A program made the translations under genes and the position numbers. A stretch of 64,000 bases of DNA from the NCBI RefSeq assembly GCF_015694525.1, contig NZ_JADQDM010000005.1, forward strand, positions 1 to 64,000, given 5' to 3'. The notes beneath the pieces were generated by a model, which did no database searches, had not been told where the DNA came from, and was given only the letters and a program-made list of their open reading frames with translations. The DNA is from Hymenobacter ruricola (GTDB lineage Bacteria; Bacteroidota; Bacteroidia; Cytophagales; Hymenobacteraceae). Below, piece after piece: positions 1 through 64,000 of this stretch (position 1 is its first letter; the number at the start of each line of letters is the position of its first letter).

Positions 1-32
1 TCATCCTGAGCCAAGATCAAACTCTCCATTGT
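1..32 (-). rRNA. rrs: 16S rRNA, 5' end only
   Basis: The reverse complement of the first bases reads as the conserved 16S start, with AGAGTTTGATC followed by TTGGCTCAGGATGA. Aligning the first A of AGAGTTTGATC to E. coli position 8 puts base 1 near position 32. The rest of the gene lies off the left edge, so an rRNA operon is transcribed leftward out of the window. Exact processing ends cannot be read from sequence. Confidence 0.95.
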
Positions 33-273
33 AAAATATTCCTACACCATAGCGAACCATGGCTGATGTCGAGTGCTAATCCGACTCGTATTTGACGAGT
101 TCAAATCAATGTTACGTTTGTTGTCGGTTTGTTTTACTTGCGTAAAAACAAACCTTACCATTTGTCTTTTCCAGTCATTCAAAGAACTTTTGTCACTTCC
201 AATTGAGGTAACAGTGTGGCGTTTCGGCCGGCATCTTTCTTCGTTTTGTTTCCCTTCTTTCGATTTGGGAGTG

Positions 274-303
274 CAAAGGTAAGAAGACTTTTTGATTTGT
301 CAA
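274..303 (-). promoter_or_regulatory. rRNA promoter P1
   Basis: On the minus strand TTG (301-303), 19 bases, then TACCTTTG (274-281). This matches the Bacteroidota sigma-A consensus TTG-N19-21-TAnnTTTG. The following bases, CACTCCCAAATCG, nearly repeat those after P3 (CAGTCCCAAATCG), which suggests duplicated promoter units. Confidence 0.8.
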
Positions 304-377
304 GCTTTTTTGAGAAAAAATTTAATTTTCTTTCTTTTCGCTTTTCAAATCTTTTCGCTTCCTATCGAAGCGGGGTG

Positions 378-409
378 CAAAGATACGGGGCTTTTTTCGG
401 CTTTTGCAA
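378..409 (-). promoter_or_regulatory. rRNA promoter P2
   Basis: On the minus strand TTG (407-409), 21 bases, then TATCTTTG (378-385), followed by CACCCC. It is the middle of three tandem promoters with the same layout. Confidence 0.75.
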
Positions 410-558
410 GCCTTTCGAAAAATATTCTTTCTAGGACTTTGCTTAGGCAGCACGGGAAGTAAGACACTCTTGCTCTTCGTGAAGTTCCGTAGCTTTCAAA
501 ATTTCTTCGAGAGCTTTTGCTTTTGAAGACCCGCTGTCCGTTTGACGATTTGGGACTG

Positions 559-588
559 CAAAAGTAGTGGGGCTTTTTGAGAATGCAA
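559..588 (-). promoter_or_regulatory. rRNA promoter P3
   Basis: On the minus strand TTG (586-588), 19 bases, then TACTTTTG (559-566), followed by CAGTCCC. It is the most distal of the three promoters before the 16S gene. Confidence 0.75.
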
Positions 589-694
589 GGAGTGGCGCAA
601 AGATTTTTACTTGCTCTGGCGTTCGTGAGAGCAATTTTGGATAAATCTTGGTTAGGAATCAGCGACTTAGCGGGGTGAATAAATTTCGGTTTTT

Positions 695-2026
695 CTAGCG
701 AATGGGCTCGGGGGCGAAGAATTCGGTGAGGTTGGGGTGGTACTGGCGGGGGCGTTGTGCTTCGTATTGCTGGATTTGGCGGCCTAGTTGGGCGAGAAAG
801 GGCAGGCCGATGGTGTCGTACTCGTAGGCGCCGTCATTGATGATGCCGTCTTGATTGACGTAGAGGACGGCGCTGAGGAGGAATTCGGACTGGTGGAGGG
901 AGTCGGCGAAGTAGGCAACATCGGAGAGGTAGCCGTGCGACATGCCGACGATGTTGTAGATGCGGAGGGTGGATTGTTGAGGGAGGTCGGGGTTTCGGCC
1001 GTAGTAGAGGTATTTTTTGTAAGCGTCGAAGTAGCGGGCAGGGGCGTATTGGTGGAAGCCGGATTCGTGGGGGGTGGCGTGGAGGTAGCGACGGAGGAAG
1101 GCGTAATCGGTGGCGGTGAGGTGGGGGCGCTGGGGGGCAGAAACCGATTCGGGGAAGAGGATGCTTTGGAGGAGGGCGGTGATGTCCGGGAGTGGGAGGT
1201 GGTTGGCGGTGGTAAAATCATAGGGTTCGGGAATGAGGCGGCGGCCGGCCTGGTGGGCGCGGCCTTTGAGGACGCGGCCGAGGGGGCTTTGGTAGGGCGT
1301 GGGGTTGTATTGGGCGGGCTGCCTATATAGAGTGTCGCCGGTGGGGGTGTGGAAGCTGATGGGGTTGGTGTGGCGGTTGGCGGCGGTGTCGCAGGGGGCG
1401 AAGCGGCGGGTGATGCGGGCGTTGGGGTAGCCTAATTCCTGGAGGCGTTGGTTGAGCGGGCGCTGGCCGAGAAATTCGTAGAGGCGGTTGTAGGCGATGT
1501 TGTCGCTGACCAAGAGCATCCGTTTGATGTAGTTGCCGATGGTGGCGGTGCGGTCGGAATCGGCAGGGGCGGCGAAGGGAACGGGGGTTTGGCAGCGCCA
1601 GGCGGTACCGGTGGCCATAATGGTGCGGCGGGTGACAGTGGGGTTGTGGAGGTCGTTGAGCTTTTCGAGGGAGAGGAGGACGACGGGAAGCTTGACGAGG
1701 CTGGCGGGGTTGAAGTATTGGCGGGGGTTGAGGTGGTAGGTGTGGGGAACGAACGAGGGGCGATTCTGGGCGTCGCGGTTGATTTGGGTGTAGATGATTT
1801 GGAACTCGTATTTGGGGTTGGTGGCAACCCTGGATAATTGCGGGTTGGCTTTTACTATGGAATCCAGTAGTGGAGAATCTTCTGAAGCTAGTCTCACTTC
1901 CCGCAACCCTCTCCCCGAAAAAGGGGGCGCCAGACGGACGCTTACGGCCCAGGTAGTCATCGTCAATAGAAGTGCGGCTCCCGTTATATAATAAAGGGTG
2001 GGACGGGATTGAGAATATATTTTCAT
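695..2026 (-). CDS. class A beta-lactamase-like serine hydrolase
   Basis: A 443-residue protein with an N-terminal membrane or signal segment (about residues 10-30). It has the serine hydrolase motifs SLVK (S109 and K112, the SxxK pair) and SDN (174-176), which place it in the class A beta-lactamase/penicillin-interacting fold. It is longer than true class A beta-lactamases (about 290 residues), so a role in cell-wall or other ester/amide hydrolysis is as likely as drug resistance. The ATG at 2026 was chosen over an upstream GTG at 2065, which lies inside the terminator of the preceding gene. Substrate unknown. Confidence 0.8.
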   Translation of the reverse strand: MKIYSQSRPTLYYITGAALLLTMTTWAVSVRLAPPFSGRGLREVRLASEDSPLLDSIVKANPQLSRVATNPKYEFQIIYTQINRDAQNRPSFVPHTYHLNPRQYFNPASLVKLPVVLLSLEKLNDLHNPTVTRRTIMATGTAWRCQTPVPFAAPADSDRTATIGNYIKRMLLVSDNIAYNRLYEFLGQRPLNQRLQELGYPNARITRRFAPCDTAANRHTNPISFHTPTGDTLYRQPAQYNPTPYQSPLGRVLKGRAHQAGRRLIPEPYDFTTANHLPLPDITALLQSILFPESVSAPQRPHLTATDYAFLRRYLHATPHESGFHQYAPARYFDAYKKYLYYGRNPDLPQQSTLRIYNIVGMSHGYLSDVAYFADSLHQSEFLLSAVLYVNQDGIINDGAYEYDTIGLPFLAQLGRQIQQYEAQRPRQYHPNLTEFFAPEPIR

Positions 2027-2037
2027 AGGATATCGAA

Positions 2038-2071
2038 ATAAAAAGGGCCGTGATGTTGCCACCACGGCCCT
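2038..2071 (-). terminator. rho-independent terminator
   Basis: AGGGCCGTG and CACGGCCCT form a hairpin followed on the minus strand by TTTTTATTT. It ends transcription of the lipoprotein gene at 2094-3365 before the serine hydrolase gene. Confidence 0.8.
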
Positions 2072-2093
2072 GTGGGCTGAGTTTATGCGGGGA

Positions 2094-3365
2094 TTAGTCG
2101 GCCAGGGGAATCAGACGCTTGGCGAGGAGGAGGTTGGAATCGGTTTGGCGCCAGTTGTAGCCGGTGCCGAACGGGAGGGGCTTGGGCTTATTAACGGTGT
2201 CGTGGTAGGCGGCGGTGAGTTCGGGCTGATACTGCTTGGCGAAGAGGTTGATGGGACGGCGGTAGGTGCCGTAGTAGTTGAACTGCCAGGCGCCTTTCTG
2301 GAAGTACTTCATGGCAATGCCGGAATCGTCTTGCAGGATGTAGCGGCTGCGGCGCAGCACGGTGCGGCGCACTTTATTGAAGTACGATTTGTGCATGAGG
2401 TAGGTGGCCGACTTTACGTAGGTGGTGAGGGGGCCAAGGTGACGTACGAACTCCAGCGGGGCACTTTTGGCGGTGAGTTTCCAGTCGCTGAGGTCGGCGG
2501 AAAAGTAGTAGACGGTTTTAGGCTGGCCGTCGGGGCCGCGGAGCTTCATTTCGACGCCGGGAATGGCTTTCGGGTCTGGGGTTTGAATGCTGTCTTTGGG
2601 AGCATCTTGCAACTGGCCGGCCGCGTCGAGCTGCACGGGGCGGATGCCGGTGATTTGGTTGCCAGTGCGGGCGGCAAAGAGCATCATGAGCGGGAGAGCG
2701 CCGTCGAGCTCGACGGATTTCAGGTCCACGGCCATGTCGTTGGTGCGGAAGAAGCTGAAGTTAAGCACCGACCAGAGCGAGGTTTTGACGGCGGGCAGCA
2801 GTTTGGGGTTTTCGAGGGAAGTGCGGGCCGGGATGCTGCCCACGGGTTCGAGGCCCATCAGCACGTAGGTTTGGCTGGTGGGGAACATCGTGAAGACGTT
2901 CAGGAAATCGGGGCCGCTGAAAGGGTAGAAGATGGTGGGGCTGCTGGCGTGCACCGAATCGAGCTCGGTGCTGGCCCACTTGGTCATGCGCGTGGTGTGG
3001 GTGGCGCGGTATTTATCCCAGCTTTTGTCCTGGTCTTTGGCGAAGGCTTGCCAGGCGGGCGTGGCGGCCAGAGCAGTGAGGTTGCTGTGCTGGCTGGGCT
3101 GCAGGCCGCCGAGGAACATGGCCACGTCCTGGGCATAGGCGGTGTCGGGCGCGGCAATCCGGTCGGGGCGAGTGGCGGTGCCTGAAGCAGCGGCAGGAGC
3201 CGCGGTGGCGGGCGCCGGCTTGGTTTTGTCGATGGCATCGGCGGTTGAGGCCATCGTTTCTTCCTTGACGGAACCGGCTTTGGTATTCGTATTCGACTCG
3301 GAGCAGGCGGTGAGCCAGAGCAGAGCGGCCGGCAACAGCCGAAGTGCAGCGGTGCGGAGGTACAT
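2094..3365 (-). CDS. predicted lipoprotein, unknown function
   Basis: A 423-residue protein with a lipoprotein signal peptide: hydrophobic segment and lipobox LTAC with the lipidated Cys at 21. A low-complexity Ala/Pro/Thr linker (to about residue 70) is followed by a globular domain without motifs I recognise. It reads as a conserved Bacteroidota protein anchored to an envelope membrane. The next gene downstream is separated by a terminator, so it is probably transcribed alone. I do not assign a function. Confidence 0.75.
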   Translation of the reverse strand: MYLRTAALRLLPAALLWLTACSESNTNTKAGSVKEETMASTADAIDKTKPAPATAAPAAASGTATRPDRIAAPDTAYAQDVAMFLGGLQPSQHSNLTALAATPAWQAFAKDQDKSWDKYRATHTTRMTKWASTELDSVHASSPTIFYPFSGPDFLNVFTMFPTSQTYVLMGLEPVGSIPARTSLENPKLLPAVKTSLWSVLNFSFFRTNDMAVDLKSVELDGALPLMMLFAARTGNQITGIRPVQLDAAGQLQDAPKDSIQTPDPKAIPGVEMKLRGPDGQPKTVYYFSADLSDWKLTAKSAPLEFVRHLGPLTTYVKSATYLMHKSYFNKVRRTVLRRSRYILQDDSGIAMKYFQKGAWQFNYYGTYRRPINLFAKQYQPELTAAYHDTVNKPKPLPFGTGYNWRQTDSNLLLAKRLIPLAD

Positions 3366-3437
3366 TATATATAGTATGCGTAAAAACGGGCCCGGCCATG
3401 CCAGGCCCTCAATGAGCCCGCAAGTTACGGCAACGCT

Positions 3438-4766
3438 TTAGCTGGCGGCGGGGCGCGGCTTGGGCAGGGCGGTGGTCAGGAAGTAAACCAGCCCCCCCAC
3501 GGCCAGGGTGACCAGCCCATAAAACGACTCCCAGGGCTTGTCGCGCAGGATGAAGGCGAGCGTCCAGCCGCTCAGGCCCAGAAACAGCAGCGGCGTGAAC
3601 GGGTAGCCCCAGGCCCGGTACGGCCGCGGCAACTCGGGCCGGCGCCAACGCAGGATAAACAGCCCCAGCACCGTTAGAAAGGTGAATAAATTTAAAATAA
3701 AGCCCGCGTACACCAGCACGCCCTGGAAACTCGGCTTAAGAATAAAGGCCAGGGTGATGACGGTTTGCAGCGCCAGGGCCCGCACGGGGATGCCAGCCCG
3801 GCTTTTGGGGGCAAGGAAGCGCAGGGCAGAAATGTCTTCGCCCATGGTTTGGACAATGCGCGGCCCGGCGAAAACCATCGAACTGATGGTAGAAACCAGC
3901 AACCCGGCGATAATACCGCCCATCAGCCGCCCACCTACGGGGCCGAAAAGCGAGGTGGCCGCTACAAACCCCACTTCCAATTGCCCTTTTAGCCCCGCCA
4001 GCGGCGTGGAGCGCAGGAATACATAATTCAGTCCCACATATAAAAGGAGCACCACGGCCGTGCCCAGCAGCAGAATGCGCGACAGGTTTCGCTTGGGGTT
4101 TTCAATCTCGCCCGTCACATACACGGCCGCGTTCCAGCCGGAGTAAGCGTAGCTCACATACACCAGACTCACGGCAAAAGCCGGGCTGAGCAGCGCCCGC
4201 CACCCGGCGGCATCGGGCAGAAAACGGATGGGCTGTCCCTCCCCCACCACCAGCCCGGCCCCGATGAACACCACCAGCACCACCACTTTCAGGGCCGTCA
4301 CGATGACCTGCAGGCGGCTGCCCGCCCGCGTGCTGCTGCCGTGCACCAGGGTCAGGGCCAGCACCACCGCCACCGATAGCCACTGCGGTTCCAGTGCCGG
4401 CCACACGCTTTTGGCGTATTGGCCGAGGGCCAGCGCGGCCAGTGCCGTGGGCGCCGCAAAGCCCACCGTGGCCGACACCCAGCCCGACAAAAACCCCAGC
4501 GCCGGGTGATAAATCTGGCTCAGGTAATGGTATTCGCCACCTGAGCGCGGCATGGCCGCCGCCAACTCGGCGTAGCTCACGGCCCCGCAGAGGGCGATGA
4601 GGCCGCCCACCAGCCACAACATCAGCAGCGCAAAGCCGCTCTCAATACCCAGCACCTGAAACCCGAGGCTGGTGAAGACGCCCGTGCCCACCATGTTGGC
4701 CACCACAATGGCCGCGCCGGTGAGAAAGGTGATTTTATAAGGGCTGGTGGGCGACGTATCGGGCAT
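3438..4766 (-). CDS. APC-family amino-acid permease
   Basis: A 442-residue integral membrane protein with about 12 hydrophobic helices. The N-terminal helix carries the APC-superfamily motif GTGVFTSLG (substrate-site helix 1), and SRAGIPVRAL between later helices is typical of the amino acid/polyamine/organocation group. It should import an amino acid or related amine with protons or by exchange; the specificity cannot be read. The ATG at 4766 fits the family start; the longer frame to 4868 would add a non-hydrophobic head that runs into a repeat region. Confidence 0.88.
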   Translation of the reverse strand: MPDTSPTSPYKITFLTGAAIVVANMVGTGVFTSLGFQVLGIESGFALLMLWLVGGLIALCGAVSYAELAAAMPRSGGEYHYLSQIYHPALGFLSGWVSATVGFAAPTALAALALGQYAKSVWPALEPQWLSVAVVLALTLVHGSSTRAGSRLQVIVTALKVVVLVVFIGAGLVVGEGQPIRFLPDAAGWRALLSPAFAVSLVYVSYAYSGWNAAVYVTGEIENPKRNLSRILLLGTAVVLLLYVGLNYVFLRSTPLAGLKGQLEVGFVAATSLFGPVGGRLMGGIIAGLLVSTISSMVFAGPRIVQTMGEDISALRFLAPKSRAGIPVRALALQTVITLAFILKPSFQGVLVYAGFILNLFTFLTVLGLFILRWRRPELPRPYRAWGYPFTPLLFLGLSGWTLAFILRDKPWESFYGLVTLAVGGLVYFLTTALPKPRPAAS

Positions 4767-4839
4767 GAAGGAAGCAACGAAAGCCCAAAAGTACGGCCGT
4801 CGGCTTCCGCTGCCCGTTCCCGGCATTCTGATGAGTCTT

Positions 4840-5012
4840 CCCGACCGGTAGTTGGCTCTTCCCGCCACTTAGTTGTCGGTTCCCGAGCCTTAAAAGCAAG
4901 TTCCCGCCTCGTAGTTGGGGGGTTTCGTCGGCGGGAACCCCCAACTACGAGGCGGGAAGCGGTAACTAGAAGACGGGAAGAACCAACTACAGCTCGGGAA
5001 GACGCGTCGGAA
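4840..5012. repeat. cluster of short direct and inverted repeats
   Basis: About 170 bases are built from variants of a GTTCCCGnC..TAGTTGG unit in both orientations. They include a perfect 21-base inverted repeat (4901-4921 against 4938-4958, loop 16). It lies between the permease and DUF2480 genes and codes for nothing recognisable. Confidence 0.75.
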
Positions 5013-5019
5013 CTCGTTT

Positions 5020-5541
5020 TTAGGCACTCACAGCCTTCGGCTTTTTATAGAGCGGCACGGTGCTGCACGGCTCGCCGTACATGATGCTGCTCGTGACGGG
5101 CAGCAGCTTTTGCATGATGGCCACGTAGGCAAAAGTGGGCACGGGCTTGTCGCCGCATCCCTTCACCACCACTTTGGCGTCGCGGTACTCTTCGGTATTA
5201 ATAGAGGCAATGGCTTCTTCAAACAGCGACTGCTCCAGGGCGTCGAGGTTGCCGAAGACGTAGCGGTGGGCGTGGCCCTGCAGTTTGGTGGCGAGCAGCA
5301 TGTAGGCCCAGGTGGGCACAATGGCATCGGCCGAGCAGATGATGGCGACGTTTTTGCCGTCGTATTGCGTCCAGTCGTGGGTTTTCACGAACTCGCGGAA
5401 GTCCTTTTCACGCAGCATCAGGCCGTGAAAGAGGTTGTCCCTGATGTCGTACACCACCCGCTCGCCGGGGTGGAGCATTTCTTCAAGGTTGAGGGTGACG
5501 AGGCCGGAGTTGGCAACGCGGTTGACGAAGAGGGGTTCCAT
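5020..5541 (-). CDS. DUF2480 family protein
   Basis: A 173-residue soluble protein that matches the Bacteroidota-specific DUF2480 family in length and in the pattern NRVANSGLVTLNLEE near the start and IPTWAYML-like (IVPTWAYML) mid-protein. No catalytic motif is known. It has an ATG start and sits upstream of tsaB on the same strand, separated by a palindromic element. Confidence 0.8.
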   Translation of the reverse strand: MEPLFVNRVANSGLVTLNLEEMLHPGERVVYDIRDNLFHGLMLREKDFREFVKTHDWTQYDGKNVAIICSADAIVPTWAYMLLATKLQGHAHRYVFGNLDALEQSLFEEAIASINTEEYRDAKVVVKGCGDKPVPTFAYVAIMQKLLPVTSSIMYGEPCSTVPLYKKPKAVSA

Positions 5542-5547
5542 ATACTG

Positions 5548-5630
5548 TAGCGTGGACTCCGCGAGTCCGCGTATTGATTGGTGAATAATTCGGCCGGCGC
5601 GAGGGCGCGGACTCGCAGAGTCCGCGCTAC
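5548..5630. repeat. palindromic intergenic element, GCGGACTC family
   Basis: The two arms, GCGTGGACTCCGCGAGTCCGCG-like on the left and CGCGGACTCGCAGAGTCCGCGC-like on the right, fold back on each other. Related copies are at 51545-51629 and 62140-62218. It fills the gap between DUF2480 and tsaB. Confidence 0.85.
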
Positions 5631-5637
5631 GTCCGCA

Positions 5638-6330
5638 CTACTTCGCTTTCGGCGTGGTGGTGTACACTTCTTTCAAGTAAAACGGCTCGTAGTACGCCAC
5701 GTCCTGAAATTCCTGCCGGTGAAATGCCGCCACGCCCAGCTGCCCTACCGAAATCGCCGAAGGCTCAATCCCCGCCAGAAAACCGGCGTTGGAATGCTCC
5801 CCCAGCACCGCCTGAAACTTGGCTGCGCCGTGACCGAAGAATAACACAGAACGGTGCCCCAATTGTTCGGCCAGCGTATCGGCGTCAAGCAGCAGCGGCG
5901 TGGGCGCCAGCACCTCCTGCCCCTCGTGGGTGTAGAGGGCGGCGTATACTTCCGTGCGCCGGGCGTCCAGCATAGGGCAGTAGAGCCAGCTTTCGTTCCG
6001 CGCGGTGCCCGCTGCAACCTGCGCCGCCAAGGCTTTGAGCGTGCTCACGACCACCAGCGGAATATCCAACGCGAAGCACAGGCCCTTGGCCGCGGCCCCG
6101 CCAATGCGCAGGCCGGTATAGGAACCGGGCCCGTCGCTCACGGCCACGGCAGCGAGGTCAGCCAGCGCGTGGCCAGTGTTGGCCAACAGTTGCTCGATGA
6201 GCACGGTGAGGTGGGTAGAGTGCGACTTATCCAGCCGCAACTCCGACTGGCCGATGAGGGCGCCGTCTTCGAGCCGGTGCAGGGCAACCGAGCAGACGGG
6301 GGAAGAGGTTTCGAGGGAGAGGAGGAGCAT
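5638..6330 (-). CDS. tsaB: tRNA threonylcarbamoyladenosine biosynthesis protein TsaB
   Basis: A 230-residue ASKHA-fold protein. It begins with LSLETSSPVCSVAL and carries the TsaB signature SDGPGSYTGLRIG (about 66-78). TsaB dimerises with TsaD, and together with TsaE they put the threonylcarbamoyl group on A37 of ANN-decoding tRNAs. The protein is truncated relative to TsaD and lacks its metal-binding histidines, as expected for TsaB. Start is ATG. Confidence 0.93.
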   Translation of the reverse strand: MLLLSLETSSPVCSVALHRLEDGALIGQSELRLDKSHSTHLTVLIEQLLANTGHALADLAAVAVSDGPGSYTGLRIGGAAAKGLCFALDIPLVVVSTLKALAAQVAAGTARNESWLYCPMLDARRTEVYAALYTHEGQEVLAPTPLLLDADTLAEQLGHRSVLFFGHGAAKFQAVLGEHSNAGFLAGIEPSAISVGQLGVAAFHRQEFQDVAYYEPFYLKEVYTTTPKAK

Positions 6331-6336
6331 TGGTAA

Positions 6337-6942
6337 TTATTGGACACTGTAGTTTGGATTGCGGCTGATGTAATCCTCTATCACATCCTCCAACAAATAG
6401 TCTTCTTCATCCTCAGAGAAATTGTCAATGTATTCATTCAGTTCATCCGTCGAAAACACCGGACTAATTAGAACTTCATGAACGTGGTCAGCGAGAAGCT
6501 GCTGCAAAATGGCTTTATAAGTGCCTGTGAAAACCACGTCGGCTTTTTCCGGGCCCTCGTCGCAATCCCAAAACTCATATCGTATGACACTTCTGGCTTC
6601 TAGAGAAGTGTAAAACCATTCATCGGCATACTGATTATCACCCCAAGAAGTGCTGTGTGCTCGAAATCTCCACAGGAACCCATCCTTAAAATCGTCAATT
6701 TCAACTAGCTCTTCTGAGAAGTTAGGTATTCCCCATAATTCCCGGTTTTGGTTAAAATTCTCAGCGTCTTGACTCTGAATGAAAGCTGCTCTACTTTTTG
6801 AAGCTTCAGTTTCTAGAAATTCTAACCGCTGCGCAAGTTCTGACCGCAATTCACTTGACACACCAACATTTTCTAGTTCTGTAGGTGAATTGATAACCTC
6901 TGCCAGAATGCTTGGCCGCTTGATAAGTTCTTTAATTGACAT
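6337..6942 (-). CDS. hypothetical acidic protein
   Basis: A 201-residue acidic soluble protein starting MSIKELIKRPS; the start is chosen because GAAAGAGAA lies just before this ATG, while the open frame upstream runs through the terminator of the protease gene. It is rich in Asp/Glu, especially near the C-terminus. No signal peptide or membrane segment is seen and I do not recognise a family. It lies 6 bases upstream of the tsaB start codon, so it may be co-transcribed with it. Confidence 0.65.
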   Translation of the reverse strand: MSIKELIKRPSILAEVINSPTELENVGVSSELRSELAQRLEFLETEASKSRAAFIQSQDAENFNQNRELWGIPNFSEELVEIDDFKDGFLWRFRAHSTSWGDNQYADEWFYTSLEARSVIRYEFWDCDEGPEKADVVFTGTYKAILQQLLADHVHEVLISPVFSTDELNEYIDNFSEDEEDYLLEDVIEDYISRNPNYSVQ

Positions 6943-6963
6943 TTCTCTTTCGATACAGACCAC

Positions 6964-6996
6964 AAAAAAGCAGGCACCTTTCAGCGCCTGCTTTTT
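6964..6996 (-). terminator. terminator after the S41 protease
   Basis: AAAAAGCAGGCGC...GCCTGCTTTTTT hairpin with T-runs on both sides. It ends the protease transcript on the minus strand, and the upstream gene promoter must lie between it and 6942. Confidence 0.85.
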
Positions 6997-7016
6997 CAAT
7001 GTAACGCAGCTCAAAA

Positions 7017-8711
7017 TTACTTCGTCCCGGCCGACTTGCGGGCGCTGGCGGCCTGGCCCGTGGGTTTCAGCAGCGCAGCGTAGCGGTTCGGGTCGTTCAG
7101 CACGGACACGGCGGCGATGATGTTGGGGTCGTCGTCAAAGCCAGCTTCGGTACGGCCCTTCTCAAAGTAGTAGCGCGACACAATCTCCTGCTCCAGCAAT
7201 TCCTTAATTTCGGGCTTGAAGCGTTGCAGGTCGTTGGCCTTGTTCACGGTCACTTTCTTGCGGATGGCTTCGAGTTCCAGCTTCACATCGTCGTAGTGCT
7301 TTTCCTCTTTTACCTTCTTGCTGAGGTCGGTGAGGGCTTTTTCGGCGTCGGTGCTGTAGCTAATGTTCTTGCCTTGCAGGTAGGCCACGAACTTCTGATA
7401 CTCCGCATCCGTGAGCTTGAACTGCCGGGACGGCGCGATGGTGGCGTGCTCGGCGCGGTAGCGGGTGGCGTAGTCGAAGAGGTAGCTTTTCTGGAGCAGG
7501 ATGCGGGTGATGTCCGCAATTTCGCGGTCTTGCACCTCAATGTCGGGGGCTACGCCGCCGCCGTCGTATACGGTGCGGCCGGCGGTGGTTTTGAAAGCCG
7601 TGCGCAGCGAATCGGGGAATTTGCCCAGCGTGCCGTCCTCGGCGCGGTGCGCGTAATCGATTTCCTGGATGCAGCGGCCGCTCGGGATGTAGTATTTGGC
7701 GGTCGTCACCTTCAGCTGCGAGTTGTAGCTGAGGGGGCGCGTGGCCTGCACGAGGCCTTTGCCGAAGGTGCGCTCGCCCACCAGCACGGCGCGGTCGTAA
7801 TCCTGCAGAACGCCCGACACGATTTCCGAGGCCGAAGCCGAGCGGTTGCTCGTGATGATGGCAATCGGAATCTGGGTATCGAGCGGCACGTCGAGGGCCT
7901 TGTAGGTCTTGTTCCACTCCGTCACCTTGCCCTTGGTGCTCACCACGTCGAGGCCTTTATCGATGAAGAGGTTGGAGATGTTCACCGCCTCATTCAGCAA
8001 GCCGCCGGGGTTGTCGCGAATGTCGAACACGATTTTCTTCGCGCCCTGCTCCTTGAGCTTCGTCACGGCCGCGCGCACTTCCTTGCCCGCATCCACCGTG
8101 AAGCCGCCGAGCTGGAAGTAGCCCACGTCGCCGGAAATCATGCCGGTATACGGCACGTTGTCGACCTGAATTTTATCGCGGGTGATGTCGATTTCGATGG
8201 GCTTGTCCTGGCCGTAGCGCGTCACCATGAGCTTCACCATCGAGTTGGCCTGGCCCTTGAGAAGCTTGCTGATGTCGGCGTTCGACTTTTTGTCCACCAC
8301 CACGCCGTTGATGTCGAGGATTTCGTCGCCGGGGAGCAAGCCGGCTTTCTGAGCCGGGTAGCCTTCGTAGGCGCTTTGCACCACGGTTTTGCCGTTGCGC
8401 TTCACCACCGAGGCCCCGATGCCGCCGTACTGCCCGGTGGTCATGGTGCGGAAATCCTCGATGTCGTCTTCCGGGATATAGTTGGTGTAGGGGTCGAGCG
8501 AGCGCAGCATGGCGTCAATGCCGGTTTTTACCAGCTTGGCGGGCGTGATTTCGTCGACGTAATAGGTGTTGACCTCCTTGAAGAGCGTGGCAAAAATGTC
8601 CAGGTTCTTCGCGATTTCGAAGTACCGTTCGTTGTCAGAAGCAGCCCGGAAGGAAACCAAACCCAGCGTGCTCAGAGCCAGGGTAGCGAGTAGCTTTTTG
8701 CGGATAGTCAT
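7017..8711 (-). CDS. C-terminal processing peptidase, S41 family
   Basis: A 564-residue exported protease. It has an N-terminal signal segment, a PDZ domain (about residues 95-175, GGIGASV start), and the S41 catalytic domain with the Ser in SASEIVSG and the Lys in GERTFGKGLVQ, the Ser-Lys dyad of CtpA/Prc. The C-terminal 150 residues are the helical extension common in Bacteroidota members. It should cleave the C-termini of envelope proteins in the periplasm. Start is ATG and it has its own terminator. Confidence 0.92.
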   Translation of the reverse strand: MTIRKKLLATLALSTLGLVSFRAASDNERYFEIAKNLDIFATLFKEVNTYYVDEITPAKLVKTGIDAMLRSLDPYTNYIPEDDIEDFRTMTTGQYGGIGASVVKRNGKTVVQSAYEGYPAQKAGLLPGDEILDINGVVVDKKSNADISKLLKGQANSMVKLMVTRYGQDKPIEIDITRDKIQVDNVPYTGMISGDVGYFQLGGFTVDAGKEVRAAVTKLKEQGAKKIVFDIRDNPGGLLNEAVNISNLFIDKGLDVVSTKGKVTEWNKTYKALDVPLDTQIPIAIITSNRSASASEIVSGVLQDYDRAVLVGERTFGKGLVQATRPLSYNSQLKVTTAKYYIPSGRCIQEIDYAHRAEDGTLGKFPDSLRTAFKTTAGRTVYDGGGVAPDIEVQDREIADITRILLQKSYLFDYATRYRAEHATIAPSRQFKLTDAEYQKFVAYLQGKNISYSTDAEKALTDLSKKVKEEKHYDDVKLELEAIRKKVTVNKANDLQRFKPEIKELLEQEIVSRYYFEKGRTEAGFDDDPNIIAAVSVLNDPNRYAALLKPTGQAASARKSAGTK

Positions 8712-8737
8712 ACGGTGCGGATAGCGGCTAGGCGAAT

Positions 8738-9187
8738 CTACGGGGCCGACGCTGGCGCGGATGCGTCAATAGTCGTGCCCATCAAACGATGGATGGCGGA
8801 AATTAATTTTTTTTCCACCAACGCGAGTGGACTTTTTTCCTTCCCCGTGAAGATAATACCCAGCAGAGCGACTTGGTGCCCGTTTGGTTGCTCTGTTAGC
8901 CGATATTTATTGAGCCGATACGCCTCCCGGATGAGCCGTTTGAGCCGGTTGCGGTCGACAGCTCGCTTGAAGTTGCGTTTGCTCACGCTGATGAGCACCT
9001 GCGGCGGGGCCGTGGTGGGCGCACCGGCTTTCACCCACACGATGCGCAGGGGGTAGACGCCAAAAGAGGAACCCTGCTTCCCAAAAAGCTCTTCGATGAG
9101 CTTCTTGCGGCACAGGTGTTCCTCTTTCGGGAAGGTGTATTTTCTCTTAGCTGTTAGCTGAGAGCTGTTAGCTGCTAGCTCGTTCAC
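8738..9187 (-). CDS. rnpA: ribonuclease P protein component
   Basis: The basic protein subunit that helps RNase P RNA mature tRNA 5' ends. The RNR-type signature RNRLKRLIREAYR is present, and the upstream rpmH on the same strand is the classical partner. There is no ATG: the open frame starts at a TTG (9241), and the GTG at 9187 gives 149 residues. The first 13 or so residues (NELAANSSQLTAK) are encoded by an AGCTGTTAGCTG-type repeat, so the N-terminus is extended compared with the core, which begins at KYTFPKEEHL. The exact start is uncertain. Confidence 0.88.
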   Translation of the reverse strand: MNELAANSSQLTAKRKYTFPKEEHLCRKKLIEELFGKQGSSFGVYPLRIVWVKAGAPTTAPPQVLISVSKRNFKRAVDRNRLKRLIREAYRLNKYRLTEQPNGHQVALLGIIFTGKEKSPLALVEKKLISAIHRLMGTTIDASAPASAP

Positions 9188-9355
9188 GATGCGTACTTGT
9201 TGGCTGTCGCGCTTACCGCATAACCACTCTGAGAAGCCCAAAAATAGCGAAGCCGCATTGCGGCGACAGGGATATACTGTCTCAGCAATGCGGCAATCTG
9301 CTAACCAACAGCTAAGGGCCGAATGAAGGCCCCGCTCTCAGCTAACGGCTAAAAA
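9142..9355. repeat. AGCTGTTAGCTG-type repeats around the rnpA start
   Basis: AGCTGTTAGCTGAGAGCTGTTAGC (about 9150-9175) is matched by inverted CAGCTAA/TCAGCTAACGGCTAA units near 9309-9354. Together they bracket the rnpA-rpmH gap and reach into the rnpA coding sequence. Confidence 0.6.
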
Positions 9356-9357
9356 GA

Positions 9358-9516
9358 CTAGCGCTTGTGCTTGCCTTCGTCGGATACGGTGAGGCGCTTG
9401 CGGCCTTTGGCGCGACGACGGGCCAATACGTTACGGCCGTTGGCGGTTTCCATGCGGCTGCGGAAGCCGTGCTTGTTGACGCGCTTGCGCTTCGAAGGTT
9501 GGAAGGTACGTTTCAT
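9358..9516 (-). CDS. rpmH: 50S ribosomal protein L34
   Basis: A 52-residue very basic protein beginning [19 protein letters not shown], the invariant L34 start. It ends slightly later than the E. coli protein. The longer open frame to 9615 is the promoter region and is not coding. It lies directly upstream of rnpA on the same strand, and both are probably read from the promoter at 9557-9587. Confidence 0.97.
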
Positions 9517-9556
9517 ATCAAGGAATCTTAAAAAGACGAGTTTCGAGTTGGGCCGG

Positions 9557-9587
9557 CAAAGGTACGGGTTGTGCCTGGAAAAGGCAA
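9557..9587 (-). promoter_or_regulatory. rpmH-rnpA promoter
   Basis: On the minus strand TTG (9585-9587), 20 bases, then TACCTTTG (9557-9564), a full Bacteroidota promoter about 40 bases before the rpmH ATG. Confidence 0.75.
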
Positions 9588-9658
9588 GGGCCTTAGTCAC
9601 TTTTACGCCGGGCACGTTAGCGGGCAGTAGCTTTAAGCCCCTCTAACCCGTTTTGGCG

Positions 9659-11392
9659 ATGATTCACTACCGCGTTTCCTACGAAAATCCCCTCACGTTT
9701 TACCTGCAAATTGAGCTGACGCTGGACGTGGCCGCCGATGCCACCGCGCCGCTGGAGCTGCAACTGCCGGCCTGGCGCCCGGGCCGCTACGAGCTGCAAA
9801 ACTTTGCCCAGAAGATTCAGAAGGTTGAGGTTTTTGACGCAGCCACCGGCCAGCCCCTCCCCTACCGCAAGCTCACCAAAGACCGGTGGGAAGTGGCCAA
9901 CGCCGCCGGCCGCACCGTGCAAGTGCGCTACAATTTCTACGCCCACCAGATGGACGCCGGCGGCTCCTGGCTCGACGAGACACAGCTGTACCTGAACCCC
10001 GTGCAGGCGCTGATGTATGCGGCAGGCCGCCAGCAGGAGGAGTGCGAGCTGACACTGGCCATTCCGGAAGGCTGGCAAATAGCCTGCGGCCTGCCCCAAA
10101 CCGCACCAAATGTGCTTTCCGCGCAGAACTTCGACCAACTGGCCGACTCGCCGCTCATCGCCAGCCCTGCGCTCACGCATCAGGAGTACGAAGCCGGCGG
10201 GCTGCCCTTTCACATCTGGGTGCAGGGCGAGGCGGAACTGAACTGGCCGCAAATTCTGGCCGATTTCAAGGCTTTCTCAGAAGTGCAACTGGCGATGTTT
10301 GGCGGCTTTCCGGTGGCCGATTACCATTTTTTGAACCAGTTTCTGCCTTATAAGCACTACCACGGCGTGGAGCACCACAACTCCACGGTCATCACGCTGG
10401 GGCCGGCGGAACTCATTATGAGCGAGGGCCTGTACAAGGAATTGCTGGGCGTGAGCTGCCACGAGTTGTTTCATACTTGGAACATCAAGAGCATTCGGCC
10501 GGCCGAGATGCAGCCCTACGACTACAGCCGCGAGAACTACTTCCGCACCTGCTTCATCGCCGAGGGCATCACCACTTACTACGGCGAATACCTGCTGGCC
10601 CGCAGCCACGTGCGCACGCCGGCGCAGTATTTTGAGGAACTGAACACGGTGCTGCGCAAGCACTACGACGATGCCGGCGGCGACAACCTCTCGCTGGCCG
10701 ACGCCAGCATGGACCTGTGGCTGGACGGCTACAAGTCCGGTGTGCCCGACCGCAAAGTATCGGTGTACCACAAGGGCGCGCTGGTGGCGCTCATTCTGGA
10801 CCTCACGCTGCGGCAGCTTTCCGGCCACGCCCGCAGCCTCGATGACGTGATGCGGCGGCTGTACGAGGAGTTCGGCAAAACGGGCGTTGGCTACACCGAA
10901 GCCGACTACGTGCGCATTGTGAACGAAGTAGCGGGGCGCGACATGCACGCCTATTTCGACAAATTTATCTACGGCACTGCGCCGCTGCAGGAACCGCTGG
11001 ACCGGGTGTTGCGCACCGTGGGCTGCCAGCTGCTGGTGGGCGAAAACGCCTCCGCATCGGAGGGCACGTTCGGCTTCCGGACGGTGGTGAAAAACGAGCG
11101 GACCGAGGTAACGGCCATCTGGCCCAACTCGCCGGCCGCCGCGGCGCTCACCGTAGACGACGAAATCGTGGCCGTGAACGGCCGTCGCGTGGACATGAAC
11201 CTGCAAAGCCTGCTCAGCAGCGAGGAAGCGGCTTATGAGGTAAGCGTGTTCCGCCAAAACCGGCTGCTGACGGTGCCGCTGGCGGCCGTGCCGGGCGTCG
11301 GCTTCGGACAGCGCTACGCCGTGAGCCCGCTGGAAACGGCCGAGGCGGCGCAGCAGCGCGGGTTTCAGCAGTGGCTGGGCTGGGAATTTTAA
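9659..11392 (+). CDS. M61 family metallopeptidase with PDZ domain
   Basis: A 577-residue protein. HELFHTWN (zinc motif HExxH at 268-272) with the downstream Glu in the EGITTYYGEY stretch marks an M61 glycyl aminopeptidase-like enzyme. The C-terminal 100 residues form a PDZ domain (VTAIWPNSPAAAA region). It has an N-terminal beta domain typical of M61 and no clear signal peptide. The ATG at 9659 is preferred to a TTG six bases earlier. It probably degrades small peptides; the substrate is unknown. Confidence 0.9.
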   Translation: MIHYRVSYENPLTFYLQIELTLDVAADATAPLELQLPAWRPGRYELQNFAQKIQKVEVFDAATGQPLPYRKLTKDRWEVANAAGRTVQVRYNFYAHQMDAGGSWLDETQLYLNPVQALMYAAGRQQEECELTLAIPEGWQIACGLPQTAPNVLSAQNFDQLADSPLIASPALTHQEYEAGGLPFHIWVQGEAELNWPQILADFKAFSEVQLAMFGGFPVADYHFLNQFLPYKHYHGVEHHNSTVITLGPAELIMSEGLYKELLGVSCHELFHTWNIKSIRPAEMQPYDYSRENYFRTCFIAEGITTYYGEYLLARSHVRTPAQYFEELNTVLRKHYDDAGGDNLSLADASMDLWLDGYKSGVPDRKVSVYHKGALVALILDLTLRQLSGHARSLDDVMRRLYEEFGKTGVGYTEADYVRIVNEVAGRDMHAYFDKFIYGTAPLQEPLDRVLRTVGCQLLVGENASASEGTFGFRTVVKNERTEVTAIWPNSPAAAALTVDDEIVAVNGRRVDMNLQSLLSSEEAAYEVSVFRQNRLLTVPLAAVPGVGFGQRYAVSPLETAEAAQQRGFQQWLGWEF

Positions 11393-11401
11393 ATTTTAAC
11401 T

Positions 11402-12226
11402 ATGACACGCTCACGGAGGCACAGGTGCCTACTCTTAATTGGCGCGAATGCGCTGTTCGTGTTGGGGTGCAATTCTCGCACTTCATCAAAATCCACGGTT
11501 CAGGAGAAGATAGTTCCGGCTACTTCGGCAATTGATTCTTCCAAAGCGGAAACTGTGCGTGATAGTCTAGCCATATTAGCGACTGCTGCCGATACTTTCC
11601 GAGTGAATACCGGCCGGATTTTCCGAATGGAAAAAATCTCTGAAACCCAATACGATAAGGCGGTGAATCCAGGCAAAGAGAAAGGCTTTCCGGCCGATTC
11701 AACCGCTGCGGTAGCAACCGAGGCGGCTTACCTCCAAACGGCAGCAGGGCGCGTGTGGCGCAAGGCTGATACGCTTTTCTTCAAAACTCAGCAGGGCACG
11801 ATAATAAAGCTGAAGAACGGGCCGACTTATCAGGATGCCGAAGACAGTTATGAAGGGTACAGGTTTCTTGACCGCCTCGACCCAATCGAGCAATGGCTGG
11901 TCGAAGTTGGCAAATGGGAAGGCCGATATTATTTGCTTATTGACCAGCAAACAGGCAAGCGAACGGACTTAATCAGCTACCCGGTTATCTCACCAGACCG
12001 CCAACACTTTGCTTGCGCCAACTCCAGTCCTACGGGCTATGACTTAGCAGGCATTCAGCTATGGGTAAAGCCGTTGGGTTCGCCGCCTAAACTACGCTGG
12101 CAGCGCATTAGCAACTCCATGCAACCGGGGATATCCGCTTTCGGTCCACGGTGGGAAAACGACAAGACGTTGCTTTTTTGTGAAGACTTTATCATTGCCA
12201 ACCGCTACATGCGGATAAAACTTTAA
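11402..12226 (+). CDS. predicted lipoprotein, unknown function
   Basis: A 274-residue protein beginning 9 bases after the M61 gene, so probably in the same transcript. It has a signal peptide with a lipobox-like end (VLGC at about residue 23) and a polar linker. The mature domain contains a YEGYRFLDRLDPIEQWLV stretch and a C-terminal half with beta-propeller-like repeats. I do not recognise the family. Confidence 0.75.
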   Translation: MTRSRRHRCLLLIGANALFVLGCNSRTSSKSTVQEKIVPATSAIDSSKAETVRDSLAILATAADTFRVNTGRIFRMEKISETQYDKAVNPGKEKGFPADSTAAVATEAAYLQTAAGRVWRKADTLFFKTQQGTIIKLKNGPTYQDAEDSYEGYRFLDRLDPIEQWLVEVGKWEGRYYLLIDQQTGKRTDLISYPVISPDRQHFACANSSPTGYDLAGIQLWVKPLGSPPKLRWQRISNSMQPGISAFGPRWENDKTLLFCEDFIIANRYMRIKL

Positions 12227-12229
12227 AGC

Positions 12230-12268
12230 AAAAAAGCCCCGCCGAATGAATTCAGCGGGGCTTTTTTC
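12230..12268. terminator. bidirectional terminator
   Basis: AAAAAAGCCCCGC and GCGGGGCTTTTTT arms with a 12-base loop sit between two convergent genes and can stop transcription from either side. Confidence 0.9.
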
Positions 12269-12280
12269 TGCTCAGAAAAT

Positions 12281-12553
12281 CTAGTTGGCCTTTTTACCCG
12301 GGCCTTTTTTACCGCTGTTCGTGTCGACGGACATCGGCGAGTTGCCTTGCGGGTTGCTGCGGGGCTTGTTGGCCTGGGTGTGGCGGATTTCGTTGAAGTT
12401 GCCGCCGGGCGTGCTGCCTTTGGTTTGGTTGCCCTGTTGGGTCAGGTCGCTCTGGTTGGGGTTCTGGTTCATTGTGCCGCCGGTTTTGGTATTGGCGAAC
12501 GGGTTGACCGAGGTTTGCTCGTTGGTCAGGTCAGACTCTTTTTTGGTGGCCAT
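12281..12553 (-). CDS. small hydrophilic protein, unknown
   Basis: A 90-residue protein made mostly of Asn, Gln, Gly, Lys, Ser and Thr, starting MATKKESDLTNEQ and ending in a lysine-rich tail. It looks intrinsically disordered. No signal peptide is seen. It is co-directional with the larger lipoprotein gene upstream (gap about 100 bases). Similar short disordered proteins are common in this genus, but no function is known to me. Confidence 0.6.
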   Translation of the reverse strand: MATKKESDLTNEQTSVNPFANTKTGGTMNQNPNQSDLTQQGNQTKGSTPGGNFNEIRHTQANKPRSNPQGNSPMSVDTNSGKKGPGKKAN

Positions 12554-12656
12554 GGCGTGGGAAGGAAAAGTGGATGGATATTCCTTGTACCCGCGCTGGG
12601 GCGAAAGAGTTGTGCGGCCCGGCCGCAGCTCCCGCCCAGCCGGCTTCACCCCGCCC

Positions 12657-13928
12657 TTAGTAGTCGTTGGCCGACACCTTGCCCAGTTCCTGCCAGTTCA
12701 CGTCGCTGGCCCGAATGGGCGTGTTGCTCTGGTAATAATTGCCCTTGCCATCGGTGTAAGCGTGCTCGTAGCGGTTGTCGAGCTTCACCCGCTCGCCGGT
12801 GCCGGGGTCGGCGTATTTGGTTTCGTTGCGAATGACGTTGTCCACGTACATCTCGTGCTGGCCGTCTTTGCGGGCCTCGTTGGCTTTGTAGGTGGCCATG
12901 TTCTGGTCCATCGTATTCATGCGGTCGTTGTACCGGGCCGTGTTGGCAGCGCCCACGGCGGCAATGTCGCGCATGCGCTGGTTGTGGGCGGCGGTGCTGG
13001 CGGCCGTGTTGGCGGCAATGTTGCCCATAACGGCTTCGTGATTGCGGCGGCTGGCTTCCAAATTGGCTTGCTGGCCTTTGGCCACTAGCTCCTTGTTTTT
13101 CTGCAGCCACGCCGGGTTCACGGTGATGGACTCCTGGGCCGCCTTGGTGTGGGCGTAGGTGGCCGCCAGGTCGCCGCTGGTTTGGGTGAGCGACGGCACC
13201 ACCGACCAGCTATAAAACGTGTCGCCGTTCATCGGCGTCTGGCTCAGGCCCAGGCGCGCCTCCACCCGCACCTTGCGGCCGTTGGCCAGCACGCCATCCA
13301 CCGAAGCGCTCGACTCCGTGCGCCCCGGGCTGTCCTTGGATGGGTGCGGCGGCGTGCTGCGCTCGTTGCCCACGTTGCGGAGCTGCACGCCCTGCTGCGC
13401 CAGCTGGGGCAATAAAAACTTCTTGAGGTAAGCCAGCGCCGGCATGGGCGCCAGCTCGTTGGCGGAAATGCGCACGTCCTGCATGCCCAACTGCTGCTTC
13501 TGCGCCCGCAGCGCCTGCGAATTGGGCCCGTCGCTGTACACATACCCCGTCGAGGGCAGGTAGTCGATGCGCTGCGTGGCGTCCGGCGAGCGGAAGCTGA
13601 TGTAAATCTGCGGCGTGGGCACGGCCCCGTCCCAGGCCCGCTTAAATGACTGGCTGGCCTGCCAGCCGCGGGGCATTTTCAGGGCGAAGGCCACCATGTT
13701 TTTAAAATCCGGGTCGAGCACGCCCAGCAGGCGGTACTGGTCGGTTTTGGGCTGGGGCCTGGCTTGCGTCGGCGCGTTGGCAGCGGCGTCGGCCGGGGCT
13801 TCGGTTGGGCTTGCGGGCCGGTCTGCACCCCGGCCGCTGGCGTCGGCAACCTCGGTGGTGGTCGCGGCATTGCCGCAGGCCATTGCCCCCAAAGCAATGG
13901 TTAGCAAGGGAAACGAGAGGTAACGCAT
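12657..13928 (-). CDS. predicted lipoprotein, unknown function
   Basis: A 423-residue protein. Starting at the ATG at 13928 gives a lipoprotein signal (MRYLSFPLLTIALGAMACG, Cys 18) followed by a Pro/Ala-rich linker. The C-terminal third has Ala/Asn/Arg-rich helical repeats (NIAANTAASTAAHNQRMRD type) and a final YEHAYTDGKGNYYQSN motif. The central domain resembles a class of PsbP-like or phage-lambda-tail-like folds only vaguely, so I leave it unassigned. Confidence 0.72.
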   Translation of the reverse strand: MRYLSFPLLTIALGAMACGNAATTTEVADASGRGADRPASPTEAPADAAANAPTQARPQPKTDQYRLLGVLDPDFKNMVAFALKMPRGWQASQSFKRAWDGAVPTPQIYISFRSPDATQRIDYLPSTGYVYSDGPNSQALRAQKQQLGMQDVRISANELAPMPALAYLKKFLLPQLAQQGVQLRNVGNERSTPPHPSKDSPGRTESSASVDGVLANGRKVRVEARLGLSQTPMNGDTFYSWSVVPSLTQTSGDLAATYAHTKAAQESITVNPAWLQKNKELVAKGQQANLEASRRNHEAVMGNIAANTAASTAAHNQRMRDIAAVGAANTARYNDRMNTMDQNMATYKANEARKDGQHEMYVDNVIRNETKYADPGTGERVKLDNRYEHAYTDGKGNYYQSNTPIRASDVNWQELGKVSANDY

Positions 13929-14044
13929 GGCGGAAAAGCAAAAGGGTTTTGGGTGAAAATAGTATATTATTTCTAATATATCTACTTCCCGTCCAAAACC
14001 CTTTTGCAAATTCCCGGCTAAGCTGAGCCGTTGCGGCCCGCGGC

Positions 14045-14983
14045 TCAGGCCACGTTGGCTACTGCCGCAGCGGGCACCACCTTCACCAATTCGGCAAACT
14101 GCGCCTCACGGGCTTCCACTTCCTCGGTGCTCAGGTTCAGCAGCCGCTCGGTGCCGAATTTCTCGACGCAGAATGAGGCCATGGCCGAGCCGTGAATCAC
14201 GGCGCGCTTCATGTTTTCGAAGCTGATGTCGTCGGTAGCGGCCAAGTGGCCGATGAAGCCGCCCGCGAAGGTGTCGCCGGCACCAGTCGGGTCAAACACT
14301 TCTTCCAGCGGCAGCGCCGGGGCGTAGAACACCTTGTTCTTGTGGAAGAGCAACGCGCCGTGCTCGCCTTTCTTGATGATGAGGAATTTCGGGCCCATGG
14401 CCAGAATTTTCTTGGCGGCCTTCACCAGCGAGTACTCGCCGGACAGTTGGCGGGCTTCTTCGTCGTTGATGCTCAGCACGTCCACCATTTCGATGGTGGC
14501 GATGAGGTCTTCCAGGGCAATGTCCATCCAGAAGTTCATCGTGTCCATCACAATCAGCTTGGGCCGGTTCACGAGGCGCTGGATGACGAGGCGCTGCACC
14601 TGCGGGGCCAGGTTGCCCAGCATGAGGTATTTGCAGTCCTGGTAAGCGTCCGGGATGATGGGGTCGAAATCGGCCAGCACGTTGAGCTCGGTCACCAGCG
14701 TTTCGCGCGAGTTCAGGTCTTTCGAGTACTTGCCCGACCAGAAAAACGACTTTTCGCCTTCCTTGATTTGCAGGCCTTCCACGTCCACGCCGTGCTCTTC
14801 GAGGAGCATGATGTCGGCCTGCGGGAAGTCTTCGCCCACCACGGCCACCAGTTTCACGGGCTTCAGCGAGTAGGAAGCCGACAGGCTGATGAAGGTGGCG
14901 GCACCGCCGATGATTTTGTCGGTTTTGCCGAAGGGCGTTTCGATGGCGTCGAACGCAACGCTGCCGATGACGAGAAGACTCAT
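14045..14983 (-). CDS. PfkB family sugar/nucleoside kinase
   Basis: A 312-residue ribokinase-fold protein starting MSLLVIGSVAFDAIETPFG. It has GGAATF near the start (PfkB signature 1 region) and DPTGAGDTFAGGFIG near the C-terminus (signature 2, containing the catalytic Asp). It phosphorylates a sugar or nucleoside with ATP. The substrate is not determined by the motifs. Bacteroidota homologues of this length are usually annotated only as PfkB or sugar kinase. The ATG at 14983 replaces a longer frame start at 15025. Confidence 0.88.
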   Translation of the reverse strand: MSLLVIGSVAFDAIETPFGKTDKIIGGAATFISLSASYSLKPVKLVAVVGEDFPQADIMLLEEHGVDVEGLQIKEGEKSFFWSGKYSKDLNSRETLVTELNVLADFDPIIPDAYQDCKYLMLGNLAPQVQRLVIQRLVNRPKLIVMDTMNFWMDIALEDLIATIEMVDVLSINDEEARQLSGEYSLVKAAKKILAMGPKFLIIKKGEHGALLFHKNKVFYAPALPLEEVFDPTGAGDTFAGGFIGHLAATDDISFENMKRAVIHGSAMASFCVEKFGTERLLNLSTEEVEAREAQFAELVKVVPAAAVANVA

Positions 14984-15052
14984 GTACTGTGGATTGTGGT
15001 GGGTAAAAACGGTCGAAATTAACACCGGATTAAAACGGTATTAAAGCAAGCA

Positions 15053-15088
15053 ACAAAAAAGTCCCCGGATAATTCTCCGGGGACTCAT
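15053..15088 (-). terminator. terminator after tRNA-His
   Basis: AGTCCCCGG and CCGGGGACT arms with a short AT loop, followed on the minus strand by a T6 run. It directly follows the tRNA 3' end. Confidence 0.88.
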
Positions 15089-15097
15089 TTTTTGGTG

Positions 15098-15172
<75 letters not shown>

Positions 15173-15190
15173 GTGTTGGTTTTGGTGGGG

Positions 15191-15221
15191 CAAAGATAGA
15201 AAAAGAAGCGGGATGGAGCAA
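15191..15221 (-). promoter_or_regulatory. tRNA-His promoter
   Basis: On the minus strand TTG (15219-15221), 20 bases, TATCTTTG (15191-15198). This is a full-consensus promoter about 20 bases ahead of the tRNA. Confidence 0.8.
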
Positions 15222-15270
15222 AAAAAGTTCTTGCAGGAGGTATTCGGCAGAAACGTTTTTCAGTTGAACC

Positions 15271-15361
15271 GTCATGCAGAGCGTAGCGAAGCATCTTTAC
15301 TGCAACAGTAACTGGTCGGCTCAACGAAGCGGTAAAGATGCTTCGCTTCGCTCTGCATGAC
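15271..15361. repeat. palindromic intergenic element, GTCATGCAGAGCG family
   Basis: GTCATGCAGAGCGTAGCGAA... is mirrored by ...TTCGCTTCGCTCTGCATGAC, with GTAAAGATGC arms nested inside. Sister copies are at 47236-47324 and 50754-50852, and a divergent one at 53962-54078. It lies between the divergent tRNA-His and helicase genes. Confidence 0.9.
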
Positions 15362-15416
15362 CGCCTTTTTGCGCCGAGGTAAACTCTCTCCGTTTCAAAA
15401 AGCCGACCTTTGCGGA

Positions 15417-16826
15417 ATGGAACCCACTACTGCCCCGTCGTTCAACGATTTCAAGCTCAACAAACAACTTCTTTCCGCCGTGGCCGCCGCCGGCTTCACC
15501 GAGCCCACGCCGGTGCAGCAGCAAACCATCCCGCTGCTGCTGGCGGGGCACGACGTGCTGGGCATCGCCCAAACCGGCACCGGCAAAACCGCCGCCTTCG
15601 GCCTGCCCCTGCTCATGAAGGCGAAATATGCCCAGGGCCTGAATCCCCGGGCTTTGGTGCTGGCCCCTACCCGCGAGCTGGCCATGCAAATCGAGACGCA
15701 TTTGAAGGCGATGGCGGTGAACACGGACCTGCGCATTTTCGCCATTTACGGCGGGCTGGGGCCAAAAACGCAGATTGAAACCATTGCCCAGGGCATCGAC
15801 GTGCTGGTGGCCACGCCGGGCCGATTGATGGAAATTTACCTGAAGGGCGCGGTGCGGCTGACCGACCTGAAAACCTTCGTGATGGACGAGGCCGACAAGA
15901 TGATGGACATGGGCTTCATGCCCCAGATTCGGCGCATTCTGGAAATCATTCCGCGCAAGCGGCAGAACGCGCTGTTTTCGGCCACCATGCCGGAGCGCGT
16001 GACCACGCTGAGCGAGGAGTTCCTGGAATTTCCGATGCGGGTGGAGGTGAGCCCGCCGGCCAAAACGGCCTCCACCGTGAGCCAGGTGCTGTACGAAGCG
16101 CCCAACCTGCTCACCAAAATCAACCTGCTGCACTTCCTGCTCCACCGCGACGCCGACACCATGACGCGCGTGCTGCTGTTCTGCCGCACCAAAGAGCACG
16201 CCGACCAAGTGGCCCACTTCCTGGAGCGCAAGGCGCCGGTGGGCGAAGTCCGCGTGATTCACGGCAACAAGGGCCAGAACGCCCGCATCAACAGCATGGA
16301 CTCGTTCCGGGCCGGCGAGGTGCGGTATATGGTGGCCACCGACGTGGCCGCGCGCGGCATCGACGTGCCGCAGGTGACGCACGTCATCAATTTCGACGTG
16401 CCCATCGTGCACGACGACTACGTGCACCGCATCGGGCGCACGGGCCGGGCCCAGCACATTGGCGCGGCCATCACCTTCGCCAACGAGGCCGAGATGGTGC
16501 ACATTGGCGAGATTGAACAGCTCATCGACCAGCAGATTGAGCGGCTGCCGCTGCCCGAGGAAGTGAAAATCGAAGAAACCCCGTTTGAGGAAAAGCAGAA
16601 GATGAGCCGCGAGCTCGACGACCGCCGCAAAAAGCTGGACCCGGAGTTCAAAGGCGCCTTCCACGAGCGCAAGGAGTGGATTAAGCCCGGCGTGACGATT
16701 GACAAGCGCACCGGCAAGCCCTTTGTAGAAGGCCAGAAAAAAAGCACCAAAGGCTCGAAGGCCTTTGTGGGCAAGAAGGGCGGCTCGAACCCGGGCGTGA
16801 AGGCGCTGAAGCGGCGCGGGCGGTAA
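15417..16826 (+). CDS. DEAD-box RNA helicase, RhlE-like
   Basis: A 469-residue protein with the full motif set: Q motif (FTEPTPVQQQTIP), AQTGTGKTAA (motif I), PTRELA (Ia), VMDEADKMMDMGF (II), SATMP (III), ATDVAARGIDVP (V), HRIGRTGRA (VI). A Lys/Gly-rich basic tail binds RNA. It unwinds RNA duplexes in ribosome assembly or mRNA turnover. The ATG at 15417 follows a GACCTTTG box by only four bases, so its message may have almost no leader. Confidence 0.93.
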   Translation: MEPTTAPSFNDFKLNKQLLSAVAAAGFTEPTPVQQQTIPLLLAGHDVLGIAQTGTGKTAAFGLPLLMKAKYAQGLNPRALVLAPTRELAMQIETHLKAMAVNTDLRIFAIYGGLGPKTQIETIAQGIDVLVATPGRLMEIYLKGAVRLTDLKTFVMDEADKMMDMGFMPQIRRILEIIPRKRQNALFSATMPERVTTLSEEFLEFPMRVEVSPPAKTASTVSQVLYEAPNLLTKINLLHFLLHRDADTMTRVLLFCRTKEHADQVAHFLERKAPVGEVRVIHGNKGQNARINSMDSFRAGEVRYMVATDVAARGIDVPQVTHVINFDVPIVHDDYVHRIGRTGRAQHIGAAITFANEAEMVHIGEIEQLIDQQIERLPLPEEVKIEETPFEEKQKMSRELDDRRKKLDPEFKGAFHERKEWIKPGVTIDKRTGKPFVEGQKKSTKGSKAFVGKKGGSNPGVKALKRRGR

Positions 16827-16832
16827 AACGGG

Positions 16833-17672
16833 CTACTCTTTAAATAGCTGGGGATGGCGCTTCTTTTGGTCTTTGCTTATTCGTTCCCAGGCCTTTTTGG
16901 TTATTACAACTAGTTCATCCTTCGTACAATCCCAGATGGAAATGTAGTCTTTGGAAATCACGTAGTATTGATTCCAACCGGGAAATTTCTCGTAAAGCAT
17001 CAGCGTGCAGATATCAGTTGCGGTGATGTAGTCTCCCGTTGAAGGCAAATGGCTGTGCATGGCCGACGTTTGCGTTTCGCTCTTGCCGTAATTAATGGGA
17101 ATGATATTCTGGTGCAGGCGAGTCATGCCAGCGATGTTATTGTTCTTATCGAAATCAATTCGATAGTCATTGCCAAAAACGACTACGCCCGACACTTGGG
17201 GCCCAGTCAGCGCATATACCTTCCGACCATCCTTCGTGATGAGGGGGATGAGATTGAGATTGGTATTCTTAAAATGCCTGAACAGCGTGTCTTTGCTAAC
17301 GACATCAAGTGCTTTTCGCCTGATGGCAAACAAGTCCTTTTCATGCGCATCGAGCGGCCGGGGCACACTGTCAATTTGCGCCGCTTGGGTACTGAAGGTG
17401 CTATCAAACGTGATGACAGCAAGGGTTTCCGGCTCGTCGCCCCTTGAGAAGAAAATGCACCGGCCGCCGGTGGCGGTGGGATAAGAAAGGTAGCCGCCCG
17501 AGTACTGCCTTTTGCTTTTCAGCTTTGCCAAGAAGATATCCGTCCCGTGCCAGGAAGCTGCTTCCGACCGGTAAAGCAGTTTGCCTTCGGCAGCAATTTC
17601 TGGCGGGGTCTTTTGCCCTAAAGCATGCAGGCTATACGCAAAACAGATTAAAGCTAGTATAATTGCTTTCAT
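16833..17672 (-). CDS. exported hypothetical protein
   Basis: A 279-residue protein with a signal peptide (MKAIILALICFAYSLHALG, cleavage near residue 20). The mature part has no motif I recognise; a stretch around YALTGPQVSGVVVFGNDYRID suggests a beta-rich fold. It converges on the helicase gene with a 6-base gap. The codon at 17675 is GTG; the ATG at 17672 is used. Confidence 0.7.
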   Translation of the reverse strand: MKAIILALICFAYSLHALGQKTPPEIAAEGKLLYRSEAASWHGTDIFLAKLKSKRQYSGGYLSYPTATGGRCIFFSRGDEPETLAVITFDSTFSTQAAQIDSVPRPLDAHEKDLFAIRRKALDVVSKDTLFRHFKNTNLNLIPLITKDGRKVYALTGPQVSGVVVFGNDYRIDFDKNNNIAGMTRLHQNIIPINYGKSETQTSAMHSHLPSTGDYITATDICTLMLYEKFPGWNQYYVISKDYISIWDCTKDELVVITKKAWERISKDQKKRHPQLFKE

Positions 17673-17780
17673 CACAAAACGGTCTGGGTGGGAATGCTAA
17701 TGCTGGGTCAATGCCTGATGCGCCCGTTTTGCACATGCCCGTAGCTTGAACACGTAAGCAATACGGCCGGTACCAGGCAA

Positions 17781-18203
17781 TTATTTGCCGTGATGCAGCA
17801 AATGCCCGAAATGCATACTGGCAAAGGTGAGGGCCGAACCCCAGAACACCGCGCTCAGAAACATGTGCAGCAGGATGCGCTGCCGCGGCACCCCCAGCAG
17901 CGTGGCGATGACCGTGCCGCCGATGGGCGACAGCAGAATGGGCGTGAGGAAGGCAATGCCGCCCATCCCGAACTTGCGAAACACCTTGATGATGTTGCGC
18001 GAGCGTTTCGTGAAAATGGGCTCGCGGCGCAGGCGGCGCTGCTTCTGGCGGTGCTGCATCCAGGCGCGGCCCACGCCCGAGAACACGAACACGCTGGTCA
18101 TCATGCCGGCCACGGTGAGCGCCAGCGTGGGCCAGAAGTGCAGCCCCATGGACGTGCCGGCCAACGGGCCGCCCAAAAACTTGACCGTGCTCAACAAGAA
18201 CAC
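17781..18203 (-). CDS. small integral membrane protein
   Basis: With a GTG start at 18203 the product is 140 residues: helices near residues 5-35, a basic cytoplasmic loop (RQKQRRLRREPIFTKRSR), a conserved-looking GGIAFLTPILLSPIGG helix and a final helix. The open frame extends to 18329, but a promoter-like CAAAGATA (TATCTTTG on the minus strand, 18291-18298) lies inside that extension, which argues for the shorter form. It resembles the small export or SNARE-associated Golgi-type membrane families in layout only; function unknown. Confidence 0.62.
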   Translation of the reverse strand: MFLLSTVKFLGGPLAGTSMGLHFWPTLALTVAGMMTSVFVFSGVGRAWMQHRQKQRRLRREPIFTKRSRNIIKVFRKFGMGGIAFLTPILLSPIGGTVIATLLGVPRQRILLHMFLSAVFWGSALTFASMHFGHLLHHGK

Positions 18204-18356
18204 GGACGCGCATTTAACAGCGGGGTGCAGCACTGGGGGGCGGAAAGCAGGCGGTGGAAAGAGGGCAACGAACGCGGGGTGGGCGCGTGGCAAAGATACC
18301 CATTTCCGAGTGCAAGGGCTCAACCCCATGTTAAGGATTTTGAGCCGCTGCCGGCG

Positions 18357-19067
18357 CTACAGCTTGCTGCCGTAGCTCAGGTCGCCGGCGTCGCCGAGGC
18401 CGGGCATGATGTAGGCGTGCTCGTTCAGGCCTTCGTCGATGGCCGCCACCCACAGGGTGGCCTCCGGGATTTCGCGGGCCACGTAGGCCAGGCCCTCCGG
18501 CGAGGCGATGACGGCCGCGATGTGCACCTGGCGCGGCATGCCGAAGCGCAGCATGGCCCGGTAGGTTTGCACAAGGCTTTTGCCGGTGGCCAGCATGGGG
18601 TCGGCCAGAATCAGCACCCGCTCATCGAGGCTGGGCGCCGAAAGGTAGTCGACCTGCACCTGCACCTGGGCCGTGCCCTCGATGCGATACGCGGCCACGA
18701 AGGCGCTGGGCGACTGGTCGAAATAATTCAGAAAGCCCTGGTGAAACGGCAGGCCGGCGCGCAGCACGGTGGCCAGAATGGGGAAGTCGTGCAGGAGCTT
18801 GCCGCGGGTTTCGGCCAGGGGCGTCTGGATGGACTGCTCGGTGTAGCTGAGGTGGGCGCTGATGCGGTAGGCGATGATTTCGCCCAGGCGCTGCAGGTTG
18901 CGGCGGAAGCGCAGGCTGTCCTTTTGGATTTCTTTGTCGCGCAGCTCGGCCAGGAAGTGGTTGGCGATGCTGGGCTCGGCGCACACCACGTGAATGTTGG
19001 CCTGGGCCTCGGCGGCATCGGTGCCCTGCGGGACGGCGGCGGAAGTGGGGAGCGGAGTGGTGGCCAT
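18357..19067 (-). CDS. upp: uracil phosphoribosyltransferase
   Basis: A 236-residue enzyme that makes UMP from uracil and PRPP in pyrimidine salvage. The PRPP-binding loop reads LILADPMLATGKSL (usual form DPMLATGGS), and the C-terminal uracil-binding tail YIMPGLGDAGDLSYG is intact. The start is the ATG at 19067 (MATTPLPTS); the open frame upstream to 19523 overlaps the divergent gene and is not used. Confidence 0.93.
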   Translation of the reverse strand: MATTPLPTSAAVPQGTDAAEAQANIHVVCAEPSIANHFLAELRDKEIQKDSLRFRRNLQRLGEIIAYRISAHLSYTEQSIQTPLAETRGKLLHDFPILATVLRAGLPFHQGFLNYFDQSPSAFVAAYRIEGTAQVQVQVDYLSAPSLDERVLILADPMLATGKSLVQTYRAMLRFGMPRQVHIAAVIASPEGLAYVAREIPEATLWVAAIDEGLNEHAYIMPGLGDAGDLSYGSKL

Positions 19068-19326
19068 GCGGAAAGGGATTGGAGAGCAGCGCGGGGCAAC
19101 AGCACCCGGCCGGGGCCCCGAAGTTGGCACAAAAAGTGGCGGCGGGCAAGAAATGACGCCGGAATTCGTCTCGTGGGTCTGCGGGCTTCCGGCGCTACCG
19201 GCGGGCCCGCCGGGTGGGCCGGCCGAACTTTGCCAACGCCTTGCTGCGTAGGTTTGTTGAGAAATTACCGCCCGGAGCGGCTGCCCAGGCACGCCGCTTC
19301 GCTCTTTCGGAGACCTATCCCTATTT

Positions 19327-21207
19327 ATGCATAAATATCTGCTGCCCTGCGCCGGATTGGCGCTATTAGCGGGCCCCGTGGCCGCCCAAACCGAACCCGC
19401 GCCCCCAGTGCCGGCCGCCACGGCGGCCCCGGAAGCCAAATCGCCGTGGCTGGTGTTCGACCAGCCCGTGCCCGCCACCGATACGCCGCCCCGCAAACCC
19501 AGCAAAACCACCCAGGGCGCCAACTACGTGCCGCTCGACGTGAACACCTACCGGCTGATTGACCGGTACGCCATCAAGTTCGGGCCTGACTCCTTGAACG
19601 ACCCGCATACCAGCGTGCGGCCCTACACCCGCGCCGCCGTGGCCCGCCTGGGCGAGCGCCTGCTGTCCGGCGACAGCATCACCCGCGCGGGGGGCAGCCT
19701 CTCGCGCGCCGACCGCTTCAACGCCCAATACCTGCTGAAAGACAACTGGGCCAACAGTGCCCGCGGCGCGGCCCTCAACCAGAGCGCCCAGCCGGTGCTG
19801 ACCTACTTCTACCGCGACCAGACCGACCTCTACAGCGTACAGACCGAAGACTTCACGCTGCGCGTGAACCCGGTGCTGCTGCTGGAGGGCGGCAAGGACA
19901 ACCAGAGCGACGGCCTGCGCTACGTGAACACGCGCGGCGTGCAGCTGGAAGGCACCATCGACCAGAAGCTGGGCTTCTACACCTTTCTGGCCGACAACCA
20001 GGAAGCCGTGCCGGCCTACGTGCAGACGCGCATTCAACGCGACCAGATTGTGCCGCACGAGGGCTTTTGGAAGTACTACAAGAACAAGCCCGACCAGTAC
20101 GACTTCTTCACGGCGCGGGGCGGCATCACCTACGCCGCCAGCAAGCACATCAACCTGCAGCTGGCCCACGACCGCAACTTCATCGGCAACGGCTACCGCT
20201 CGCTCATTCTTTCGGATTACAGCACGCCGTATTTCTTCCTGAAAATCAACACCCGGGTCTGGAAATTCAACTACCAGAACTTGTTTGCCGAGCTCACGGC
20301 CCAGAAAGAGCGGGACGACCAGGTGTACCCCAAAAAGTACATGGCGCTGCACCACCTCAGCTTCGATGTGACGCCGAACTTTAACATCGGCGTGTTTGAA
20401 AGCACGATTCTGGGCGGGCGCGGCGTGGACAGCACCGTCGTAAACGGCAAAATTGTGCGCCAGCGCAAGGGCTTTGAGCTGCAGTACCTGAACCCGGTCA
20501 TCTTCTACCGCGCCGTGGAGCAGCAGGTGGGTTCGGCCGACAACGCCATTCTGGGGCTGGATTTCAAGTGGAACCTTGCGCACACGGCGCAGCTCTACGG
20601 GCAGCTGGTGCTCGACGAGTTCAAAATCAGCGAGGTGCGCGCCGGCAACGGCTGGTGGGGCAACAAGCAGGCCTTCCAACTGGGCGGCAAGTACATTGAC
20701 GTGGCCGGCCTGCGCAACCTCGACCTGCAGGTGGAATTCAACTACGTCCGGCCCTATACTTACCAGCACGAGGACATTTACACCAGCTACGAGCATTACC
20801 AGCAGCCCCTGGCCCACCCCATGGGCGCCAACCTGACCGAGCTGCTGGGCGTGCTCAGCTACCAGCCGCTGCCCCGCCTGATGCTGGTGGGCAAAGCCTT
20901 CTATTCGGAGCAGGGCCTGGACGTCATCAATGACGACGCGAACGGCGCCAACTACGGCGGCAACGTGCTCAAGTCCTACAACACCCGCGTGGGCGAGTAC
21001 GGCAACAAAACCGGCCAGGGCAACAAAAGCCGCCTGCTGCACGCCGATTTCACGGCCACCTACCAGCCTCGTCTCAACCTGTTTCTCGACGCCAAGCTCA
21101 TCGCCCGGCACCAGACCTACAGCCTCACCCCCAGCCTCAACGGCAACGAAACCTACGCCTCGGTGGCCGTGCGCTGGAACATCGCCCAGCGCCTCCACGA
21201 GTTTTAA
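19327..21207 (+). CDS. Wzi/RemB-like outer-membrane beta-barrel protein
   Basis: A 626-residue protein with a signal peptide (cleavage after VAAQ, about residue 21), a Pro-rich linker, then a long run of amphipathic beta strands ending RWNIAQRLHEF, a barrel C-terminus. The segment HDRNFIGNGYRSLILSDYS is the conserved core of the capsule-assembly Wzi/gliding RemB group. Wzi binds capsule at the cell surface and RemB is needed for some gliding in Flavobacterium. Which applies here is not known. Confidence 0.75.
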   Translation: MHKYLLPCAGLALLAGPVAAQTEPAPPVPAATAAPEAKSPWLVFDQPVPATDTPPRKPSKTTQGANYVPLDVNTYRLIDRYAIKFGPDSLNDPHTSVRPYTRAAVARLGERLLSGDSITRAGGSLSRADRFNAQYLLKDNWANSARGAALNQSAQPVLTYFYRDQTDLYSVQTEDFTLRVNPVLLLEGGKDNQSDGLRYVNTRGVQLEGTIDQKLGFYTFLADNQEAVPAYVQTRIQRDQIVPHEGFWKYYKNKPDQYDFFTARGGITYAASKHINLQLAHDRNFIGNGYRSLILSDYSTPYFFLKINTRVWKFNYQNLFAELTAQKERDDQVYPKKYMALHHLSFDVTPNFNIGVFESTILGGRGVDSTVVNGKIVRQRKGFELQYLNPVIFYRAVEQQVGSADNAILGLDFKWNLAHTAQLYGQLVLDEFKISEVRAGNGWWGNKQAFQLGGKYIDVAGLRNLDLQVEFNYVRPYTYQHEDIYTSYEHYQQPLAHPMGANLTELLGVLSYQPLPRLMLVGKAFYSEQGLDVINDDANGANYGGNVLKSYNTRVGEYGNKTGQGNKSRLLHADFTATYQPRLNLFLDAKLIARHQTYSLTPSLNGNETYASVAVRWNIAQRLHEF

Positions 21208-21234
21208 TCATTTAACAATTATCATTTAACATTT
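21208..21234 (+). repeat. left arm of perfect 27-bp inverted repeat
   Basis: The arm starts TCATTTAACAATTATCATT and is exactly complementary to 21646-21672. It begins directly after the stop codon of the upstream outer-membrane gene. The pair brackets the four-helix-bundle gene. Confidence 0.93.
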
Positions 21235-21249
21235 AACAGTAGTTCTGAA

Positions 21250-21621
21250 ATGATAGGCGGCAAGAGCAATGTGCTTTATGAGAAGTCGTATGCCTTTGCG
21301 GTGCGGGTGGTGAAGGCGTACCAGTTTCTTTCTACTGAAAAACGCGAGTACGTTTTGTCGAAACAACTGCTGCGTTGTGGCACCAGCATCGGCGCCAATG
21401 TGACCGAAGCCAATGGAGCCATTTCAGACTCCGATTTGTCTGCTAAAATTTCAATTGCTTATCAAGGAGTGTCTTGAAACCAAATACTGGCTTCAACTTC
21501 TTCATGACACCGATTTTATTACGCCTAAACTGTTCGAAAGCATGTTTGCTGATGCTGATGAGCTAGGCAAAATGCTGTTCACAACTATTCGCTCCACGCG
21601 CCAACTGCGCAATTCTATTTA
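21250..21621 (+). pseudogene. 23S-IVP-type four-helix-bundle protein, frameshifted
   Basis: The N-terminal half in one frame has the family pattern YEKSYAFAVRVVKAYQFL and LRCGTSIGANVTEA. The C-terminal half, in another frame, continues KECLETKYWLQLLHDTDFI. Removing one C at 21463 joins them into a protein of about 123 residues, the usual family length. As it stands translation stops at 21477 after 75 residues. These proteins form pentameric bundles and are the products of 23S rRNA intervening sequences, though many sit elsewhere. Either a recent mutation or a sequencing error explains the break. Perfect inverted repeats flank it. Confidence 0.85.
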
Positions 21622-21645
21622 ACTCGCGCGGCTTCAATACCTGAT

Positions 21646-21672
21646 AAATGTTAAATGATAATTGTTAAATGA
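21646..21672 (-). repeat. right arm of perfect 27-bp inverted repeat
   Basis: Exact reverse complement of 21208-21234. It runs to within 5 bases of the likely GTG start of the ABC transporter gene, so it forms that gene's upstream region. Confidence 0.93.
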
Positions 21673-21676
21673 CTTC

Positions 21677-23521
21677 GTGAAGACCTACTTAAGAATCCTG
21701 CAATATGCCCGTCCCTGGGCGCTGTTTTTGCCGCAGTACCTGCTCTACACGGTGCTGACCATCATTTTCAGCATTGCCAATTTCACCCTCATCATTCCGC
21801 TGCTGAAGGTGTTGTTCGACAAAACCAACACCGTGAAGCTGACGGCCCCGGCTCGGCTGCCCGATTTCCAGCCCACCATTCAGTGGGTCACCGACACGTT
21901 CAACTACTTTTTTGCCGATGTGCTGGCCGGGCATGGCAAGCTGGGGGCGCTGGCCTTCGTGTGCGGCGTGGTAGTGGTGTCGGTGCTGCTCAGCAACGTG
22001 TTTCGCTACCTGAGCTTGCGCCTGCTGGCCAAAGTGCGCGCCCGCGTCATCCAGACCCTGCGGCGCGATTTGTACCACCGCATCCTGAGCCTGCAGCTGG
22101 GCTTTTTTGCGGGCGAGCGCAAGGGCGATTTGATGTCGCGCTTCACGGCCGACGTGCAGGAAGTGGAAACTTCGGTGGTGAACACCATGACGGCCGTTAT
22201 CAAAGAGCCGCTCACCATCATTGCCTACTTCGCGGTGCTGTTTCACATCTCGGTGCCGCTCACGTTGTTCACGCTCATTTTGCTGCCCATTTCGGGTGGC
22301 ATCATCGCCGGCGTGGCCAAACGCCTGCGCACCCAGGCCAAGCAAAGCCAGAAAACACTGGGCTCGATGCTATCGGTGATTGATGAGACGCTGGGCGGTA
22401 TCCGGGTAGTGAAGGCCTTTAATGCCCAGGAATACATCAAGGGCAAGTTTGCCGAGCAAAACGACCAGTACGCCCGCACCTCGCGCCGCATCGACAACAC
22501 CCGGGATTTGGCGTCGCCGTTTTCCGAGTTTGCGGGGGTGTCGGTGGTGGCCGGGCTGCTCTATTTCGGCGGCACGCTGATTCTGGGCGGCGGTTCGGAC
22601 CTGAATGGCGAAACGTTCATTGGCTACGTGATTCTGTTTTCGCAGGTGCTCACGCCGGCCAAGGCGCTGTCGGCCTCCTTCGGCAATATCCAGCGCGGGC
22701 TGGTGGCCGGCGAGCGGGTGCTGAGCATCATCGACACGGAGCCGGCCATCCGCGACCGGCCCGACGCGGCGGTGCTACCGCCCTTTGAACGCGAAATTGA
22801 GTTTCACGACCTCAACTTCAGCTACGGCGAGACGCCGGTGCTCTACGACATCAACCTGACCATCAAAAAAGGCCAGACGGTGGCCTTGGTGGGCGGCAGC
22901 GGCGGCGGCAAAAGCACCCTGGCCGACCTGTTGCCCCGCTTCTACGACCCCAGCGCCGGCCAGATTCTCATCGATGGCCACGACCTGCGCGCCTGCACCC
23001 TGCACTCGGTGCGCGACCAGATGGGCATCGTGACCCAGGAAAGCATCCTGTTCAACGACACCATTTTCAACAACATCCGCTTCAACACCGCCGCCACCGA
23101 GGCCGAGGTGATGGAAGCTGCCCGCATCGCCAATGCCCACGAGTTCATCGTGGCCAGCCCCGACGGCTACCAAACCGTCATCGGCGACCGGGGCTCGCGC
23201 CTCTCGGGCGGGCAGCGGCAGCGCCTGAGCATCGCGCGCGCCATCCTGCGCAACCCGCCCATCCTCATTCTCGACGAAGCCACCTCGGCCCTCGACACCG
23301 AAAGCGAGAAGCTGGTGCAGGAAGCCCTGCAGCGCCTGATGCAAAACCGCACCTCGCTCGTCATCGCCCACCGCCTGAGCACGGTGCAGCACGCCGACGA
23401 AATCGTGGTGCTGCAGCACGGCCGCATCGTGGAGCGCGGCACCCACGAAGAGCTCATTCGGCGCGAAGGCGGCGTGTACCAGCGCCTGAGCTCGATGCAA
23501 ACCAACGCCGCTTTGGTGTAG
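21677..23521 (+). CDS. ABC exporter, fused membrane and ATPase domains
   Basis: A 614-residue half-transporter: six membrane helices (residues about 15-320) then an ATPase with Walker A GGSGGGKST, signature LSGGQRQRLSIARA, Walker B ILILDEATSALD and the H-loop IAHRL. It is MsbA-like in architecture and exports a lipid, drug or peptide as a dimer. The open frame begins with TTG at 21662 inside the repeat arm; the GTG at 21677 is a more likely start, and no ATG is available nearby. Confidence 0.9.
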   Translation: MKTYLRILQYARPWALFLPQYLLYTVLTIIFSIANFTLIIPLLKVLFDKTNTVKLTAPARLPDFQPTIQWVTDTFNYFFADVLAGHGKLGALAFVCGVVVVSVLLSNVFRYLSLRLLAKVRARVIQTLRRDLYHRILSLQLGFFAGERKGDLMSRFTADVQEVETSVVNTMTAVIKEPLTIIAYFAVLFHISVPLTLFTLILLPISGGIIAGVAKRLRTQAKQSQKTLGSMLSVIDETLGGIRVVKAFNAQEYIKGKFAEQNDQYARTSRRIDNTRDLASPFSEFAGVSVVAGLLYFGGTLILGGGSDLNGETFIGYVILFSQVLTPAKALSASFGNIQRGLVAGERVLSIIDTEPAIRDRPDAAVLPPFEREIEFHDLNFSYGETPVLYDINLTIKKGQTVALVGGSGGGKSTLADLLPRFYDPSAGQILIDGHDLRACTLHSVRDQMGIVTQESILFNDTIFNNIRFNTAATEAEVMEAARIANAHEFIVASPDGYQTVIGDRGSRLSGGQRQRLSIARAILRNPPILILDEATSALDTESEKLVQEALQRLMQNRTSLVIAHRLSTVQHADEIVVLQHGRIVERGTHEELIRREGGVYQRLSSMQTNAALV

Positions 23522-23546
23522 GCCAAGAGACAGAACCCTTTGCCCG

Positions 23547-23801
23547 ATGCTCAATCAAAAAACCTCCTACTGGCTTGGCTCGCTCATTCTGCTTCTGCTC
23601 GTGTTGCGGGTTGGATACAAATACTACCGCAGCCAGCAACGGCCCGAATACGAAACGAAACTGACCGATATCAAAGCCCGCGTGCAGGCGCTCAGTGACT
23701 CGATTGAAGCCGACCAAGACGACCAGCGCGCTCGTGGCGCCACCGTCGTCGTGGCCGATTCGTCCATCTTGGCCGCCGACACTGCGGCCGTGGTAAAATA
23801 G
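23547..23801 (+). CDS. small single-pass membrane protein
   Basis: 84 residues with one N-terminal helix (SYWLGSLILLLLVLRVGY), then a charged, coiled-coil-like segment (EYETKLTDIKARVQALSDSIEAD). It starts 25 bases after the ABC exporter stop and is likely co-transcribed. Not recognised; it could be an accessory of the exporter, but that is only inference. Confidence 0.65.
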   Translation: MLNQKTSYWLGSLILLLLVLRVGYKYYRSQQRPEYETKLTDIKARVQALSDSIEADQDDQRARGATVVVADSSILAADTAAVVK

Positions 23802-23898
23802 CCGGTTTACTCACCGGCCGCTTACTCGGACTATTTTTAGCCGTTTTTCCGGGGTAGCCGTTTTTACTACCTCTTTTCCTCACTTTACGCCCCCGCTC

Positions 23899-24408
23899 AT
23901 GCTCGCTCTCAAACGCATTGTTACCGTCGCAGTAATGGTTTACCTGTTGCTGGCGCTGCTGTTCGTCCTCGCGCCGGCCGTGCGCGCCTCCGTCATGGGC
24001 ATGGGCACCGGCCTGTCGGCGCTGGAGCAGGAGCGCAGTTTCTACTACACCATGTTCCTGATTGGGGCTGGCATTCTGGCCCTGCACCTGATTACCGAAA
24101 ACCTGGACAGCGTGATGCTGCGCCGCTCGGTGAGCCAGCACGAAAATAAAATTAATGAGCTCAAGGCCAAGCTCTACGACCAGCAGCAACGCGCCACCCC
24201 GCCGGTGGGCGTGCCCACTGCCCGCACCGTCGACGGCCGGGTAGCAGCCGAGCCCGTGCCCACGGCGCACCTCACCCAAAGCCAGGCCGCCGGCACGGTG
24301 AGCGCGACCGAAAACCGCACCACCGACCACCTGCCCCAGCCCACCTTCCCGCAAAGCGACCCCAGCCTGACCAACACGCCGCCCGCCGAGCGCCCACCGC
24401 TGGCCTAA
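23899..24408 (+). CDS. membrane protein with coiled coil, unknown
   Basis: 169 residues: two membrane helices (about 5-28 and 48-70), a short coiled coil (RRSVSQHENKINELKAKLYD), then a Pro/Thr-rich disordered tail. It follows the 84-residue membrane protein on the same strand. No family recognised. Confidence 0.68.
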   Translation: MLALKRIVTVAVMVYLLLALLFVLAPAVRASVMGMGTGLSALEQERSFYYTMFLIGAGILALHLITENLDSVMLRRSVSQHENKINELKAKLYDQQQRATPPVGVPTARTVDGRVAAEPVPTAHLTQSQAAGTVSATENRTTDHLPQPTFPQSDPSLTNTPPAERPPLA

Positions 24409-24416
24409 CCGCTTAG

Positions 24417-24500
24417 CTGTCATCCTGAGCACAGCGAAGGACCTTGTCGCGCCAAAAGGTTCTCACGTGAGAAGGTCCTTCGCTCTGCTCAGGATGACAG
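24417..24500. repeat. palindromic intergenic element, CATCCTGAGC family
   Basis: CTGTCATCCTGAGCACAGCG... is mirrored by ...CGCTCTGCTCAGGATGACAG, with GAAGGACCTT arms and a CTCACGTGAG centre. It is a separate sequence family from the GCATGACG and GCGGACTC elements but of the same size and placement. Confidence 0.88.
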
Positions 24501-24519
24501 AAGATTTTTCTAACCATAC

Positions 24520-25116
24520 TTGTCCCAAGTGCCCGATTCCGCCCTAACCAACCTTATCCACGCCGAGCTCAGCGAAGCCCGCGCCGTGCTCGACGGCTTT
24601 CTGGCCGAGCCGGCCAATCTGGCCCGCATCGCCGAAGCCGCCGACGTATTCGCTACCAGCCTGCGCGCCGGCGGCAAGGCCCTGACCTGCGGCAACGGCG
24701 GCAGCCTCTGCGATGCCCAGCACTTTGCCGAAGAGCTGAGCGGGCGCTACCGCAACGACCGCCGGGCGCTGGCCGCCATCGCCCTCACCGAGGCCTCGCA
24801 CATGACCTGCGTGGCCAACGACTACGGCTTTGAATTCGTGTTTTCGCGCTTCGTGCAGGCCCTCGGCCACCCCGGCGACGTGCTGCTCGCCATCAGTACC
24901 AGCGGCAACTCGCCCAACATCCTGCGCGCCGCCGAAGCCGCCAAAGAAGCCGGGATGCGGGTGGTTTCCCTCACCGGCAAGGACGGCGGCCAGCTGGCCG
25001 GCCTCAGCGACGTGGAGATTCGCGTGCCGCATTTTGGCTACGCGGACAGGATTCAGGAAATTCACATCAAGGTGATTCACATCCTGATTCTGTTGATTGA
25101 GAAGCTGGTGATTTGA
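24520..25116 (+). CDS. gmhA: phosphoheptose isomerase (SIS domain)
   Basis: A 198-residue SIS-fold enzyme. [21 protein letters not shown] is the GmhA signature, and [12 protein letters not shown] is the sugar-phosphate loop. It turns sedoheptulose 7-phosphate into D-glycero-heptose 7-phosphate for lipopolysaccharide or S-layer glycan. The start is unclear: TTG at 24520 or GTG at 24529, with no ATG in reach. Confidence 0.92.
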
Positions 25117-25268
25117 GCGGCGAGACGAGGAGACATGAGAAGTGAAACGCTAAGATTTGAGAGGTGAGATATCAGACAGTTGCGTAGTAGGTTTGTGAAA
25201 GGGCTTAAGAGCCTCTGGGCATAATTGTCTCATTTCTCACCTCTCAACGTCCCACCTCCCCCTCTACC

Positions 25269-26125
25269 ATGCTCACCAAAACCTTCGGCTCGGCCGTGCA
25301 GGGCGTCAACGCCTACACCATCATCATCGAAGTGGTAGTTTCGGCCGGAACGGGGTTCAACGTGGTGGGCTTGCCCGATAATGCCATCAAGGAAAGCCAG
25401 CAGCGGATTGAGGCGGCACTGAAGTTTCGCGGCTACCGCATGCCGCGCACCAAAACCGTGGTGAATATGGCCCCCGCGGACATTCGCAAAGAGGGCGCGG
25501 CCTATGATTTGCCCATTGCGCTGGGCATCCTGCACGCCTCGCAGCAGCTGAACACGGAACGGCTGCCGGAATACATCATCATGGGCGAAATGGCGCTTGA
25601 TGGCGAGCTGCGGCCCATTAAGGGCGTGCTGCCCATTGCCATTCAGGCGCGCAAGGAAGGCTTCAGGGGCATTATTCTGCCGAAGGAAAACGCCGAGGAA
25701 GCCGCCATCGTCAACAACCTCGACGTGATTCCGGTAGGCAGCATGCAGGAGGCCATCGACTTCTTTGAAGGCCGCCACGAAATTGCGCCCACGAAGGTGG
25801 ACACGCGCGACCTATTCCAGCATTCCGTCAATAAATACACGGCCGATTTTGCCGACGTGCAGGGCCAGGAAAACATCAAGCGGGCGCTGGAAATAGCCGC
25901 GGCCGGCGGTCATAACGTGATTATGATAGGCCCGCCCGGCGCCGGCAAAACCATGCTGGCCAAGCGCCTGCCCAGCATCCTGCCGCCGCTGAGCATGCAG
26001 GAAGCACTGGAAACCACCAAAATCCACTCGGTGGCTGGCAAGCTGGGCGGGGGCGGCCTGCTCAGCACGCGGCCGTTCCGGAGCCCGCACCACACCATTT
26101 CGGACGTGGCGCTGGTGGGCGGGGG
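25269..26125 (+). pseudogene. comM: comM/yifB, 5' part, split by transposon
   Basis: Codes for the first 285 residues of a YifB/ComM Mg-chelatase-type AAA+ protein: the N-terminal Lon-protease-like domain (AVQGVNAYTIIIEVVVS) and Walker A GPPGAGKTMLAKRLP. It breaks off in the motif DVALVGGG. Reading continues seven codons into the transposon to a stop at 26147. The other part is at 40198-40881. ComM is a branch-migration helicase needed in natural transformation, so this cell has probably lost it unless fragments function. Confidence 0.95.
26121..26125. repeat. target site duplication, left copy
   Basis: GGGGG directly precedes the left end TGTGAA. The same five bases follow the right end at 40198-40202. 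Five-base duplications are the rule for Tn7-type transposition. Confidence 0.85.
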
Positions 26126-26191
26126 TGTGAAATTCCCTACTAAATGAGAATCTGCCATAGTTGACGCGAATCCGCTATACTTTTTGCGAGT
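26126..26191 (+). repeat. transposon left end with putative TnsB sites
   Basis: After the terminal TGTGAAATTCC come CCATAGTTGACGCGAATCC (26155-26173) and a weaker CTATACTTTTTGCGAGT (26175-26191). The first matches 15 of 19 bases with a right-end site. Arrays of such repeats are where TnsB binds in Tn7 ends; that these serve is inference. Confidence 0.6.
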
Positions 26192-26372
26192 AACATTGTA
26201 AGTCATTGACTTACGTTACATCCCTATCACAACATACTTGTCATTCCACAATATGGAAGCATTCCCAAACTGGGATAGTTCAACTTGTTCTTTGCTAGCT
26301 GCATATCGTTCCAACAATTCGCTTTACTTTCGTTGCCTTTAAAGCGCAAAAATATTTTTCATCAGTTTCTAA

Positions 26373-27488
26373 ATGGACCAAAATTTACTGCTAGCTCTCG
26401 ACGAAGCCGTTGCGCGCATTCCCGTTATTAATCCCGAGCGTCAGTACTGGTTCATCCGCACCAACGGCGGTGCTTTTTATGACGACTTCTGGAAGACCAG
26501 AAGCGTTGGCATCGGCTACAATCTGGTCACGCTGGCGGCTGTCAATAAAGCATTCGCCGATAAATCCGACTCTTATTCGCAGTTGCAAGCCGCGGTTTAT
26601 GCCAAGTACAAGGATGAAAACATCGGCAAGGCAACGGGCTTAATATGGCGCTTTTTGGTTGACATGGCACCTGGCGACATTGTCGTTATGCCCAGTGCCG
26701 GCTCCAATAAACTTGCGTTTGGAGAAGTTACGACAGGTGCTCCCTTTGAAGTAGAAACAAGTACAACGGATGAAGATGTTGTATATAGAAAACGGCGTAG
26801 TGTAAACTGGCTCGCAGAAAAAGGATGGGGAGAACTCGACTCAAATCTGTATGGGGCTTTCGCGGCCACCCAGGCGCTGACGTCAATCACCCGGTTCGGA
26901 GACTACTTGGACAGAGAGATATACGCCATCTATACGAAGGGCGAAGAAACCCATGTGCGATTGGACATCCAAACCAAAGGAGGAATTGACGGAGAAGACT
27001 ACTTTGCGATGGGCAACTACTTGTTGGAGTTGTGTCAGGAGTTCCGCGAAGAAGCCGGTATGCGTGCGGCTGGCAACCGAATTGAAATTAGGACCAACGT
27101 CCAGTCTCCGGGGATGGTGGAGTTCATCAGCCACAACCAAGTGCTGTCCGCTTTTCTTGGCTCACTGGCCATAGTGGCGCTCGCAGGCGGCCACGCAGTC
27201 GCGGCAAAGCTCGGGGGCATCACCATCGGAAGCAACGGGCTACTTAGGGCCGTGATGGATTTTGCAATGGCGAATACAAAGCGCAAAGCCATCAATACGA
27301 TTCTTGAGAAAAAACTTGACGCAATGGATGCCAACGTCGCAGCTGACCTCGTACTTAGGCTGAGCGGAGTGGCCCCTTCATCGCCGTCCAACCCTTCTAC
27401 TGCTTCCTCGCCTCCCACTCCACCTTTGCCACCAAATAGCTCCACACTGCCAACCTTGCCCCCATCTCAACAAGATTTAGACATCTGA
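26373..27488 (+). CDS. PUA-like sensor protein with membrane segment, candidate defence gene
   Basis: 371 residues. The N-terminal ~150 resemble the PUA/EVE-like nucleic-acid-binding domain found in front of Mrr-type and other restriction proteins: YWFIRTNGGAFYDDF...VGIGYN, then PGDIVVMP and LAFGEVTTG. A middle domain (REIYAIYTKGEETHVRLD) leads to VQSPGMVEFIS and a hydrophobic Gly/Ala-rich segment (about 255-290). The tail is rich in Pro, Ser and Thr. This is the first cargo gene at the left end. A sensor joined to a membrane effector is a common plan in abortive infection, but the role here is inference. Confidence 0.6.
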   Translation: MDQNLLLALDEAVARIPVINPERQYWFIRTNGGAFYDDFWKTRSVGIGYNLVTLAAVNKAFADKSDSYSQLQAAVYAKYKDENIGKATGLIWRFLVDMAPGDIVVMPSAGSNKLAFGEVTTGAPFEVETSTTDEDVVYRKRRSVNWLAEKGWGELDSNLYGAFAATQALTSITRFGDYLDREIYAIYTKGEETHVRLDIQTKGGIDGEDYFAMGNYLLELCQEFREEAGMRAAGNRIEIRTNVQSPGMVEFISHNQVLSAFLGSLAIVALAGGHAVAAKLGGITIGSNGLLRAVMDFAMANTKRKAINTILEKKLDAMDANVAADLVLRLSGVAPSSPSNPSTASSPPTPPLPPNSSTLPTLPPSQQDLDI

Positions 27489-27492
27489 TAAC

Positions 27493-27741
27493 GTGAACTT
27501 TCCAACGACTAAACGGTGTTTTGATAGCATGAGAATCATACACCATTGGGTGTCGCTGGTCGCTACGTTTGTGATGGTCTTCTCGGGTCTGTACCTCGTC
27601 TTGGAATACACTGTCGGATTACTTCCGGTGTTTCAAAGCTGGATGGTAGGACCCGTTACCGGCCGGAGCCTCGTGTTCAGCACCCTTGTTTTGGTATTCA
27701 TCATTCGATACGTGAAAATCCGTTCGCCTTACAGCAGTTAA
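27493..27741 (+). CDS. small two-helix membrane protein
   Basis: 82 residues from a GTG start 4 bases after the preceding gene (an ATG at 27529 would give 70). It has two membrane helices (HHWVSLVATFVMVFSGLYLV and a later SLVFSTLVLVFIIRYV). The tight spacing indicates one operon with the PUA-like gene. Not recognised; it may be its membrane partner. Confidence 0.6.
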   Translation: MNFPTTKRCFDSMRIIHHWVSLVATFVMVFSGLYLVLEYTVGLLPVFQSWMVGPVTGRSLVFSTLVLVFIIRYVKIRSPYSS

Positions 27742-27765
27742 CAGGATACTACGTTTCGACCAAAG

Positions 27766-27800
27766 AAAGCCCCTCTTCACCGGTGGGGCTTTTTCTTTTT
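27766..27800 (+). terminator. terminator of the first cargo operon
   Basis: AAAGCCCC and GGGGCTTT arms around a 12-base loop, followed by TTTCTTTTT. Confidence 0.8.
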
Positions 27801-27889
27801 GACATGCTACATATATTAGTACCAAATACTAGGATTGTTAGAAGCAACTTTTTATCTTTATGCTTCTTCTAACCAAAACCATACCCGTT

Positions 27890-28015
27890 ATGCCAAAAGC
27901 ACCGGAACCCAAGAAGACCATTTACCGTGATTCGGAGAGTGGTCGAATCGTCAAAAAGGAGTATGCTGAGAAGCATCCTAAAACCACGGAGAAGGAGCGC
28001 GTACGGAAGAACTAG
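27890..28015 (+). CDS. 41-residue basic protein
   Basis: Starts MPKAPEPKKTIYRDSESG and ends KERVRKN. The pattern YRDSESGRIVKKEYAEKHPKTT resembles a family of very short proteins common in Bacteroidota and Proteobacteria whose core is YRDA.TG.FVTK.YA..HP.TT. Function unknown. It is an independent unit with a terminator on each side. Confidence 0.72.
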   Translation: MPKAPEPKKTIYRDSESGRIVKKEYAEKHPKTTEKERVRKN

Positions 28016-28029
28016 TACTCCTGTCTCGG

Positions 28030-28066
28030 CGGGCCAGGTTCCACAAGGGGCTTGGCCCGTTTTTTT
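28030..28066 (+). terminator. rho-independent terminator
   Basis: CGGGCCA and TGGCCCG arms with T7 behind, directly after the 41-residue gene. Confidence 0.85.
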
Positions 28067-28087
28067 GTGCAATATCAGTCGACTTCG

Positions 28088-29107
28088 ATGAAAGCGTCCG
28101 AACTCATTAATGCTGCAATAGATGAATTGCACGGTACAGCCGCATTATCTACAGCCTTACTTAAGGTCAAAACAATTGCTTTTTTAATCAAAAACCAGCA
28201 ATTGAAGGAATGGGTAAACTTCGAGCTTAAGGGTTACGATGATGGAAGCGAGGTCCCTTCATACAGGAAGACTTACATACCAGTATACGCTACATTACTA
28301 CATGTAAACTTTTCCTATAATGGCGCTCGTCAGAACGATGTACTGGTGCCAATGGAGTATCTCACAGAAGAAGAACGAGCAAACGTTGGCGAAAGGAATC
28401 TTTCGATGAGTATAACTGAAATCGAAGAATGGGCCCTTTCTGAACAGGGAGGGTTACATGAATTATCCAATGCGCAGCGGAGCTTTCTCAACCACAAACT
28501 GTACAGAAGCAAGAGGAGCGAGTGGATTCTTTATAAAGCCTGGCAACCTCTCTCAGCACCGTTCTTCAAGGGGGTTTTGTTTACTGTCCGTGCTACCCTG
28601 CTAGATTTATTGTTAGAACTAAGCGAATGGGACGACGTCTCTTTGCAATCCCTACAACAGAAACAACTCATCGACGACACCGTGAGCAAAGCCCTCCACT
28701 CAATTACCGTCACTGCTGGTGGCATCGTGAATGTCTCCCATGGTGATGGGTCCGTACAAGCCGCGAATACCGGTGATGCTGCGCAGTTCAATGTGGCCAG
28801 CGGTGAAGCTATTTCTCAATCCATTGCATCAGGGCAAGTTGCTTCCTTGCCCGAATTGGTCGAGCAAATCAAGCAGGCTTTTCAACAGGACCCAGCTTTT
28901 GATTCTCACCGGGAAGAGATAGACCACCAAGTTCAAAGCATTGATTTGCAGTTGCAAAAGCCTGAACCCAAAAAAAGCATCCTCAAACGGGCCTTCGACT
29001 CGCTACAGGAGCTTGCAGCGGACAGTGCCGGAGCAACGGCTGGGCATGCCGTTTTTGAGCTCCTCAAACAAGCTCCCACATTGCTAGCGACTGGTGGGCT
29101 GGGGTAG
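28088..29107 (+). CDS. AbiTii domain protein
   Basis: 339 residues from the ATG at 28088. The N-terminal ~190 match the AbiTii pattern: SELINAAIDELHGTAALSTALLK, then LKEWVNFELKGYDDG and a PSYR proline motif. A Gly/Ser-rich beta stretch and a helical C-terminal half (AFQQDPAFDSHREEIDHQV) follow. AbiTii is named after a lactococcal abortive-infection locus against phage. It lies alone with following small genes, and no toxin domain is obvious within it. Likely a phage-defence component. Confidence 0.75.
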   Translation: MKASELINAAIDELHGTAALSTALLKVKTIAFLIKNQQLKEWVNFELKGYDDGSEVPSYRKTYIPVYATLLHVNFSYNGARQNDVLVPMEYLTEEERANVGERNLSMSITEIEEWALSEQGGLHELSNAQRSFLNHKLYRSKRSEWILYKAWQPLSAPFFKGVLFTVRATLLDLLLELSEWDDVSLQSLQQKQLIDDTVSKALHSITVTAGGIVNVSHGDGSVQAANTGDAAQFNVASGEAISQSIASGQVASLPELVEQIKQAFQQDPAFDSHREEIDHQVQSIDLQLQKPEPKKSILKRAFDSLQELAADSAGATAGHAVFELLKQAPTLLATGGLG

Positions 29108-29151
29108 AGAATCAGCGTAGCGACCAAGAAACTAACTTTTTTCTAACGACG

Positions 29152-29616
29152 ATGACCTTTGAAATTCCGGGTGGACGCCACGTAAAGGCAAATTTTGACC
29201 AAGAGCTTCTCTCCATCTTGCAAGATGACGGGCTGGGCTTGCCTCCCACCTCTAATACAACAGCCTTTATGGAGCAATTTGCTCAACAGGTACTGGCCCA
29301 GACTGGCCAGCAGATGCAAACCGATTCGGTCACTCGATTTCTGTCTGATTTGCAACGATACGGCTTCCTAAAACCTATTGGCAATGTGTGGAATGCGTTC
29401 GTTATCAATGGGATTAGCTGGGGATTACGTGGCCCAACTGCCCCTCAAGGGTGGCAACATCAACTTACCTGGTCAAATGAATTACCTCTTGTCATCTCAA
29501 CTCATTTTGGAGGAGCCACTGTTCAGCGCCCTATCCGCATGATGGATTTAGCTAAGCCTGGCTATCAGGAGCAATGGTTAATGGAGCACCTGAGCCAAAT
29601 GCGCCGCATCGCTTAA
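29152..29616 (+). CDS. hypothetical protein
   Basis: 154 residues, soluble, no motif recognised. It starts 44 bases after the AbiTii gene and is followed 19 bases later by a membrane-protein gene, so the three may form one transcription unit. The sequence has a helical N-terminal half and a Trp-rich central part (SWGLRGPTAPQGWQHQLTW). Confidence 0.6.
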   Translation: MTFEIPGGRHVKANFDQELLSILQDDGLGLPPTSNTTAFMEQFAQQVLAQTGQQMQTDSVTRFLSDLQRYGFLKPIGNVWNAFVINGISWGLRGPTAPQGWQHQLTWSNELPLVISTHFGGATVQRPIRMMDLAKPGYQEQWLMEHLSQMRRIA

Positions 29617-29635
29617 TTGCATAGCTTGACTTGTG

Positions 29636-30346
29636 ATGGAAGACCCTAAAGAAGACTGGGATTGGCTAGCCTTTTTGTCGAAATGGCATGAGACTGAGTA
29701 TGACCGCCGATATACACTCGAAAACGTAGTGACGACGCCGATTACACTCCTGACTGGGGTGTTCGGCTTGTCTTACTTACTCATAACCCAATTCGATTAT
29801 AAACACAGCAGCTTATACTACTTGCTGTTTTTTCTGATACCCTTAGCGGTCGCGCTTGGCTATGCTTTTCGTTCTGCTGTTTTTGTGTATAGGTCCTACG
29901 CGGTGGTGAAAAAAGGTGTGTACAAGAACATTCCGGACGCTGCCCTTCTCCGTCGGCACATGGACAACCTGGTTGCTCATTACAAAGAGCACGACCCGGC
30001 ATCAGACGGTGTGCAAAAATTTAAGGAATATTTCGTAGAATTGCTGGCGGACCAAATCACCGTGAATGTGGTCAACAACGACGACCGCACGATTAACATT
30101 CAGAAGTCGAAGGGCCCCATAATGGGCGCACTATTGGGGTTGCTCTTGACCATGCCTGGCTTCTTGACTAACCAATTAAGAAAGCCGGACCCGACGTATC
30201 AAGTTACCATCCTCCCTAATTCAGCAAACGCCATGAGTGAGACCACATCCCCTTTGCCGCCGCCGCCACCGATGGAGCGGCAAATACTAGACCTTCCACG
30301 GCCAACCCAGCCCCTCCCCCAACCCCTGCCTAAGCCCAGCAAATGA
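29636..30346 (+). CDS. membrane protein with proline-rich tail
   Basis: 236 residues from the ATG at 29636. Two helices near residues 33-85 make a hairpin, a cytoplasmic helical domain follows (VKKGVYKNIPDAALLRRHMD), then a stretch VNVVNNDDRTINIQKSKG and a third helix (GALLGLLLTMPGFL). The last 50 residues are rich in Pro (PLPPPPPMERQILDLP). Its stop codon overlaps the next start (ATGA). Possible membrane effector of a defence module; function unknown. Confidence 0.65.
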   Translation: MEDPKEDWDWLAFLSKWHETEYDRRYTLENVVTTPITLLTGVFGLSYLLITQFDYKHSSLYYLLFFLIPLAVALGYAFRSAVFVYRSYAVVKKGVYKNIPDAALLRRHMDNLVAHYKEHDPASDGVQKFKEYFVELLADQITVNVVNNDDRTINIQKSKGPIMGALLGLLLTMPGFLTNQLRKPDPTYQVTILPNSANAMSETTSPLPPPPPMERQILDLPRPTQPLPQPLPKPSK

Positions 30347-30450
30347 GCAAACCGACCCCACCGCCCCCACCGCCTCCGCCGCAAAGGGAAATCAGAGAGC
30401 TGACGCCTCCGCCAGTTGCACCGCCACGGCCACAGATTCAACAGAAGTAA
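30343..30450 (+). CDS. 35-residue proline-rich peptide
   Basis: Starts MSKPTPPPPPPPPQREIREL in a 4-base ATGA overlap with the membrane-protein gene and ends PPRPQIQQK. Its RQ.REIREL/PPP pattern echoes the tail of the upstream protein (MERQILDLPRP), so it may be a duplicated tail or a translationally coupled partner. It is too short for any family call. Confidence 0.5.
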   Translation: MSKPTPPPPPPPPQREIRELTPPPVAPPRPQIQQK

Positions 30451-30464
30451 GCGCTTTTACGACC

Positions 30465-30496
30465 CGAAGTCCCAGCTTTATAAAGCTGGGACTTCG
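30465..30496 (+). terminator. perfect 32-bp palindrome, probable terminator
   Basis: CGAAGTCCCAGCTTTA is followed immediately by its exact complement. There is only a weak T-run after it (TAGTTTGG). Confidence 0.6.
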
Positions 30497-30533
30497 TAGT
30501 TTGGGCATAAATTCATTTCCTGACTTGATTAAC

Positions 30534-30971
30534 GTGACAGCTCCTCCTTCTCCATATTCCACCTGGGCCGCCTTTTACCGGTCATTGCAGAATACTTGGC
30601 AATTTGAGGACGGCGCTGGGGTGAACTATGACGGCACGCTCTATCCGTGGGAATTTGTTAGGAAAATGGTGCGCGAAGAGGCGGGTCAACCAGAGCCGTT
30701 TGACAAGTTCATCACCAGCAAGTCATTCTCTGTCGAAGAGGGAAACCTGGAAATCAAGTACGAAAACGACTTTGATACTGGAAACATCCGGTTGCGAATT
30801 ACGGGTTATTTCACCCCTCGCAAGTACCTGACAGGCGAAACGTGGATGACCGAGTCCTACGACAGCCAAGCCGCGACAGAAAGGCGGTTCAGAACATTCG
30901 GGCAACAGGAAGCCGAGTATATGGCTCGACACTTGCTTTCTACTTACTCGCTGGCAACGGACAACTACTAG
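30534..30971 (+). CDS. hypothetical protein
   Basis: 145 residues from a GTG (the open frame begins with TTG at 30501, just outside the palindrome). It is a soluble acidic protein with aromatic residues (SPYSTWAAFYRSLQNTWQFE). No family recognised. It has a terminator behind it. Confidence 0.6.
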   Translation: MTAPPSPYSTWAAFYRSLQNTWQFEDGAGVNYDGTLYPWEFVRKMVREEAGQPEPFDKFITSKSFSVEEGNLEIKYENDFDTGNIRLRITGYFTPRKYLTGETWMTESYDSQAATERRFRTFGQQEAEYMARHLLSTYSLATDNY

Positions 30972-31007
30972 CCTAAAGCCGGCTCTCTTGACCAAACAAA
31001 ACCCACT

Positions 31008-31034
31008 GCTCCCACCAACCGGTGGGAGCTTTTT
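31008..31034 (+). terminator. rho-independent terminator
   Basis: GCTCCCACC, loop AACC, GGTGGGAGC, then TTTTT. Confidence 0.88.
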
Positions 31035-31444
31035 GATTTCAACCGATGTCGGTCCCCACCGACAGTTAACGATGCCGGTGGTGGGGGGTGGCACACTGCT
31101 TGTTGCCGGTCGGCGACACCTGCACACACATTTTTTGGCTTTTCAGGCTATTGAGAGCCACGATAACGGTCAATCGAGCTATTGGCAGCACAGTCACCGT
31201 TTCATACACTCAATTCGCCGGAGCCAAATAGGGCTTTTTTTGGCCCATACGGCACGCTAAACTTGATGGCGTACCCCCCTACGTGAACTAAAAAAGAAAT
31301 TTGGTTGTGTGTGGGGCACACACACCTACCTACGAACGGCACCTTGCCCTACTGTTTCGACCATTCGGTCAACGAACGTTGAATCTACGGCCGATTTATC
31401 CGTTGAATTAAATTTGAATTCAATATCTTTGTAACGTACGATAC
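31035..31444. other. no supported gene; non-coding transposon DNA
   Basis: About 410 bases between two terminators facing each other. I see no frame with gene-like composition. It contains several short GT/AC-rich stretches (GTGTGTGGGGCACACACAC at about 31304-31322). Confidence 0.6.
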
Positions 31445-31477
31445 AAAAAGAGGCCGAACCCCAGGGGGCCGGCCTCG
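31445..31477 (-). terminator. terminator of the 47-residue peptide gene
   Basis: Minus strand: GAGGCCGG..CCCC..GGGG..CGGCCTC followed by TTTTTG, 10 bases after the stop codon at 31487. Confidence 0.8.
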
Positions 31478-31486
31478 ATTTGAGTC

Positions 31487-31630
31487 TTACAGCTGACGTA
31501 GAACTGCCGTTGATAAAACGCCAGTTGCTGCCGCTGCAAGGATGATGAGCCATTTGACTAGCTCATCAGATAGTTGAAGGTCCAGCCGTAGTCGGGCCTT
31601 CGGTTTTGATTTCGCAGGTTCCTCTTTCAT
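31487..31630 (-). CDS. 47-residue single-pass membrane peptide
   Basis: Starts MKEEPAKSKPKARLRLDL: a basic head, then a helix (LVKWLIILAAAATGVLSTAVL) and ends RQL. AGAGGAA lies just inside the start. Its own terminator supports a real gene. Size and layout resemble toxin peptides of type I systems or small membrane regulators, but no partner RNA is shown. Below usual annotation length limits. Confidence 0.55.
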   Translation of the reverse strand: MKEEPAKSKPKARLRLDLQLSDELVKWLIILAAAATGVLSTAVLRQL

Positions 31631-31993
31631 TAGACGGAAGATGTGGTGCGAAAAACACCCGCCTTCTTGAAGCCCTAGCGTTGTGCCGACGCCGGGGCTT
31701 CACCTTTTTACAGGTAACGCTTTGGCGGGGTGACAAACCCTGCGATGGGGTAAAGGTAGGCAGCTTTTTGGCCAATACCGCAAGACCAAAAAGAAGCCTG
31801 CTTCCAGTTTGACAGCGGGCATTTACAATTAACGCTATCTAATTCAGCGCTTTAATTCAACCTGTACATATGTACAGGTAGTAGTTTCGGTGGTAGTTTA
31901 AAGCACGAAATGTGGATAACTTTTTCGTTATTTATCACCAGTGATAAATAACTTCCCACTCCTTTATTGCTTTGACGCCTCTTCGGTCATTTT
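31631..31993. promoter_or_regulatory. intergenic region with palindromes and a DnaA-box-like site
   Basis: Contains a stem GAAGCCC/GGGCTTC with nested GCGT/ACGC (31669-31701), an 18-base perfect palindrome CCTGTACATATGTACAGG (31861-31878), TGTGGATAA (31911-31919, the complement of the DnaA consensus), and a 12-base-arm palindrome GTTATTTATCAC-CA-GTGATAAATAAC (31927-31952). The last two lie 40-80 bases upstream of the 31994 gene and may be operators. Confidence 0.55.
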
Positions 31994-32242
31994 ATGACTC
32001 TCTACAAGTTCAACCTACTCCCTTACGACCGGCAACTGGTGGCCGTGTTCGATGCAGGTCACAAAGTGGCGACCCGTTGGGAGGAAGAGGACTGGGTGAA
32101 CCTCTACTGGCTTCCCGGGGGGATATTCGTGGAGCTGTACTACGACACCCACCTCAAGGAGATTACCCAGTTGAAAAGCTTCACCAGTTCGGACCCACTG
32201 GGGGACTACGCGGCGTATGTCCAGCTTCCGGAAGAGTTGTAA
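31994..32242 (+). CDS. hypothetical protein
   Basis: 82 residues beginning MTLYKFNLLPYDRQLVAVFD; acidic and rich in Trp/Tyr (RWEEEDWVNLYWLPGGIFVE). Start is ATG. It lies alone downstream of the palindromic region, with no family recognised. Codon use agrees with coding. Confidence 0.65.
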   Translation: MTLYKFNLLPYDRQLVAVFDAGHKVATRWEEEDWVNLYWLPGGIFVELYYDTHLKEITQLKSFTSSDPLGDYAAYVQLPEEL

Positions 32243-32312
32243 GAGCCTGTCGATAAATTCTAGGCTACTGTGGAAATACCATTCACGGATGGAAGTAGCT
32301 GGCAACTGAAAG

Positions 32313-32343
32313 TTGTATCCGCGCGTTAGAATGAATACATTTG
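32313..32343 (+). promoter_or_regulatory. promoter of the TIGR04255-like operon
   Basis: TTG (32313-32315), 20 bases, TACATTTG (32336-32343). The start would be near 32350, leaving a leader of about 165 bases. The leader contains ATACCA-T-run-TGGTAT (32401-32419), a hairpin that could act on translation or transcription. Confidence 0.7.
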
Positions 32344-32517
32344 TACCATTGCTAGTTTCGTTTGCATTAAATTAGAATTTCATCATTTTTCCTCCTAGTA
32401 ATACCAGTTTTTTTGGTATTTTCTATGATACTTAGTAAAGCACTGATTTAGTAAGTTCCTGAACGCACTAAAACCACACCATAACTCAGCATACCCAGCA
32501 ATCATACTTGTCGAAGA

Positions 32518-33309
32518 ATGTTCGGATTCCCGGTTCAACAAAAGGACGAAAATTTCAAATTTGTGCGCAACTTCCTAAGGACTGTTGTCTTTCAGGTCAA
32601 GTTTCCCACAATTGAGAATTTCGCTGCAAGGCAGTCAGAGATACAAGATGCGGTTAAGTCGACGTTTTTTGTTGCGGCAACAGATGAGCAAACCTTCCAG
32701 ATAACGCTTGATTCGGGCACACCTGTGATAACGCCAGCTGAGGGGGTACCAGGAACAATGGAATTTCATGATACTTCTCGCCAAAAGATTTTTAATGTTT
32801 CAAATGACACTTTGTCGTTGACTATCTCTGGAGCTGCTTATACCAATTTTAGACAAGTACAGAATGACCTCAACGCGTCGATATACGCAGTTACTGAATT
32901 ACTTCAAATCAAAACCTTTTCGCGTGTAGCAATACGCAAAATCAATCTCGTATCAGCTCGTTCAAAAGTCGTTTCGCCTAAGGCAAAGGAAATGATTAAA
33001 GGAGTTTTTAATAATGACCTCCTTACGTCAGTATTTAATATGCCTGCTGCGGAGCACCTTTTGACATCAATAACAAACTCTCGTTTTGTCGAGGGTGACA
33101 ACACGCTTAACATAGTATATGGCTTATTACCTAAACAGGATTTTGAGCCTGATTCTAGCCACCTGCTTTTGGATATAGACCTTTTCAATAGCTCGACTCA
33201 TTCCTCCATCGAAGAAATAAAATCTAATTTCAATTTAATAAACGATGCTATCTATAATATTTTCATTTGGTCACTGCAACCGTCTTTAATATCTATACTC
33301 TCTGCGTGA
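32518..33309 (+). CDS. TIGR04255-like protein
   Basis: 263 residues. The N-terminal part (LRTVVFQVKFPTIENFA) and the central stretch LQIKTFSRVAIRKINLVSAR fit the TIGR04255 family, which are sporadic, uncharacterised proteins often found on mobile DNA. Acidic, soluble, AT-rich codon use unlike host genes. First gene of a three-gene operon (gaps 39 and 7 bases). A defence or toxin-antitoxin role is inference from the setting. Confidence 0.6.
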   Translation: MFGFPVQQKDENFKFVRNFLRTVVFQVKFPTIENFAARQSEIQDAVKSTFFVAATDEQTFQITLDSGTPVITPAEGVPGTMEFHDTSRQKIFNVSNDTLSLTISGAAYTNFRQVQNDLNASIYAVTELLQIKTFSRVAIRKINLVSARSKVVSPKAKEMIKGVFNNDLLTSVFNMPAAEHLLTSITNSRFVEGDNTLNIVYGLLPKQDFEPDSSHLLLDIDLFNSSTHSSIEEIKSNFNLINDAIYNIFIWSLQPSLISILSA

Positions 33310-33348
33310 ATATAATTTACCTTTTGTTCTACCATAAAAGAAAAAGCC

Positions 33349-34140
33349 ATGCAGACTTGTTCAACCGAAACGTTTTCCTTTGCAGCAACTCAACCAGAAT
33401 TGGAACAGGACATTCACAAAAGATGGCATGATTTTGCTGTTACGACTGGTTCTACTACCCCTTACATCAAACAAAAACGTGGCACCTTGTTGCAACACGG
33501 TACACTTATTTTGTGTCTGGCTTTACCACCAGTATGTGCTTCAACAGAGTACAATACTTTTGTTACTCCCCAAGGCTATGCAACGATAAGCCAAGTGGCT
33601 CAAATCACTGAATGGGCAGCGGCGGCTACCAGCCCTACGCTGCCGAAATCGCCATTCAACGACTTGAATAATGAGGCAAATCCTACGTCCACTTCGCTTG
33701 ACGAAGGATACAGTTATCTGGGCAACGAATTTGTCTTCCTGAATTCTATGACTTCATGGGGGGACAAAGTAGCTGCACACGGGACTATAGATGAGTCTGT
33801 AGTTAATTCATCTGAATCAGAATCGCTCACTTACAAAGACCTCAGCGCTATTTTCAACGAAACTGCCATGGCTCCCTTGGGCATTAGAGATATATGTTTC
33901 AAAGCAGCTTCGGCTTTTGATGCTTTTGGCATTGAAGGAGTGAAAACCTATTTCACTGCTGATGACAGTATTCTATTTGAGTTATTTCACAAAGACTCCT
34001 ATTTTTCGCTGGAAGTATTCGACGATGGAGACATTGTCTACTTGAGCAGACAAGGTGACTCTAATGCCTTAGCCTACGACATTAGCCCGGAAGATATTTA
34101 CGGGAAAATTCGTTCTATACACGACGCTACTGCCGCATAA
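33349..34140 (+). CDS. hypothetical protein, operon partner
   Basis: 263 residues starting MQTCSTETFSFAATQPELEQ. No signal peptide or membrane helix is convincing. A central Asn/Ser/Thr-rich linker (SPFNDLNNEANPTSTSLDEG) joins a helical first half to an acidic second half (ILFELFHKDSYFSLEVFDDG). Not recognised. It starts 39 bases after the TIGR04255-like gene and ends 7 bases before the next. Confidence 0.6.
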   Translation: MQTCSTETFSFAATQPELEQDIHKRWHDFAVTTGSTTPYIKQKRGTLLQHGTLILCLALPPVCASTEYNTFVTPQGYATISQVAQITEWAAAATSPTLPKSPFNDLNNEANPTSTSLDEGYSYLGNEFVFLNSMTSWGDKVAAHGTIDESVVNSSESESLTYKDLSAIFNETAMAPLGIRDICFKAASAFDAFGIEGVKTYFTADDSILFELFHKDSYFSLEVFDDGDIVYLSRQGDSNALAYDISPEDIYGKIRSIHDATAA

Positions 34141-34147
34141 CGAACGA

Positions 34148-34639
34148 ATGTGTAGTAATGAAACGGTGCCAGAGCATCTCCATAGGGACGGCAGGCCAGT
34201 TATTGACTATTTTTCGCCAGACGAGATAATGTACCGACGGTTTGAAAAAGAGCCGTTAGCTTCACCTGATGGAAAAACAGTCAGCGCAAGTGCTTTCCCA
34301 TTGCGTGATGATTCTTATAATCGGGGCCTGTTCTGCCGCCACCACGAGGATGTGCTATACGACGAAACAAAAGAGAATAACACGCATTATTTTGCTAAAT
34401 GGGGTGTAGCAGAATTTGCGCACGCTGATTTTACGGCTATCTATGAACTGGATGAGCCCAAAGACTTGCGCCAATTTCATGTAACTATTGCTCACGTGCC
34501 AAATGAGTGCATGTATCCTCATTCCCAGATGGTAGTCACGTTGGAAGGCGTAGAGGCTGCGGTGCCCAAATCGATTAGAACTAAAATCAGGGAGAGGCTT
34601 TTGCGAATCTGTAGGATTGTCAAGCATGTAGACCCTTAA
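34148..34639 (+). CDS. hypothetical protein, operon partner
   Basis: 163 residues. A conserved-looking pattern: IDYFSPDEIMYRRF, then SASAFPLRDDSYNRGLFCRH, then HVTIAHVPNECMYPHSQM. Several His, Cys and Arg residues could form an active or metal site. It ends in a basic helix (KIRERLLRICRIVKHV). Not assigned to a family. Last of the three-gene operon, closed by the terminator at 34656-34702. Confidence 0.6.
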   Translation: MCSNETVPEHLHRDGRPVIDYFSPDEIMYRRFEKEPLASPDGKTVSASAFPLRDDSYNRGLFCRHHEDVLYDETKENNTHYFAKWGVAEFAHADFTAIYELDEPKDLRQFHVTIAHVPNECMYPHSQMVVTLEGVEAAVPKSIRTKIRERLLRICRIVKHVDP

Positions 34640-34655
34640 GGGGGCATGTGGCACT

Positions 34656-34702
34656 AAATGTATAACCCCCAGCCTTTTGAGAGGGCTGGGGGTTATACAT
34701 TT
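34656..34702. terminator. strong bidirectional terminator
   Basis: A perfect 19-base stem (AAATGTATAACCCCCAGCC and its complement) with a 9-base loop between convergent genes. Confidence 0.85.
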
Positions 34703-34719
34703 ATAATGAACACTCAGAG

Positions 34720-35199
34720 CTACTTTGGTACCATTGTGATGGTCTCCTTCGTCTGGGCACCGTTGTCGTTCCAGTTGAAGACAATCTTCAACTCGTTAGC
34801 CGATACTGTGAAGGGGTCCAAGTAGTCCTCCCGGGTTCTGCTGTTGTTCATCAAGAAAGGCATGCCGGTCATAAAGAGGTAGTCCTGCCGGGCATCATAC
34901 CGCCAGGTACCGAAGTACCTTGTTTGGGGACTTGTTGGGCTGCACTTCACAGCACCATCGTCGTACCGCCACGTCCCGTTGGTGTCAAAATGGTAGTAGT
35001 CATCTGTACCGCACGTCATCACGGAATACACATCAGTCGTTTGGCCACGCACGTCCAGCGTGTAAGCGGTGATGCGCCAATCGTGCGCGGTGAGCAATGC
35101 AGGCTTATCAACCACAGGGGGCGTTGGGTCAGCAGATTTCTTTGAGCAGTCGGCCAGCAACAGGCTTCCACTCAGTAACAGTAACGCGAAGGGTTTCAT
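34720..35199 (-). CDS. predicted lipoprotein with lipocalin-like domain
   Basis: 159 residues. Signal peptide with a lipobox-like LLADC (Cys 19). The rest has the lipocalin-like Bacteroidota pattern: HDWRITAYTLD, then YYHFDTNGTWRYDDG, FGTWRYDARQDYLFMTG, and an ending with beta strands. Usually such proteins are uncharacterised surface or periplasmic lipoproteins. It reads opposite to the HTH gene across a 113-base shared gap. Confidence 0.7.
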   Translation of the reverse strand: MKPFALLLLSGSLLLADCSKKSADPTPPVVDKPALLTAHDWRITAYTLDVRGQTTDVYSVMTCGTDDYYHFDTNGTWRYDDGAVKCSPTSPQTRYFGTWRYDARQDYLFMTGMPFLMNNSRTREDYLDPFTVSANELKIVFNWNDNGAQTKETITMVPK

Positions 35200-35256
35200 A
35201 AAAAGAGAAAAGGTGAAGAGGAAAAATCGTATTCAAAAGTAGTCAAAACTGTTTTT

Positions 35257-35305
35257 ACAATAACTTTTATGTTATTGTCAATAGCGCGAATGGGGTCGCA
35301 CTTTG
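35257..35305 (+). promoter_or_regulatory. HTH gene promoter with inverted repeat
   Basis: ACAATAAC-TTTTAT-GTTATTGT (35257-35278) overlaps the TTG (35275-35277), which lies 20 bases before GCACTTTG (35298-35305). The start would fall at the ATG (35313), giving a leaderless message. The repeat is a likely operator, perhaps for autoregulation. Confidence 0.55.
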
Positions 35306-35312
35306 CTACTGG

Positions 35313-35543
35313 ATGGCAGGCAAAGAGACTCACCCCGTACTGGTCGCATTAGCGCGGCGCCTGAAAGCCCTACGGGAAGCCCGGCATCTCACTCTGATGG
35401 AAGTATTAGACACCACCAACGTCAATGCCGCACGCGTGGAGTCCAACCGGCAAAACATGACGGTAAAGACGCTGATAACACTTTGCGCCCACTACCATAT
35501 CACGCTGGGTGAGCTATTCGAGGGCATTGAAAAGGAAGTTTGA
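35313..35543 (+). CDS. XRE-type helix-turn-helix regulator
   Basis: 76 residues: a single HTH_3 (Cro/C1) domain, LARRLKALREARHLTLMEVLDTTNVNAARVESNRQNMTVKTL split over helices 1-4. No dimerisation tail is present, so it resembles phage and mobile-element repressors. It probably controls the adjacent lipoprotein or transposition genes; it converges on tniQ with a 13-base gap. Confidence 0.85.
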   Translation: MAGKETHPVLVALARRLKALREARHLTLMEVLDTTNVNAARVESNRQNMTVKTLITLCAHYHITLGELFEGIEKEV

Positions 35544-35556
35544 AGTGCTCCAGTCT

Positions 35557-36606
35557 CTAGTAAGGGCCTTGATAGTGCGCGTTAAATTTTCTGTTCAGGT
35601 TGGACACGTAGAAGTTGTCCATCACGACCGTATGATACCAGAAAGGAGCCTCTTCCATGTCTCGCAGCAAAGGAGTACTGGTGAGTTTGCCTTTGCTCGC
35701 TCGTTCGATAAACCGATGAGGCCACTCTTCCAGCAGCCAACCAGCTTGCTGCAACAAAGCAGCTCGCAGTTCCAAAGGCAACATTTCAAACGGAAGACGG
35801 CCCTTGGGCAGTTGGAAATACGAGGGAGGCAACTCAACACCTGCTTGTTCAACCACGCACTGCTGCAAAGCTTCCGTACGGTGTTGGCTGCTGAATAGTA
35901 TCCGCACCAAGTGGTGTAGAACCTGAAAGTAGAGATGCGGATGGAAAACCTCCGCTCGCCACCCTTCGGCCAATATTCGGTCACACTCCCTTTGCCATTG
36001 TACCAAGGCAGCCGGTGCTGGAACCGCCGGAGTATTGCACCAATCAAACAAGCAACGGTGGCATATCGTGAAGGAACGACCTGGCAAAGTTGATTTTTGT
36101 CCTAACTCCGCACGAAAAAACGCCACTGGCTCACCGCATTGCGGACATTGGTCCTCCAGCCGCATTTCACAGACTGGGCACGCTACGGACAGTGCTAACC
36201 GCCATTGCTTGCGAAAATAGGGCGTATCGCCGTCCTTCCGCAAGCACGACGGGCAAAACAACAGCCCATTGCGCCGGCGGGTCCGGTGGTAGACGCCCAA
36301 GGGTAGAATCCATGGCGTATTGCCGTTCACGTTGTGCCGCAAGTACAATCGCCCCTCGTAACTTTTCAACGTCGTGGCGAATACCTGCTCAAGCGACGCT
36401 GGGGTTCGGGCCGCCAAAATGGCCAATACCTCGGGGTGGGCAATTTTATCCGCGTCCCGATTCCAGATGTTGGGGGTGGGAAAGATTAACCTACCAAAGG
36501 TGTACACCTTAATAAGGTGGGCATGGGCCAGCCGAACCAGCCAGCTGGACAACAACTCATCCGGGCGGGGGCGCATTGCGCAGGGTAATTGGGTGGTGGA
36601 GTGCAT
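35557..36606 (-). CDS. tniQ: TniQ/TnsD-family target selector
   Basis: 349 residues. It begins with the TniQ motif (RPDELLSSWLVRLAHAH), followed by zinc-binding clusters FCPSCLRKDG, CPVCEMRLEDQCPQCGE and ICHRCLFDWC. In Tn7-like elements TniQ/TnsD binds a chosen attachment site and recruits TnsC. Being only 349 residues, it is nearer the short TniQ type than full TnsD (about 500), but still has a C-terminal domain of about 150 residues that may read the comM sequence. Confidence 0.9.
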   Translation of the reverse strand: MHSTTQLPCAMRPRPDELLSSWLVRLAHAHLIKVYTFGRLIFPTPNIWNRDADKIAHPEVLAILAARTPASLEQVFATTLKSYEGRLYLRHNVNGNTPWILPLGVYHRTRRRNGLLFCPSCLRKDGDTPYFRKQWRLALSVACPVCEMRLEDQCPQCGEPVAFFRAELGQKSTLPGRSFTICHRCLFDWCNTPAVPAPAALVQWQRECDRILAEGWRAEVFHPHLYFQVLHHLVRILFSSQHRTEALQQCVVEQAGVELPPSYFQLPKGRLPFEMLPLELRAALLQQAGWLLEEWPHRFIERASKGKLTSTPLLRDMEEAPFWYHTVVMDNFYVSNLNRKFNAHYQGPY

Positions 36607-36612
36607 AGCTGT

Positions 36613-37500
36613 CTAGATGAGCTTGTGAAACTTCATTCGGTCCGAGGGGGTGGTATAATCGACCTTGTTCAGCACAGCCGCCGTGATGCGTTCCTTCTTA
36701 GAATCAATCGCTAAAACGGCCGCGAGCTTGAGAATTTTGGAGATTTCGCCAATGGTTCCTTCGCTCATGCTCAGCAGCTTCAATGCAATGCTTTCGTCGG
36801 CCAAGTTAGACGGCTCCCGCAAGGGTAACAGCCGCTCGAAACTGAGCAGTAGGCGCAAGTAATCATCGCCGATGACCCACTTGGGCAAGGGAACTGGCTC
36901 GAATCGGTTGGCTAATTGCTCGTCGCTTTGCACAGCACTAAAAGCCGTGCGGATGCCCGCACACACAAGGGGGACCATCAACTCGTTGGACAAGTACTTG
37001 ATTACATTTAGAAACTGCCGCTGCTTTCCCTGATTCCCAGCCAGAATGTGCTGAATCTCGTCGATGACAAGCAGTTTAACCCCTAATTGCCGCAACACGT
37101 GGATAACCTGGAGCTGTTTCTTGCCCACATGGTCGTTGATTCGGTGCGGAGCATTCACTCGGTCGAGCACGATGTTATAAAATCGCTTCTCGTCGGGCTC
37201 TGGAGGAGCCTGCACGTACAGCACCGGCCATTGAAGCCGGCCATCGTCTTCCAAGGGTTGCGGCTGGTGCGCGTGGCAAAAGCGGCGTAAAATGGCCGTT
37301 TTTCCGTTGTTAGTGTCCTCCACCAGGAGCAGGTTTGGCATCCTGTGGGATGTGGGGTGTTGCAGCAAAGCCTCCATTTTGGCGAGTGCTTGCTGGGCCC
37401 GGGTGTACGGAATCCACTTCTCCGCCAGGATTGCGCGTTGCCGCTCCGCATCCGGCAGCTCCAATAACCGGAGTACGTTAGGATGCAAATGAGGCGTCAT
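36613..37500 (-). CDS. tnsC: TnsC/TniB transposition ATPase
   Basis: 295 residues. Walker A is DTNNGKT (62-68) and Walker B LLVIDEIQHI (D147, E148), with the TniB pattern YNIVLDRVNAPHR before it. It is a AAA+ regulator that links target selector to transposase. The ATG at 37500 overlaps the end of tnsB by 23 bases and tniQ follows 6 bases later, so all are one transcript and translation is probably coupled. Confidence 0.92.
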   Translation of the reverse strand: MTPHLHPNVLRLLELPDAERQRAILAEKWIPYTRAQQALAKMEALLQHPTSHRMPNLLLVEDTNNGKTAILRRFCHAHQPQPLEDDGRLQWPVLYVQAPPEPDEKRFYNIVLDRVNAPHRINDHVGKKQLQVIHVLRQLGVKLLVIDEIQHILAGNQGKQRQFLNVIKYLSNELMVPLVCAGIRTAFSAVQSDEQLANRFEPVPLPKWVIGDDYLRLLLSFERLLPLREPSNLADESIALKLLSMSEGTIGEISKILKLAAVLAIDSKKERITAAVLNKVDYTTPSDRMKFHKLI

Positions 37501-39388
37501 CAAACAAGTCGTCAAAAGGTTGAAGAGAGGTAGAAGCCGGAGGGGTTGTTTCCTCCGAAGGTGTCGGAGTGGGACGGGGCGTTCGGGCATCCAGCAGGCG
37601 GTCTGCTTCTGTGCGAGGCGCTCCACTTAGGAGCCGGTTGCGGGCCTTGGTGACCTGTTTAGTCTGCTGTACGGCTGCTAATTCCACGGCCCGCATCCGG
37701 TCGTACGCCTCGAAAATGGCCCGTTCGTTCACGGCATCGCCCAGTTGAGCGACGGCTAAGTCTCGTGCTTGGCGGAACTCCCAGACGGACATGGCTGGAT
37801 GGGAAGTGTCCCGGTATGGAATGCGGTGGTATTGCTGGGTAGCCGGGTCCAGGAAGTAGAGAAAGCTGATGTCCCGAGGGTCCCGCTTGAACACAAAACG
37901 GCGTTTCCGAGGGGATTTTGCCGGTGCGTCGGGGTCTGGGGCGTTGACGTATTGCCGCAGCACGTCGGCGTAGTAAAACACGTGGTCGATGACGACCCCA
38001 TACTCTTGGATGGTGCGCTCTTCGGCCGGCATGAAATCCACCCGTACTTGCAGTTCGTCGGTGAGCCGGGCCGGCAACCCCGTTCCGACTTGTCGGACAC
38101 TGCCCAAAATGCCTTCCTGGTACCGGTCATAGGGCGCTTGCTGAATGCCCTGGTGGACCCGCTTGTGGTACACCTGCACGATGAACGTAGTCAGCCATTG
38201 CTCGAACTCGGGGAGTGTCAGGGCCGCCTTTTTTTCGCTGTCGTAATCCTTCCGCTCGCGCACGTTGGAAAAAGTGGTTCCCGGTAAGCTATGGACCTCC
38301 TGCATGAAGGTGCCCATCAGGCGCTCGATGTGCCCACCCCAATGGGGTTTGCCCACTGGCCGCCACTCCAAGTTGATGCCGTACTTCTCGCAGGCCCGTT
38401 GCAGCGTCACCCCGCGAAACTCCTTGGCGTTGTCGGCGTGAATAGTGCTCATCACGCCCCAGCAGGGCCACTCCCCAGCCACATCCAGCTTGCTTAGCCA
38501 GACTTCTTTGGGAAGAATGGCATGGGCCAAGCACAAGCCCGTTCCTACGGCGCCAGGTGAATCGAAGGACAAATAAAACCCGACCACCATGCGGGAAAAC
38601 ACATCCAGAGCAACCGTAAGCCAGGGGCGCCCCACGGGGCGTCGGTACTGTTCGTCCACCAGAATCAGGTCCACCAGGGTGTGGTCAATCTGCACCATAG
38701 CCAGGGGGAAATCGGCTCCTGGGAAGCTACCGCGCAACGGAGTGAACTGCTCTCGTGCTTGCTTGGGGCTACCCCGATGCCGCACCTTCTCTTCGGCGGG
38801 ACGGGCGCGGATGCGGCGCCGGATGGTGTTATCTCCTGGAGGAACAAGTCCGGCCCGGTGGCACTGCTGCCGAACGGCCAGAATGACCTTGGCTATCGAC
38901 TTGCGCTGGTTCGTTAGGTAATGGGCGTCGATGGCGTCCTGGACCAGGGTTTCGATGGGAGAAGGCAAACGCTGCTGACCTTTGCCGCCCCGGATACCTT
39001 CCACGAGGGAGACAACCGAACCGGTTTCTGAGTAAGCATGAAGCCACCGGTATAGGGTAGCAGGGTGCCGCCCGTGTTGGCGAGCCACGGCTTCTACCCG
39101 TTGCTGGGTACGGGGTCCCTCCAGCAACGGCGCGAGGATAGCCAATTTGGTCCGGGCTTTTTGCAGGGTGGCCTCGGGCAGGTGAAGAACAGTATCCACA
39201 GGTGCTCCTTCCGAAGGGGCCTCCCCTTCGGTTAACGGCCGCAATTCGGCGATAAGCGCTGGGACTACGGCCCCGGTGGCTTCGTATTCAACAAGCACGT
39301 GTTGCAGGTCTTGCACGCGACGAACGCGCACGACGGCCCCTTGGTAGCGGCAACGCTCCCCCGGGACCAATCGGAGTGATTGGTCCAT
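37478..39388 (-). CDS. tnsB: TnsB/TniA DDE transposase
   Basis: 636 residues. N-terminal HTH (HPATLYRWLHAYSETGS), then the integrase catalytic core with D235 (QIDHTLVD), D319 (HADNAKEF) and E355 (GGHIERLM), then a Mu-type C-terminal domain and disordered tail, as in Tn7 TnsB. It cuts and joins the transposon 3' ends. The ATG at 39388 is chosen over a TTG at 39400. Confidence 0.95.
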   Translation of the reverse strand: MDQSLRLVPGERCRYQGAVVRVRRVQDLQHVLVEYEATGAVVPALIAELRPLTEGEAPSEGAPVDTVLHLPEATLQKARTKLAILAPLLEGPRTQQRVEAVARQHGRHPATLYRWLHAYSETGSVVSLVEGIRGGKGQQRLPSPIETLVQDAIDAHYLTNQRKSIAKVILAVRQQCHRAGLVPPGDNTIRRRIRARPAEEKVRHRGSPKQAREQFTPLRGSFPGADFPLAMVQIDHTLVDLILVDEQYRRPVGRPWLTVALDVFSRMVVGFYLSFDSPGAVGTGLCLAHAILPKEVWLSKLDVAGEWPCWGVMSTIHADNAKEFRGVTLQRACEKYGINLEWRPVGKPHWGGHIERLMGTFMQEVHSLPGTTFSNVRERKDYDSEKKAALTLPEFEQWLTTFIVQVYHKRVHQGIQQAPYDRYQEGILGSVRQVGTGLPARLTDELQVRVDFMPAEERTIQEYGVVIDHVFYYADVLRQYVNAPDPDAPAKSPRKRRFVFKRDPRDISFLYFLDPATQQYHRIPYRDTSHPAMSVWEFRQARDLAVAQLGDAVNERAIFEAYDRMRAVELAAVQQTKQVTKARNRLLSGAPRTEADRLLDARTPRPTPTPSEETTPPASTSLQPFDDLFDDASFAS

Positions 39389-39407
39389 AATCCGAATCAA
39401 AAATTAG

Positions 39408-40070
39408 TTAGAGCGACCAGAGAGGGGTGTTCATTGCCAAGGGCGCGGCGGTCAGGTCTCCGCCGATGCGGCCGCAACTGAGCAGGTGCCAGCAATGCGG
39501 CAATAGCTCCTCCGGTTGCGCTCCGGTGAAGTAAGCACCAGCGGTAATCAGGTCTTGAGGTGTAGACTTTTGGGCCCGAGTGAGCAGGTCCAGCAAGGCG
39601 GTGGTATGGCAGGACGGCACGGGCGCGGTGCGGAAACGGAGCAACAGCCGGGCGTTGCCCAGTAAGGGAGTTGCGAGAATATCCGCTTCGGTGAATACCC
39701 GAAAGGCCCAGCCTTGCTCTGCGGCGTAGTGCCGGGCAGCATCGAATTTGGGCGCCAGTTCGGCGGCCTTGGCGTCAAGTTCCGACTGGTATTTCACCTC
39801 CGCCAGGACAGCTTGCACTTCGTCTTCGTATTGAATAAGAAAGTCCGGTGTGTAGTGTCGCACACCCCGGGAACCGCCCGGGGGATGATAGGGAATGGTG
39901 ACGGGTTGCTCGCAGAAGTAGCGAACGCGGGGGTCAAACTCCAGCAGTAAGCACAAACTGCGTTCAAGCGCGGACTCGACGCGAACTACATGGTCGGCTT
40001 TCGAGGAAGGAAGAGCTCCACGCAGGGAGCCACTGTAACCAATTCCAATCTTTCGGGTGGGTATTTGCAT
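39408..40070 (-). CDS. tnsA: TnsA endonuclease
   Basis: 220 residues. Restriction-enzyme fold: E32 in RVESALERS, D76 in YTPDFLIQY and E91/K93 in AEVKY form the PD-(D/E)xK-type active site. The C-terminal helical domain is the TnsA_C-like part that contacts TnsC. With TnsA the element makes clean cuts at both strands, giving cut-and-paste movement and agreeing with the simple insertion seen here. Start is the ATG at 40070, 127 bases from the right end. Confidence 0.9.
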   Translation of the reverse strand: MQIPTRKIGIGYSGSLRGALPSSKADHVVRVESALERSLCLLLEFDPRVRYFCEQPVTIPYHPPGGSRGVRHYTPDFLIQYEDEVQAVLAEVKYQSELDAKAAELAPKFDAARHYAAEQGWAFRVFTEADILATPLLGNARLLLRFRTAPVPSCHTTALLDLLTRAQKSTPQDLITAGAYFTGAQPEELLPHCWHLLSCGRIGGDLTAAPLAMNTPLWSL

Positions 40071-40104
40071 AAAAGAGTCGCAGTATCTTTGGCGAAAAGC
40101 CAAT

Positions 40105-40197
40105 GGGTTCGCATCTTCTATGGTACTAAGACGCAGTAACTCTGGCGCTCGTTACCGACGTGTCCGAAAATGGTCGTATTTACCATGGAAATTCACA
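40105..40197 (-). repeat. transposon right end with putative TnsB site
   Basis: On the minus strand the end reads TGTGAATTTCCATGG, and inside it is CCATAGAAGATGCGAACCC (40105-40123), matching 15 of 19 bases with the left-end site at 26155-26173. A hairpin TTGGC-GAAAA-GCCAA lies at 40089-40103. Confidence 0.6.
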
Positions 40198-40202
40198 GGG
40201 GG
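40198..40202. repeat. target site duplication, right copy
   Basis: GGGGG immediately after the terminal ...TTCACA, equal to 26121-26125. Confidence 0.85.
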
Positions 40203-40881
40203 CGGCAACCCGCAGCCCGGCGAAATCTCCCTGGCCCACAACGGCGTGCTGTTTCTCGATGAGCTGCCGGAGTTCAAGCGTACGGTGCTGGAGGTGATGC
40301 GCCAGCCGCTGGAAGAGCGCCGCGTCACCATTTCAAGGGCTAAGGTCAGCACTGAGTTTCCGGCCAATTTCATGCTCATTGCCAGCATGAACCCCTGCCC
40401 GTGCGGCTATTATAATCATCCTGAGAAGGAATGCGTGTGCGGCCCCGGCGTGGTGCAGAAGTACCTGAATAAGGTATCCGGCCCGCTGCTCGACCGCATC
40501 GACCTGCACGTGGAAGTGACGCCCGTGACCTTCGACCAGATGACGGAAACGCGCAAAGCCGAAACCAGCGCCGACATTCAGCCGCGCGTGGACAAGGCCC
40601 GCGCCGTGCAGGAAACCCGCTTTCAGGACTACGCCGACATTCATTCCAACGCCATGATGCCGCCGCAGATGGTGAAAGACATTTGCGCCATCAGCGAGGA
40701 AGGCCGCACGCTGCTGAAAACGGCCATGGAGCGCCTCGGCCTCTCGGCCCGGGCCTACGACCGGATTTTGAAAGTGGCCCGCACCATTGCCGACCTCGCC
40801 GGCACCGATGACATTCAGATTCAACACCTGGCCGAAGCCATTCAGTACCGCAGCCTCGACCGCGAGGGCTGGGCCGGCTAA
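40198..40881 (+). pseudogene. comM: comM/yifB, 3' part, split by transposon
   Basis: Codes for the rest of the AAA+ protein: GEISLAHNGVLFLDELPEF (Walker B and sensor region), then MNPCPCGYYNHPEKECVCGP (the Cys-rich Mg-chelatase zinc-like insert) and the C-terminal lid, ending at 40881. Joined to the 5' part it gives a full 511-residue ComM. No start codon in frame lies near its own beginning, so it is probably not translated as an enzyme. Confidence 0.95.
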
Positions 40882-40887
40882 TTTCTT

Positions 40888-41961
40888 ATGTACAAGGCGC
40901 TCGTCAAACCCCTCCTATTCAACCTTGACGCCGAGCGCGCCCACCACCTGGTTTTCGACAACCTGCGCCGCGCCGCCCGCGTGCCGGGCACCCAGGCCCT
41001 GTTGCGCGGGCTCTACGACTTTCAGCACCCTGGGTTAGAGCGAGAAGTTTTCGGGCTGAAGTTTCCCAACCCCGTGGGCTTGGCGGCGGGCTTTGATAAA
41101 AACGCGGCCCTCACCGACGAGCTGGGCACCCTGGGCTTTGGCTTCGTGGAAATCGGCACGGTGACGCCCCGGCCGCAGCCCGGCAACCCGGCGCCGCGCC
41201 TGTTTCGCCTGCCGCAGGACGAGGCCCTCATCAACCGCATGGGCTTCAACAACGAAGGCGCGACGGCCGTGGCGGCGCGGCTGGCCCGGCGCCGCAACCG
41301 GCAACTCATCATCGGCGGCAACATTGGCAAGAACAAGGACACGCCCAACGAGCGCGCGGCCGAGGACTACGTGGCCGGTTTCGAGGCGCTGGCCGAGGTA
41401 GTCGATTATTTCGTGGTCAACGTGTCGTCGCCGAACACACCCAACTTGCGGCAGCTGCAAGAGAAAAAGCCGCTTATTGAACTCCTGCAGCAGGTGCAGG
41501 CCCGCAACCTGGGCCGCCCGGTACCGCGTCCGCTGCTGCTGAAAATCGCGCCCGACCTCTCCGATTCGCAGCTCGATGACATCCTGGAAATAGCCCGCGA
41601 AACGCAGTTGAGCGGCCTGGTAGCGACGAACACCACCATCAGCCGCGATAACCTGGGTACCGAAAGCCAGTACGTGGCCTCGCTGGGCGCGGGCGGGCTC
41701 AGCGGGCGGCCGTTGCGGGCGCGGGCCACGGAGGTCATCCGCTACCTCCACCGGCGGAGCGAGGGGGCATTGCCCATCATCGGGGCCGGCGGCATCCACT
41801 CGGCAGCCGATGCGCAGGAAAAGCTGGCTGCGGGCGCCTCGCTGATTCAGCTGTATACCGGCTTTATTTACGAAGGCCCGGCACTGGTGAGCCGGATAAA
41901 CCGGAGCCTGGTGCCAGCGCAACCTTCTTCGCACTCACCCGGCGCTGCCACCACGCAATGA
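40888..41961 (+). CDS. pyrD: dihydroorotate dehydrogenase (quinone)
   Basis: A 357-residue class 2 enzyme of pyrimidine synthesis that oxidises dihydroorotate with FMN and passes electrons to quinone at the inner membrane. FMN site GLAAGFDKNA, catalytic-serine motif VNVSSPNTPNLR and NRMGFNNEG are all present, with an N-terminal amphipathic helix typical of class 2. It starts 6 bases after comM and was probably in one operon with it. Its distal 98 bases overlap the gene on the other strand. Confidence 0.95.
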   Translation: MYKALVKPLLFNLDAERAHHLVFDNLRRAARVPGTQALLRGLYDFQHPGLEREVFGLKFPNPVGLAAGFDKNAALTDELGTLGFGFVEIGTVTPRPQPGNPAPRLFRLPQDEALINRMGFNNEGATAVAARLARRRNRQLIIGGNIGKNKDTPNERAAEDYVAGFEALAEVVDYFVVNVSSPNTPNLRQLQEKKPLIELLQQVQARNLGRPVPRPLLLKIAPDLSDSQLDDILEIARETQLSGLVATNTTISRDNLGTESQYVASLGAGGLSGRPLRARATEVIRYLHRRSEGALPIIGAGGIHSAADAQEKLAAGASLIQLYTGFIYEGPALVSRINRSLVPAQPSSHSPGAATTQ

Positions 41962-42550
41962 CGGGCACGCCCAGCGCGGTAGGCCACAGAAAATTATAAG
42001 GGAACGGGATGAAGTGCAGGCTGGTGACCGAAAATGCCGACACCGCCGCGATGTACGAAGCCATAAAGCCCGAAATGTGGTTGCGCAGCCACTGGTTTTT
42101 GGTCCAGTGCCCGGCGTTGGCGTAGCCGCGCAGCTGGCGGGCCGCCGTCAGGGCTCCCAGCGTGCCGAACACGCCCACGGGAATGTTGCGGGCCACGAAC
42201 GCATAGCTCACCGTGCCCAGAAACACCAGCAGCCCCACGCCGGCCACGGCCCAGTCAAAGGCGGCCACTTCGGCGTCCCAGGCCAGGTGCTTGAGGTAGA
42301 GCGAGCGGTAGCCGAAGCAGGCCATGTAGAGGCTGAAAACCGCCGTGAGCAGCAAAAATGTGCTGTGAATGTGCTGCGAGCCCACCAGCGCCGTGGTGCC
42401 TGCCACGGCCATCGCCCAGAAAAACACCTTGCCCCAGCGGCGGTGCGCCGGGCCGCCTTTGCGCACGGCCAGGGCCACGGGTGCCACAAAAAACCCAATA
42501 AATCCGGCGGAGATGTGCAGGAAGCGGTTGGCCTGAAAGAAGGTTTCCAT
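41864..42550 (-). CDS. membrane protein, DUF2306-like
   Basis: 228 residues from the ATG at 42550. Six to seven hydrophobic helices; begins NRFLHISAGFIGFFVAPVAL and has RKGGPAHRRWGKVFFW, a pattern of the DUF2306 group. Function unknown. The 3' end overlaps pyrD by 98 bases on the opposite strand, so its last 33 residues are encoded antisense to the enzyme. This tail could be an accidental extension. Confidence 0.65.
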   Translation of the reverse strand: METFFQANRFLHISAGFIGFFVAPVALAVRKGGPAHRRWGKVFFWAMAVAGTTALVGSQHIHSTFLLLTAVFSLYMACFGYRSLYLKHLAWDAEVAAFDWAVAGVGLLVFLGTVSYAFVARNIPVGVFGTLGALTAARQLRGYANAGHWTKNQWLRNHISGFMASYIAAVSAFSVTSLHFIPFPYNFLWPTALGVPVIAWWQRRVSAKKVALAPGSGLSGSPVPGLRK

Positions 42551-42676
42551 GAGTTCGGCGCGGGTTTGGTTGAACCGCGACCGAAAGATGGCAGGCCGCT
42601 TCCGGCAAACCTGAAAAAGCTGACCCAAACGCCTGATTCAGCGCCCGAATCGTCTTCCCGCCCCGATAGAACGATG

Positions 42677-42756
42677 TAGAGACGCGTATTCGCGTCGCGT
42701 CGTTGAACGATACCGCCCGAACGGCCCGGACGACGAGACGCGAATACGCGCCTCTA
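42677..42756. repeat. palindromic intergenic element, TAGAGACGCG family
   Basis: TAGAGACGCGTATTCGCGTC... is mirrored by ...GACGCGAATACGCGCCTCTA with one mismatch. The right end holds the stop codon of the PagL-like gene. Confidence 0.85.
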
Positions 42757-43893
42757 TAGCTTCGCTCCTACTTTGAACTCAATGACATCGGCCGCGCCGC
42801 GGTGGATTTTCAGGTCCACCGCGCCGAAGAGCAGGTTGGTGAAGTGGTATTTCAGGCCCAGTCGTTCGTAGTAGGGTGTGCTCGATTTGTAGGGCGCGTA
42901 CACGTAGAAGCCCAGGTGCGAATCGAACGCCAGGCGGCCAAACAACAGCTCGTGGCCGATGAAAACGCCCGCTTTCTTCACGTCGGGCTGCTTGAGGCCG
43001 GCACGGGTGGTGTCGTCGAGGGTGGCTTTCAGGCTGCGGTCGTTGAAGCCTTCCACGCCCAGCAGCAGGTTGGACTTGCGGTTCATGCGGCGGCCCACGG
43101 CCAGCGTCACCGAGTTCACGAGGTACTTCTGCTTGTCGCCTTCGGTGCGCTGCTTGAAGCCCAGGCTGGTGCTCACGTTGTAGAACACGCGGCCTACGTC
43201 TTCGGGGGCGGGCGCGTAGGGGTTCACCTGCGTGGGGTGGCGCTGCTCGTGGTAGTTCAGGCCCAACACCACCGAAGGCAGGTTTACCCCGAAGTTGGGC
43301 TTGGTGGTGGCGCCGTTGGAGTAGTGGTTCAGCCCGAGGCCGGCCAGCAGGCCCAGGTGTGGCGTGAGGGCGTAGTCGTACTCAAACCGCAGTTGCAGCG
43401 TGGCGTTCAGGGCCGAGCTGGCGATGGTGTTCTTGTGGTTGGTTTCCTGGTTATACGGGTTGGTGAGGTAGGCCAGCCCGGCGCCCAGCCGGAAGGCGAA
43501 ATCGTGCTTTTCGCCGCGCGAAAACGACTTGCTGATGTAGGGGCTGGCCGCAAAGGCGTAGCCCAGCACGGGGTTGTGAAAATCGTAGTACGTGAGGGCC
43601 AGGCCCACCTTCGGAAACTTGTACCAGCCGTGCCAGGGCGCGGCGCCGGTGGTTTGGCGCTGCAAGTTGATTTCGAAGCCCGTGGGGTGCGAGGCCACCA
43701 GGTGCCGGATGGCGTAGGTGTGCGCCATGATGATGCTGCCCTGCGCGTAGGCCCCCACTACCAGCGGCATGCGCGGCGCGGCCACCAAAGCGTTTGCGGA
43801 ATCAAGCTGCGCCGCGGCCGGGCGCGCGGCCAGGGTCAGCAGCAAAAATTGTAAGGCGCTAAACAGCACCTGAAGTAACGCACGTAGCCCCAT
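42754..43893 (-). CDS. PagL-like lipid A 3-O-deacylase family protein
   Basis: 379 residues: signal peptide (cleavage near AAAQ, residue 29), then beta strands to the end. The motif LNHYSNGATTKPNFGVN contains the HxSNG catalytic His/Ser of PagL/acyloxyacyl hydrolases. In the outer membrane it would trim an acyl chain from lipid A, altering surface charge and host sensing. The protein is about twice the length of PagL (150-185), with extra strands. The stop codon TAG is provided by a palindromic repeat. Confidence 0.78.
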   Translation of the reverse strand: MGLRALLQVLFSALQFLLLTLAARPAAAQLDSANALVAAPRMPLVVGAYAQGSIIMAHTYAIRHLVASHPTGFEINLQRQTTGAAPWHGWYKFPKVGLALTYYDFHNPVLGYAFAASPYISKSFSRGEKHDFAFRLGAGLAYLTNPYNQETNHKNTIASSALNATLQLRFEYDYALTPHLGLLAGLGLNHYSNGATTKPNFGVNLPSVVLGLNYHEQRHPTQVNPYAPAPEDVGRVFYNVSTSLGFKQRTEGDKQKYLVNSVTLAVGRRMNRKSNLLLGVEGFNDRSLKATLDDTTRAGLKQPDVKKAGVFIGHELLFGRLAFDSHLGFYVYAPYKSSTPYYERLGLKYHFTNLLFGAVDLKIHRGAADVIEFKVGAKL

Positions 43894-44332
43894 ACACCAA
43901 GCTCAGGAATAGCCCCAAAAATACAGCCCAACAGTAGCGTTGACAGCAGTTTATGTCGAAAAATATTTCCCTTTCGGGTAGCTGCTAGCTGCATAAAGCT
44001 GGTACAAATGCCGCTTTCCAAACGCTGTTGTGCTGCATTTTCTAGGACGCGCCCGGGCTTGCTGCTCAACCCCTTGCCGTCCTATGCACTCCCCCATTCG
44101 GCCCTACCCTGTTCGCCTGCCTCGCCCGGCGGGGCTTTTTTTGGCTCTTCCAGCAAGAACACATTCCTCTTTCAGCAAGCACGTTATACCCGGCAAAAAG
44201 ACCACCGGGCTGGCACAACAAAAAATACTTGCCCCGCCCGACAACTCAGCCTGCCGCCCATAAGTATACGCCTCGGTTTGGGGAAGTAATTTCTGCAGCT
44301 CCCCGCCTTATCCCTTCTATTTTTTCTAACTC
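43894..44332. other. no supported gene
   Basis: About 440 bases between divergent genes. A GC-rich hairpin followed by seven Ts (about 44127-44153, GCCTCGCCCGGCGGGGC) looks like a terminator without a gene, possibly a small RNA end. No reading frame has gene-like composition. Confidence 0.55.
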
Positions 44333-44926
44333 ATGAAAAAAGTATTGCTATCCGTGGCGCTACTGGCTGGCACCGTTGCCGTGGCCAACGCGCAAACCAC
44401 CACCCGCTTTGGCGTGAAAGCCGGCGTTAACTACACCACCTTCTCCGGCGACGGCGTGGAGAACGCCAAGTACAAGTTCGGCGCGGTGGGCGGCCTCGCG
44501 GCCAACTTCGGTTTCTCCGAGTCGCTGTCGCTCCAGACCGAGCTGCTCTACTCGCAAAAAGGCGCTGAAATCAAGGGCACTGACTTCAACTTCAAGCTGA
44601 ACTACATTGAGTTGCCCATCATGTTCCGCTACACGCTGAGCGACGGCAAAGGCCCCTTCCTGCAGGCCGGCCCGCAAATTGGCTACCTGGCCAAAGTGAA
44701 GCTTTCTGACGGCGACGGCAACAATATTGACCTGGACAACGACGCTTACCAGAACATCGCGCTGGGCTACGTGGCCGCCGTGGGCTACCAGCTTCCCTCG
44801 GGCCTGAGCATCGAAGGCCGCTTCAACGGCGACATCAACAGCGTGGGCAAGGACGACGACGTGAACGACCAGCAGCGCAACCGCGTGTTCTCGGTGCAGC
44901 TGGGTTACATGTTCGGCGGTAAGTAA
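44333..44926 (+). CDS. outer-membrane beta-barrel, PorT type (copy 1)
   Basis: 197 residues: signal peptide (AVANAQ cleavage about 21), then eight-strand barrel with FGVKAGVNYTTFSGDG, YSQKGAEIKG, LNYIELPIM and a C-terminal LGYMFGGK. This pattern is the outer-membrane beta-barrel (OMP_b-brl) group of Bacteroidota. First of four related tandem genes. Transport or structural role unknown. Confidence 0.85.
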   Translation: MKKVLLSVALLAGTVAVANAQTTTRFGVKAGVNYTTFSGDGVENAKYKFGAVGGLAANFGFSESLSLQTELLYSQKGAEIKGTDFNFKLNYIELPIMFRYTLSDGKGPFLQAGPQIGYLAKVKLSDGDGNNIDLDNDAYQNIALGYVAAVGYQLPSGLSIEGRFNGDINSVGKDDDVNDQQRNRVFSVQLGYMFGGK

Positions 44927-44944
44927 TTGCCCCATCCCATCAAG

Positions 44945-44984
44945 TAAAAAGCCCGGCGTCCGCATGGACGCCGGGCTTTTTTTT
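44945..44984 (+). terminator. rho-independent terminator
   Basis: AAAGCCCGGCGTCC..GGACGCCGGGCTTTTTTTT hairpin after the first barrel gene. Confidence 0.9.
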
Positions 44985-45092
44985 ATCCCAGCCGTTCGGG
45001 TCAAAGATTAATATAGACTCTCGGGAAGATTGAGATGAAGTTTGCGCGTAGCTTTGTGCCAAATTTCATCATTTCACTTTTTTTCTACAATC

Positions 45093-45674
45093 ATGAAAAA
45101 AGTTATTCTATCCCTTGCGCTGGCTGCTGGCGTTTCCGCTACGGCTTCGGCGCAAGCTTCTTTCGGCGTGAAAGCCGGTGCTTCGCTCACCACCCTCGGC
45201 GGTGCTGATGCTTCCGGTTTTTCTAACAAGGTAGGCCTCAACGCTGGCGTAGTGGCTAACCTGGGCTTCGGCGATGCCCTTTCGCTGCAGCCGGAAGTGC
45301 TGTTCTCGATGAAGGGCGCCGCTTTGTCGGATAACACCAAAGTAAAATACAACTTCAACTACATCGACATTCCGGTGATGTTGCAGTACAACGCCGACGG
45401 CCTGTTCTTCGAAGCTGGCCCGCAGCTGGGCATCCTGGCATCGGCCAAAGCCACGGACGGCTCTACCGACATCGACGTCAAGGACGGCCTCAACACGATT
45501 GACTTCGGCTACGCCGTGGGCTTGGGCTACAAACTGGAGTCGGGCCCGATGATTGGCCTGCGCTACAACGGCGGCATCACCAGCATCGACAAGGAAGAGT
45601 CCGGCACCACCGCCGCGAAGATTCGTAACAACGCGTTCCAGCTGTACGTGGGCTACATGTTCGGCGGCAAATAA
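45093..45674 (+). CDS. outer-membrane beta-barrel, PorT type (copy 2)
   Basis: 193 residues: signal peptide (residues 1-20, TASAQ), mature barrel with FGVKAGASLTTLGGAD, VLFSMKGAAL, FNYIDIPVML, and a C-terminal LYVGYMFGGK. Clearly a paralogue of copies 1, 3 and 4. The start is the ATG with AAAAA behind (45093), not the open-frame start at 45042. Confidence 0.85.
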   Translation: MKKVILSLALAAGVSATASAQASFGVKAGASLTTLGGADASGFSNKVGLNAGVVANLGFGDALSLQPEVLFSMKGAALSDNTKVKYNFNYIDIPVMLQYNADGLFFEAGPQLGILASAKATDGSTDIDVKDGLNTIDFGYAVGLGYKLESGPMIGLRYNGGITSIDKEESGTTAAKIRNNAFQLYVGYMFGGK

Positions 45675-45692
45675 GCTTCCCCGAGCAGCACT

Positions 45693-45729
45693 CAAAAAAC
45701 CGGCCTTGCTTAAAAGGCCGGTTTTTTTG
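45693..45729 (+). terminator. rho-independent terminator
   Basis: AAAACCGGCCTTGCTTAAAAGGCCGGTTTTTTT directly after the second barrel gene. Confidence 0.9.
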
Positions 45730-45897
45730 TGCCCAATGGCTTCGCCCGACGCCACGTGCAGCGCCGGGCTTTTTTGTGCCGGCTAGCCGGCGCAGCGGCC
45801 AGCTACAACCAATTGCAGCAGCAGGCAGTATACGCTTGTGTTATTCATAACTAACACATAATCAACTTCATTTAACCTTCATCTTGCTGCAATTGTC

Positions 45898-46479
45898 ATG
45901 AAGAAAACCCTCACCACCCTCGCTTTGCTGCTGGGCGCCGCGGGCGCGGCGCAGGCTCAGCACGCGCCTTCCTTTGGCCTCACGGCGGCCTACGGCCGCG
46001 ACCGGATTTTGAGCAACAACCAGTACACTTCGGTGAGCCATTCAGCGTACCAAGCCGGCCTGACCGCCGACTTTGGCTTGTCGGATAACCTGTCGTTTCA
46101 CCCGGAAGTGCTGTACAGCATGCGGTATTTCGACACCTCCAACGACGAAGACCTCAACCGCGACGTCACGTCCATCGACGTGCCGCTGCTGGCGCGCTAC
46201 CGCGTAGGCGGCCTATTTTTCGAGGCCGGGCCGGAAGTGGGCTTTCCCATCAAAGCCGTGAACGAAGACGCCGACAACGTGAAGGACGAGCTCAACAGCG
46301 TGGTGCTGAACTACGTGGCCGGCGTGGGCTACCGGTTCGGCAAAGGCCCGTCGTTGGGCGTGCGCTACGACGGCGGCGCCAGCAACGTGTTCAAGAGCAA
46401 CACCGCCACGGTGCTGGGCGCCGGCAAGTTCAAGACGAGCGCCGTGTGGCTGGTGCTGGCCTACTCCTTCGGCGGCTAG
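45898..46479 (+). CDS. outer-membrane beta-barrel, PorT type (copy 3)
   Basis: 193 residues: signal peptide (to GAAQAQ, residue 21), barrel with SFGLTAAYGRDRIL, VLYSMRYFDTSND, ITSIDVPLLARYR-like and a C-terminal LVLAYSFGG. It diverges more from copies 1, 2 and 4, mainly in the loops. Confidence 0.83.
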   Translation: MKKTLTTLALLLGAAGAAQAQHAPSFGLTAAYGRDRILSNNQYTSVSHSAYQAGLTADFGLSDNLSFHPEVLYSMRYFDTSNDEDLNRDVTSIDVPLLARYRVGGLFFEAGPEVGFPIKAVNEDADNVKDELNSVVLNYVAGVGYRFGKGPSLGVRYDGGASNVFKSNTATVLGAGKFKTSAVWLVLAYSFGG

Positions 46480-46509
46480 GGGCTAATGAGTAGTGGCTGC
46501 GGGCCTGTG

Positions 46510-46546
46510 AAATTCCCGGTTTCGGTGGGCCGAAACCGGGAATTTT
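46510..46546 (+). terminator. terminator
   Basis: AATTCCCGGTTTCG and CGAAACCGGGAATT hairpin, then TT only. Lies 30 bases after the third barrel gene. Confidence 0.65.
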
Positions 46547-46621
46547 GGCATTTGACGCTCCATTTACCGGCCCGGCGCGGCGGTGCTTGTACCTTCGTGG
46601 CTCCATCTATCCCGACGAGAC

Positions 46622-47215
46622 ATGAAAAAAATCGCGCTTTCTTTTCTACTCATTGCCGGCCTGAGCGGCGCGGCGCAGGCCCAACGCAATGTGTCGCTGG
46701 GCCTGAAGGCCGGCGCTTCCTACGCCTCATTTGTGGGCAAAGACGCCGGCGAGCAGTCCGGCGTGTTCGGCTTCCACGCCGGCGGGTTTGCCAACATCGG
46801 CCTTACTAAGATGTTCGCCTTCCAGCCTGAAATCCTGTATTCGCAGAAAGGCTCCAAGGTGAAAGATGCCACCGACGTGAGCTCGCGCGTTGACTATCTG
46901 GACGTGCCGCTGGCGTTCCACGTCAACGCCGACGGGCTCTTCTTCGAGGCCGGCCCGCAAGTGGGCTTCCTGCTAGCGGCCAAATACAAATTCGGCAACA
47001 CATCCGTCGACGTGAAGGACGCCACCAACGCCGTCGATTTCGGCTACCTGTTCGGCCTGGGCTACCAGCGCAAAACCGGTCCCGGCATTGGCCTGCGCTA
47101 CAACGGCGCCTTCACCAACCTGCCCAAAGAAGTGACGGCCGGCAACACCACCGTGCAAAACCGCATCCGCAACAGCGCTTTTCAGCTGTACCTGACGTAT
47201 TCGTTCGGCGGGTAG
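46622..47215 (+). CDS. outer-membrane beta-barrel, PorT type (copy 4)
   Basis: 197 residues: signal peptide (to GAAQAQ, residue 20), barrel with SLGLKAGASYASFVG, ILYSQKGSKVKD, VDYLDVPLAF, and C-terminal LYLTYSFGG. ATG at 46622 preferred over the open-frame start at 46583. A near-promoter TACCTTCG (46589-46596) lies 25 bases upstream. Confidence 0.85.
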   Translation: MKKIALSFLLIAGLSGAAQAQRNVSLGLKAGASYASFVGKDAGEQSGVFGFHAGGFANIGLTKMFAFQPEILYSQKGSKVKDATDVSSRVDYLDVPLAFHVNADGLFFEAGPQVGFLLAAKYKFGNTSVDVKDATNAVDFGYLFGLGYQRKTGPGIGLRYNGAFTNLPKEVTAGNTTVQNRIRNSAFQLYLTYSFGG

Positions 47216-47235
47216 TTGGGTCTGAGCCAACCAAA

Positions 47236-47324
47236 ACGTCATGCAGAGCGCCAGCGAAGCATCTCGCATGCTGTAACTAATTACTAGCACACGCGAGATG
47301 CTTCGCTGGCGCTCTGCATGACGT
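47236..47324. repeat. palindromic intergenic element, GTCATGCAGAGCG family
   Basis: ACGTCATGCAGAGCGCCAGCG... and its mirrored copy ...CGCTGGCGCTCTGCATGACGT, with GCGAGATGC arms inside. It follows the last barrel gene and separates it from the convergent dipeptidase gene. Confidence 0.9.
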
Positions 47325-47354
47325 TCTTACTTGCACAGGTTTTCTCCCCAACGG

Positions 47355-48719
47355 CTACTCCGCCGCCGCGTAGTTGCGGTAGAAGTGGGGAATAGTTTCG
47401 ATACCTTTCAGGAAGTTGAACACCCCGAAATGCTCGTTGGGCGAGTGAATGGCGTCCGAGTCGAGGCCAAAGCCCAGCAGCACCGTGTCGAGGCCCAGCT
47501 CCGACTTGAACATAGCCACGATGGGGATGGAGCCGCCGCCGCGCGTGGGCACCGGGCGTTTGCCGAAGGTGGTTTCCATGGCGTCGGCGGCGGCTTTATA
47601 GGCCACGGAGTTGGTGGGCGTCACCACGGGCTCGCCGCCGTGGTGGGGGCGCACTTCCACCGTCACGCCCTGCGGCGCGATGCTCTCGAAGTGCCGCTGG
47701 AATTTCTCGGTGATTTCGGCCGAGGTCTGGTGGGGAACCAGGCGCATCGAGATTTTGGCGTGGGCCTGCGAGGCAATGACGGTTTTGGCGCCCTCGCCGG
47801 TGTAGCCGCCCCAAATGCCGTTCACGTCGAGCGTGGGACGGATGCTGGTGCGCTCCATGCTGCTGTAGCCTTTCTCGCCGTAGCTGTCGGGCAGGCCGAT
47901 GCTCTGCTTGAATTCTTCTTCGGAGAACGGGGCTTTGGCCATTTCGGCGCGCTCGTCGGCGCTGAGCTCGTCCACGTTGTCGTAGAAGCCGGGGATGGTG
48001 ATGTGGCCGTTGGCGTCGTGCAGGCTGGCAATCATCTCGCACAGGGCGTTGATGGGGTTTTGCACGGCCCCGCCGTAGAGGCCGGAGTGCAGGTCGCGGT
48101 TGGGGCCGGTCACGGTCACTTCGTGGTAGCTCAGGCCGCGCAGGCCCACTTCGATGCTGGGCACGTCGTTGGCCAGAATGCCGGTGTCGGAGATGAGGAT
48201 GACGTCGGCTTTTAGCTTCTCCTTGTTGGCCTTCACGAAGATTTCGAGGTTGTTGGAGCCAATTTCCTCTTCGCCCTCAAACATGAACTTGATGTTGCAC
48301 GGCACGCCGCCCTGGCCGTCGCGCATCATCATCTCGAAGGCCTTCACGTGCATGTACACCTGGCCTTTGTCGTCGCAGGCGCCGCGGGCGTAGATTTTCT
48401 CGTCCTTAATCACCGGCTCGAACGGCGGTGAGGTCCACAGCTCGTAAGGGTCGGCGGGCTGCACGTCGTAGTGGCCATACACCAGCACGGTTTTGGCTTC
48501 CGGGCTCACCAGATATTCGCCGTACACAATGGGGTTGCCGGCCGTGGGGCAGATTTCCACGTTTTGCACGCCGGCTTCTTCAAGGCGGGTTTTGAGGTAG
48601 TCGGCGGCGCGCAGCACGTCGGCGTGGAACTTGGGGTCGGCCGAAACGGACGGGATGCGGAGCCAGTCCAGCAGCTCATCGAGGAAGCGGGTTTGATTAT
48701 CGGCGAGGTAAGAGGCCAT
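47355..48719 (-). CDS. M20 family dipeptidase
   Basis: 454 residues. Zinc motifs of the M20 clan are intact: VYGHYDVQPAD, GACDDKGQ, EGEEEIGS and a C-terminal GGSIPIV. It belongs to the CNDP-like dipeptidases that hydrolyse dipeptides with two zinc ions; cytosolic, no signal. The ATG at 48719 is chosen over a TTG three codons earlier. A weak promoter TACTTTTA lies on the minus strand just upstream (about 48751). Confidence 0.92.
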   Translation of the reverse strand: MASYLADNQTRFLDELLDWLRIPSVSADPKFHADVLRAADYLKTRLEEAGVQNVEICPTAGNPIVYGEYLVSPEAKTVLVYGHYDVQPADPYELWTSPPFEPVIKDEKIYARGACDDKGQVYMHVKAFEMMMRDGQGGVPCNIKFMFEGEEEIGSNNLEIFVKANKEKLKADVILISDTGILANDVPSIEVGLRGLSYHEVTVTGPNRDLHSGLYGGAVQNPINALCEMIASLHDANGHITIPGFYDNVDELSADERAEMAKAPFSEEEFKQSIGLPDSYGEKGYSSMERTSIRPTLDVNGIWGGYTGEGAKTVIASQAHAKISMRLVPHQTSAEITEKFQRHFESIAPQGVTVEVRPHHGGEPVVTPTNSVAYKAAADAMETTFGKRPVPTRGGGSIPIVAMFKSELGLDTVLLGFGLDSDAIHSPNEHFGVFNFLKGIETIPHFYRNYAAAE

Positions 48720-48785
48720 GCGGAGCAAAATTGGGGTTGGGAATGGTGGAGTAAAAGTAGGCAGCCCGGCAAGATGCGCCGCGCC

Positions 48786-49322
48786 CTAAATGCCCGTGGG
48801 CCGGCCGTCGAGGCTGAGCTGGTTGCGCTGCTGCCAGTAGTCGCGCACGCCGTCGGGGCCTTTCTTTTCCATCGAGCGGTTCAGTTCCTGGCGCTCGCCC
48901 TGGTAGTCGAGCAAGGGCACGGCAAAGCCGCAGGCCGTCGTGACTAAATCCACGTCGACCACCACCAGCTGGCGGGCGCCGGGCAAGTCCGGAAACAAGC
49001 CAATCAGCTCGTCCCAGCCAGCGTCGCGCGGGTGCAGCACGGCGGCCGTGCCGTAGAGCCGCATGATGTTAGGCTTGCCCTCGAAGGCGCAAAACATGAG
49101 CGTGATGCGGTTGAGCTCGCGCAGGTGGGCGGCGGTTTCGTTGCCGCTGCCGGTCAGGTTGAGCCACACCACCTGGTTGGGGCCCAGCACGCGCAGGGTG
49201 TCCAGGCCTTTGGGCGACACGTTCACGCGGCCATCGGCCGCGGCGGTGCCCACAAAAAACAACGGCTGCTGCTCAATAAACGCCTGCCGGGCGGCGTCGA
49301 TGTCGGTGAATTGTTTTCCCAT
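48786..49322 (-). CDS. pyridoxamine 5'-phosphate oxidase-fold protein
   Basis: 178 residues from the ATG at 49322. VNVSPKGLDTLRV and the FMN-binding split-barrel pattern (VGTAAADGRVNVSPKG near the N-terminus, then CAFEGKPNIMRLYGTA) match the PPOX class of flavin proteins. It reduces or binds an unknown substrate. A TACCTTTG box on the minus strand at 49356-49363 lies about 34 bases ahead. Confidence 0.85.
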   Translation of the reverse strand: MGKQFTDIDAARQAFIEQQPLFFVGTAAADGRVNVSPKGLDTLRVLGPNQVVWLNLTGSGNETAAHLRELNRITLMFCAFEGKPNIMRLYGTAAVLHPRDAGWDELIGLFPDLPGARQLVVVDVDLVTTACGFAVPLLDYQGERQELNRSMEKKGPDGVRDYWQQRNQLSLDGRPTGI

Positions 49323-49409
49323 GGCGACGGCGGTGAGGAGGAATACCGTGAAGCGCAAAGGTATCAGGCCGGCGGTGCCGAAAGAACGGCCCGCCGGGCG
49401 ACTTACGGC

Positions 49410-50078
49410 CTATTCAGCTTCCAGTGTGGCGAGTAGCTGCCGGGCCTGTTGCAGCAGCTCGGCTTGCAGCGGCTGGTCGGCCGGCGTAATCGTCACTTTC
49501 TTCAAAGTTTCCACGATGGCCACCAGCTTGCCCATCTTCGTGCCCGCGACGGGCGACCAGGTTTCGCCGCTTTGCAAGCCCACGCCCCGCTGAAACGTAA
49601 TAAATGCGTACGTCGTGCCGTCCAGTCTCACGCTAAAGCCCTCGGTGGGCGCGGGGTATTTTGTTTGCAAAATGGCCTTGTTGAACGCACTGGCTACGGC
49701 GACTGCGGCCGGAGCGCCCAGCTCTACCGTGACGGTGCTCACGGCCACCGGCTTGGTTTCCTTGCGCTGCAGCGCGCCCCACGCACTGGTCAGGCACACC
49801 CGATACGTGAGGTAGTACTTGTGGGCTTTTTCCTCCAGCGAGAGGGCATATTCGGGCGAGAATGACGGCAGCACCACCACCCGCGCCAGGGGCGTGTCAC
49901 TCAGGCCGGCGCACAGCGCCTCCTGCACTTTGGGGTAGTAGGGGCGCTCGTGCGCGTAACTGGCAAAGTATCCCTGGGAGGGCAGCAGGTGGTCTTCCAT
50001 GGCTTGGGCCAGCAACGGGGTTTTGGGGGCAGCGCCCAGCAGGCAGGTGGCCAGCAGCCACAGCAGTTTCGTTTTCAA
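49410..50078 (-). CDS. exported hypothetical protein
   Basis: 222 residues if started at the TTG at 50078, giving a signal peptide (KTKLLWLLATCLLGAAPKTP). No ATG is present nearby; the open frame runs to 50150. The mature part has YKYYLTYRVCLTSAWGALQR-like strands and no motif I recognise. Start and function are uncertain. Confidence 0.6.
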   Translation of the reverse strand: MKTKLLWLLATCLLGAAPKTPLLAQAMEDHLLPSQGYFASYAHERPYYPKVQEALCAGLSDTPLARVVVLPSFSPEYALSLEEKAHKYYLTYRVCLTSAWGALQRKETKPVAVSTVTVELGAPAAVAVASAFNKAILQTKYPAPTEGFSVRLDGTTYAFITFQRGVGLQSGETWSPVAGTKMGKLVAIVETLKKVTITPADQPLQAELLQQARQLLATLEAE

Positions 50079-50159
50079 ACGGTGAAGTTTTGAATGACCG
50101 CCCGGGTGGCGATTAGTAAGACGGCGATGTCTTCGCGGGCAGTTTTGCACACCGGCTGG

Positions 50160-50741
50160 CTACTGTTTCGCGTCCAGCACCCAGCCGCTCACCATCGCCT
50201 CGCCCAGCTTCCAGGCGGCGGCCCAGTCCTTTTCGGGACTCTCAAAAGTGAGCAGGTAGAGGGTGTCGGTTTTGGCGTTGGCCAGGGCCAGTTGGTACAC
50301 CACGCGGGGGTCGGCTTCGGGCGGGGCGTCGCGGTAGCGCACGGTGCGCTTGTAGAAGGCGCCCTCCACCGTGGCGGTTTTTTCCAGCTGTTTCTGGCTC
50401 GGGCCAAAGCCGGTGCGCATCATCAGCAATTCGGCGTAGTCGGCGGCGGGGCGGCCGGTTTTGGCTTTGGCCTTGCGCACCACCTGCAGCGACAGGCCGG
50501 TTTGGAACTCCTCGCTTTCGCCCATTTCTTCTTGGGTGAGGTAGTAGGTGGGCGCGCCCTTTTCGCCGGCAGTCTTGAAGTACCAGCCGGCCGGCAAGGG
50601 CATGGCCGCTTTTATTTCGGGCAGCGCCTGCCAGGCGAAACCAGCGGGCGCTGCACCCAGCGGCACGTTGTATTTCTGGGCGGCAGCGGGCCGGGCGCAG
50701 GCCGCAAGCAGCAAGGCCCAAATTAGGAGGAAACGGAGCAT
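50160..50741 (-). CDS. exported hypothetical protein, paralogue of 50878-51468
   Basis: 193 residues: signal sequence (LLIWALLLAACARPAAAQ), then the shared pattern GFAWQALPEIKAA, YYLTQEEM, FQTGLSLQVVRKAKAK and LTFESPEKDWAAAWKLGEAMV. The protein 137 bases upstream has the same blocks. Not recognised; it looks like a periplasmic or lipoprotein-associated protein. Confidence 0.7.
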   Translation of the reverse strand: MLRFLLIWALLLAACARPAAAQKYNVPLGAAPAGFAWQALPEIKAAMPLPAGWYFKTAGEKGAPTYYLTQEEMGESEEFQTGLSLQVVRKAKAKTGRPAADYAELLMMRTGFGPSQKQLEKTATVEGAFYKRTVRYRDAPPEADPRVVYQLALANAKTDTLYLLTFESPEKDWAAAWKLGEAMVSGWVLDAKQ

Positions 50742-50753
50742 AGAGACATAAGA

Positions 50754-50852
50754 ACGTCATGCAGCGCGCAGCGAAGCATCTTTACTGCAACGGTAATTCA
50801 ACCAATAGGATTAGTGGTGGCGGTAAAGATGCTTCGCTGCGCGCTGCATGAC
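50754..50852. repeat. palindromic intergenic element, GTCATGCAGAGCG family
   Basis: CGTCATGCAGCGCGCAGCGAAGC... and mirrored ...GCTTCGCTGCGCGCTGCATGACG, with GTAAAGATGC arms. Lies between two paralogous genes. Confidence 0.9.
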
Positions 50853-50877
50853 GGGCCAGAGGAGCCATTGCCACCCA

Positions 50878-51468
50878 CTACACCTTGCCATCGAGCCGGA
50901 TTTGCCGTATCATCTCCTCGCCAAACTTCCAGGCCAACGGCCAGTCCTTCTCGGGGCTCTCAAAGAGTAGCAGGTAAAACGTGTCCGTTGTGGTATTGGC
51001 AATGGCCCATTGCTGGATGATTTTGGCGTCGGGCCCGCTGTTGGCCACGCGGTAGCGCACGCCGTAGAGGCGCAGCGGGCCTTGGGCTTTGCGCTCCTGG
51101 CCCAGCACCTGCTGCCCGGCCCCGCGCCCGCTTTTGGCCGTGAAGGCCTGGGCGTAGGCGTCGGCCGGCTGCTTGGATTTGGCGCTCATCTGCCGCACCA
51201 CGTTCAGGGAAAGGCCGGTTTGGAACTGCTTGCCGGGCAGTATTTTTTCGCGGGTGACGAAGTAGGCCTGCGCGTCGCGGCTGGCTTCGGCCTTGTAGTT
51301 CCAGGTGAAGGGCTTGAGCACGGCGGCGTTTACTTCGGGCAGCAGTTGCCAGTTGTAGCCCACGGGCGCGGCCACCGTGCGGCCGGCAGTGGGCGGAGGC
51401 GAGGTTTGGGCAGCGGCCGGGCGCATCAGCAACAGGCTGCACACGGCAAACAGGGCGGGACGTATCAT
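50878..51468 (-). CDS. exported hypothetical protein, paralogue of 50160-50741
   Basis: 196 residues from the ATG at 51468: signal peptide (to AAAQ, about residue 20), YNWQLLPEVNAAVLK, FQTGLSLNVVRQMSAK, LFESPEKDWPLAWKFGEEMI. The pair arose by duplication, with a palindromic element between. Function unknown. Confidence 0.7.
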   Translation of the reverse strand: MIRPALFAVCSLLLMRPAAAQTSPPPTAGRTVAAPVGYNWQLLPEVNAAVLKPFTWNYKAEASRDAQAYFVTREKILPGKQFQTGLSLNVVRQMSAKSKQPADAYAQAFTAKSGRGAGQQVLGQERKAQGPLRLYGVRYRVANSGPDAKIIQQWAIANTTTDTFYLLLFESPEKDWPLAWKFGEEMIRQIRLDGKV

Positions 51469-51544
51469 AGGATGAAGCATGATTGGTGGAGCTTGGCTAT
51501 ACGATGGCGGGGCCGGGGTGTGTTAGTAAGGTGGCCGCGGCACC

Positions 51545-51629
51545 GTAGCGCGGACTTTGTGGTCCGCGTCCCCGCGCTGTTTGGATGACTCTAACGGCGC
51601 GGGGACGCGGACTACAAAGTCCGCGCTAC
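51545..51629. repeat. palindromic intergenic element, GCGGACTC family
   Basis: GTAGCGCGGACTTTGTGGTCC... is mirrored by ...GGACTACAAAGTCCGCGCTAC. The right arm supplies the stop codon of the 51626-52306 gene. Confidence 0.88.
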
Positions 51630-52306
51630 GGCTGCTTGGCCGGGCCCGTGTCGCCGGCCGGGTCAACCACGTACTCGTGGGCTTTTTGGGCATCGGTGAG
51701 GCGCCAGGCGGCCTGCCCGGCGTTGGCGATGGCCACCAGCTGCCGGTAGAGGCCGTTGGCAAACACGATGCGGGCACGGGTGGCCCCGGCGCGGGTGCTC
51801 ACGGCCTCGTGCCGGTCGGTCATCTGGTCCACAAACAGCCCGTCCTGCCGGGCCACCTCATCAAGCAATGCCTGGGTGAGGCCTTTGTCGGCGTACTCCG
51901 CCAGGTATTTGCGGCCCTGCTTCACGGCCATGGTGGCGGCCAGGTGCAGCTTGGCCTGGCTCAGGCCGCTCACGTCGCTCACGCCAAAGCGCTTGTAGGC
52001 GGCCGTGCGGGGGTCGTCTTTCAGGGCCACGCAGTCCATCACGGCCTGAATGGCGGTTTCGAGCGCCGTTTCGGTGGTGTCTTTTTCATCCGTCACCACC
52101 TTGCCTTCCTGCACCAGCACGGTGTCGGGGTCCATCGCGCCAAAGGCGGCGGTGTCGGCGTCGAACTTGGTGAGCATGGCCGCCGTGATGCCGCGCTTGG
52201 CCAGCTCGGCGGCGTCGCGGTGGGCGGTGGGGCTCAGGGCCAGGCAGCGCTCCCAGAGGGCGGCTTGGGTAGAAGGGTACTCGGGCAACGGCGCTTTGTC
52301 AAGCAT
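51626..52306 (-). CDS. hypothetical helical protein
   Basis: 226 residues from the ATG at 52306 (MLDKAPLPEYPSTQAALWER). Ala-rich, helical, soluble: KRGITAAMLTKFDADTAAFG, LDEVARQDGLFVDQMTDRHE, then a helical ending. Resembles a small Bacteroidota family of four-helix-type proteins, unassigned. The frame upstream, to 52555, is the repeat region and not coding. Confidence 0.7.
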   Translation of the reverse strand: MLDKAPLPEYPSTQAALWERCLALSPTAHRDAAELAKRGITAAMLTKFDADTAAFGAMDPDTVLVQEGKVVTDEKDTTETALETAIQAVMDCVALKDDPRTAAYKRFGVSDVSGLSQAKLHLAATMAVKQGRKYLAEYADKGLTQALLDEVARQDGLFVDQMTDRHEAVSTRAGATRARIVFANGLYRQLVAIANAGQAAWRLTDAQKAHEYVVDPAGDTGPAKQP

Positions 52307-52753
52307 GGGAAATGGGGTAAGGATGAACGCGCAACTGCCACGCTGGCAGCCGCCTTCGCTAAGGTAGGGCGCCGTTGCTGCCCCGTGGCCCCGCCCCCTC
52401 CCAAGCACCTCCCGCCGCCCCCGACGCACTGCCCGGCTTGACCAACGCGCCTCCCGCCCGCCTCGATGATTCCGCCGGCCTCCCCGATGCTCCGGCCGGC
52501 GGCTTCTATGCACTTCCCGGCATCCTCTATGCTCTTCCCGGCACGGCCAATGCATTTATCGGCGCTATTTCCGGGGTTTTGGGGGCGCCGGGCGGTAAGT
52601 TGGGGACTGCCGGCACACCCGCTGGCGCGCGTCTCTGACGCGTGCCGACTGGCGGCGAGCCTCTGGCGCGGGCATTGGAACGACTGGGAAACGGCGCACG
52701 GCCCGCGTCAGAGACGCGAAACCAGTGGGCAGCGCGTCGCAGACGCGCACCAG
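52307..52753. repeat. non-coding region with degenerate tandem and inverted repeats
   Basis: Between 52430 and 52570 a roughly 20-24-base unit (like ATGCxCTTCCCGGCATCCTCT) repeats with drift. From 52620 to 52750 GCGTCTCTGACGCG and CGCGTCAGAGACGCG form an inverted pair with a further GCGTCGCAGACGCGC. Open frames through this are low-complexity Pro/Ala/Gly and I do not accept them as genes. Confidence 0.6.
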
Positions 52754-53239
52754 CTAAGCTGGCATGTATTCATGAACAATTTCCCAAGCCCGCTCTATGC
52801 TGATGCCGTTTTGATAATCGATGGAAAGCGGATGGTCTGTTGGCTCTAATTCTATTAGTGGGCGTTGGTTATTACCCTGAAAATGGGCCATTGTCTTTAA
52901 GCTGAGAGTAGGAGCATAGGGTCCCAGTTCGTTCGCGAACCAGCCGAAATAAGGACCAATTTCAGCACTATCAGAATTTTCAACATAGGTCTGAAAGTTC
53001 TCTTTTTTCTGACTTACCCAAACGCCGAAACCTAATCCGTTCTCATCCTCATGGACCGGAATAATAAGGACACCGCGAATAAAAAAATCCTTGCCATCGA
53101 TGATACAGGTGTCGGCGGTGAGCTCGACGCGCCCAGGCCAGTCTTCCTCCAAAATTTCAGTGGCTAGAAAAGGCTTATCTATTCCGATATCCGGCAAGTC
53201 TTGATGAATCTCACCGCAGCAATGACATTTATAGCTCAT
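52754..53239 (-). CDS. DUF2199 family protein
   Basis: 161 residues from the ATG at 53239. Starts YKCHCCGEIHQDLP, the CxxCG..H pattern of DUF2199, then a C-terminal half with HPLSIDYQNGIS. Soluble; no known function. Its start overlaps the 3' end of plsY by 11 bases, so it is translated after it. Confidence 0.85.
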   Translation of the reverse strand: MSYKCHCCGEIHQDLPDIGIDKPFLATEILEEDWPGRVELTADTCIIDGKDFFIRGVLIIPVHEDENGLGFGVWVSQKKENFQTYVENSDSAEIGPYFGWFANELGPYAPTLSLKTMAHFQGNNQRPLIELEPTDHPLSIDYQNGISIERAWEIVHEYMPA

Positions 53240-53912
53240 GGCAGTTGTCGTTTTTGTGCCCCTTTCTACTTCTTCGCCCAAACAGCGGCACCCTACTCTC
53301 GGTGCCGTTCCTTAGCCGCCCGATATTGGCCCGGTGGGTGTAGATGAGCAGCGCCGCTAGCACGAAGCCGACGTAGACCATGAACGACTGTTGCGGCCGA
53401 AACTGGGGCAGCAGTTGCAGCAGCGCGAAGCTGACGCCCGCCGTCATGCTGGCCAACGACACGTAGCGGAACAGCAGCAGCATCACCACGAAGACGCCCA
53501 GGCACACGCCCACCGTGGCCGGGGCCACGCCCAGCATCATGCCCAGGATGGTGGCCACGCCCTTGCCGCCCCGAAACTGCGCAAACACCGGGTAGATATG
53601 CCCCACCACGGCCAGCACCCCGCAGGCCAGCTTGAAATACAACTCGTGCTCCGGCGCGATGGCACCGTGCGTCACCAGCAGCCGCGGCAGGAAATAGGCG
53701 GCCACAAAGCCCTTCAGCGCATCCACGAGCAGCACGGCCGAGCCGGCTTTGGGGCCCAGCACCCGGAAGGTGTTGGTGGCGCCGGCGTTGCCGGAGCCGT
53801 GCTCGCGGATATCGGCCAGGCCGAAGAAGCGCCGGCCCACCCACAGGGCCGTGGGAATGGAGCCGAGCAGATAGGCCGTGAGGAGGGCGAGGGCGATGTA
53901 GAGGTAATTCAT
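53229..53912 (-). CDS. plsY: glycerol-3-phosphate acyltransferase PlsY
   Basis: 227 residues from the ATG at 53912. Five membrane helices; catalytic motifs LLGSIPTALWVGR, GSGNAGATNTFR and GGKGVATILG are intact. It takes acyl phosphate and glycerol 3-phosphate to make lysophosphatidate, the first step of phospholipid synthesis at the inner membrane. The basic C-terminal tail ends in an overlap with the DUF2199 gene. Confidence 0.95.
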   Translation of the reverse strand: MNYLYIALALLTAYLLGSIPTALWVGRRFFGLADIREHGSGNAGATNTFRVLGPKAGSAVLLVDALKGFVAAYFLPRLLVTHGAIAPEHELYFKLACGVLAVVGHIYPVFAQFRGGKGVATILGMMLGVAPATVGVCLGVFVVMLLLFRYVSLASMTAGVSFALLQLLPQFRPQQSFMVYVGFVLAALLIYTHRANIGRLRNGTESRVPLFGRRSRKGHKNDNCHEL

Positions 53913-53961
53913 GCGGGGATAAATGTAGGGGAATGCGTCATTATGAAGGCAACGCATAAAG

Positions 53962-54078
53962 CAGAACGTCATGTCGAGCGCAGCCGAGACATCTCGCGTG
54001 GGGTAGCAATTCTTTCGTTGGACGATTGAGTTACTACCCCACGCGAGATGTCTCGGCTACGCTCGACATGACGTTCTG
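53962..54078. repeat. palindromic intergenic element, GTCATGTCGAGCG variant
   Basis: CAGAACGTCATGTCGAGCGCAGCCGAG... is mirrored by ...CTCGGCTACGCTCGACATGACGTTCTG. Inner arms GACATCTCGCGTGGGGTAG pair with each other around a 25-base centre. Longest palindrome in the window. Confidence 0.9.
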
Positions 54079-54107
54079 TTACGAGCCAAGCAACCGTTTG
54101 ATTGGCC

Positions 54108-57100
54108 TTAACTATCCCCGAACGGGTCGTCGGCGGCTTTCTTTTTCTTCTTCTCTTCCTCCTTCTTCTTTTTCTCCTCCTCCTTTTTCAGCTTTTCAGC
54201 TTCCTTGGCCTGGCGCTCGGCTTCCTTCTTGGTCTGGGCGGCGTCGGGTTCGGCGGCGGGGGCGTCGGCGGCGGGTTCGGCGGCTTTTTCCTTGTCCTTA
54301 GCTTTCTCCTTTTTGGGCTCCGGCTCAGCGGCGGGGGCGTCGGCGGCCTTGTCTTTGTCCTTGGCTTTTTCCTTTTTAGGCTCGGGTGCGGCAGCCGGCT
54401 CGTCCACGGTGCCGTCGCCGAAGGGGTCGTTGTCCTTCTTCTTCTTTTTCTTGGTCGAAACGGGCGCTTCGGCCGGGGCACTGCCGGGGTTGGCGTTGGG
54501 GTCAGCGCCGAAGGCGTCCTCGTCCTTGCTCTTCTTCTTTTTCTTCTTGTCCTCAAACACGTCGAAGTTGCCGGTGGGCGTGGGGGCGGCGGGGCGGGCG
54601 GCCAGCTTGCCGGTTTTGCCCAGGTAGTCCTTCTGGAAGTGCGCGCGGAAGCCGTCCACGTCGCCAAAGTCGCCGAGGAAGACGCCGTAGCTGCTGGCCG
54701 TTTCGTAGTCGCCCTTCTGCTTGCCCCCGATTTCGGCGTCGAAGCTCTCGCTGGATGATTTCGCCTTGAGCAGGTTGTTGGCGTACTTGAGGTAGTACCA
54801 GGTCTGGGGCTCGGGCTCGAGGTACACCTCCACCACGTCGGTCGAGTTTTCGCGGCGGATTTCCACGTAGCCGTTCATCAGGGCGTTGAGGGGCGTTTTG
54901 CCCACGCCGGCCACCCCGATTTCGCCCACAGAGTACCAGGCGCGCTTCTTGTCGTTCCAGCGCAGGTTCACCTTGCTCAGCAGCAGGGTGTGGGCCAGCT
55001 TGGGCGAGAGCTTGATGAGCGGGTCGGCGGCGCCGCGGTGCGACGAGTAGCCTTCCACGCCCTTGTCGCCGATGAACTGGCCCAGCTTGTACAACTCGTT
55101 GCTGGAGCCGTCCTGCGCCTCGGCCGAGCCTTTGGTGACGCGCACCAGCTCGGCGCCCATCACGTCCACGGCCTTTGGGGGCATGGTGATGTCGATGCCC
55201 AGCAGCGCGTCCACCGAGTAGCGGGCGCTGTCGGGGTTGGCGGTGCCCACGCCGGCGGCCACCATCTTGTAGTCCTTGCTGGCACCGATGAACGACATGG
55301 GCCCGCGGAAGCTGAGCGAGTTGGTTTCGTCGGTGTAGGTGAGGGCCGCGCCTTCGTAGGCGTTCACGTCGTCGAGGTCGCGGCGCGAGATGCTGTACAC
55401 GCCCTTCTTGTCGTCGTAGCGCAGCTTGCCGTCCACCTTGAACAGGGCCACGTCGGTGGGGTTGGGCACGGTGGCCGCGTACAGCGGGTACAGCTTGTTG
55501 CTCTGGTCCGACAAGAACAGGCCGGTCACGAGCGGCGTGCCGTCCTCGGCCTTGATGTCCTTCAGGTTGAGGCTAAAGTTTTTGGGGTCGATGGAGTCTT
55601 TCACCGCAATCCACTCGGCCGCGGTGCGGGTTTTGCCGAACTGCAGCTGCACCTGCCCGTCGAAGGCGAAGCCGCGGCGCTGCGAGTTCAGCTGCACGTT
55701 GCCACGGTAGCCGATGCGGGGCGTGAGCTGAAACTTGCCGTTGGTGGCCACCACGGCGGTGGCCAGGGTGGCCGGGCCGGGGGCGTCGCCCAGGTCCGAC
55801 TCGCGCTTGCGGCTGCCCAGCAGGCCGCCCTTCTTGCCCTTGTCGGTGCTGGCGAGCAGGGCGCCGGGGTCGGGCTCGAAGTTGGAGAAGCGCAAGGCCA
55901 CCGAGTCGCGCGCGGTTTTGAAGGTGTACTCGGCCGTGCCGCTGAAGGCCGCCTTCGACAGCACGTCGATGCTGCCCTTGCTGAGGCGGTGGAACTTAGC
56001 CAGCGAGTCGAGCAGCACCGTGGCGTTTTTGAAGCGCCCAATCTTGCCGTTGGCCCCGATGTTCACCTTGCCGGAGTCGGGCATCACCCAGGCGTCGGCG
56101 GCGGCGATGTAGGGCACGCCGCCCACCTTCATCTGGTACTTGGCCAGGTCGTAGGTGGCAGTAGCGGCCTTGAACTTCAGGCCCTGCTGGTCGGGGTTGG
56201 TGGAGTAGAAGTACGACCGGGTGGAGTCGGCGTTGGCGGCCACGCGCAGCTTCACCTGCTTTTTCTTGAAGTCCCAGTGGCCGTCGCTCAGCGTGGTTTT
56301 AAACTTCGAATACGGCAGGTCGATGCTGGCCTTGCTGCCGTCTTCGCGCTTGAAGTCGGCGTAGCCTTTCTGCATGTTGTACTCAAACGCCACGTCGTTG
56401 GCGGTGAGGGCCGGCTTGTTGGCTTCGGCCGATTTCACGCTCAGCGCCGCCTTGCGGCCGGAGTAGCTGTCCGACTTGAACGTGAATTCCGGCGACTTGA
56501 TGAAGGTCTGCGGGCCGTCGAGGCGGCCGGCGCCGCCGGCGTTGCGGGGCGTCAGCAGCGCGGTGCCTTTGAAGTTGTAGCCCGAGGCCGTCTTGGTTTT
56601 GGGGTCTGCGGGGCCGGAGTAGAGGCGAATGGCCTCGCCGCTGGCCGGCGTGGTCAGGTACATCGAGTCCTGGCGCACGTTCCAGTTCATGAGGTAGCCG
56701 GCGGGCAGGCTCATCTTGGGAATGTCGGCGGTGGCGGTTTTCTTGGCCGCGATGGCGCCGGTTTTGCCCACGGCCACCACCGAGTCGCGGTAAAATACGA
56801 AGCTGTTGGAAGTGAACGTGCCCGACTGGTAGGTCACGGTGCCGTCGGCCTGCAGGCCCTTGCCGTCCATCTTCACCTTGTTGAACACCCGGCCGCGGCC
56901 CTTGTAGAGCGGGAAGCCGTCCTTGGGCACGTCGTAGGTGAAGCCCAGCGAGCCGTCGGGCTGCACGGTGAGCTTGGTTTTGAGGTCGGGCAGAATGCCG
57001 CCGCTGCGGAAGGTACCGTCGAACCCGGAAGCTGCCTTGCCGATGCCATTCAGCGAGTCGAGCTTGAACGGCGGAATGTCGAACACCATCGTGGAGTCGT

Positions 57101-59645
57101 AGGCGCCGCCCAGCACGTCCTGCTTGCCGAAGTACACGTTGGACCCGGTTTTGGAATCGAACGACGGATAATTCGGCTTTTTCTTGCGGCCCGATTTGTT
57201 TTTGGGGTCGTTGAGGAACAGCCGGCCGCTGGAGGTCTTGCCCTTGTTGGTGAGGGCGAAGTCGGCCCTTTTGCCGGTGGGCTTGCCCTTGGCGTCCTTG
57301 GCCTCGCTGCGAATGACGATGGAGTCAATCTTGGCCATGTCGACGTAGAAGCCGTCGTAGTCAAACTTGAATTCGCGGCCCTTGAAGCGCATGGCCGACG
57401 CCACCACCGTGCCGCTGAAATCGATGTTCCGGTTTTTCTGGATGCGGATGATGGCGCTGTCCGGCTTCACGAACACCGTGGCCGAGTCGTCGGAAAAGTT
57501 GAACCGGTCCACGCCGCGCACCAGCAGCTCGTTGGTGTTCAGGTTGAGCGTGGCGTTGCGGCCCGAGCCCGACAAGGACTTGATGGCGATGTGGTCGTAG
57601 TCCTTCTTATCGCGTGCCGAGGCCACGTAGTGGAAGCCCTTGGGCAGAATGGTGACCTCGCCGGTCTGGGCGTTCCAGCCCACGTAGCCGTCGCGGGTGA
57701 GGCCCGAAGCCGCGCTGCGCATGTTGTCTTCCGAGGTTTGCAGGTCGCGGGCCAGGTCGCTCACGTTGATGGTTTTCACGTTGCCGTGGGCCTGGCTGTA
57801 GCCCACCAGCATCTGGAGCGGGTGCAGCCGGTTGATGCTCTTGAGCTGCTGGTAGCGGTTGTTGGTGAAGAACTCCTTGCTCTCGAAGTCCGCCGACTGC
57901 TGGTTTTTCGACGACAATACTTCGAAGTCGACCGTGGGCTGGCGCAGGTTCCAGGTCAGGGCCTGCGTCCGGATTTCCATCTGGTGGTAGGAGTCGCTGT
58001 AGGGCGTGTTCTTGTACAGGCCTTCCTCGCGCGAGAGCTTGAGCTGCTGCTTGGCTTTGGAATACTTGAGCTGGGCGCCGGGGTGCGTCACCGAGTCCTT
58101 CGCGCCCTGGTAGATGGTGATGGCCGCCCGGCTGGCCGTAATCAGCGAGTCGCCGAGCACGTAGGCCCGCGACGCGGCCTTGAACTTGGGCTTGCCGTCG
58201 AGGCTCACCGTGAGGTTGGAGAGCGAGCCGTCGAGGGCCGCGCTCAGCACCTTGCTGCCCGCCATCGACAGGCCGCCGCGGTAGGAGATGTTGTCGCCCA
58301 AGCTCTTGATGCGGGCGTCGTTGGTGAGCGAGATGAAGCGCGGGTAGCCGTTGTCGGTCTGGCCGGGCTTGCGGCGCACGGCCTTGTAGCTGAGGGCGCC
58401 TTTCACGGGGGCTTCCAGCACGGCCGGGTAGGTCAGCGTCACGGGCTGGGCCGTGAACTCGGGCTTGGCCATGTCGAAGTCGAACCCCGCCAAATCGGCC
58501 GTCACCAGATTGGTTTTGATGGACCACGTGAACTGCCCGCCGGTGGCAATGAAGCGGTTGGTATTGGGCACGGCCGTGCCGCTCACCTTCTTCAGAAAAA
58601 CCGAGTCGCCGGCCGAAGCCATGAACAGGTCGGCATCTTTAATAACGAGCACGGCCCCGCGGGCGGGCGGCGCCAGATATTCTTCGTAGGGCAGCGCCGA
58701 GGGCGTGAAGCTGGCCGTGGGCGTCTCAAAATCGGCGGCTTTGGCAGCCAGCTCGGCGGCCGTAGGCTTGGCGGCCGGGCTGGCTTTGGCAGCGGCCGGG
58801 GTGGCTTTGGCTACAGGCTTTTTGGCCGGTGCCTTCTTTTTCACGGGCGCGCCCCAGCCGTCGTCGGCATCGCCCCAGCCGCCACCCGACGGCGACGACC
58901 ACAAGTCGGCGGTGTCCCAGCCACTGCTGCTGGCTTTTTTCTTGGGTGCAGGCTTGGGTGCGGCTTTGGCCACGGGTTTGGGCGCCGCTTTCTTGGCGGC
59001 GGGCTTGGGCGCGGCGGGCAGCGGCTCCTCTTTGGGCGCCGGCGCAGCGGTGCCAAAATCCAGGTTGGAAACGGGCGCGGCGATGGGGGAATACGCAAAC
59101 GACACGGTGCCGCCCACGGCCCGCAAGGTGTTGTAACCGGTTTTGTAGAGGTAGCCGCCGTTGAGAAAGCGGTTGGTGGTGTTGATGAATTTCTCGGTTT
59201 CGGTGGGCTGCTCCTTGGCCAGCGTCTGGCTCAGCACTTCCAGAAACTGGTCCATCTGCGCGTCGCTGAGCTTGGCCGTGTTCACCCCGCCGAGGATGGC
59301 GCCGAACAGACTCTCGAAATGCGGCCGGGGCCGGAAGTGCTGGGTCAGCATCACCTGCGACAGCGCCACGATGCGCGCCTGCTGCGACGAGGTGAGCCGG
59401 TTGGTGCCCCACAGCTCCTTGAGCCGGGCGGCGGTGGCCATGGCGCCGGCGTTTTTGGTGGCGGCCATCATGCTCTGCACGTCGGCAATGTACTGGAGCG
59501 GGTCGGTGGCCAGGGTGCCCACGCGGTAGCGCGGGGCGGCGGGCGGCGCGGTGCTCGGGGTGGCCGCCTTCGTCTGGGCCTGCGCCGCCGAATGGCTGCC
59601 CAGCATCAGGCTCAACCACGCCGTCAGAATAATATATGGCTTCAT
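54108..59645 (-). CDS. giant exported protein with lysine-rich tail
   Basis: 1845 residues from the ATG at 59645: signal peptide (to AAQAQ, about 24), an Ala/Pro/Lys-rich linker (about 180-320) with GWDTADLWSS and GWGDADDGWG repeats, then about 1300 residues of repeated beta-strand blocks (e.g. FKFDYDGFYVDMAKIDSI, YVLGDSLITASRAAIT), and a 110-residue tail of Lys/Glu/Pro-Asp with two DPFGD motifs. Probably a long beta-solenoid or OstA/AsmA-like envelope protein; not assigned. One of the largest genes expected in the genome. Confidence 0.75.
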   Translation of the reverse strand: MKPYIILTAWLSLMLGSHSAAQAQTKAATPSTAPPAAPRYRVGTLATDPLQYIADVQSMMAATKNAGAMATAARLKELWGTNRLTSSQQARIVALSQVMLTQHFRPRPHFESLFGAILGGVNTAKLSDAQMDQFLEVLSQTLAKEQPTETEKFINTTNRFLNGGYLYKTGYNTLRAVGGTVSFAYSPIAAPVSNLDFGTAAPAPKEEPLPAAPKPAAKKAAPKPVAKAAPKPAPKKKASSSGWDTADLWSSPSGGGWGDADDGWGAPVKKKAPAKKPVAKATPAAAKASPAAKPTAAELAAKAADFETPTASFTPSALPYEEYLAPPARGAVLVIKDADLFMASAGDSVFLKKVSGTAVPNTNRFIATGGQFTWSIKTNLVTADLAGFDFDMAKPEFTAQPVTLTYPAVLEAPVKGALSYKAVRRKPGQTDNGYPRFISLTNDARIKSLGDNISYRGGLSMAGSKVLSAALDGSLSNLTVSLDGKPKFKAASRAYVLGDSLITASRAAITIYQGAKDSVTHPGAQLKYSKAKQQLKLSREEGLYKNTPYSDSYHQMEIRTQALTWNLRQPTVDFEVLSSKNQQSADFESKEFFTNNRYQQLKSINRLHPLQMLVGYSQAHGNVKTINVSDLARDLQTSEDNMRSAASGLTRDGYVGWNAQTGEVTILPKGFHYVASARDKKDYDHIAIKSLSGSGRNATLNLNTNELLVRGVDRFNFSDDSATVFVKPDSAIIRIQKNRNIDFSGTVVASAMRFKGREFKFDYDGFYVDMAKIDSIVIRSEAKDAKGKPTGKRADFALTNKGKTSSGRLFLNDPKNKSGRKKKPNYPSFDSKTGSNVYFGKQDVLGGAYDSTMVFDIPPFKLDSLNGIGKAASGFDGTFRSGGILPDLKTKLTVQPDGSLGFTYDVPKDGFPLYKGRGRVFNKVKMDGKGLQADGTVTYQSGTFTSNSFVFYRDSVVAVGKTGAIAAKKTATADIPKMSLPAGYLMNWNVRQDSMYLTTPASGEAIRLYSGPADPKTKTASGYNFKGTALLTPRNAGGAGRLDGPQTFIKSPEFTFKSDSYSGRKAALSVKSAEANKPALTANDVAFEYNMQKGYADFKREDGSKASIDLPYSKFKTTLSDGHWDFKKKQVKLRVAANADSTRSYFYSTNPDQQGLKFKAATATYDLAKYQMKVGGVPYIAAADAWVMPDSGKVNIGANGKIGRFKNATVLLDSLAKFHRLSKGSIDVLSKAAFSGTAEYTFKTARDSVALRFSNFEPDPGALLASTDKGKKGGLLGSRKRESDLGDAPGPATLATAVVATNGKFQLTPRIGYRGNVQLNSQRRGFAFDGQVQLQFGKTRTAAEWIAVKDSIDPKNFSLNLKDIKAEDGTPLVTGLFLSDQSNKLYPLYAATVPNPTDVALFKVDGKLRYDDKKGVYSISRRDLDDVNAYEGAALTYTDETNSLSFRGPMSFIGASKDYKMVAAGVGTANPDSARYSVDALLGIDITMPPKAVDVMGAELVRVTKGSAEAQDGSSNELYKLGQFIGDKGVEGYSSHRGAADPLIKLSPKLAHTLLLSKVNLRWNDKKRAWYSVGEIGVAGVGKTPLNALMNGYVEIRRENSTDVVEVYLEPEPQTWYYLKYANNLLKAKSSSESFDAEIGGKQKGDYETASSYGVFLGDFGDVDGFRAHFQKDYLGKTGKLAARPAAPTPTGNFDVFEDKKKKKKSKDEDAFGADPNANPGSAPAEAPVSTKKKKKKDNDPFGDGTVDEPAAAPEPKKEKAKDKDKAADAPAAEPEPKKEKAKDKEKAAEPAADAPAAEPDAAQTKKEAERQAKEAEKLKKEEEKKKKEEEKKKKKAADDPFGDS

Positions 59646-60036
59646 AAAGTCAGTTTTCAATCCTTGTGGGCCGTTGCGCAAGCCCGGGCCGCTTCGCAAA
59701 GCATCGCATGTTACCTCTCTCAACCCCTGGAATTTGCGGCCGCCGCCGCCAACGACGCGGCCTCCACCCCACGGGCTGCTTTTTTGAACGCAAACACCTG
59801 GCACGAAGGATAGTGCCCAGCGTTGCGCTAAAAAACCCGGTACAAGTTAGGCAAAATCAAAAAATCAATCTACTAATCAATATTCCCGACAGGCAATACC
59901 TGTTGATTATCAGCATTATTCTGGCCATCATCCGGTTTCTGTCCTTGCCATAGTTCACTTTTCCAAAGGTCACCGGCTGGCCTTGCACCGTTCCGTCCCC
60001 GGCGCGTTGCCGCGGCCGCGGTTTACATTTGGCGCC
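59646..60036. promoter_or_regulatory. divergent intergenic region
   Basis: About 390 bases between the giant gene and the oxidoreductase gene. TACATTTG lies at 60023-60030, only 6 bases before the ATG at 60037, so that message may have almost no leader. AT-rich stretch about 59845-59945. No gene is seen. Confidence 0.55.
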
Positions 60037-61086
60037 ATGACCACCTCCGCCGCTCCCATTCGCACCGCCCTGCTCGCCTACGGCATGTCGGGCAAGCTTT
60101 TTCAGGCTCCTTTTCTCTCGGCGCACGCCGGGTTCGACCTCGTGGGCGTGGCCGAGCGCACCGAGCAGCGCATGCACCGCGACTACCCCGGCATCCGCAG
60201 CTACCCCAGCGTGGCCGAGCTACTGGCCGACCCCGGCATCGAGCTCGTGGTGGTGAACACGCCCAGCAACACCCACTTCGACCTGGCCAGCCAGGCCCTG
60301 CGCGCCGGCAAGCACGTGCTGCTCGAAAAGCCCGTGGCCACGTCGGCAGCGCAGTTTCAGAAGCTTCTCGCCCTTGCCCAAGCGGCCGGCCGCCACCTGC
60401 TGGCCTACCACAACCGGCGCTGGGACACCGACTTCGGCGCCGTGCGCCGGGTGGTGGAAAGCGGGCAGCTGGGCCAGCTCATCGAAGTGCATTTTCGCTT
60501 CGACCGCTACAAGACCGCGTTGAACCCCAAGAAATTCAAAGAGGAAGTGCTGCCCGGCAGCGGCCTGCTCTACGACCTCGGCCCGCACCTCAGCGACCAA
60601 GCGCTCAGCCTGTTTGGCCAGCCGCTGAGCTACCACAAAACCGCGGGGCACTACCGCGTCGGCACCCAGGTCGACGACTACTTTTCGCTGCACCTGCGCT
60701 ACCCGCAAGGCCTGAACGTGTGGCTGACCTCCGGCCTGCTCATCGCCGACCCCGGCCCGGCCTACGTGCTGCACGGCACGCAGGGCAGCTACCAGAAAGG
60801 CCGCACCGACCCGCAGGAACCTCAGCTGCTGGCGGGAATGTCGCCCCTGGCCCTGGAGTACGGCCGCGAAAAACCCGGCCAAGAAGGCCGCCTGACGCTG
60901 GCCGGCCCGGACGGAGCGCTAACGACCCAGCCGGACCCGGCCGCGCCCGGCAACTACCTCGGGCTGTTCGATGCCGTGCAGCAAACCATTCGCGACGGCG
61001 CCCCCTACCCCATCACCAACGAGCAATTGCTTTGGCAAAACGAGCTGCTGGAAGCCCCCGCTGATTGGAGCTTTAAGAAACCCTAA
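60037..61086 (+). CDS. Gfo/Idh/MocA-family oxidoreductase
   Basis: 349 residues. Rossmann domain (TALLAYGMSGKLFQAP), VVNTPSNTHFDLA and EKPVATSAAQF, then the C-terminal alpha/beta domain with YDLGPHLSDQALSLFG (His of the active site). It oxidises or reduces a sugar or inositol-like substrate with NAD(P). Substrate unknown. Confidence 0.93.
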   Translation: MTTSAAPIRTALLAYGMSGKLFQAPFLSAHAGFDLVGVAERTEQRMHRDYPGIRSYPSVAELLADPGIELVVVNTPSNTHFDLASQALRAGKHVLLEKPVATSAAQFQKLLALAQAAGRHLLAYHNRRWDTDFGAVRRVVESGQLGQLIEVHFRFDRYKTALNPKKFKEEVLPGSGLLYDLGPHLSDQALSLFGQPLSYHKTAGHYRVGTQVDDYFSLHLRYPQGLNVWLTSGLLIADPGPAYVLHGTQGSYQKGRTDPQEPQLLAGMSPLALEYGREKPGQEGRLTLAGPDGALTTQPDPAAPGNYLGLFDAVQQTIRDGAPYPITNEQLLWQNELLEAPADWSFKKP

Positions 61087-61113
61087 AAAGTCGGCTTCTT
61101 GCCCCAAGCGGGC

Positions 61114-62127
61114 TTATTGGGCCGCCACGGCCTGCAGTTCCTGCACCAAATCGGCGGAGCCCACAAACAGTGGCGCGCGCTGGTGCAGGTCGGCGGTGGG
61201 GTGCACGTCGAGCACCACATCGGCCCCGGTCACGGCCATGCCGCCAGCCTGCTCGATGAGGAAGGCCAACGGGTAGCCTTCGTAGAGCAGGCGCAGCTTG
61301 CCGGCCGGCTTGTCCGTGGTGGGCGGGTAGAGGTAAATGCCGCCCGTGAAGAGGTTGCGGTGGTAGTCGGCCACCAGCGAACCCACGTAGCGGGCCGTGA
61401 GGCGGCGCTCCTTGCAGGTGGTGAGGAAGGTGCGCACAAACTCCGGGTAGTCGAACCAGTTGCCTTCGTTGCAGGAAAAAATTGGTCCCTGGCGCGGAAT
61501 CTTGATGTCGGGGTGCGAGAGGAAGAATTCGCCCAGCGAGTTTTCGTAGGTGAAGCCCGCCACGCCGTGCCCGGTGGTGTACACCAGCATGGTGCTGGAG
61601 CCGTAGAGAATGTAGCCCGCAGCCACCTGCGAGCGGCCGCCCTGCAAAAAGTCTTCCTTGCGCGCCGGCCCGCCAATGCGCGACACGCGGCGGTAGATGC
61701 TGAAAATGGTGCCGATGCTCACGTTCACGTCGATGTTGGAGGAGCCGTCGAGCGGGTCGATGGCCACCACGTACTTGCCGTGGGTGTTGCCGGTTTCGAT
61801 GATGTGCTCGTCTTCTTCCGACAGCACGGCGCAGGCCTCGCCCCCGTTCGTCAGCGCCCGGATGAAGCGGATGTTGGCTTCTACGTCGAGCTTTTGCTGG
61901 TGCTCGCCCTGCACGTTTCTTTCGCCCATGGCCCCGGTGATGCGCGAAAGGCCCGCCCGGTTCACCTCGCGGTTCACGATTTTGCCGGCCAGGGCAATGT
62001 CGCGCAGTAGCTGGCTCAGCTCGCCGGTGGCGTAGGCAAATTCAGATTCTTTGCGCTTGATGTAGCGTTCCAGCGTGGTGCCAACGGGGGTGGCCAGGGT
62101 GTTTTCGGTGGCTTGGGCTTGAGACAT
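61114..62127 (-). CDS. fbp: fructose-1,6-bisphosphatase, class 1
   Basis: 337 residues from the ATG at 62127. Metal and substrate motifs [28 protein letters not shown] (active-site D-PLDGSS) and [13 protein letters not shown] are intact. It removes the 1-phosphate of fructose 1,6-bisphosphate in gluconeogenesis, in the cytosol. Convergent with the oxidoreductase gene. Confidence 0.96.
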
Positions 62128-62139
62128 GGGGGAGACTTG

Positions 62140-62218
62140 TGGCGCGGACTCGGCGAGTCCGCGCATAGATTGGTTCTGACGTGAGGGTGGCGCGCGGACT
62201 CGCCGAGTCCACGCTACG
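62140..62218. repeat. palindromic intergenic element, GCGGACTC family
   Basis: GGCGCGGACTCGGCGAGTCC... is mirrored by ...GGACTCGCC/GAGTCCACGC. Third copy of the GCGGACTC family; between fbp and the next gene. Confidence 0.85.
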
Positions 62219-62221
62219 GTT

Positions 62222-62689
62222 TTAGCTGGCTTGCTTCTGGGCCTGCCACAGCACCACCTGCCAGCCTTTTTTCTTGTCTTTGATTTGCGTCACCACGTAC
62301 TTGATGCGGGCCACGCTGGTGCTGCCGTCGGGCTGGGGCGGCGAGGTGATGCGGATGGTGCCGTTCACGACGGCCGTTTTGTCGTCGTTGTACAGGCGCA
62401 CGTTCAGGGCGTCCACGTCAATCTTGCCGTACTGGCTTTTGCCGTCCTTAATGCTCTGGATGTATTCCGACTTGGTGTTTTGCAGGCCGCTGCCGTGCGT
62501 GTACACCAGGTCATCGGCGAAAACCTTTTCCAGAAACGCGTAGTCCTTTTTTACCTGCGCCTCAAAGCGCTGCCGCTCCAGGGCTTCAACTTCCTTAACA
62601 GTGGCCATACTTTTCTGATTAGGCGCCTGGGCGAGGGCGAACAAAGGCAAAGCCAGCAACAGCGCCAGCAGCAGGGGCCGCGTTTTCAT
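62222..62689 (-). CDS. exported NTF2-like (DUF4440) protein
   Basis: 155 residues from the ATG at 62689: signal peptide (to ALAQ, about 21), then the NTF2-like fold with [39 protein letters not shown] and VNGTIRITS. Such proteins are often uncharacterised small-molecule binding or isomerase-like folds. The open frame continues far upstream, but it overlaps the transporter and is a shadow. Confidence 0.8.
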
Positions 62690-62760
62690 ATCCGGAAAGG
62701 GGTTTGGAAGGAAAGCAAAACGGCGCGGCCTCCGTTGAAAACCGCGCCGTTTGAAGGGTT

Positions 62761-64000
62761 TTATTCGTCTTCGAGCTGGATGGGCTCCATGCGGGGCACC
62801 AGCGTGAACATCAGCACCCAGGCCAGCAGATAGGCCGCGCCGCAGATAAAAAACATGATGTAGTACGCCTTGTCGATTTGGCCAATGCTCTCGAAGTGCA
62901 CAAACATGCGCTTCTGCACCAGCGCCGTGAGGGCGATGCCGCCCAGGCCGCCGGCCATGCCGCCGATGCCCGTGACGGAGCCCACCGCGCGCTTCGGAAA
63001 CATGTCCGATACCGTGGTGAAGATGTTGGCGCTCCAGGCCTGGTGGGCCGCCGCCGCAATGCCAATGACCAGCACCGCCAGCCACATGTTCAGGCTGCCC
63101 AGCCACTGTGCGGCCACGATGGGGAGCACGCAGAAAGCAATAATCAGCATAGCCGTTTTGCGGGCCTGAAACGCGGGCATTCCGCGCTTGATGAAGCCCA
63201 GCGGCAAATAGCCGCCGCCAACGCTGCCGATGCTCGACAAAATGTATACCGCTGCCACCGGCAGGGCCACGTCCGTGCCCTTGAGGTGGTACTGCTTGCC
63301 CAAAAAGTCGGGCAACCAAAACAGGTAGAACCACCAGATGGGGTCGGTCAGGAACTTGCCCAGCACGAAGGCCCAGGTTTGGCGGAAGCCCAACAGCGTG
63401 GCCCACGAGGCTTTGGGTTTTTCTTCTACCACCCCTTCGGCCGGCAGGCCCACCGGAATGTCGGCATTGATGTAATCAAATTCGGCTTTGCTCAGCCGTT
63501 TGCTGTTAGCCGGTGTTTCGTATATTAAATACCACAGCATCAGCCAAATAAAGCCCAGCGCACCGGTAATGATAAAGGCCCATTTCCAGCCATTGGGCCC
63601 TGTGGCGGCAATGTAGAGAACCGACGGCGCGATGATGGCGCCCACGTTGGAACCCGAGTTGAAAATGCCGGTGGCCAGGGCCCGCTCCCGCTGCGGAAAC
63701 CACTCGGCCACGGTTTTGATGGCGGCCGGGAAGTTGCCGGCTTCCGTGATGCCCAGAAACCCGCGGGCGACGCCAAAGCCCAGCGTGCTGCTCACAAAGG
63801 CGTGCCCCATGGCCGACAGGCTCCACAGCGCCGTGGCCAAGCCATACCCAAGCTTGGTTCCCAACCTGTCGATGATGCGCCCCACGCCCACCATGCCAAC
63901 GGCATAGGCTAGCTTAAAGGTAATCTCGATGTTGGCGTAGTCGGCCGCCGTCCAGCTGAACACCTTTTCCAGATTGGGCTTCAGCAGCGAAATAACCGCC
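62761..64000 (-). CDS. MFS transporter, hexuronate/anion:cation symporter type (partial)
   Basis: At least 413 residues, with the 5' end beyond the right edge. Twelve-helix MFS pattern: GRIIDRLGTKLGYGLATALW (motif A region), FLGITEAGNFPAAIKTVAEW and FPQRERALATGIFNSGSN, typical of the anion:cation symporter (ExuT/GudP) family, which takes up sugar acids with protons. Ends PRMEPIQLEDE. The window cuts the first helix. Confidence 0.9.
   Translation of the reverse strand, partial: AVISLLKPNLEKVFSWTAADYANIEITFKLAYAVGMVGVGRIIDRLGTKLGYGLATALWSLSAMGHAFVSSTLGFGVARGFLGITEAGNFPAAIKTVAEWFPQRERALATGIFNSGSNVGAIIAPSVLYIAATGPNGWKWAFIITGALGFIWLMLWYLIYETPANSKRLSKAEFDYINADIPVGLPAEGVVEEKPKASWATLLGFRQTWAFVLGKFLTDPIWWFYLFWLPDFLGKQYHLKGTDVALPVAAVYILSSIGSVGGGYLPLGFIKRGMPAFQARKTAMLIIAFCVLPIVAAQWLGSLNMWLAVLVIGIAAAAHQAWSANIFTTVSDMFPKRAVGSVTGIGGMAGGLGGIALTALVQKRMFVHFESIGQIDKAYYIMFFICGAAYLLAWVLMFTLVPRMEPIQLEDE

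What the first reader, a model, noticed from the sequence alone, without database searches (positions are those of the whole stretch)
32313..34702. Three-gene operon led by a TIGR04255-like protein, possible new system
One consensus promoter, one long leader with a hairpin, three tightly packed AT-rich genes and one strong terminator form a sealed cassette. Only the first gene has any family hint, and the third has a conserved-looking Cys/His/Arg pattern. Cassettes with unknown genes in fixed order inside mobile elements are a typical source of new anti-phage or toxin-antitoxin systems.
Basis: partly seen in the sequence, partly recalled or inferred. Interest (0 to 1): 0.72.

Follow-up and report, generated by a model that had tools for sequence, protein, structure and literature searches.

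The report
Modular three-gene toxin-like system
A three-gene set carried as cargo on a jumping gene belongs to a recurring kind of bacterial operon in which a common first gene is combined with swappable, toxin-like last genes through a matching middle gene, much like known toxin-antitoxin-chaperone defence systems but built from different proteins.

Summary
The three genes are real and intact: A (TIGR04255, E 1.2e-19), B and C (no family over a curated cut-off). They are cargo of a 14,072-bp Tn7-like transposon in comM with a 5-bp target duplication, beside AbiTii. In 45 TIGR04255 loci read, the third gene varies: HEPN, PIN, zeta toxin or uncharacterised families. Gene 2 similarity tracks gene 3 (17 of 51 pairs against 9 of 971); one natural chimera shows B's N-terminal half going with gene 1 and its C-terminal half with the effector. 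Best reading: a modular tripartite toxin-antitoxin-like system; gene 1 sensor/chaperone-like, gene 2 adaptor/antitoxin, gene 3 toxin. It works like TAC/CmdTAC, but no SecB homology was seen. C's chemistry is unresolved; very weak fold hits point to NADases. No toxicity or phage data exist. No held paper contains 'TIGR04255'.

The parts
32518..33309 (+). Gene A: TIGR04255 family protein, 263 aa; proposed sensor/chaperone-like first component (role inferred)
   Evidence: NCBIfam TIGR04255 E 1.2e-19, 71.1 bits over cut-off 30; ORF
33349..34140 (+). Gene B: 263 aa; proposed bipartite adaptor/antitoxin (role inferred)
   Evidence: relatives in B position
33832..34128 (+). C-terminal region of B (about residues 162-260), the part shared with B proteins of other C-bearing operons
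34148..34639 (+). Gene C: 163 aa; proposed toxin/effector (role inferred)
34493..34522 (+). C motif H116-x-P-x-x-C-x-Y-P-H125
   Evidence: alignments
34655..34703 (.). 23-bp hairpin, terminator-like, between C and a convergent ORF
   Evidence: z -6.0
32400..32420 (+). 8-bp leader hairpin (weak)
26126..40197 (.). Tn7-like transposon carrying the operon, 14,072 bp
   Evidence: ends and rejoined comM frame; tns genes
26121..26125 (.). target site duplication GGGGG, left copy
40198..40202 (.). target site duplication GGGGG, right copy
39408..40103 (-). tnsA-like
   Evidence: Pfam Tn7_TnsA-like_N 8.3e-21
37478..39400 (-). tnsB-like transposase
   Evidence: Pfam Mu-transpos_C 2.9e-5 and HTH_23 over cut-off; rve below it
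36613..37626 (-). tnsC/TniB-like ATPase
   Evidence: Pfam TniB 4.6e-70
35557..36606 (-). tniQ
   Evidence: Pfam TniQ 4.3e-24
25269..26125 (+). comM, 5' part, interrupted
   Evidence: match to solved ComM 2.1e-58
40203..40881 (+). comM, 3' part
   Evidence: frame restored when flanks are joined; ORF

Best explanation
The three genes are one instance of a recurring, modular, tripartite toxin-antitoxin-like conflict system found on mobile elements. C is the toxin/effector. B is a bipartite adaptor and antitoxin: its C-terminal part is matched to the effector and its N-terminal part, by inference, contacts the first protein. A (TIGR04255, replaced by the unrelated A' in some relatives) is the common sensor or chaperone-like part that keeps B functional and C silent until an infection or stress signal releases it. 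Shown by sequence: the conserved set, exchange of gene 1, exchange of gene 3 including recognised toxin folds, matching of gene 2 with gene 3, the mobile context. Inferred: toxicity of C, neutralisation by B, the role of A, any anti-phage outcome.
For: Conserved order in 10 of 10 genomes with C, gaps -20 to +39 bp; first gene TIGR04255 in 6, A' in 4. Third genes in the same slot: PIN (L049, 6.8e-11), zeta toxin (L024, 3.1e-12), HEPN (L045, L025), all over Pfam cut-offs. At least 20 effector-class changes on the TIGR04255 tree. Gene 2 similar in 22 of 22 pairs with close gene 1 and same effector, 17 of 51 with distant gene 1 and same effector, 9 of 971 with both different. Chimera L028: B N-half with L032/L035 (2.2e-6), C-half with L043/L056/L058 (3.3e-25), these two sets not alike. 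Mobile context with AbiTii and a PDC-S02-like gene.
Against: No functional data. The N-half rule rests on one chimera: of 38 pairs with gene 1 E<1e-30 and unrelated gene 3, only L028-L035 and weakly L058-L060 (0.003) have similar B below E 0.01. All 9 B alignments between pairs with different effectors also centre beyond the middle of B, so position alone is not diagnostic. Window B has a weak N-terminal hit to G087 B (0.025) although gene 1 differs. Pairs are not independent. Window TIGR04255 is divergent (long branch).
Confidence: 0.58

Rival explanations
1. A defence complex without antitoxin logic: A or A' recognises a phage component, B couples it to C, and C is an effector inactive until triggered, so that C alone is not toxic and B does not neutralise it.
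For: Same gene data fit a sensor-adaptor-effector chain; gene 1 and gene 3 are both exchanged.
Against: PIN, zeta and HEPN third genes are, by general knowledge, usually held by antitoxins.
Confidence: 0.2
2. A two-gene toxin-antitoxin pair (B-C) with TIGR04255 as a DNA-binding autoregulator.
For: The TIGR04255 model resembles TBP among other folds (E 4.7e-4); gene 2 of L029-L031, L033 and L034 reads as if it holds a helix-turn-helix (by eye).
Against: AdoMetDC prozyme scores better and guanidino kinases lead by Z; TM-scores are low; gene 1 is replaced by the unrelated A'.
Confidence: 0.1
3. A member of the known toxin-antitoxin-chaperone (TAC) systems with a SecB-like chaperone as gene A.
For: Same modular logic.
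Against: No SecB family match for A in Pfam at E<=1; the listed top fold matches of TIGR04255 are other folds.
Confidence: 0.04
4. A housekeeping or metabolic accessory operon without a role in conflict.
For: One third gene looks like a metallo-beta-lactamase-type protein (L055, by eye); no functional data.
Against: Sporadic presence of TIGR04255 (7 of 148 and 28 of 292 genomes), mobile context, toxin folds in the same slot.
Confidence: 0.08

Closest known systems
Toxin-antitoxin-chaperone (TAC) systems and CmdTAC (PMC5105189, passages; PMC11618068, abstract, outline and section 6)
   Same: Three small genes; a common helper combined with unrelated toxin-antitoxin pairs; a segment of the antitoxin links it to the helper and is transferable; CmdTAC is anti-phage with an ADP-ribosyltransferase toxin.
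   Different: Helper is SecB there, TIGR04255 or A' here with no SecB match; link segment at the antitoxin C-terminus there, apparently N-terminal in gene 2 here (one chimera); toxin C has no family.
TIGR04255 family (NCBIfam, 'sporadically distributed' by its short name)
   Same: Gene A is a member.
   Different: The family is a number without a stated function; gene 2 and gene 3 are not covered by it.
Panacea (DUF4065) antitoxins (PMC8832971, passages)
   Same: One constant domain neutralising many unrelated toxins (abstract start, passages).
   Different: Two-gene systems with the constant part on the antitoxin; here a separate constant first gene. I found no mention of TIGR families in that text.
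Tn7-like transposon cargo (PMC8649781, passages)
   Same: Tn7-like core carrying defence and toxin genes; PIN and other toxins are listed there as cargo.
   Different: comM does not occur as a whole word in that main text; I did not see this three-gene set in the passages shown.
NAD+ glycohydrolase toxins with the fold of Tne2
   Same: Top two second-look matches of the C model (Z 3.2, 103 aligned; Z 2.8, 86 aligned).
   Different: Z far below significance; no Foldseek match at E<=0.001; active-site residues not compared.

Membership tests
TIGR04255 family (gene A) | score over the curated cut-off (30 bits) along the full profile | tested here: met
   71.1 bits, profile 2-249 of 252
Tn7-like transposon (the element) | tnsA, tnsB, tnsC and tniQ homologues, TGT..ACA ends, 5-bp target duplication | tested here: met
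   no repeats of 12 bp or more within either end stretch searched, so TnsB sites were not shown
Toxin-antitoxin-chaperone (TAC) | SecB-homologous chaperone gene | tested here: not met
   A has no SecB family match in Pfam at E<=1; at fold level inconclusive
Toxin-antitoxin-chaperone (TAC) | common helper gene associated with unrelated toxin-antitoxin pairs | tested here: met
Type II toxin-antitoxin system | toxicity of one product, neutralised by the other | not testable with these tools
   needs expression tests
Anti-phage defence system | protection against phage | not testable with these tools
   needs phage challenge; PADLOC has no match to A, B or C of the window
ADP-ribosyltransferase/NADase fold (gene C) | significant fold match with catalytic residues in place | tested here: inconclusive
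   Z 3.2 and 2.8 only; no Foldseek match at E<=0.001; residues not superposed

The most novel reading that the evidence does not exclude
TIGR04255 and A' are exchangeable sensor/chaperone hubs of a large, undescribed class of tripartite bacterial immune systems, in which a bipartite adaptor lets evolution plug different toxins (HEPN, PIN, zeta kinase, and several new enzyme families including C) into the same hub; C founds a new NAD-consuming or ADP-ribosylating toxin family.
Probability: 0.25. Interest if true: 0.82.

Novelty: new variant of a known kind. Interest (0 to 1): 0.62.

Why it matters
It offers one explanation for a protein family known only by a number (TIGR04255): a common hub with swappable toxins. 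It predicts which unknown third genes are toxins and where hub and toxin contacts lie in the middle protein, and can be tested by swapping halves of gene 2. It would add several unclassified effector families and a parallel to toxin-antitoxin-chaperone systems that does not use SecB.

Tried and rejected
Without relatives: B in genome contigs; B, C and the G443 C in plasmids; the G443 C in phages; window-type C in viral contigs (a distant homologue, C2, does occur in viral contig L058); A' (L009) in viral contigs; A' profile in the phylum of G595, 1 of 292, namely G595 itself. PDB sequence relatives: none for TIGR04255, none convincing for C and B (best E 0.33 and 0.2). A' as half of a TIGR04255 repeat: no profile similarity, and no internal repeat seen by sequence in TIGR04255. 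C as a relative of the other third-gene families: hhalign supports only C2 (80%, E 1.4e-5), weakly C5 (6%, E 0.006), and none of C3, QTCD, HEPN, FWL. A SecB fold for TIGR04255 was my expectation; AdoMetDC, TBP and guanidino-kinase matches were listed instead, which does not exclude it. Viral structure match for C: none at E<=0.001. Weak hits set aside: PDC-M32A for gene 2 of L058 (9.8e-4), phrog_5464 of unknown function for the L016 TIGR04255 (7e-4). Papers: no held paper contains 'TIGR04255'; the listings showed no title or abstract start describing this operon; most subscription-journal papers and bioRxiv are not in the library.

Labels and dropped rows: third-gene classes come from phmmer clusters plus reading by eye (L018, L022, L041, L050, L055; L054 clustered). 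L018 as C rests on its motif and alignment, not on a phmmer link; the profile contained it. L033 was labelled from gene 2, no third ORF being listed. L021 (near copy of L020) was left out of the tree and the pair counts. L044 and L061 had no third gene read, L052 fitted no class: these three were not counted as states. Gene starts are longest ORFs, not verified.

Full report
What is there. The window lies in genome G000 (5.96 Mb, contig C26), a Bacteroidota genome judging from the titles of same-phylum relatives (Rhodothermales, Chitinophagaceae). The finding holds three intact co-directional ORFs: A 32518-33309, B 33349-34140, C 34148-34639, gaps 39 and 7 bp. A is a divergent but full-length TIGR04255 protein (E 1.2e-19). 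B and C have no match over a curated cut-off in Pfam or NCBIfam and none in PADLOC at E<=1 or PHROGs at E<=0.1. A 23-bp hairpin follows C (z -6.0). The promoter claim is not supported.

Where it lies. The operon is cargo of a Tn7-like transposon, 26126-40197, with tnsA, tnsB, tnsC and tniQ, ends TGTGAAATTCC and TGTGAATTTCC, and a GGGGG target duplication; joining the flanks restores an open comM frame. The 5' part of comM matches the solved ComM protein (2.1e-58). Other cargo includes a PDC-S02-like gene (3.9e-16) and AbiTii (3.6e-27). TnsB relatives occur in 35 of 204 family genomes at E<=0.001, many of them short weak matches. I read stretches of two sister elements (TnsB 65% and 59%): they share the Tns genes and a comM flank, and none of genes A, B and C matched in the stretches fetched. 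PMC10293859 (passages) describes comM targeting by TnsF in a Tn6022-like element; this element has TniQ, and I did not look for a TnsF.

Do the three genes travel together? I identified C in 10 genomes: the window; G087 (same genus); G443 (= Rhodothermales MAG, L010); G454 (= Chitinophagaceae PMP191F, L012); a Bacteroidetes MAG (L009); a Sphingobacteriaceae MAG (L011); a cyanobacterial MAG (L013); Flavobacterium terrae (L014); G248 (L018, by motif and alignment); and G602 from the phylum of G595 (L053). The family is rare: 3 of 395 Bacteroidota genomes with the window protein, 4 of 395 with a profile that already contained the fourth. In 10 of 10 genomes C is preceded by B and a first gene, gaps -20 to +39 bp. 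The first gene is TIGR04255 in six. In four it is a short protein of roughly 115-125 residues, here called A', without profile similarity to TIGR04255. The genomes of those four (G087, G595, G597, G598) gave no TIGR04255 match.

The general architecture. TIGR04255 occurs in 7 of 148 Bacteroidota genomes, in 28 of 292 genomes of the phylum of G595, titled a cyanobacterium, in four plasmid records found by two queries, and in 4 viral contigs. I read the genes downstream of 45 TIGR04255 loci (three of them carry C). Third genes recognised by Pfam over its cut-off are PIN (L049), zeta toxin (L024) and HEPN (L045, L025); L015 and L046 cluster with the HEPN rows, L015 being below the Pfam cut-off (0.0043) but matching PADLOC HEPN_IX (4.9e-6). 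Others are uncharacterised: C; C2, a distant homologue of C (hhalign 80%, E 1.4e-5); C3; a QGD/TQxCD family; and two families whose gene 2 looks like a helical repeat (by eye). On a TIGR04255 tree of 47 rows, 12 classes over 44 rows need at least 20 changes; 300 shuffles gave 26-32, mean 29.9. So third genes have been exchanged repeatedly, though not at random. The tree is a quick one with long branches; the window row is one of them and its place is unsure.

Gene 2 is matched to gene 3. Among 48 operons (four with A'), B was similar in 22 of 22 pairs with close gene 1 and the same effector, in 17 of 51 pairs with distant gene 1 and the same effector, in 1 of 5 with close gene 1 and different effectors, and in 9 of 971 with both different. 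The 17 alignments all centre beyond the middle of both B proteins, two of them (L006-L053, L017-L038) spanning most of the protein; but so do the 9 alignments between pairs with different effectors, several of which may be distant relatives of one type (by eye), so position alone is not diagnostic. Pairs are not independent. The clearest case is L028: its TIGR04255 is 52% identical to that of L035 while their third genes are unrelated. Its B matches L032/L035 only in the N-terminal half (profile E 2.2e-6) and the B proteins of same-effector loci L043/L056/L058 only in the C-terminal half (E 3.3e-25); these two sets do not match each other (E 0.46). The window fits for the C-terminal half: its B aligns with that of G087 at 46% over residues 183-260, C is 50% identical over 161 residues, and the first genes are TIGR04255 and A'. 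Against generality of the N-half rule: of 38 pairs with gene 1 E<1e-30 and unrelated third genes, only L028-L035 and weakly L058-L060 (0.003) show B similarity below 0.01, and window B has a weak N-terminal hit (0.025) to G087 B.

Structures. C was modelled from 7 sequences (pLDDT 75.4, pTM 0.74). Foldseek finds nothing at E<=0.001 in PDB or viral models. The second look gives 4 chains at Z>=2, the first two NADases (Tne2 Z 3.2, rmsd 4.5, 103 aligned; Neurospora NADase Z 2.8, rmsd 4.3, 86 aligned). This is a lead, not a result. The YRR motif lies in strand 27-33 and S56-x-N58-R59 in strand 56-59; arginine and serine in two early strands would suit an ADP-ribosyltransferase-like site (recalled), but a metal-free RNase using histidine and arginine is equally open. 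TIGR04255 was modelled for L060 with 8 sequences including the window (pLDDT 84.5, pTM 0.82). Best matches are AdoMetDC prozyme (1.1e-4) and TBP (4.7e-4), with low TM-scores, and guanidino kinases by Z (up to 8.6). I read this as a two-half saddle of sheet and helix; function cannot be told from it.

How it probably works. TAC systems pair SecB-like chaperones with distinct toxin-antitoxin families through a transferable segment of the antitoxin (PMC5105189, passages). In CmdTAC the chaperone senses phage capsid, the antitoxin is degraded and a toxic ADP-ribosyltransferase is freed (PMC11618068, abstract, outline and section 6). The present family shows the same modularity in its genes. I therefore propose that A senses or stabilises, B neutralises C through its C-terminal part, and C acts when B is lost. 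It works like TAC; it is not a TAC member by the sequence test made here (no SecB match for A).

Novelty and verdict. No held paper contains 'TIGR04255', and PADLOC matched none of the TIGR04255, C, C2, C3 and A' proteins given to it. Within those limits this is an undescribed, modular variant of tripartite toxin-antitoxin-like systems. The mechanism is inferred and untested.

Noticed in passing
window 26126-40197: Complete-looking Tn7-like element with tnsA, tnsB, tnsC and tniQ inserted in comM about 45 bp upstream of the stretch coding VLFLDELPEF (Walker B, recalled); target duplication GGGGG. Sister elements with other cargo exist in the same family.
   Followed up: partly
window 28052-30971: AbiTii gene (Pfam 3.6e-27) followed by ORFs 29152-29616, 29633-30346 (membrane-like by eye) and 30501-30971 without families; possibly a larger abortive-infection operon.
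   Followed up: no
window 26373-27488: First cargo gene matches the PADLOC defence candidate PDC-S02 over its N-terminal part (3.9e-16); no Pfam family.
   Followed up: no
window 34720-35199: Lipoprotein-like ORF (by eye) convergent with C; two relatives (37% and 28%) lie in the sister element of G028, so it may be a usual passenger of these elements.
   Followed up: no
G000:C12:433-2316: A second TnsB relative (52%, E 3.4e-199) elsewhere in the window's own genome.
   Followed up: no
L073 (G011), 9604-11064 and 13604-14071: Sister comM element whose cargo holds several ORFs that look like TIR-type proteins (KKVFVSYDHSED..., by eye).
   Followed up: no
L029, L030, L031, L034, L032, L035, L039, L042, L054: A large TIGR04255-associated third-gene type with a QGD...TQxCD motif and no Pfam match in the two tested (L042, L030); in some loci gene 2 seems to hold a helix-turn-helix (by eye). 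Likely another unknown effector.
   Followed up: partly
L024 (CP063527.1, 1-2105): TIGR04255 + gene 2 + zeta toxin on a 12-kb linear record labelled Vibrio parahaemolyticus; the ORFs look GC-rich for a Vibrio, so the label may be wrong (impression only).
   Followed up: no
L061 3060-4720: TIGR04255 directly downstream of an ORF that reads like a phage head-maturation protease (by eye), i.e. inside a phage structural region.
   Followed up: no
L026 2989-3996: Methylorubrum extorquens megaplasmid: a weak A' relative (26%, 4e-4) followed by membrane-like ORFs (by eye) instead of B and C, so A' may have other partners.
   Followed up: no
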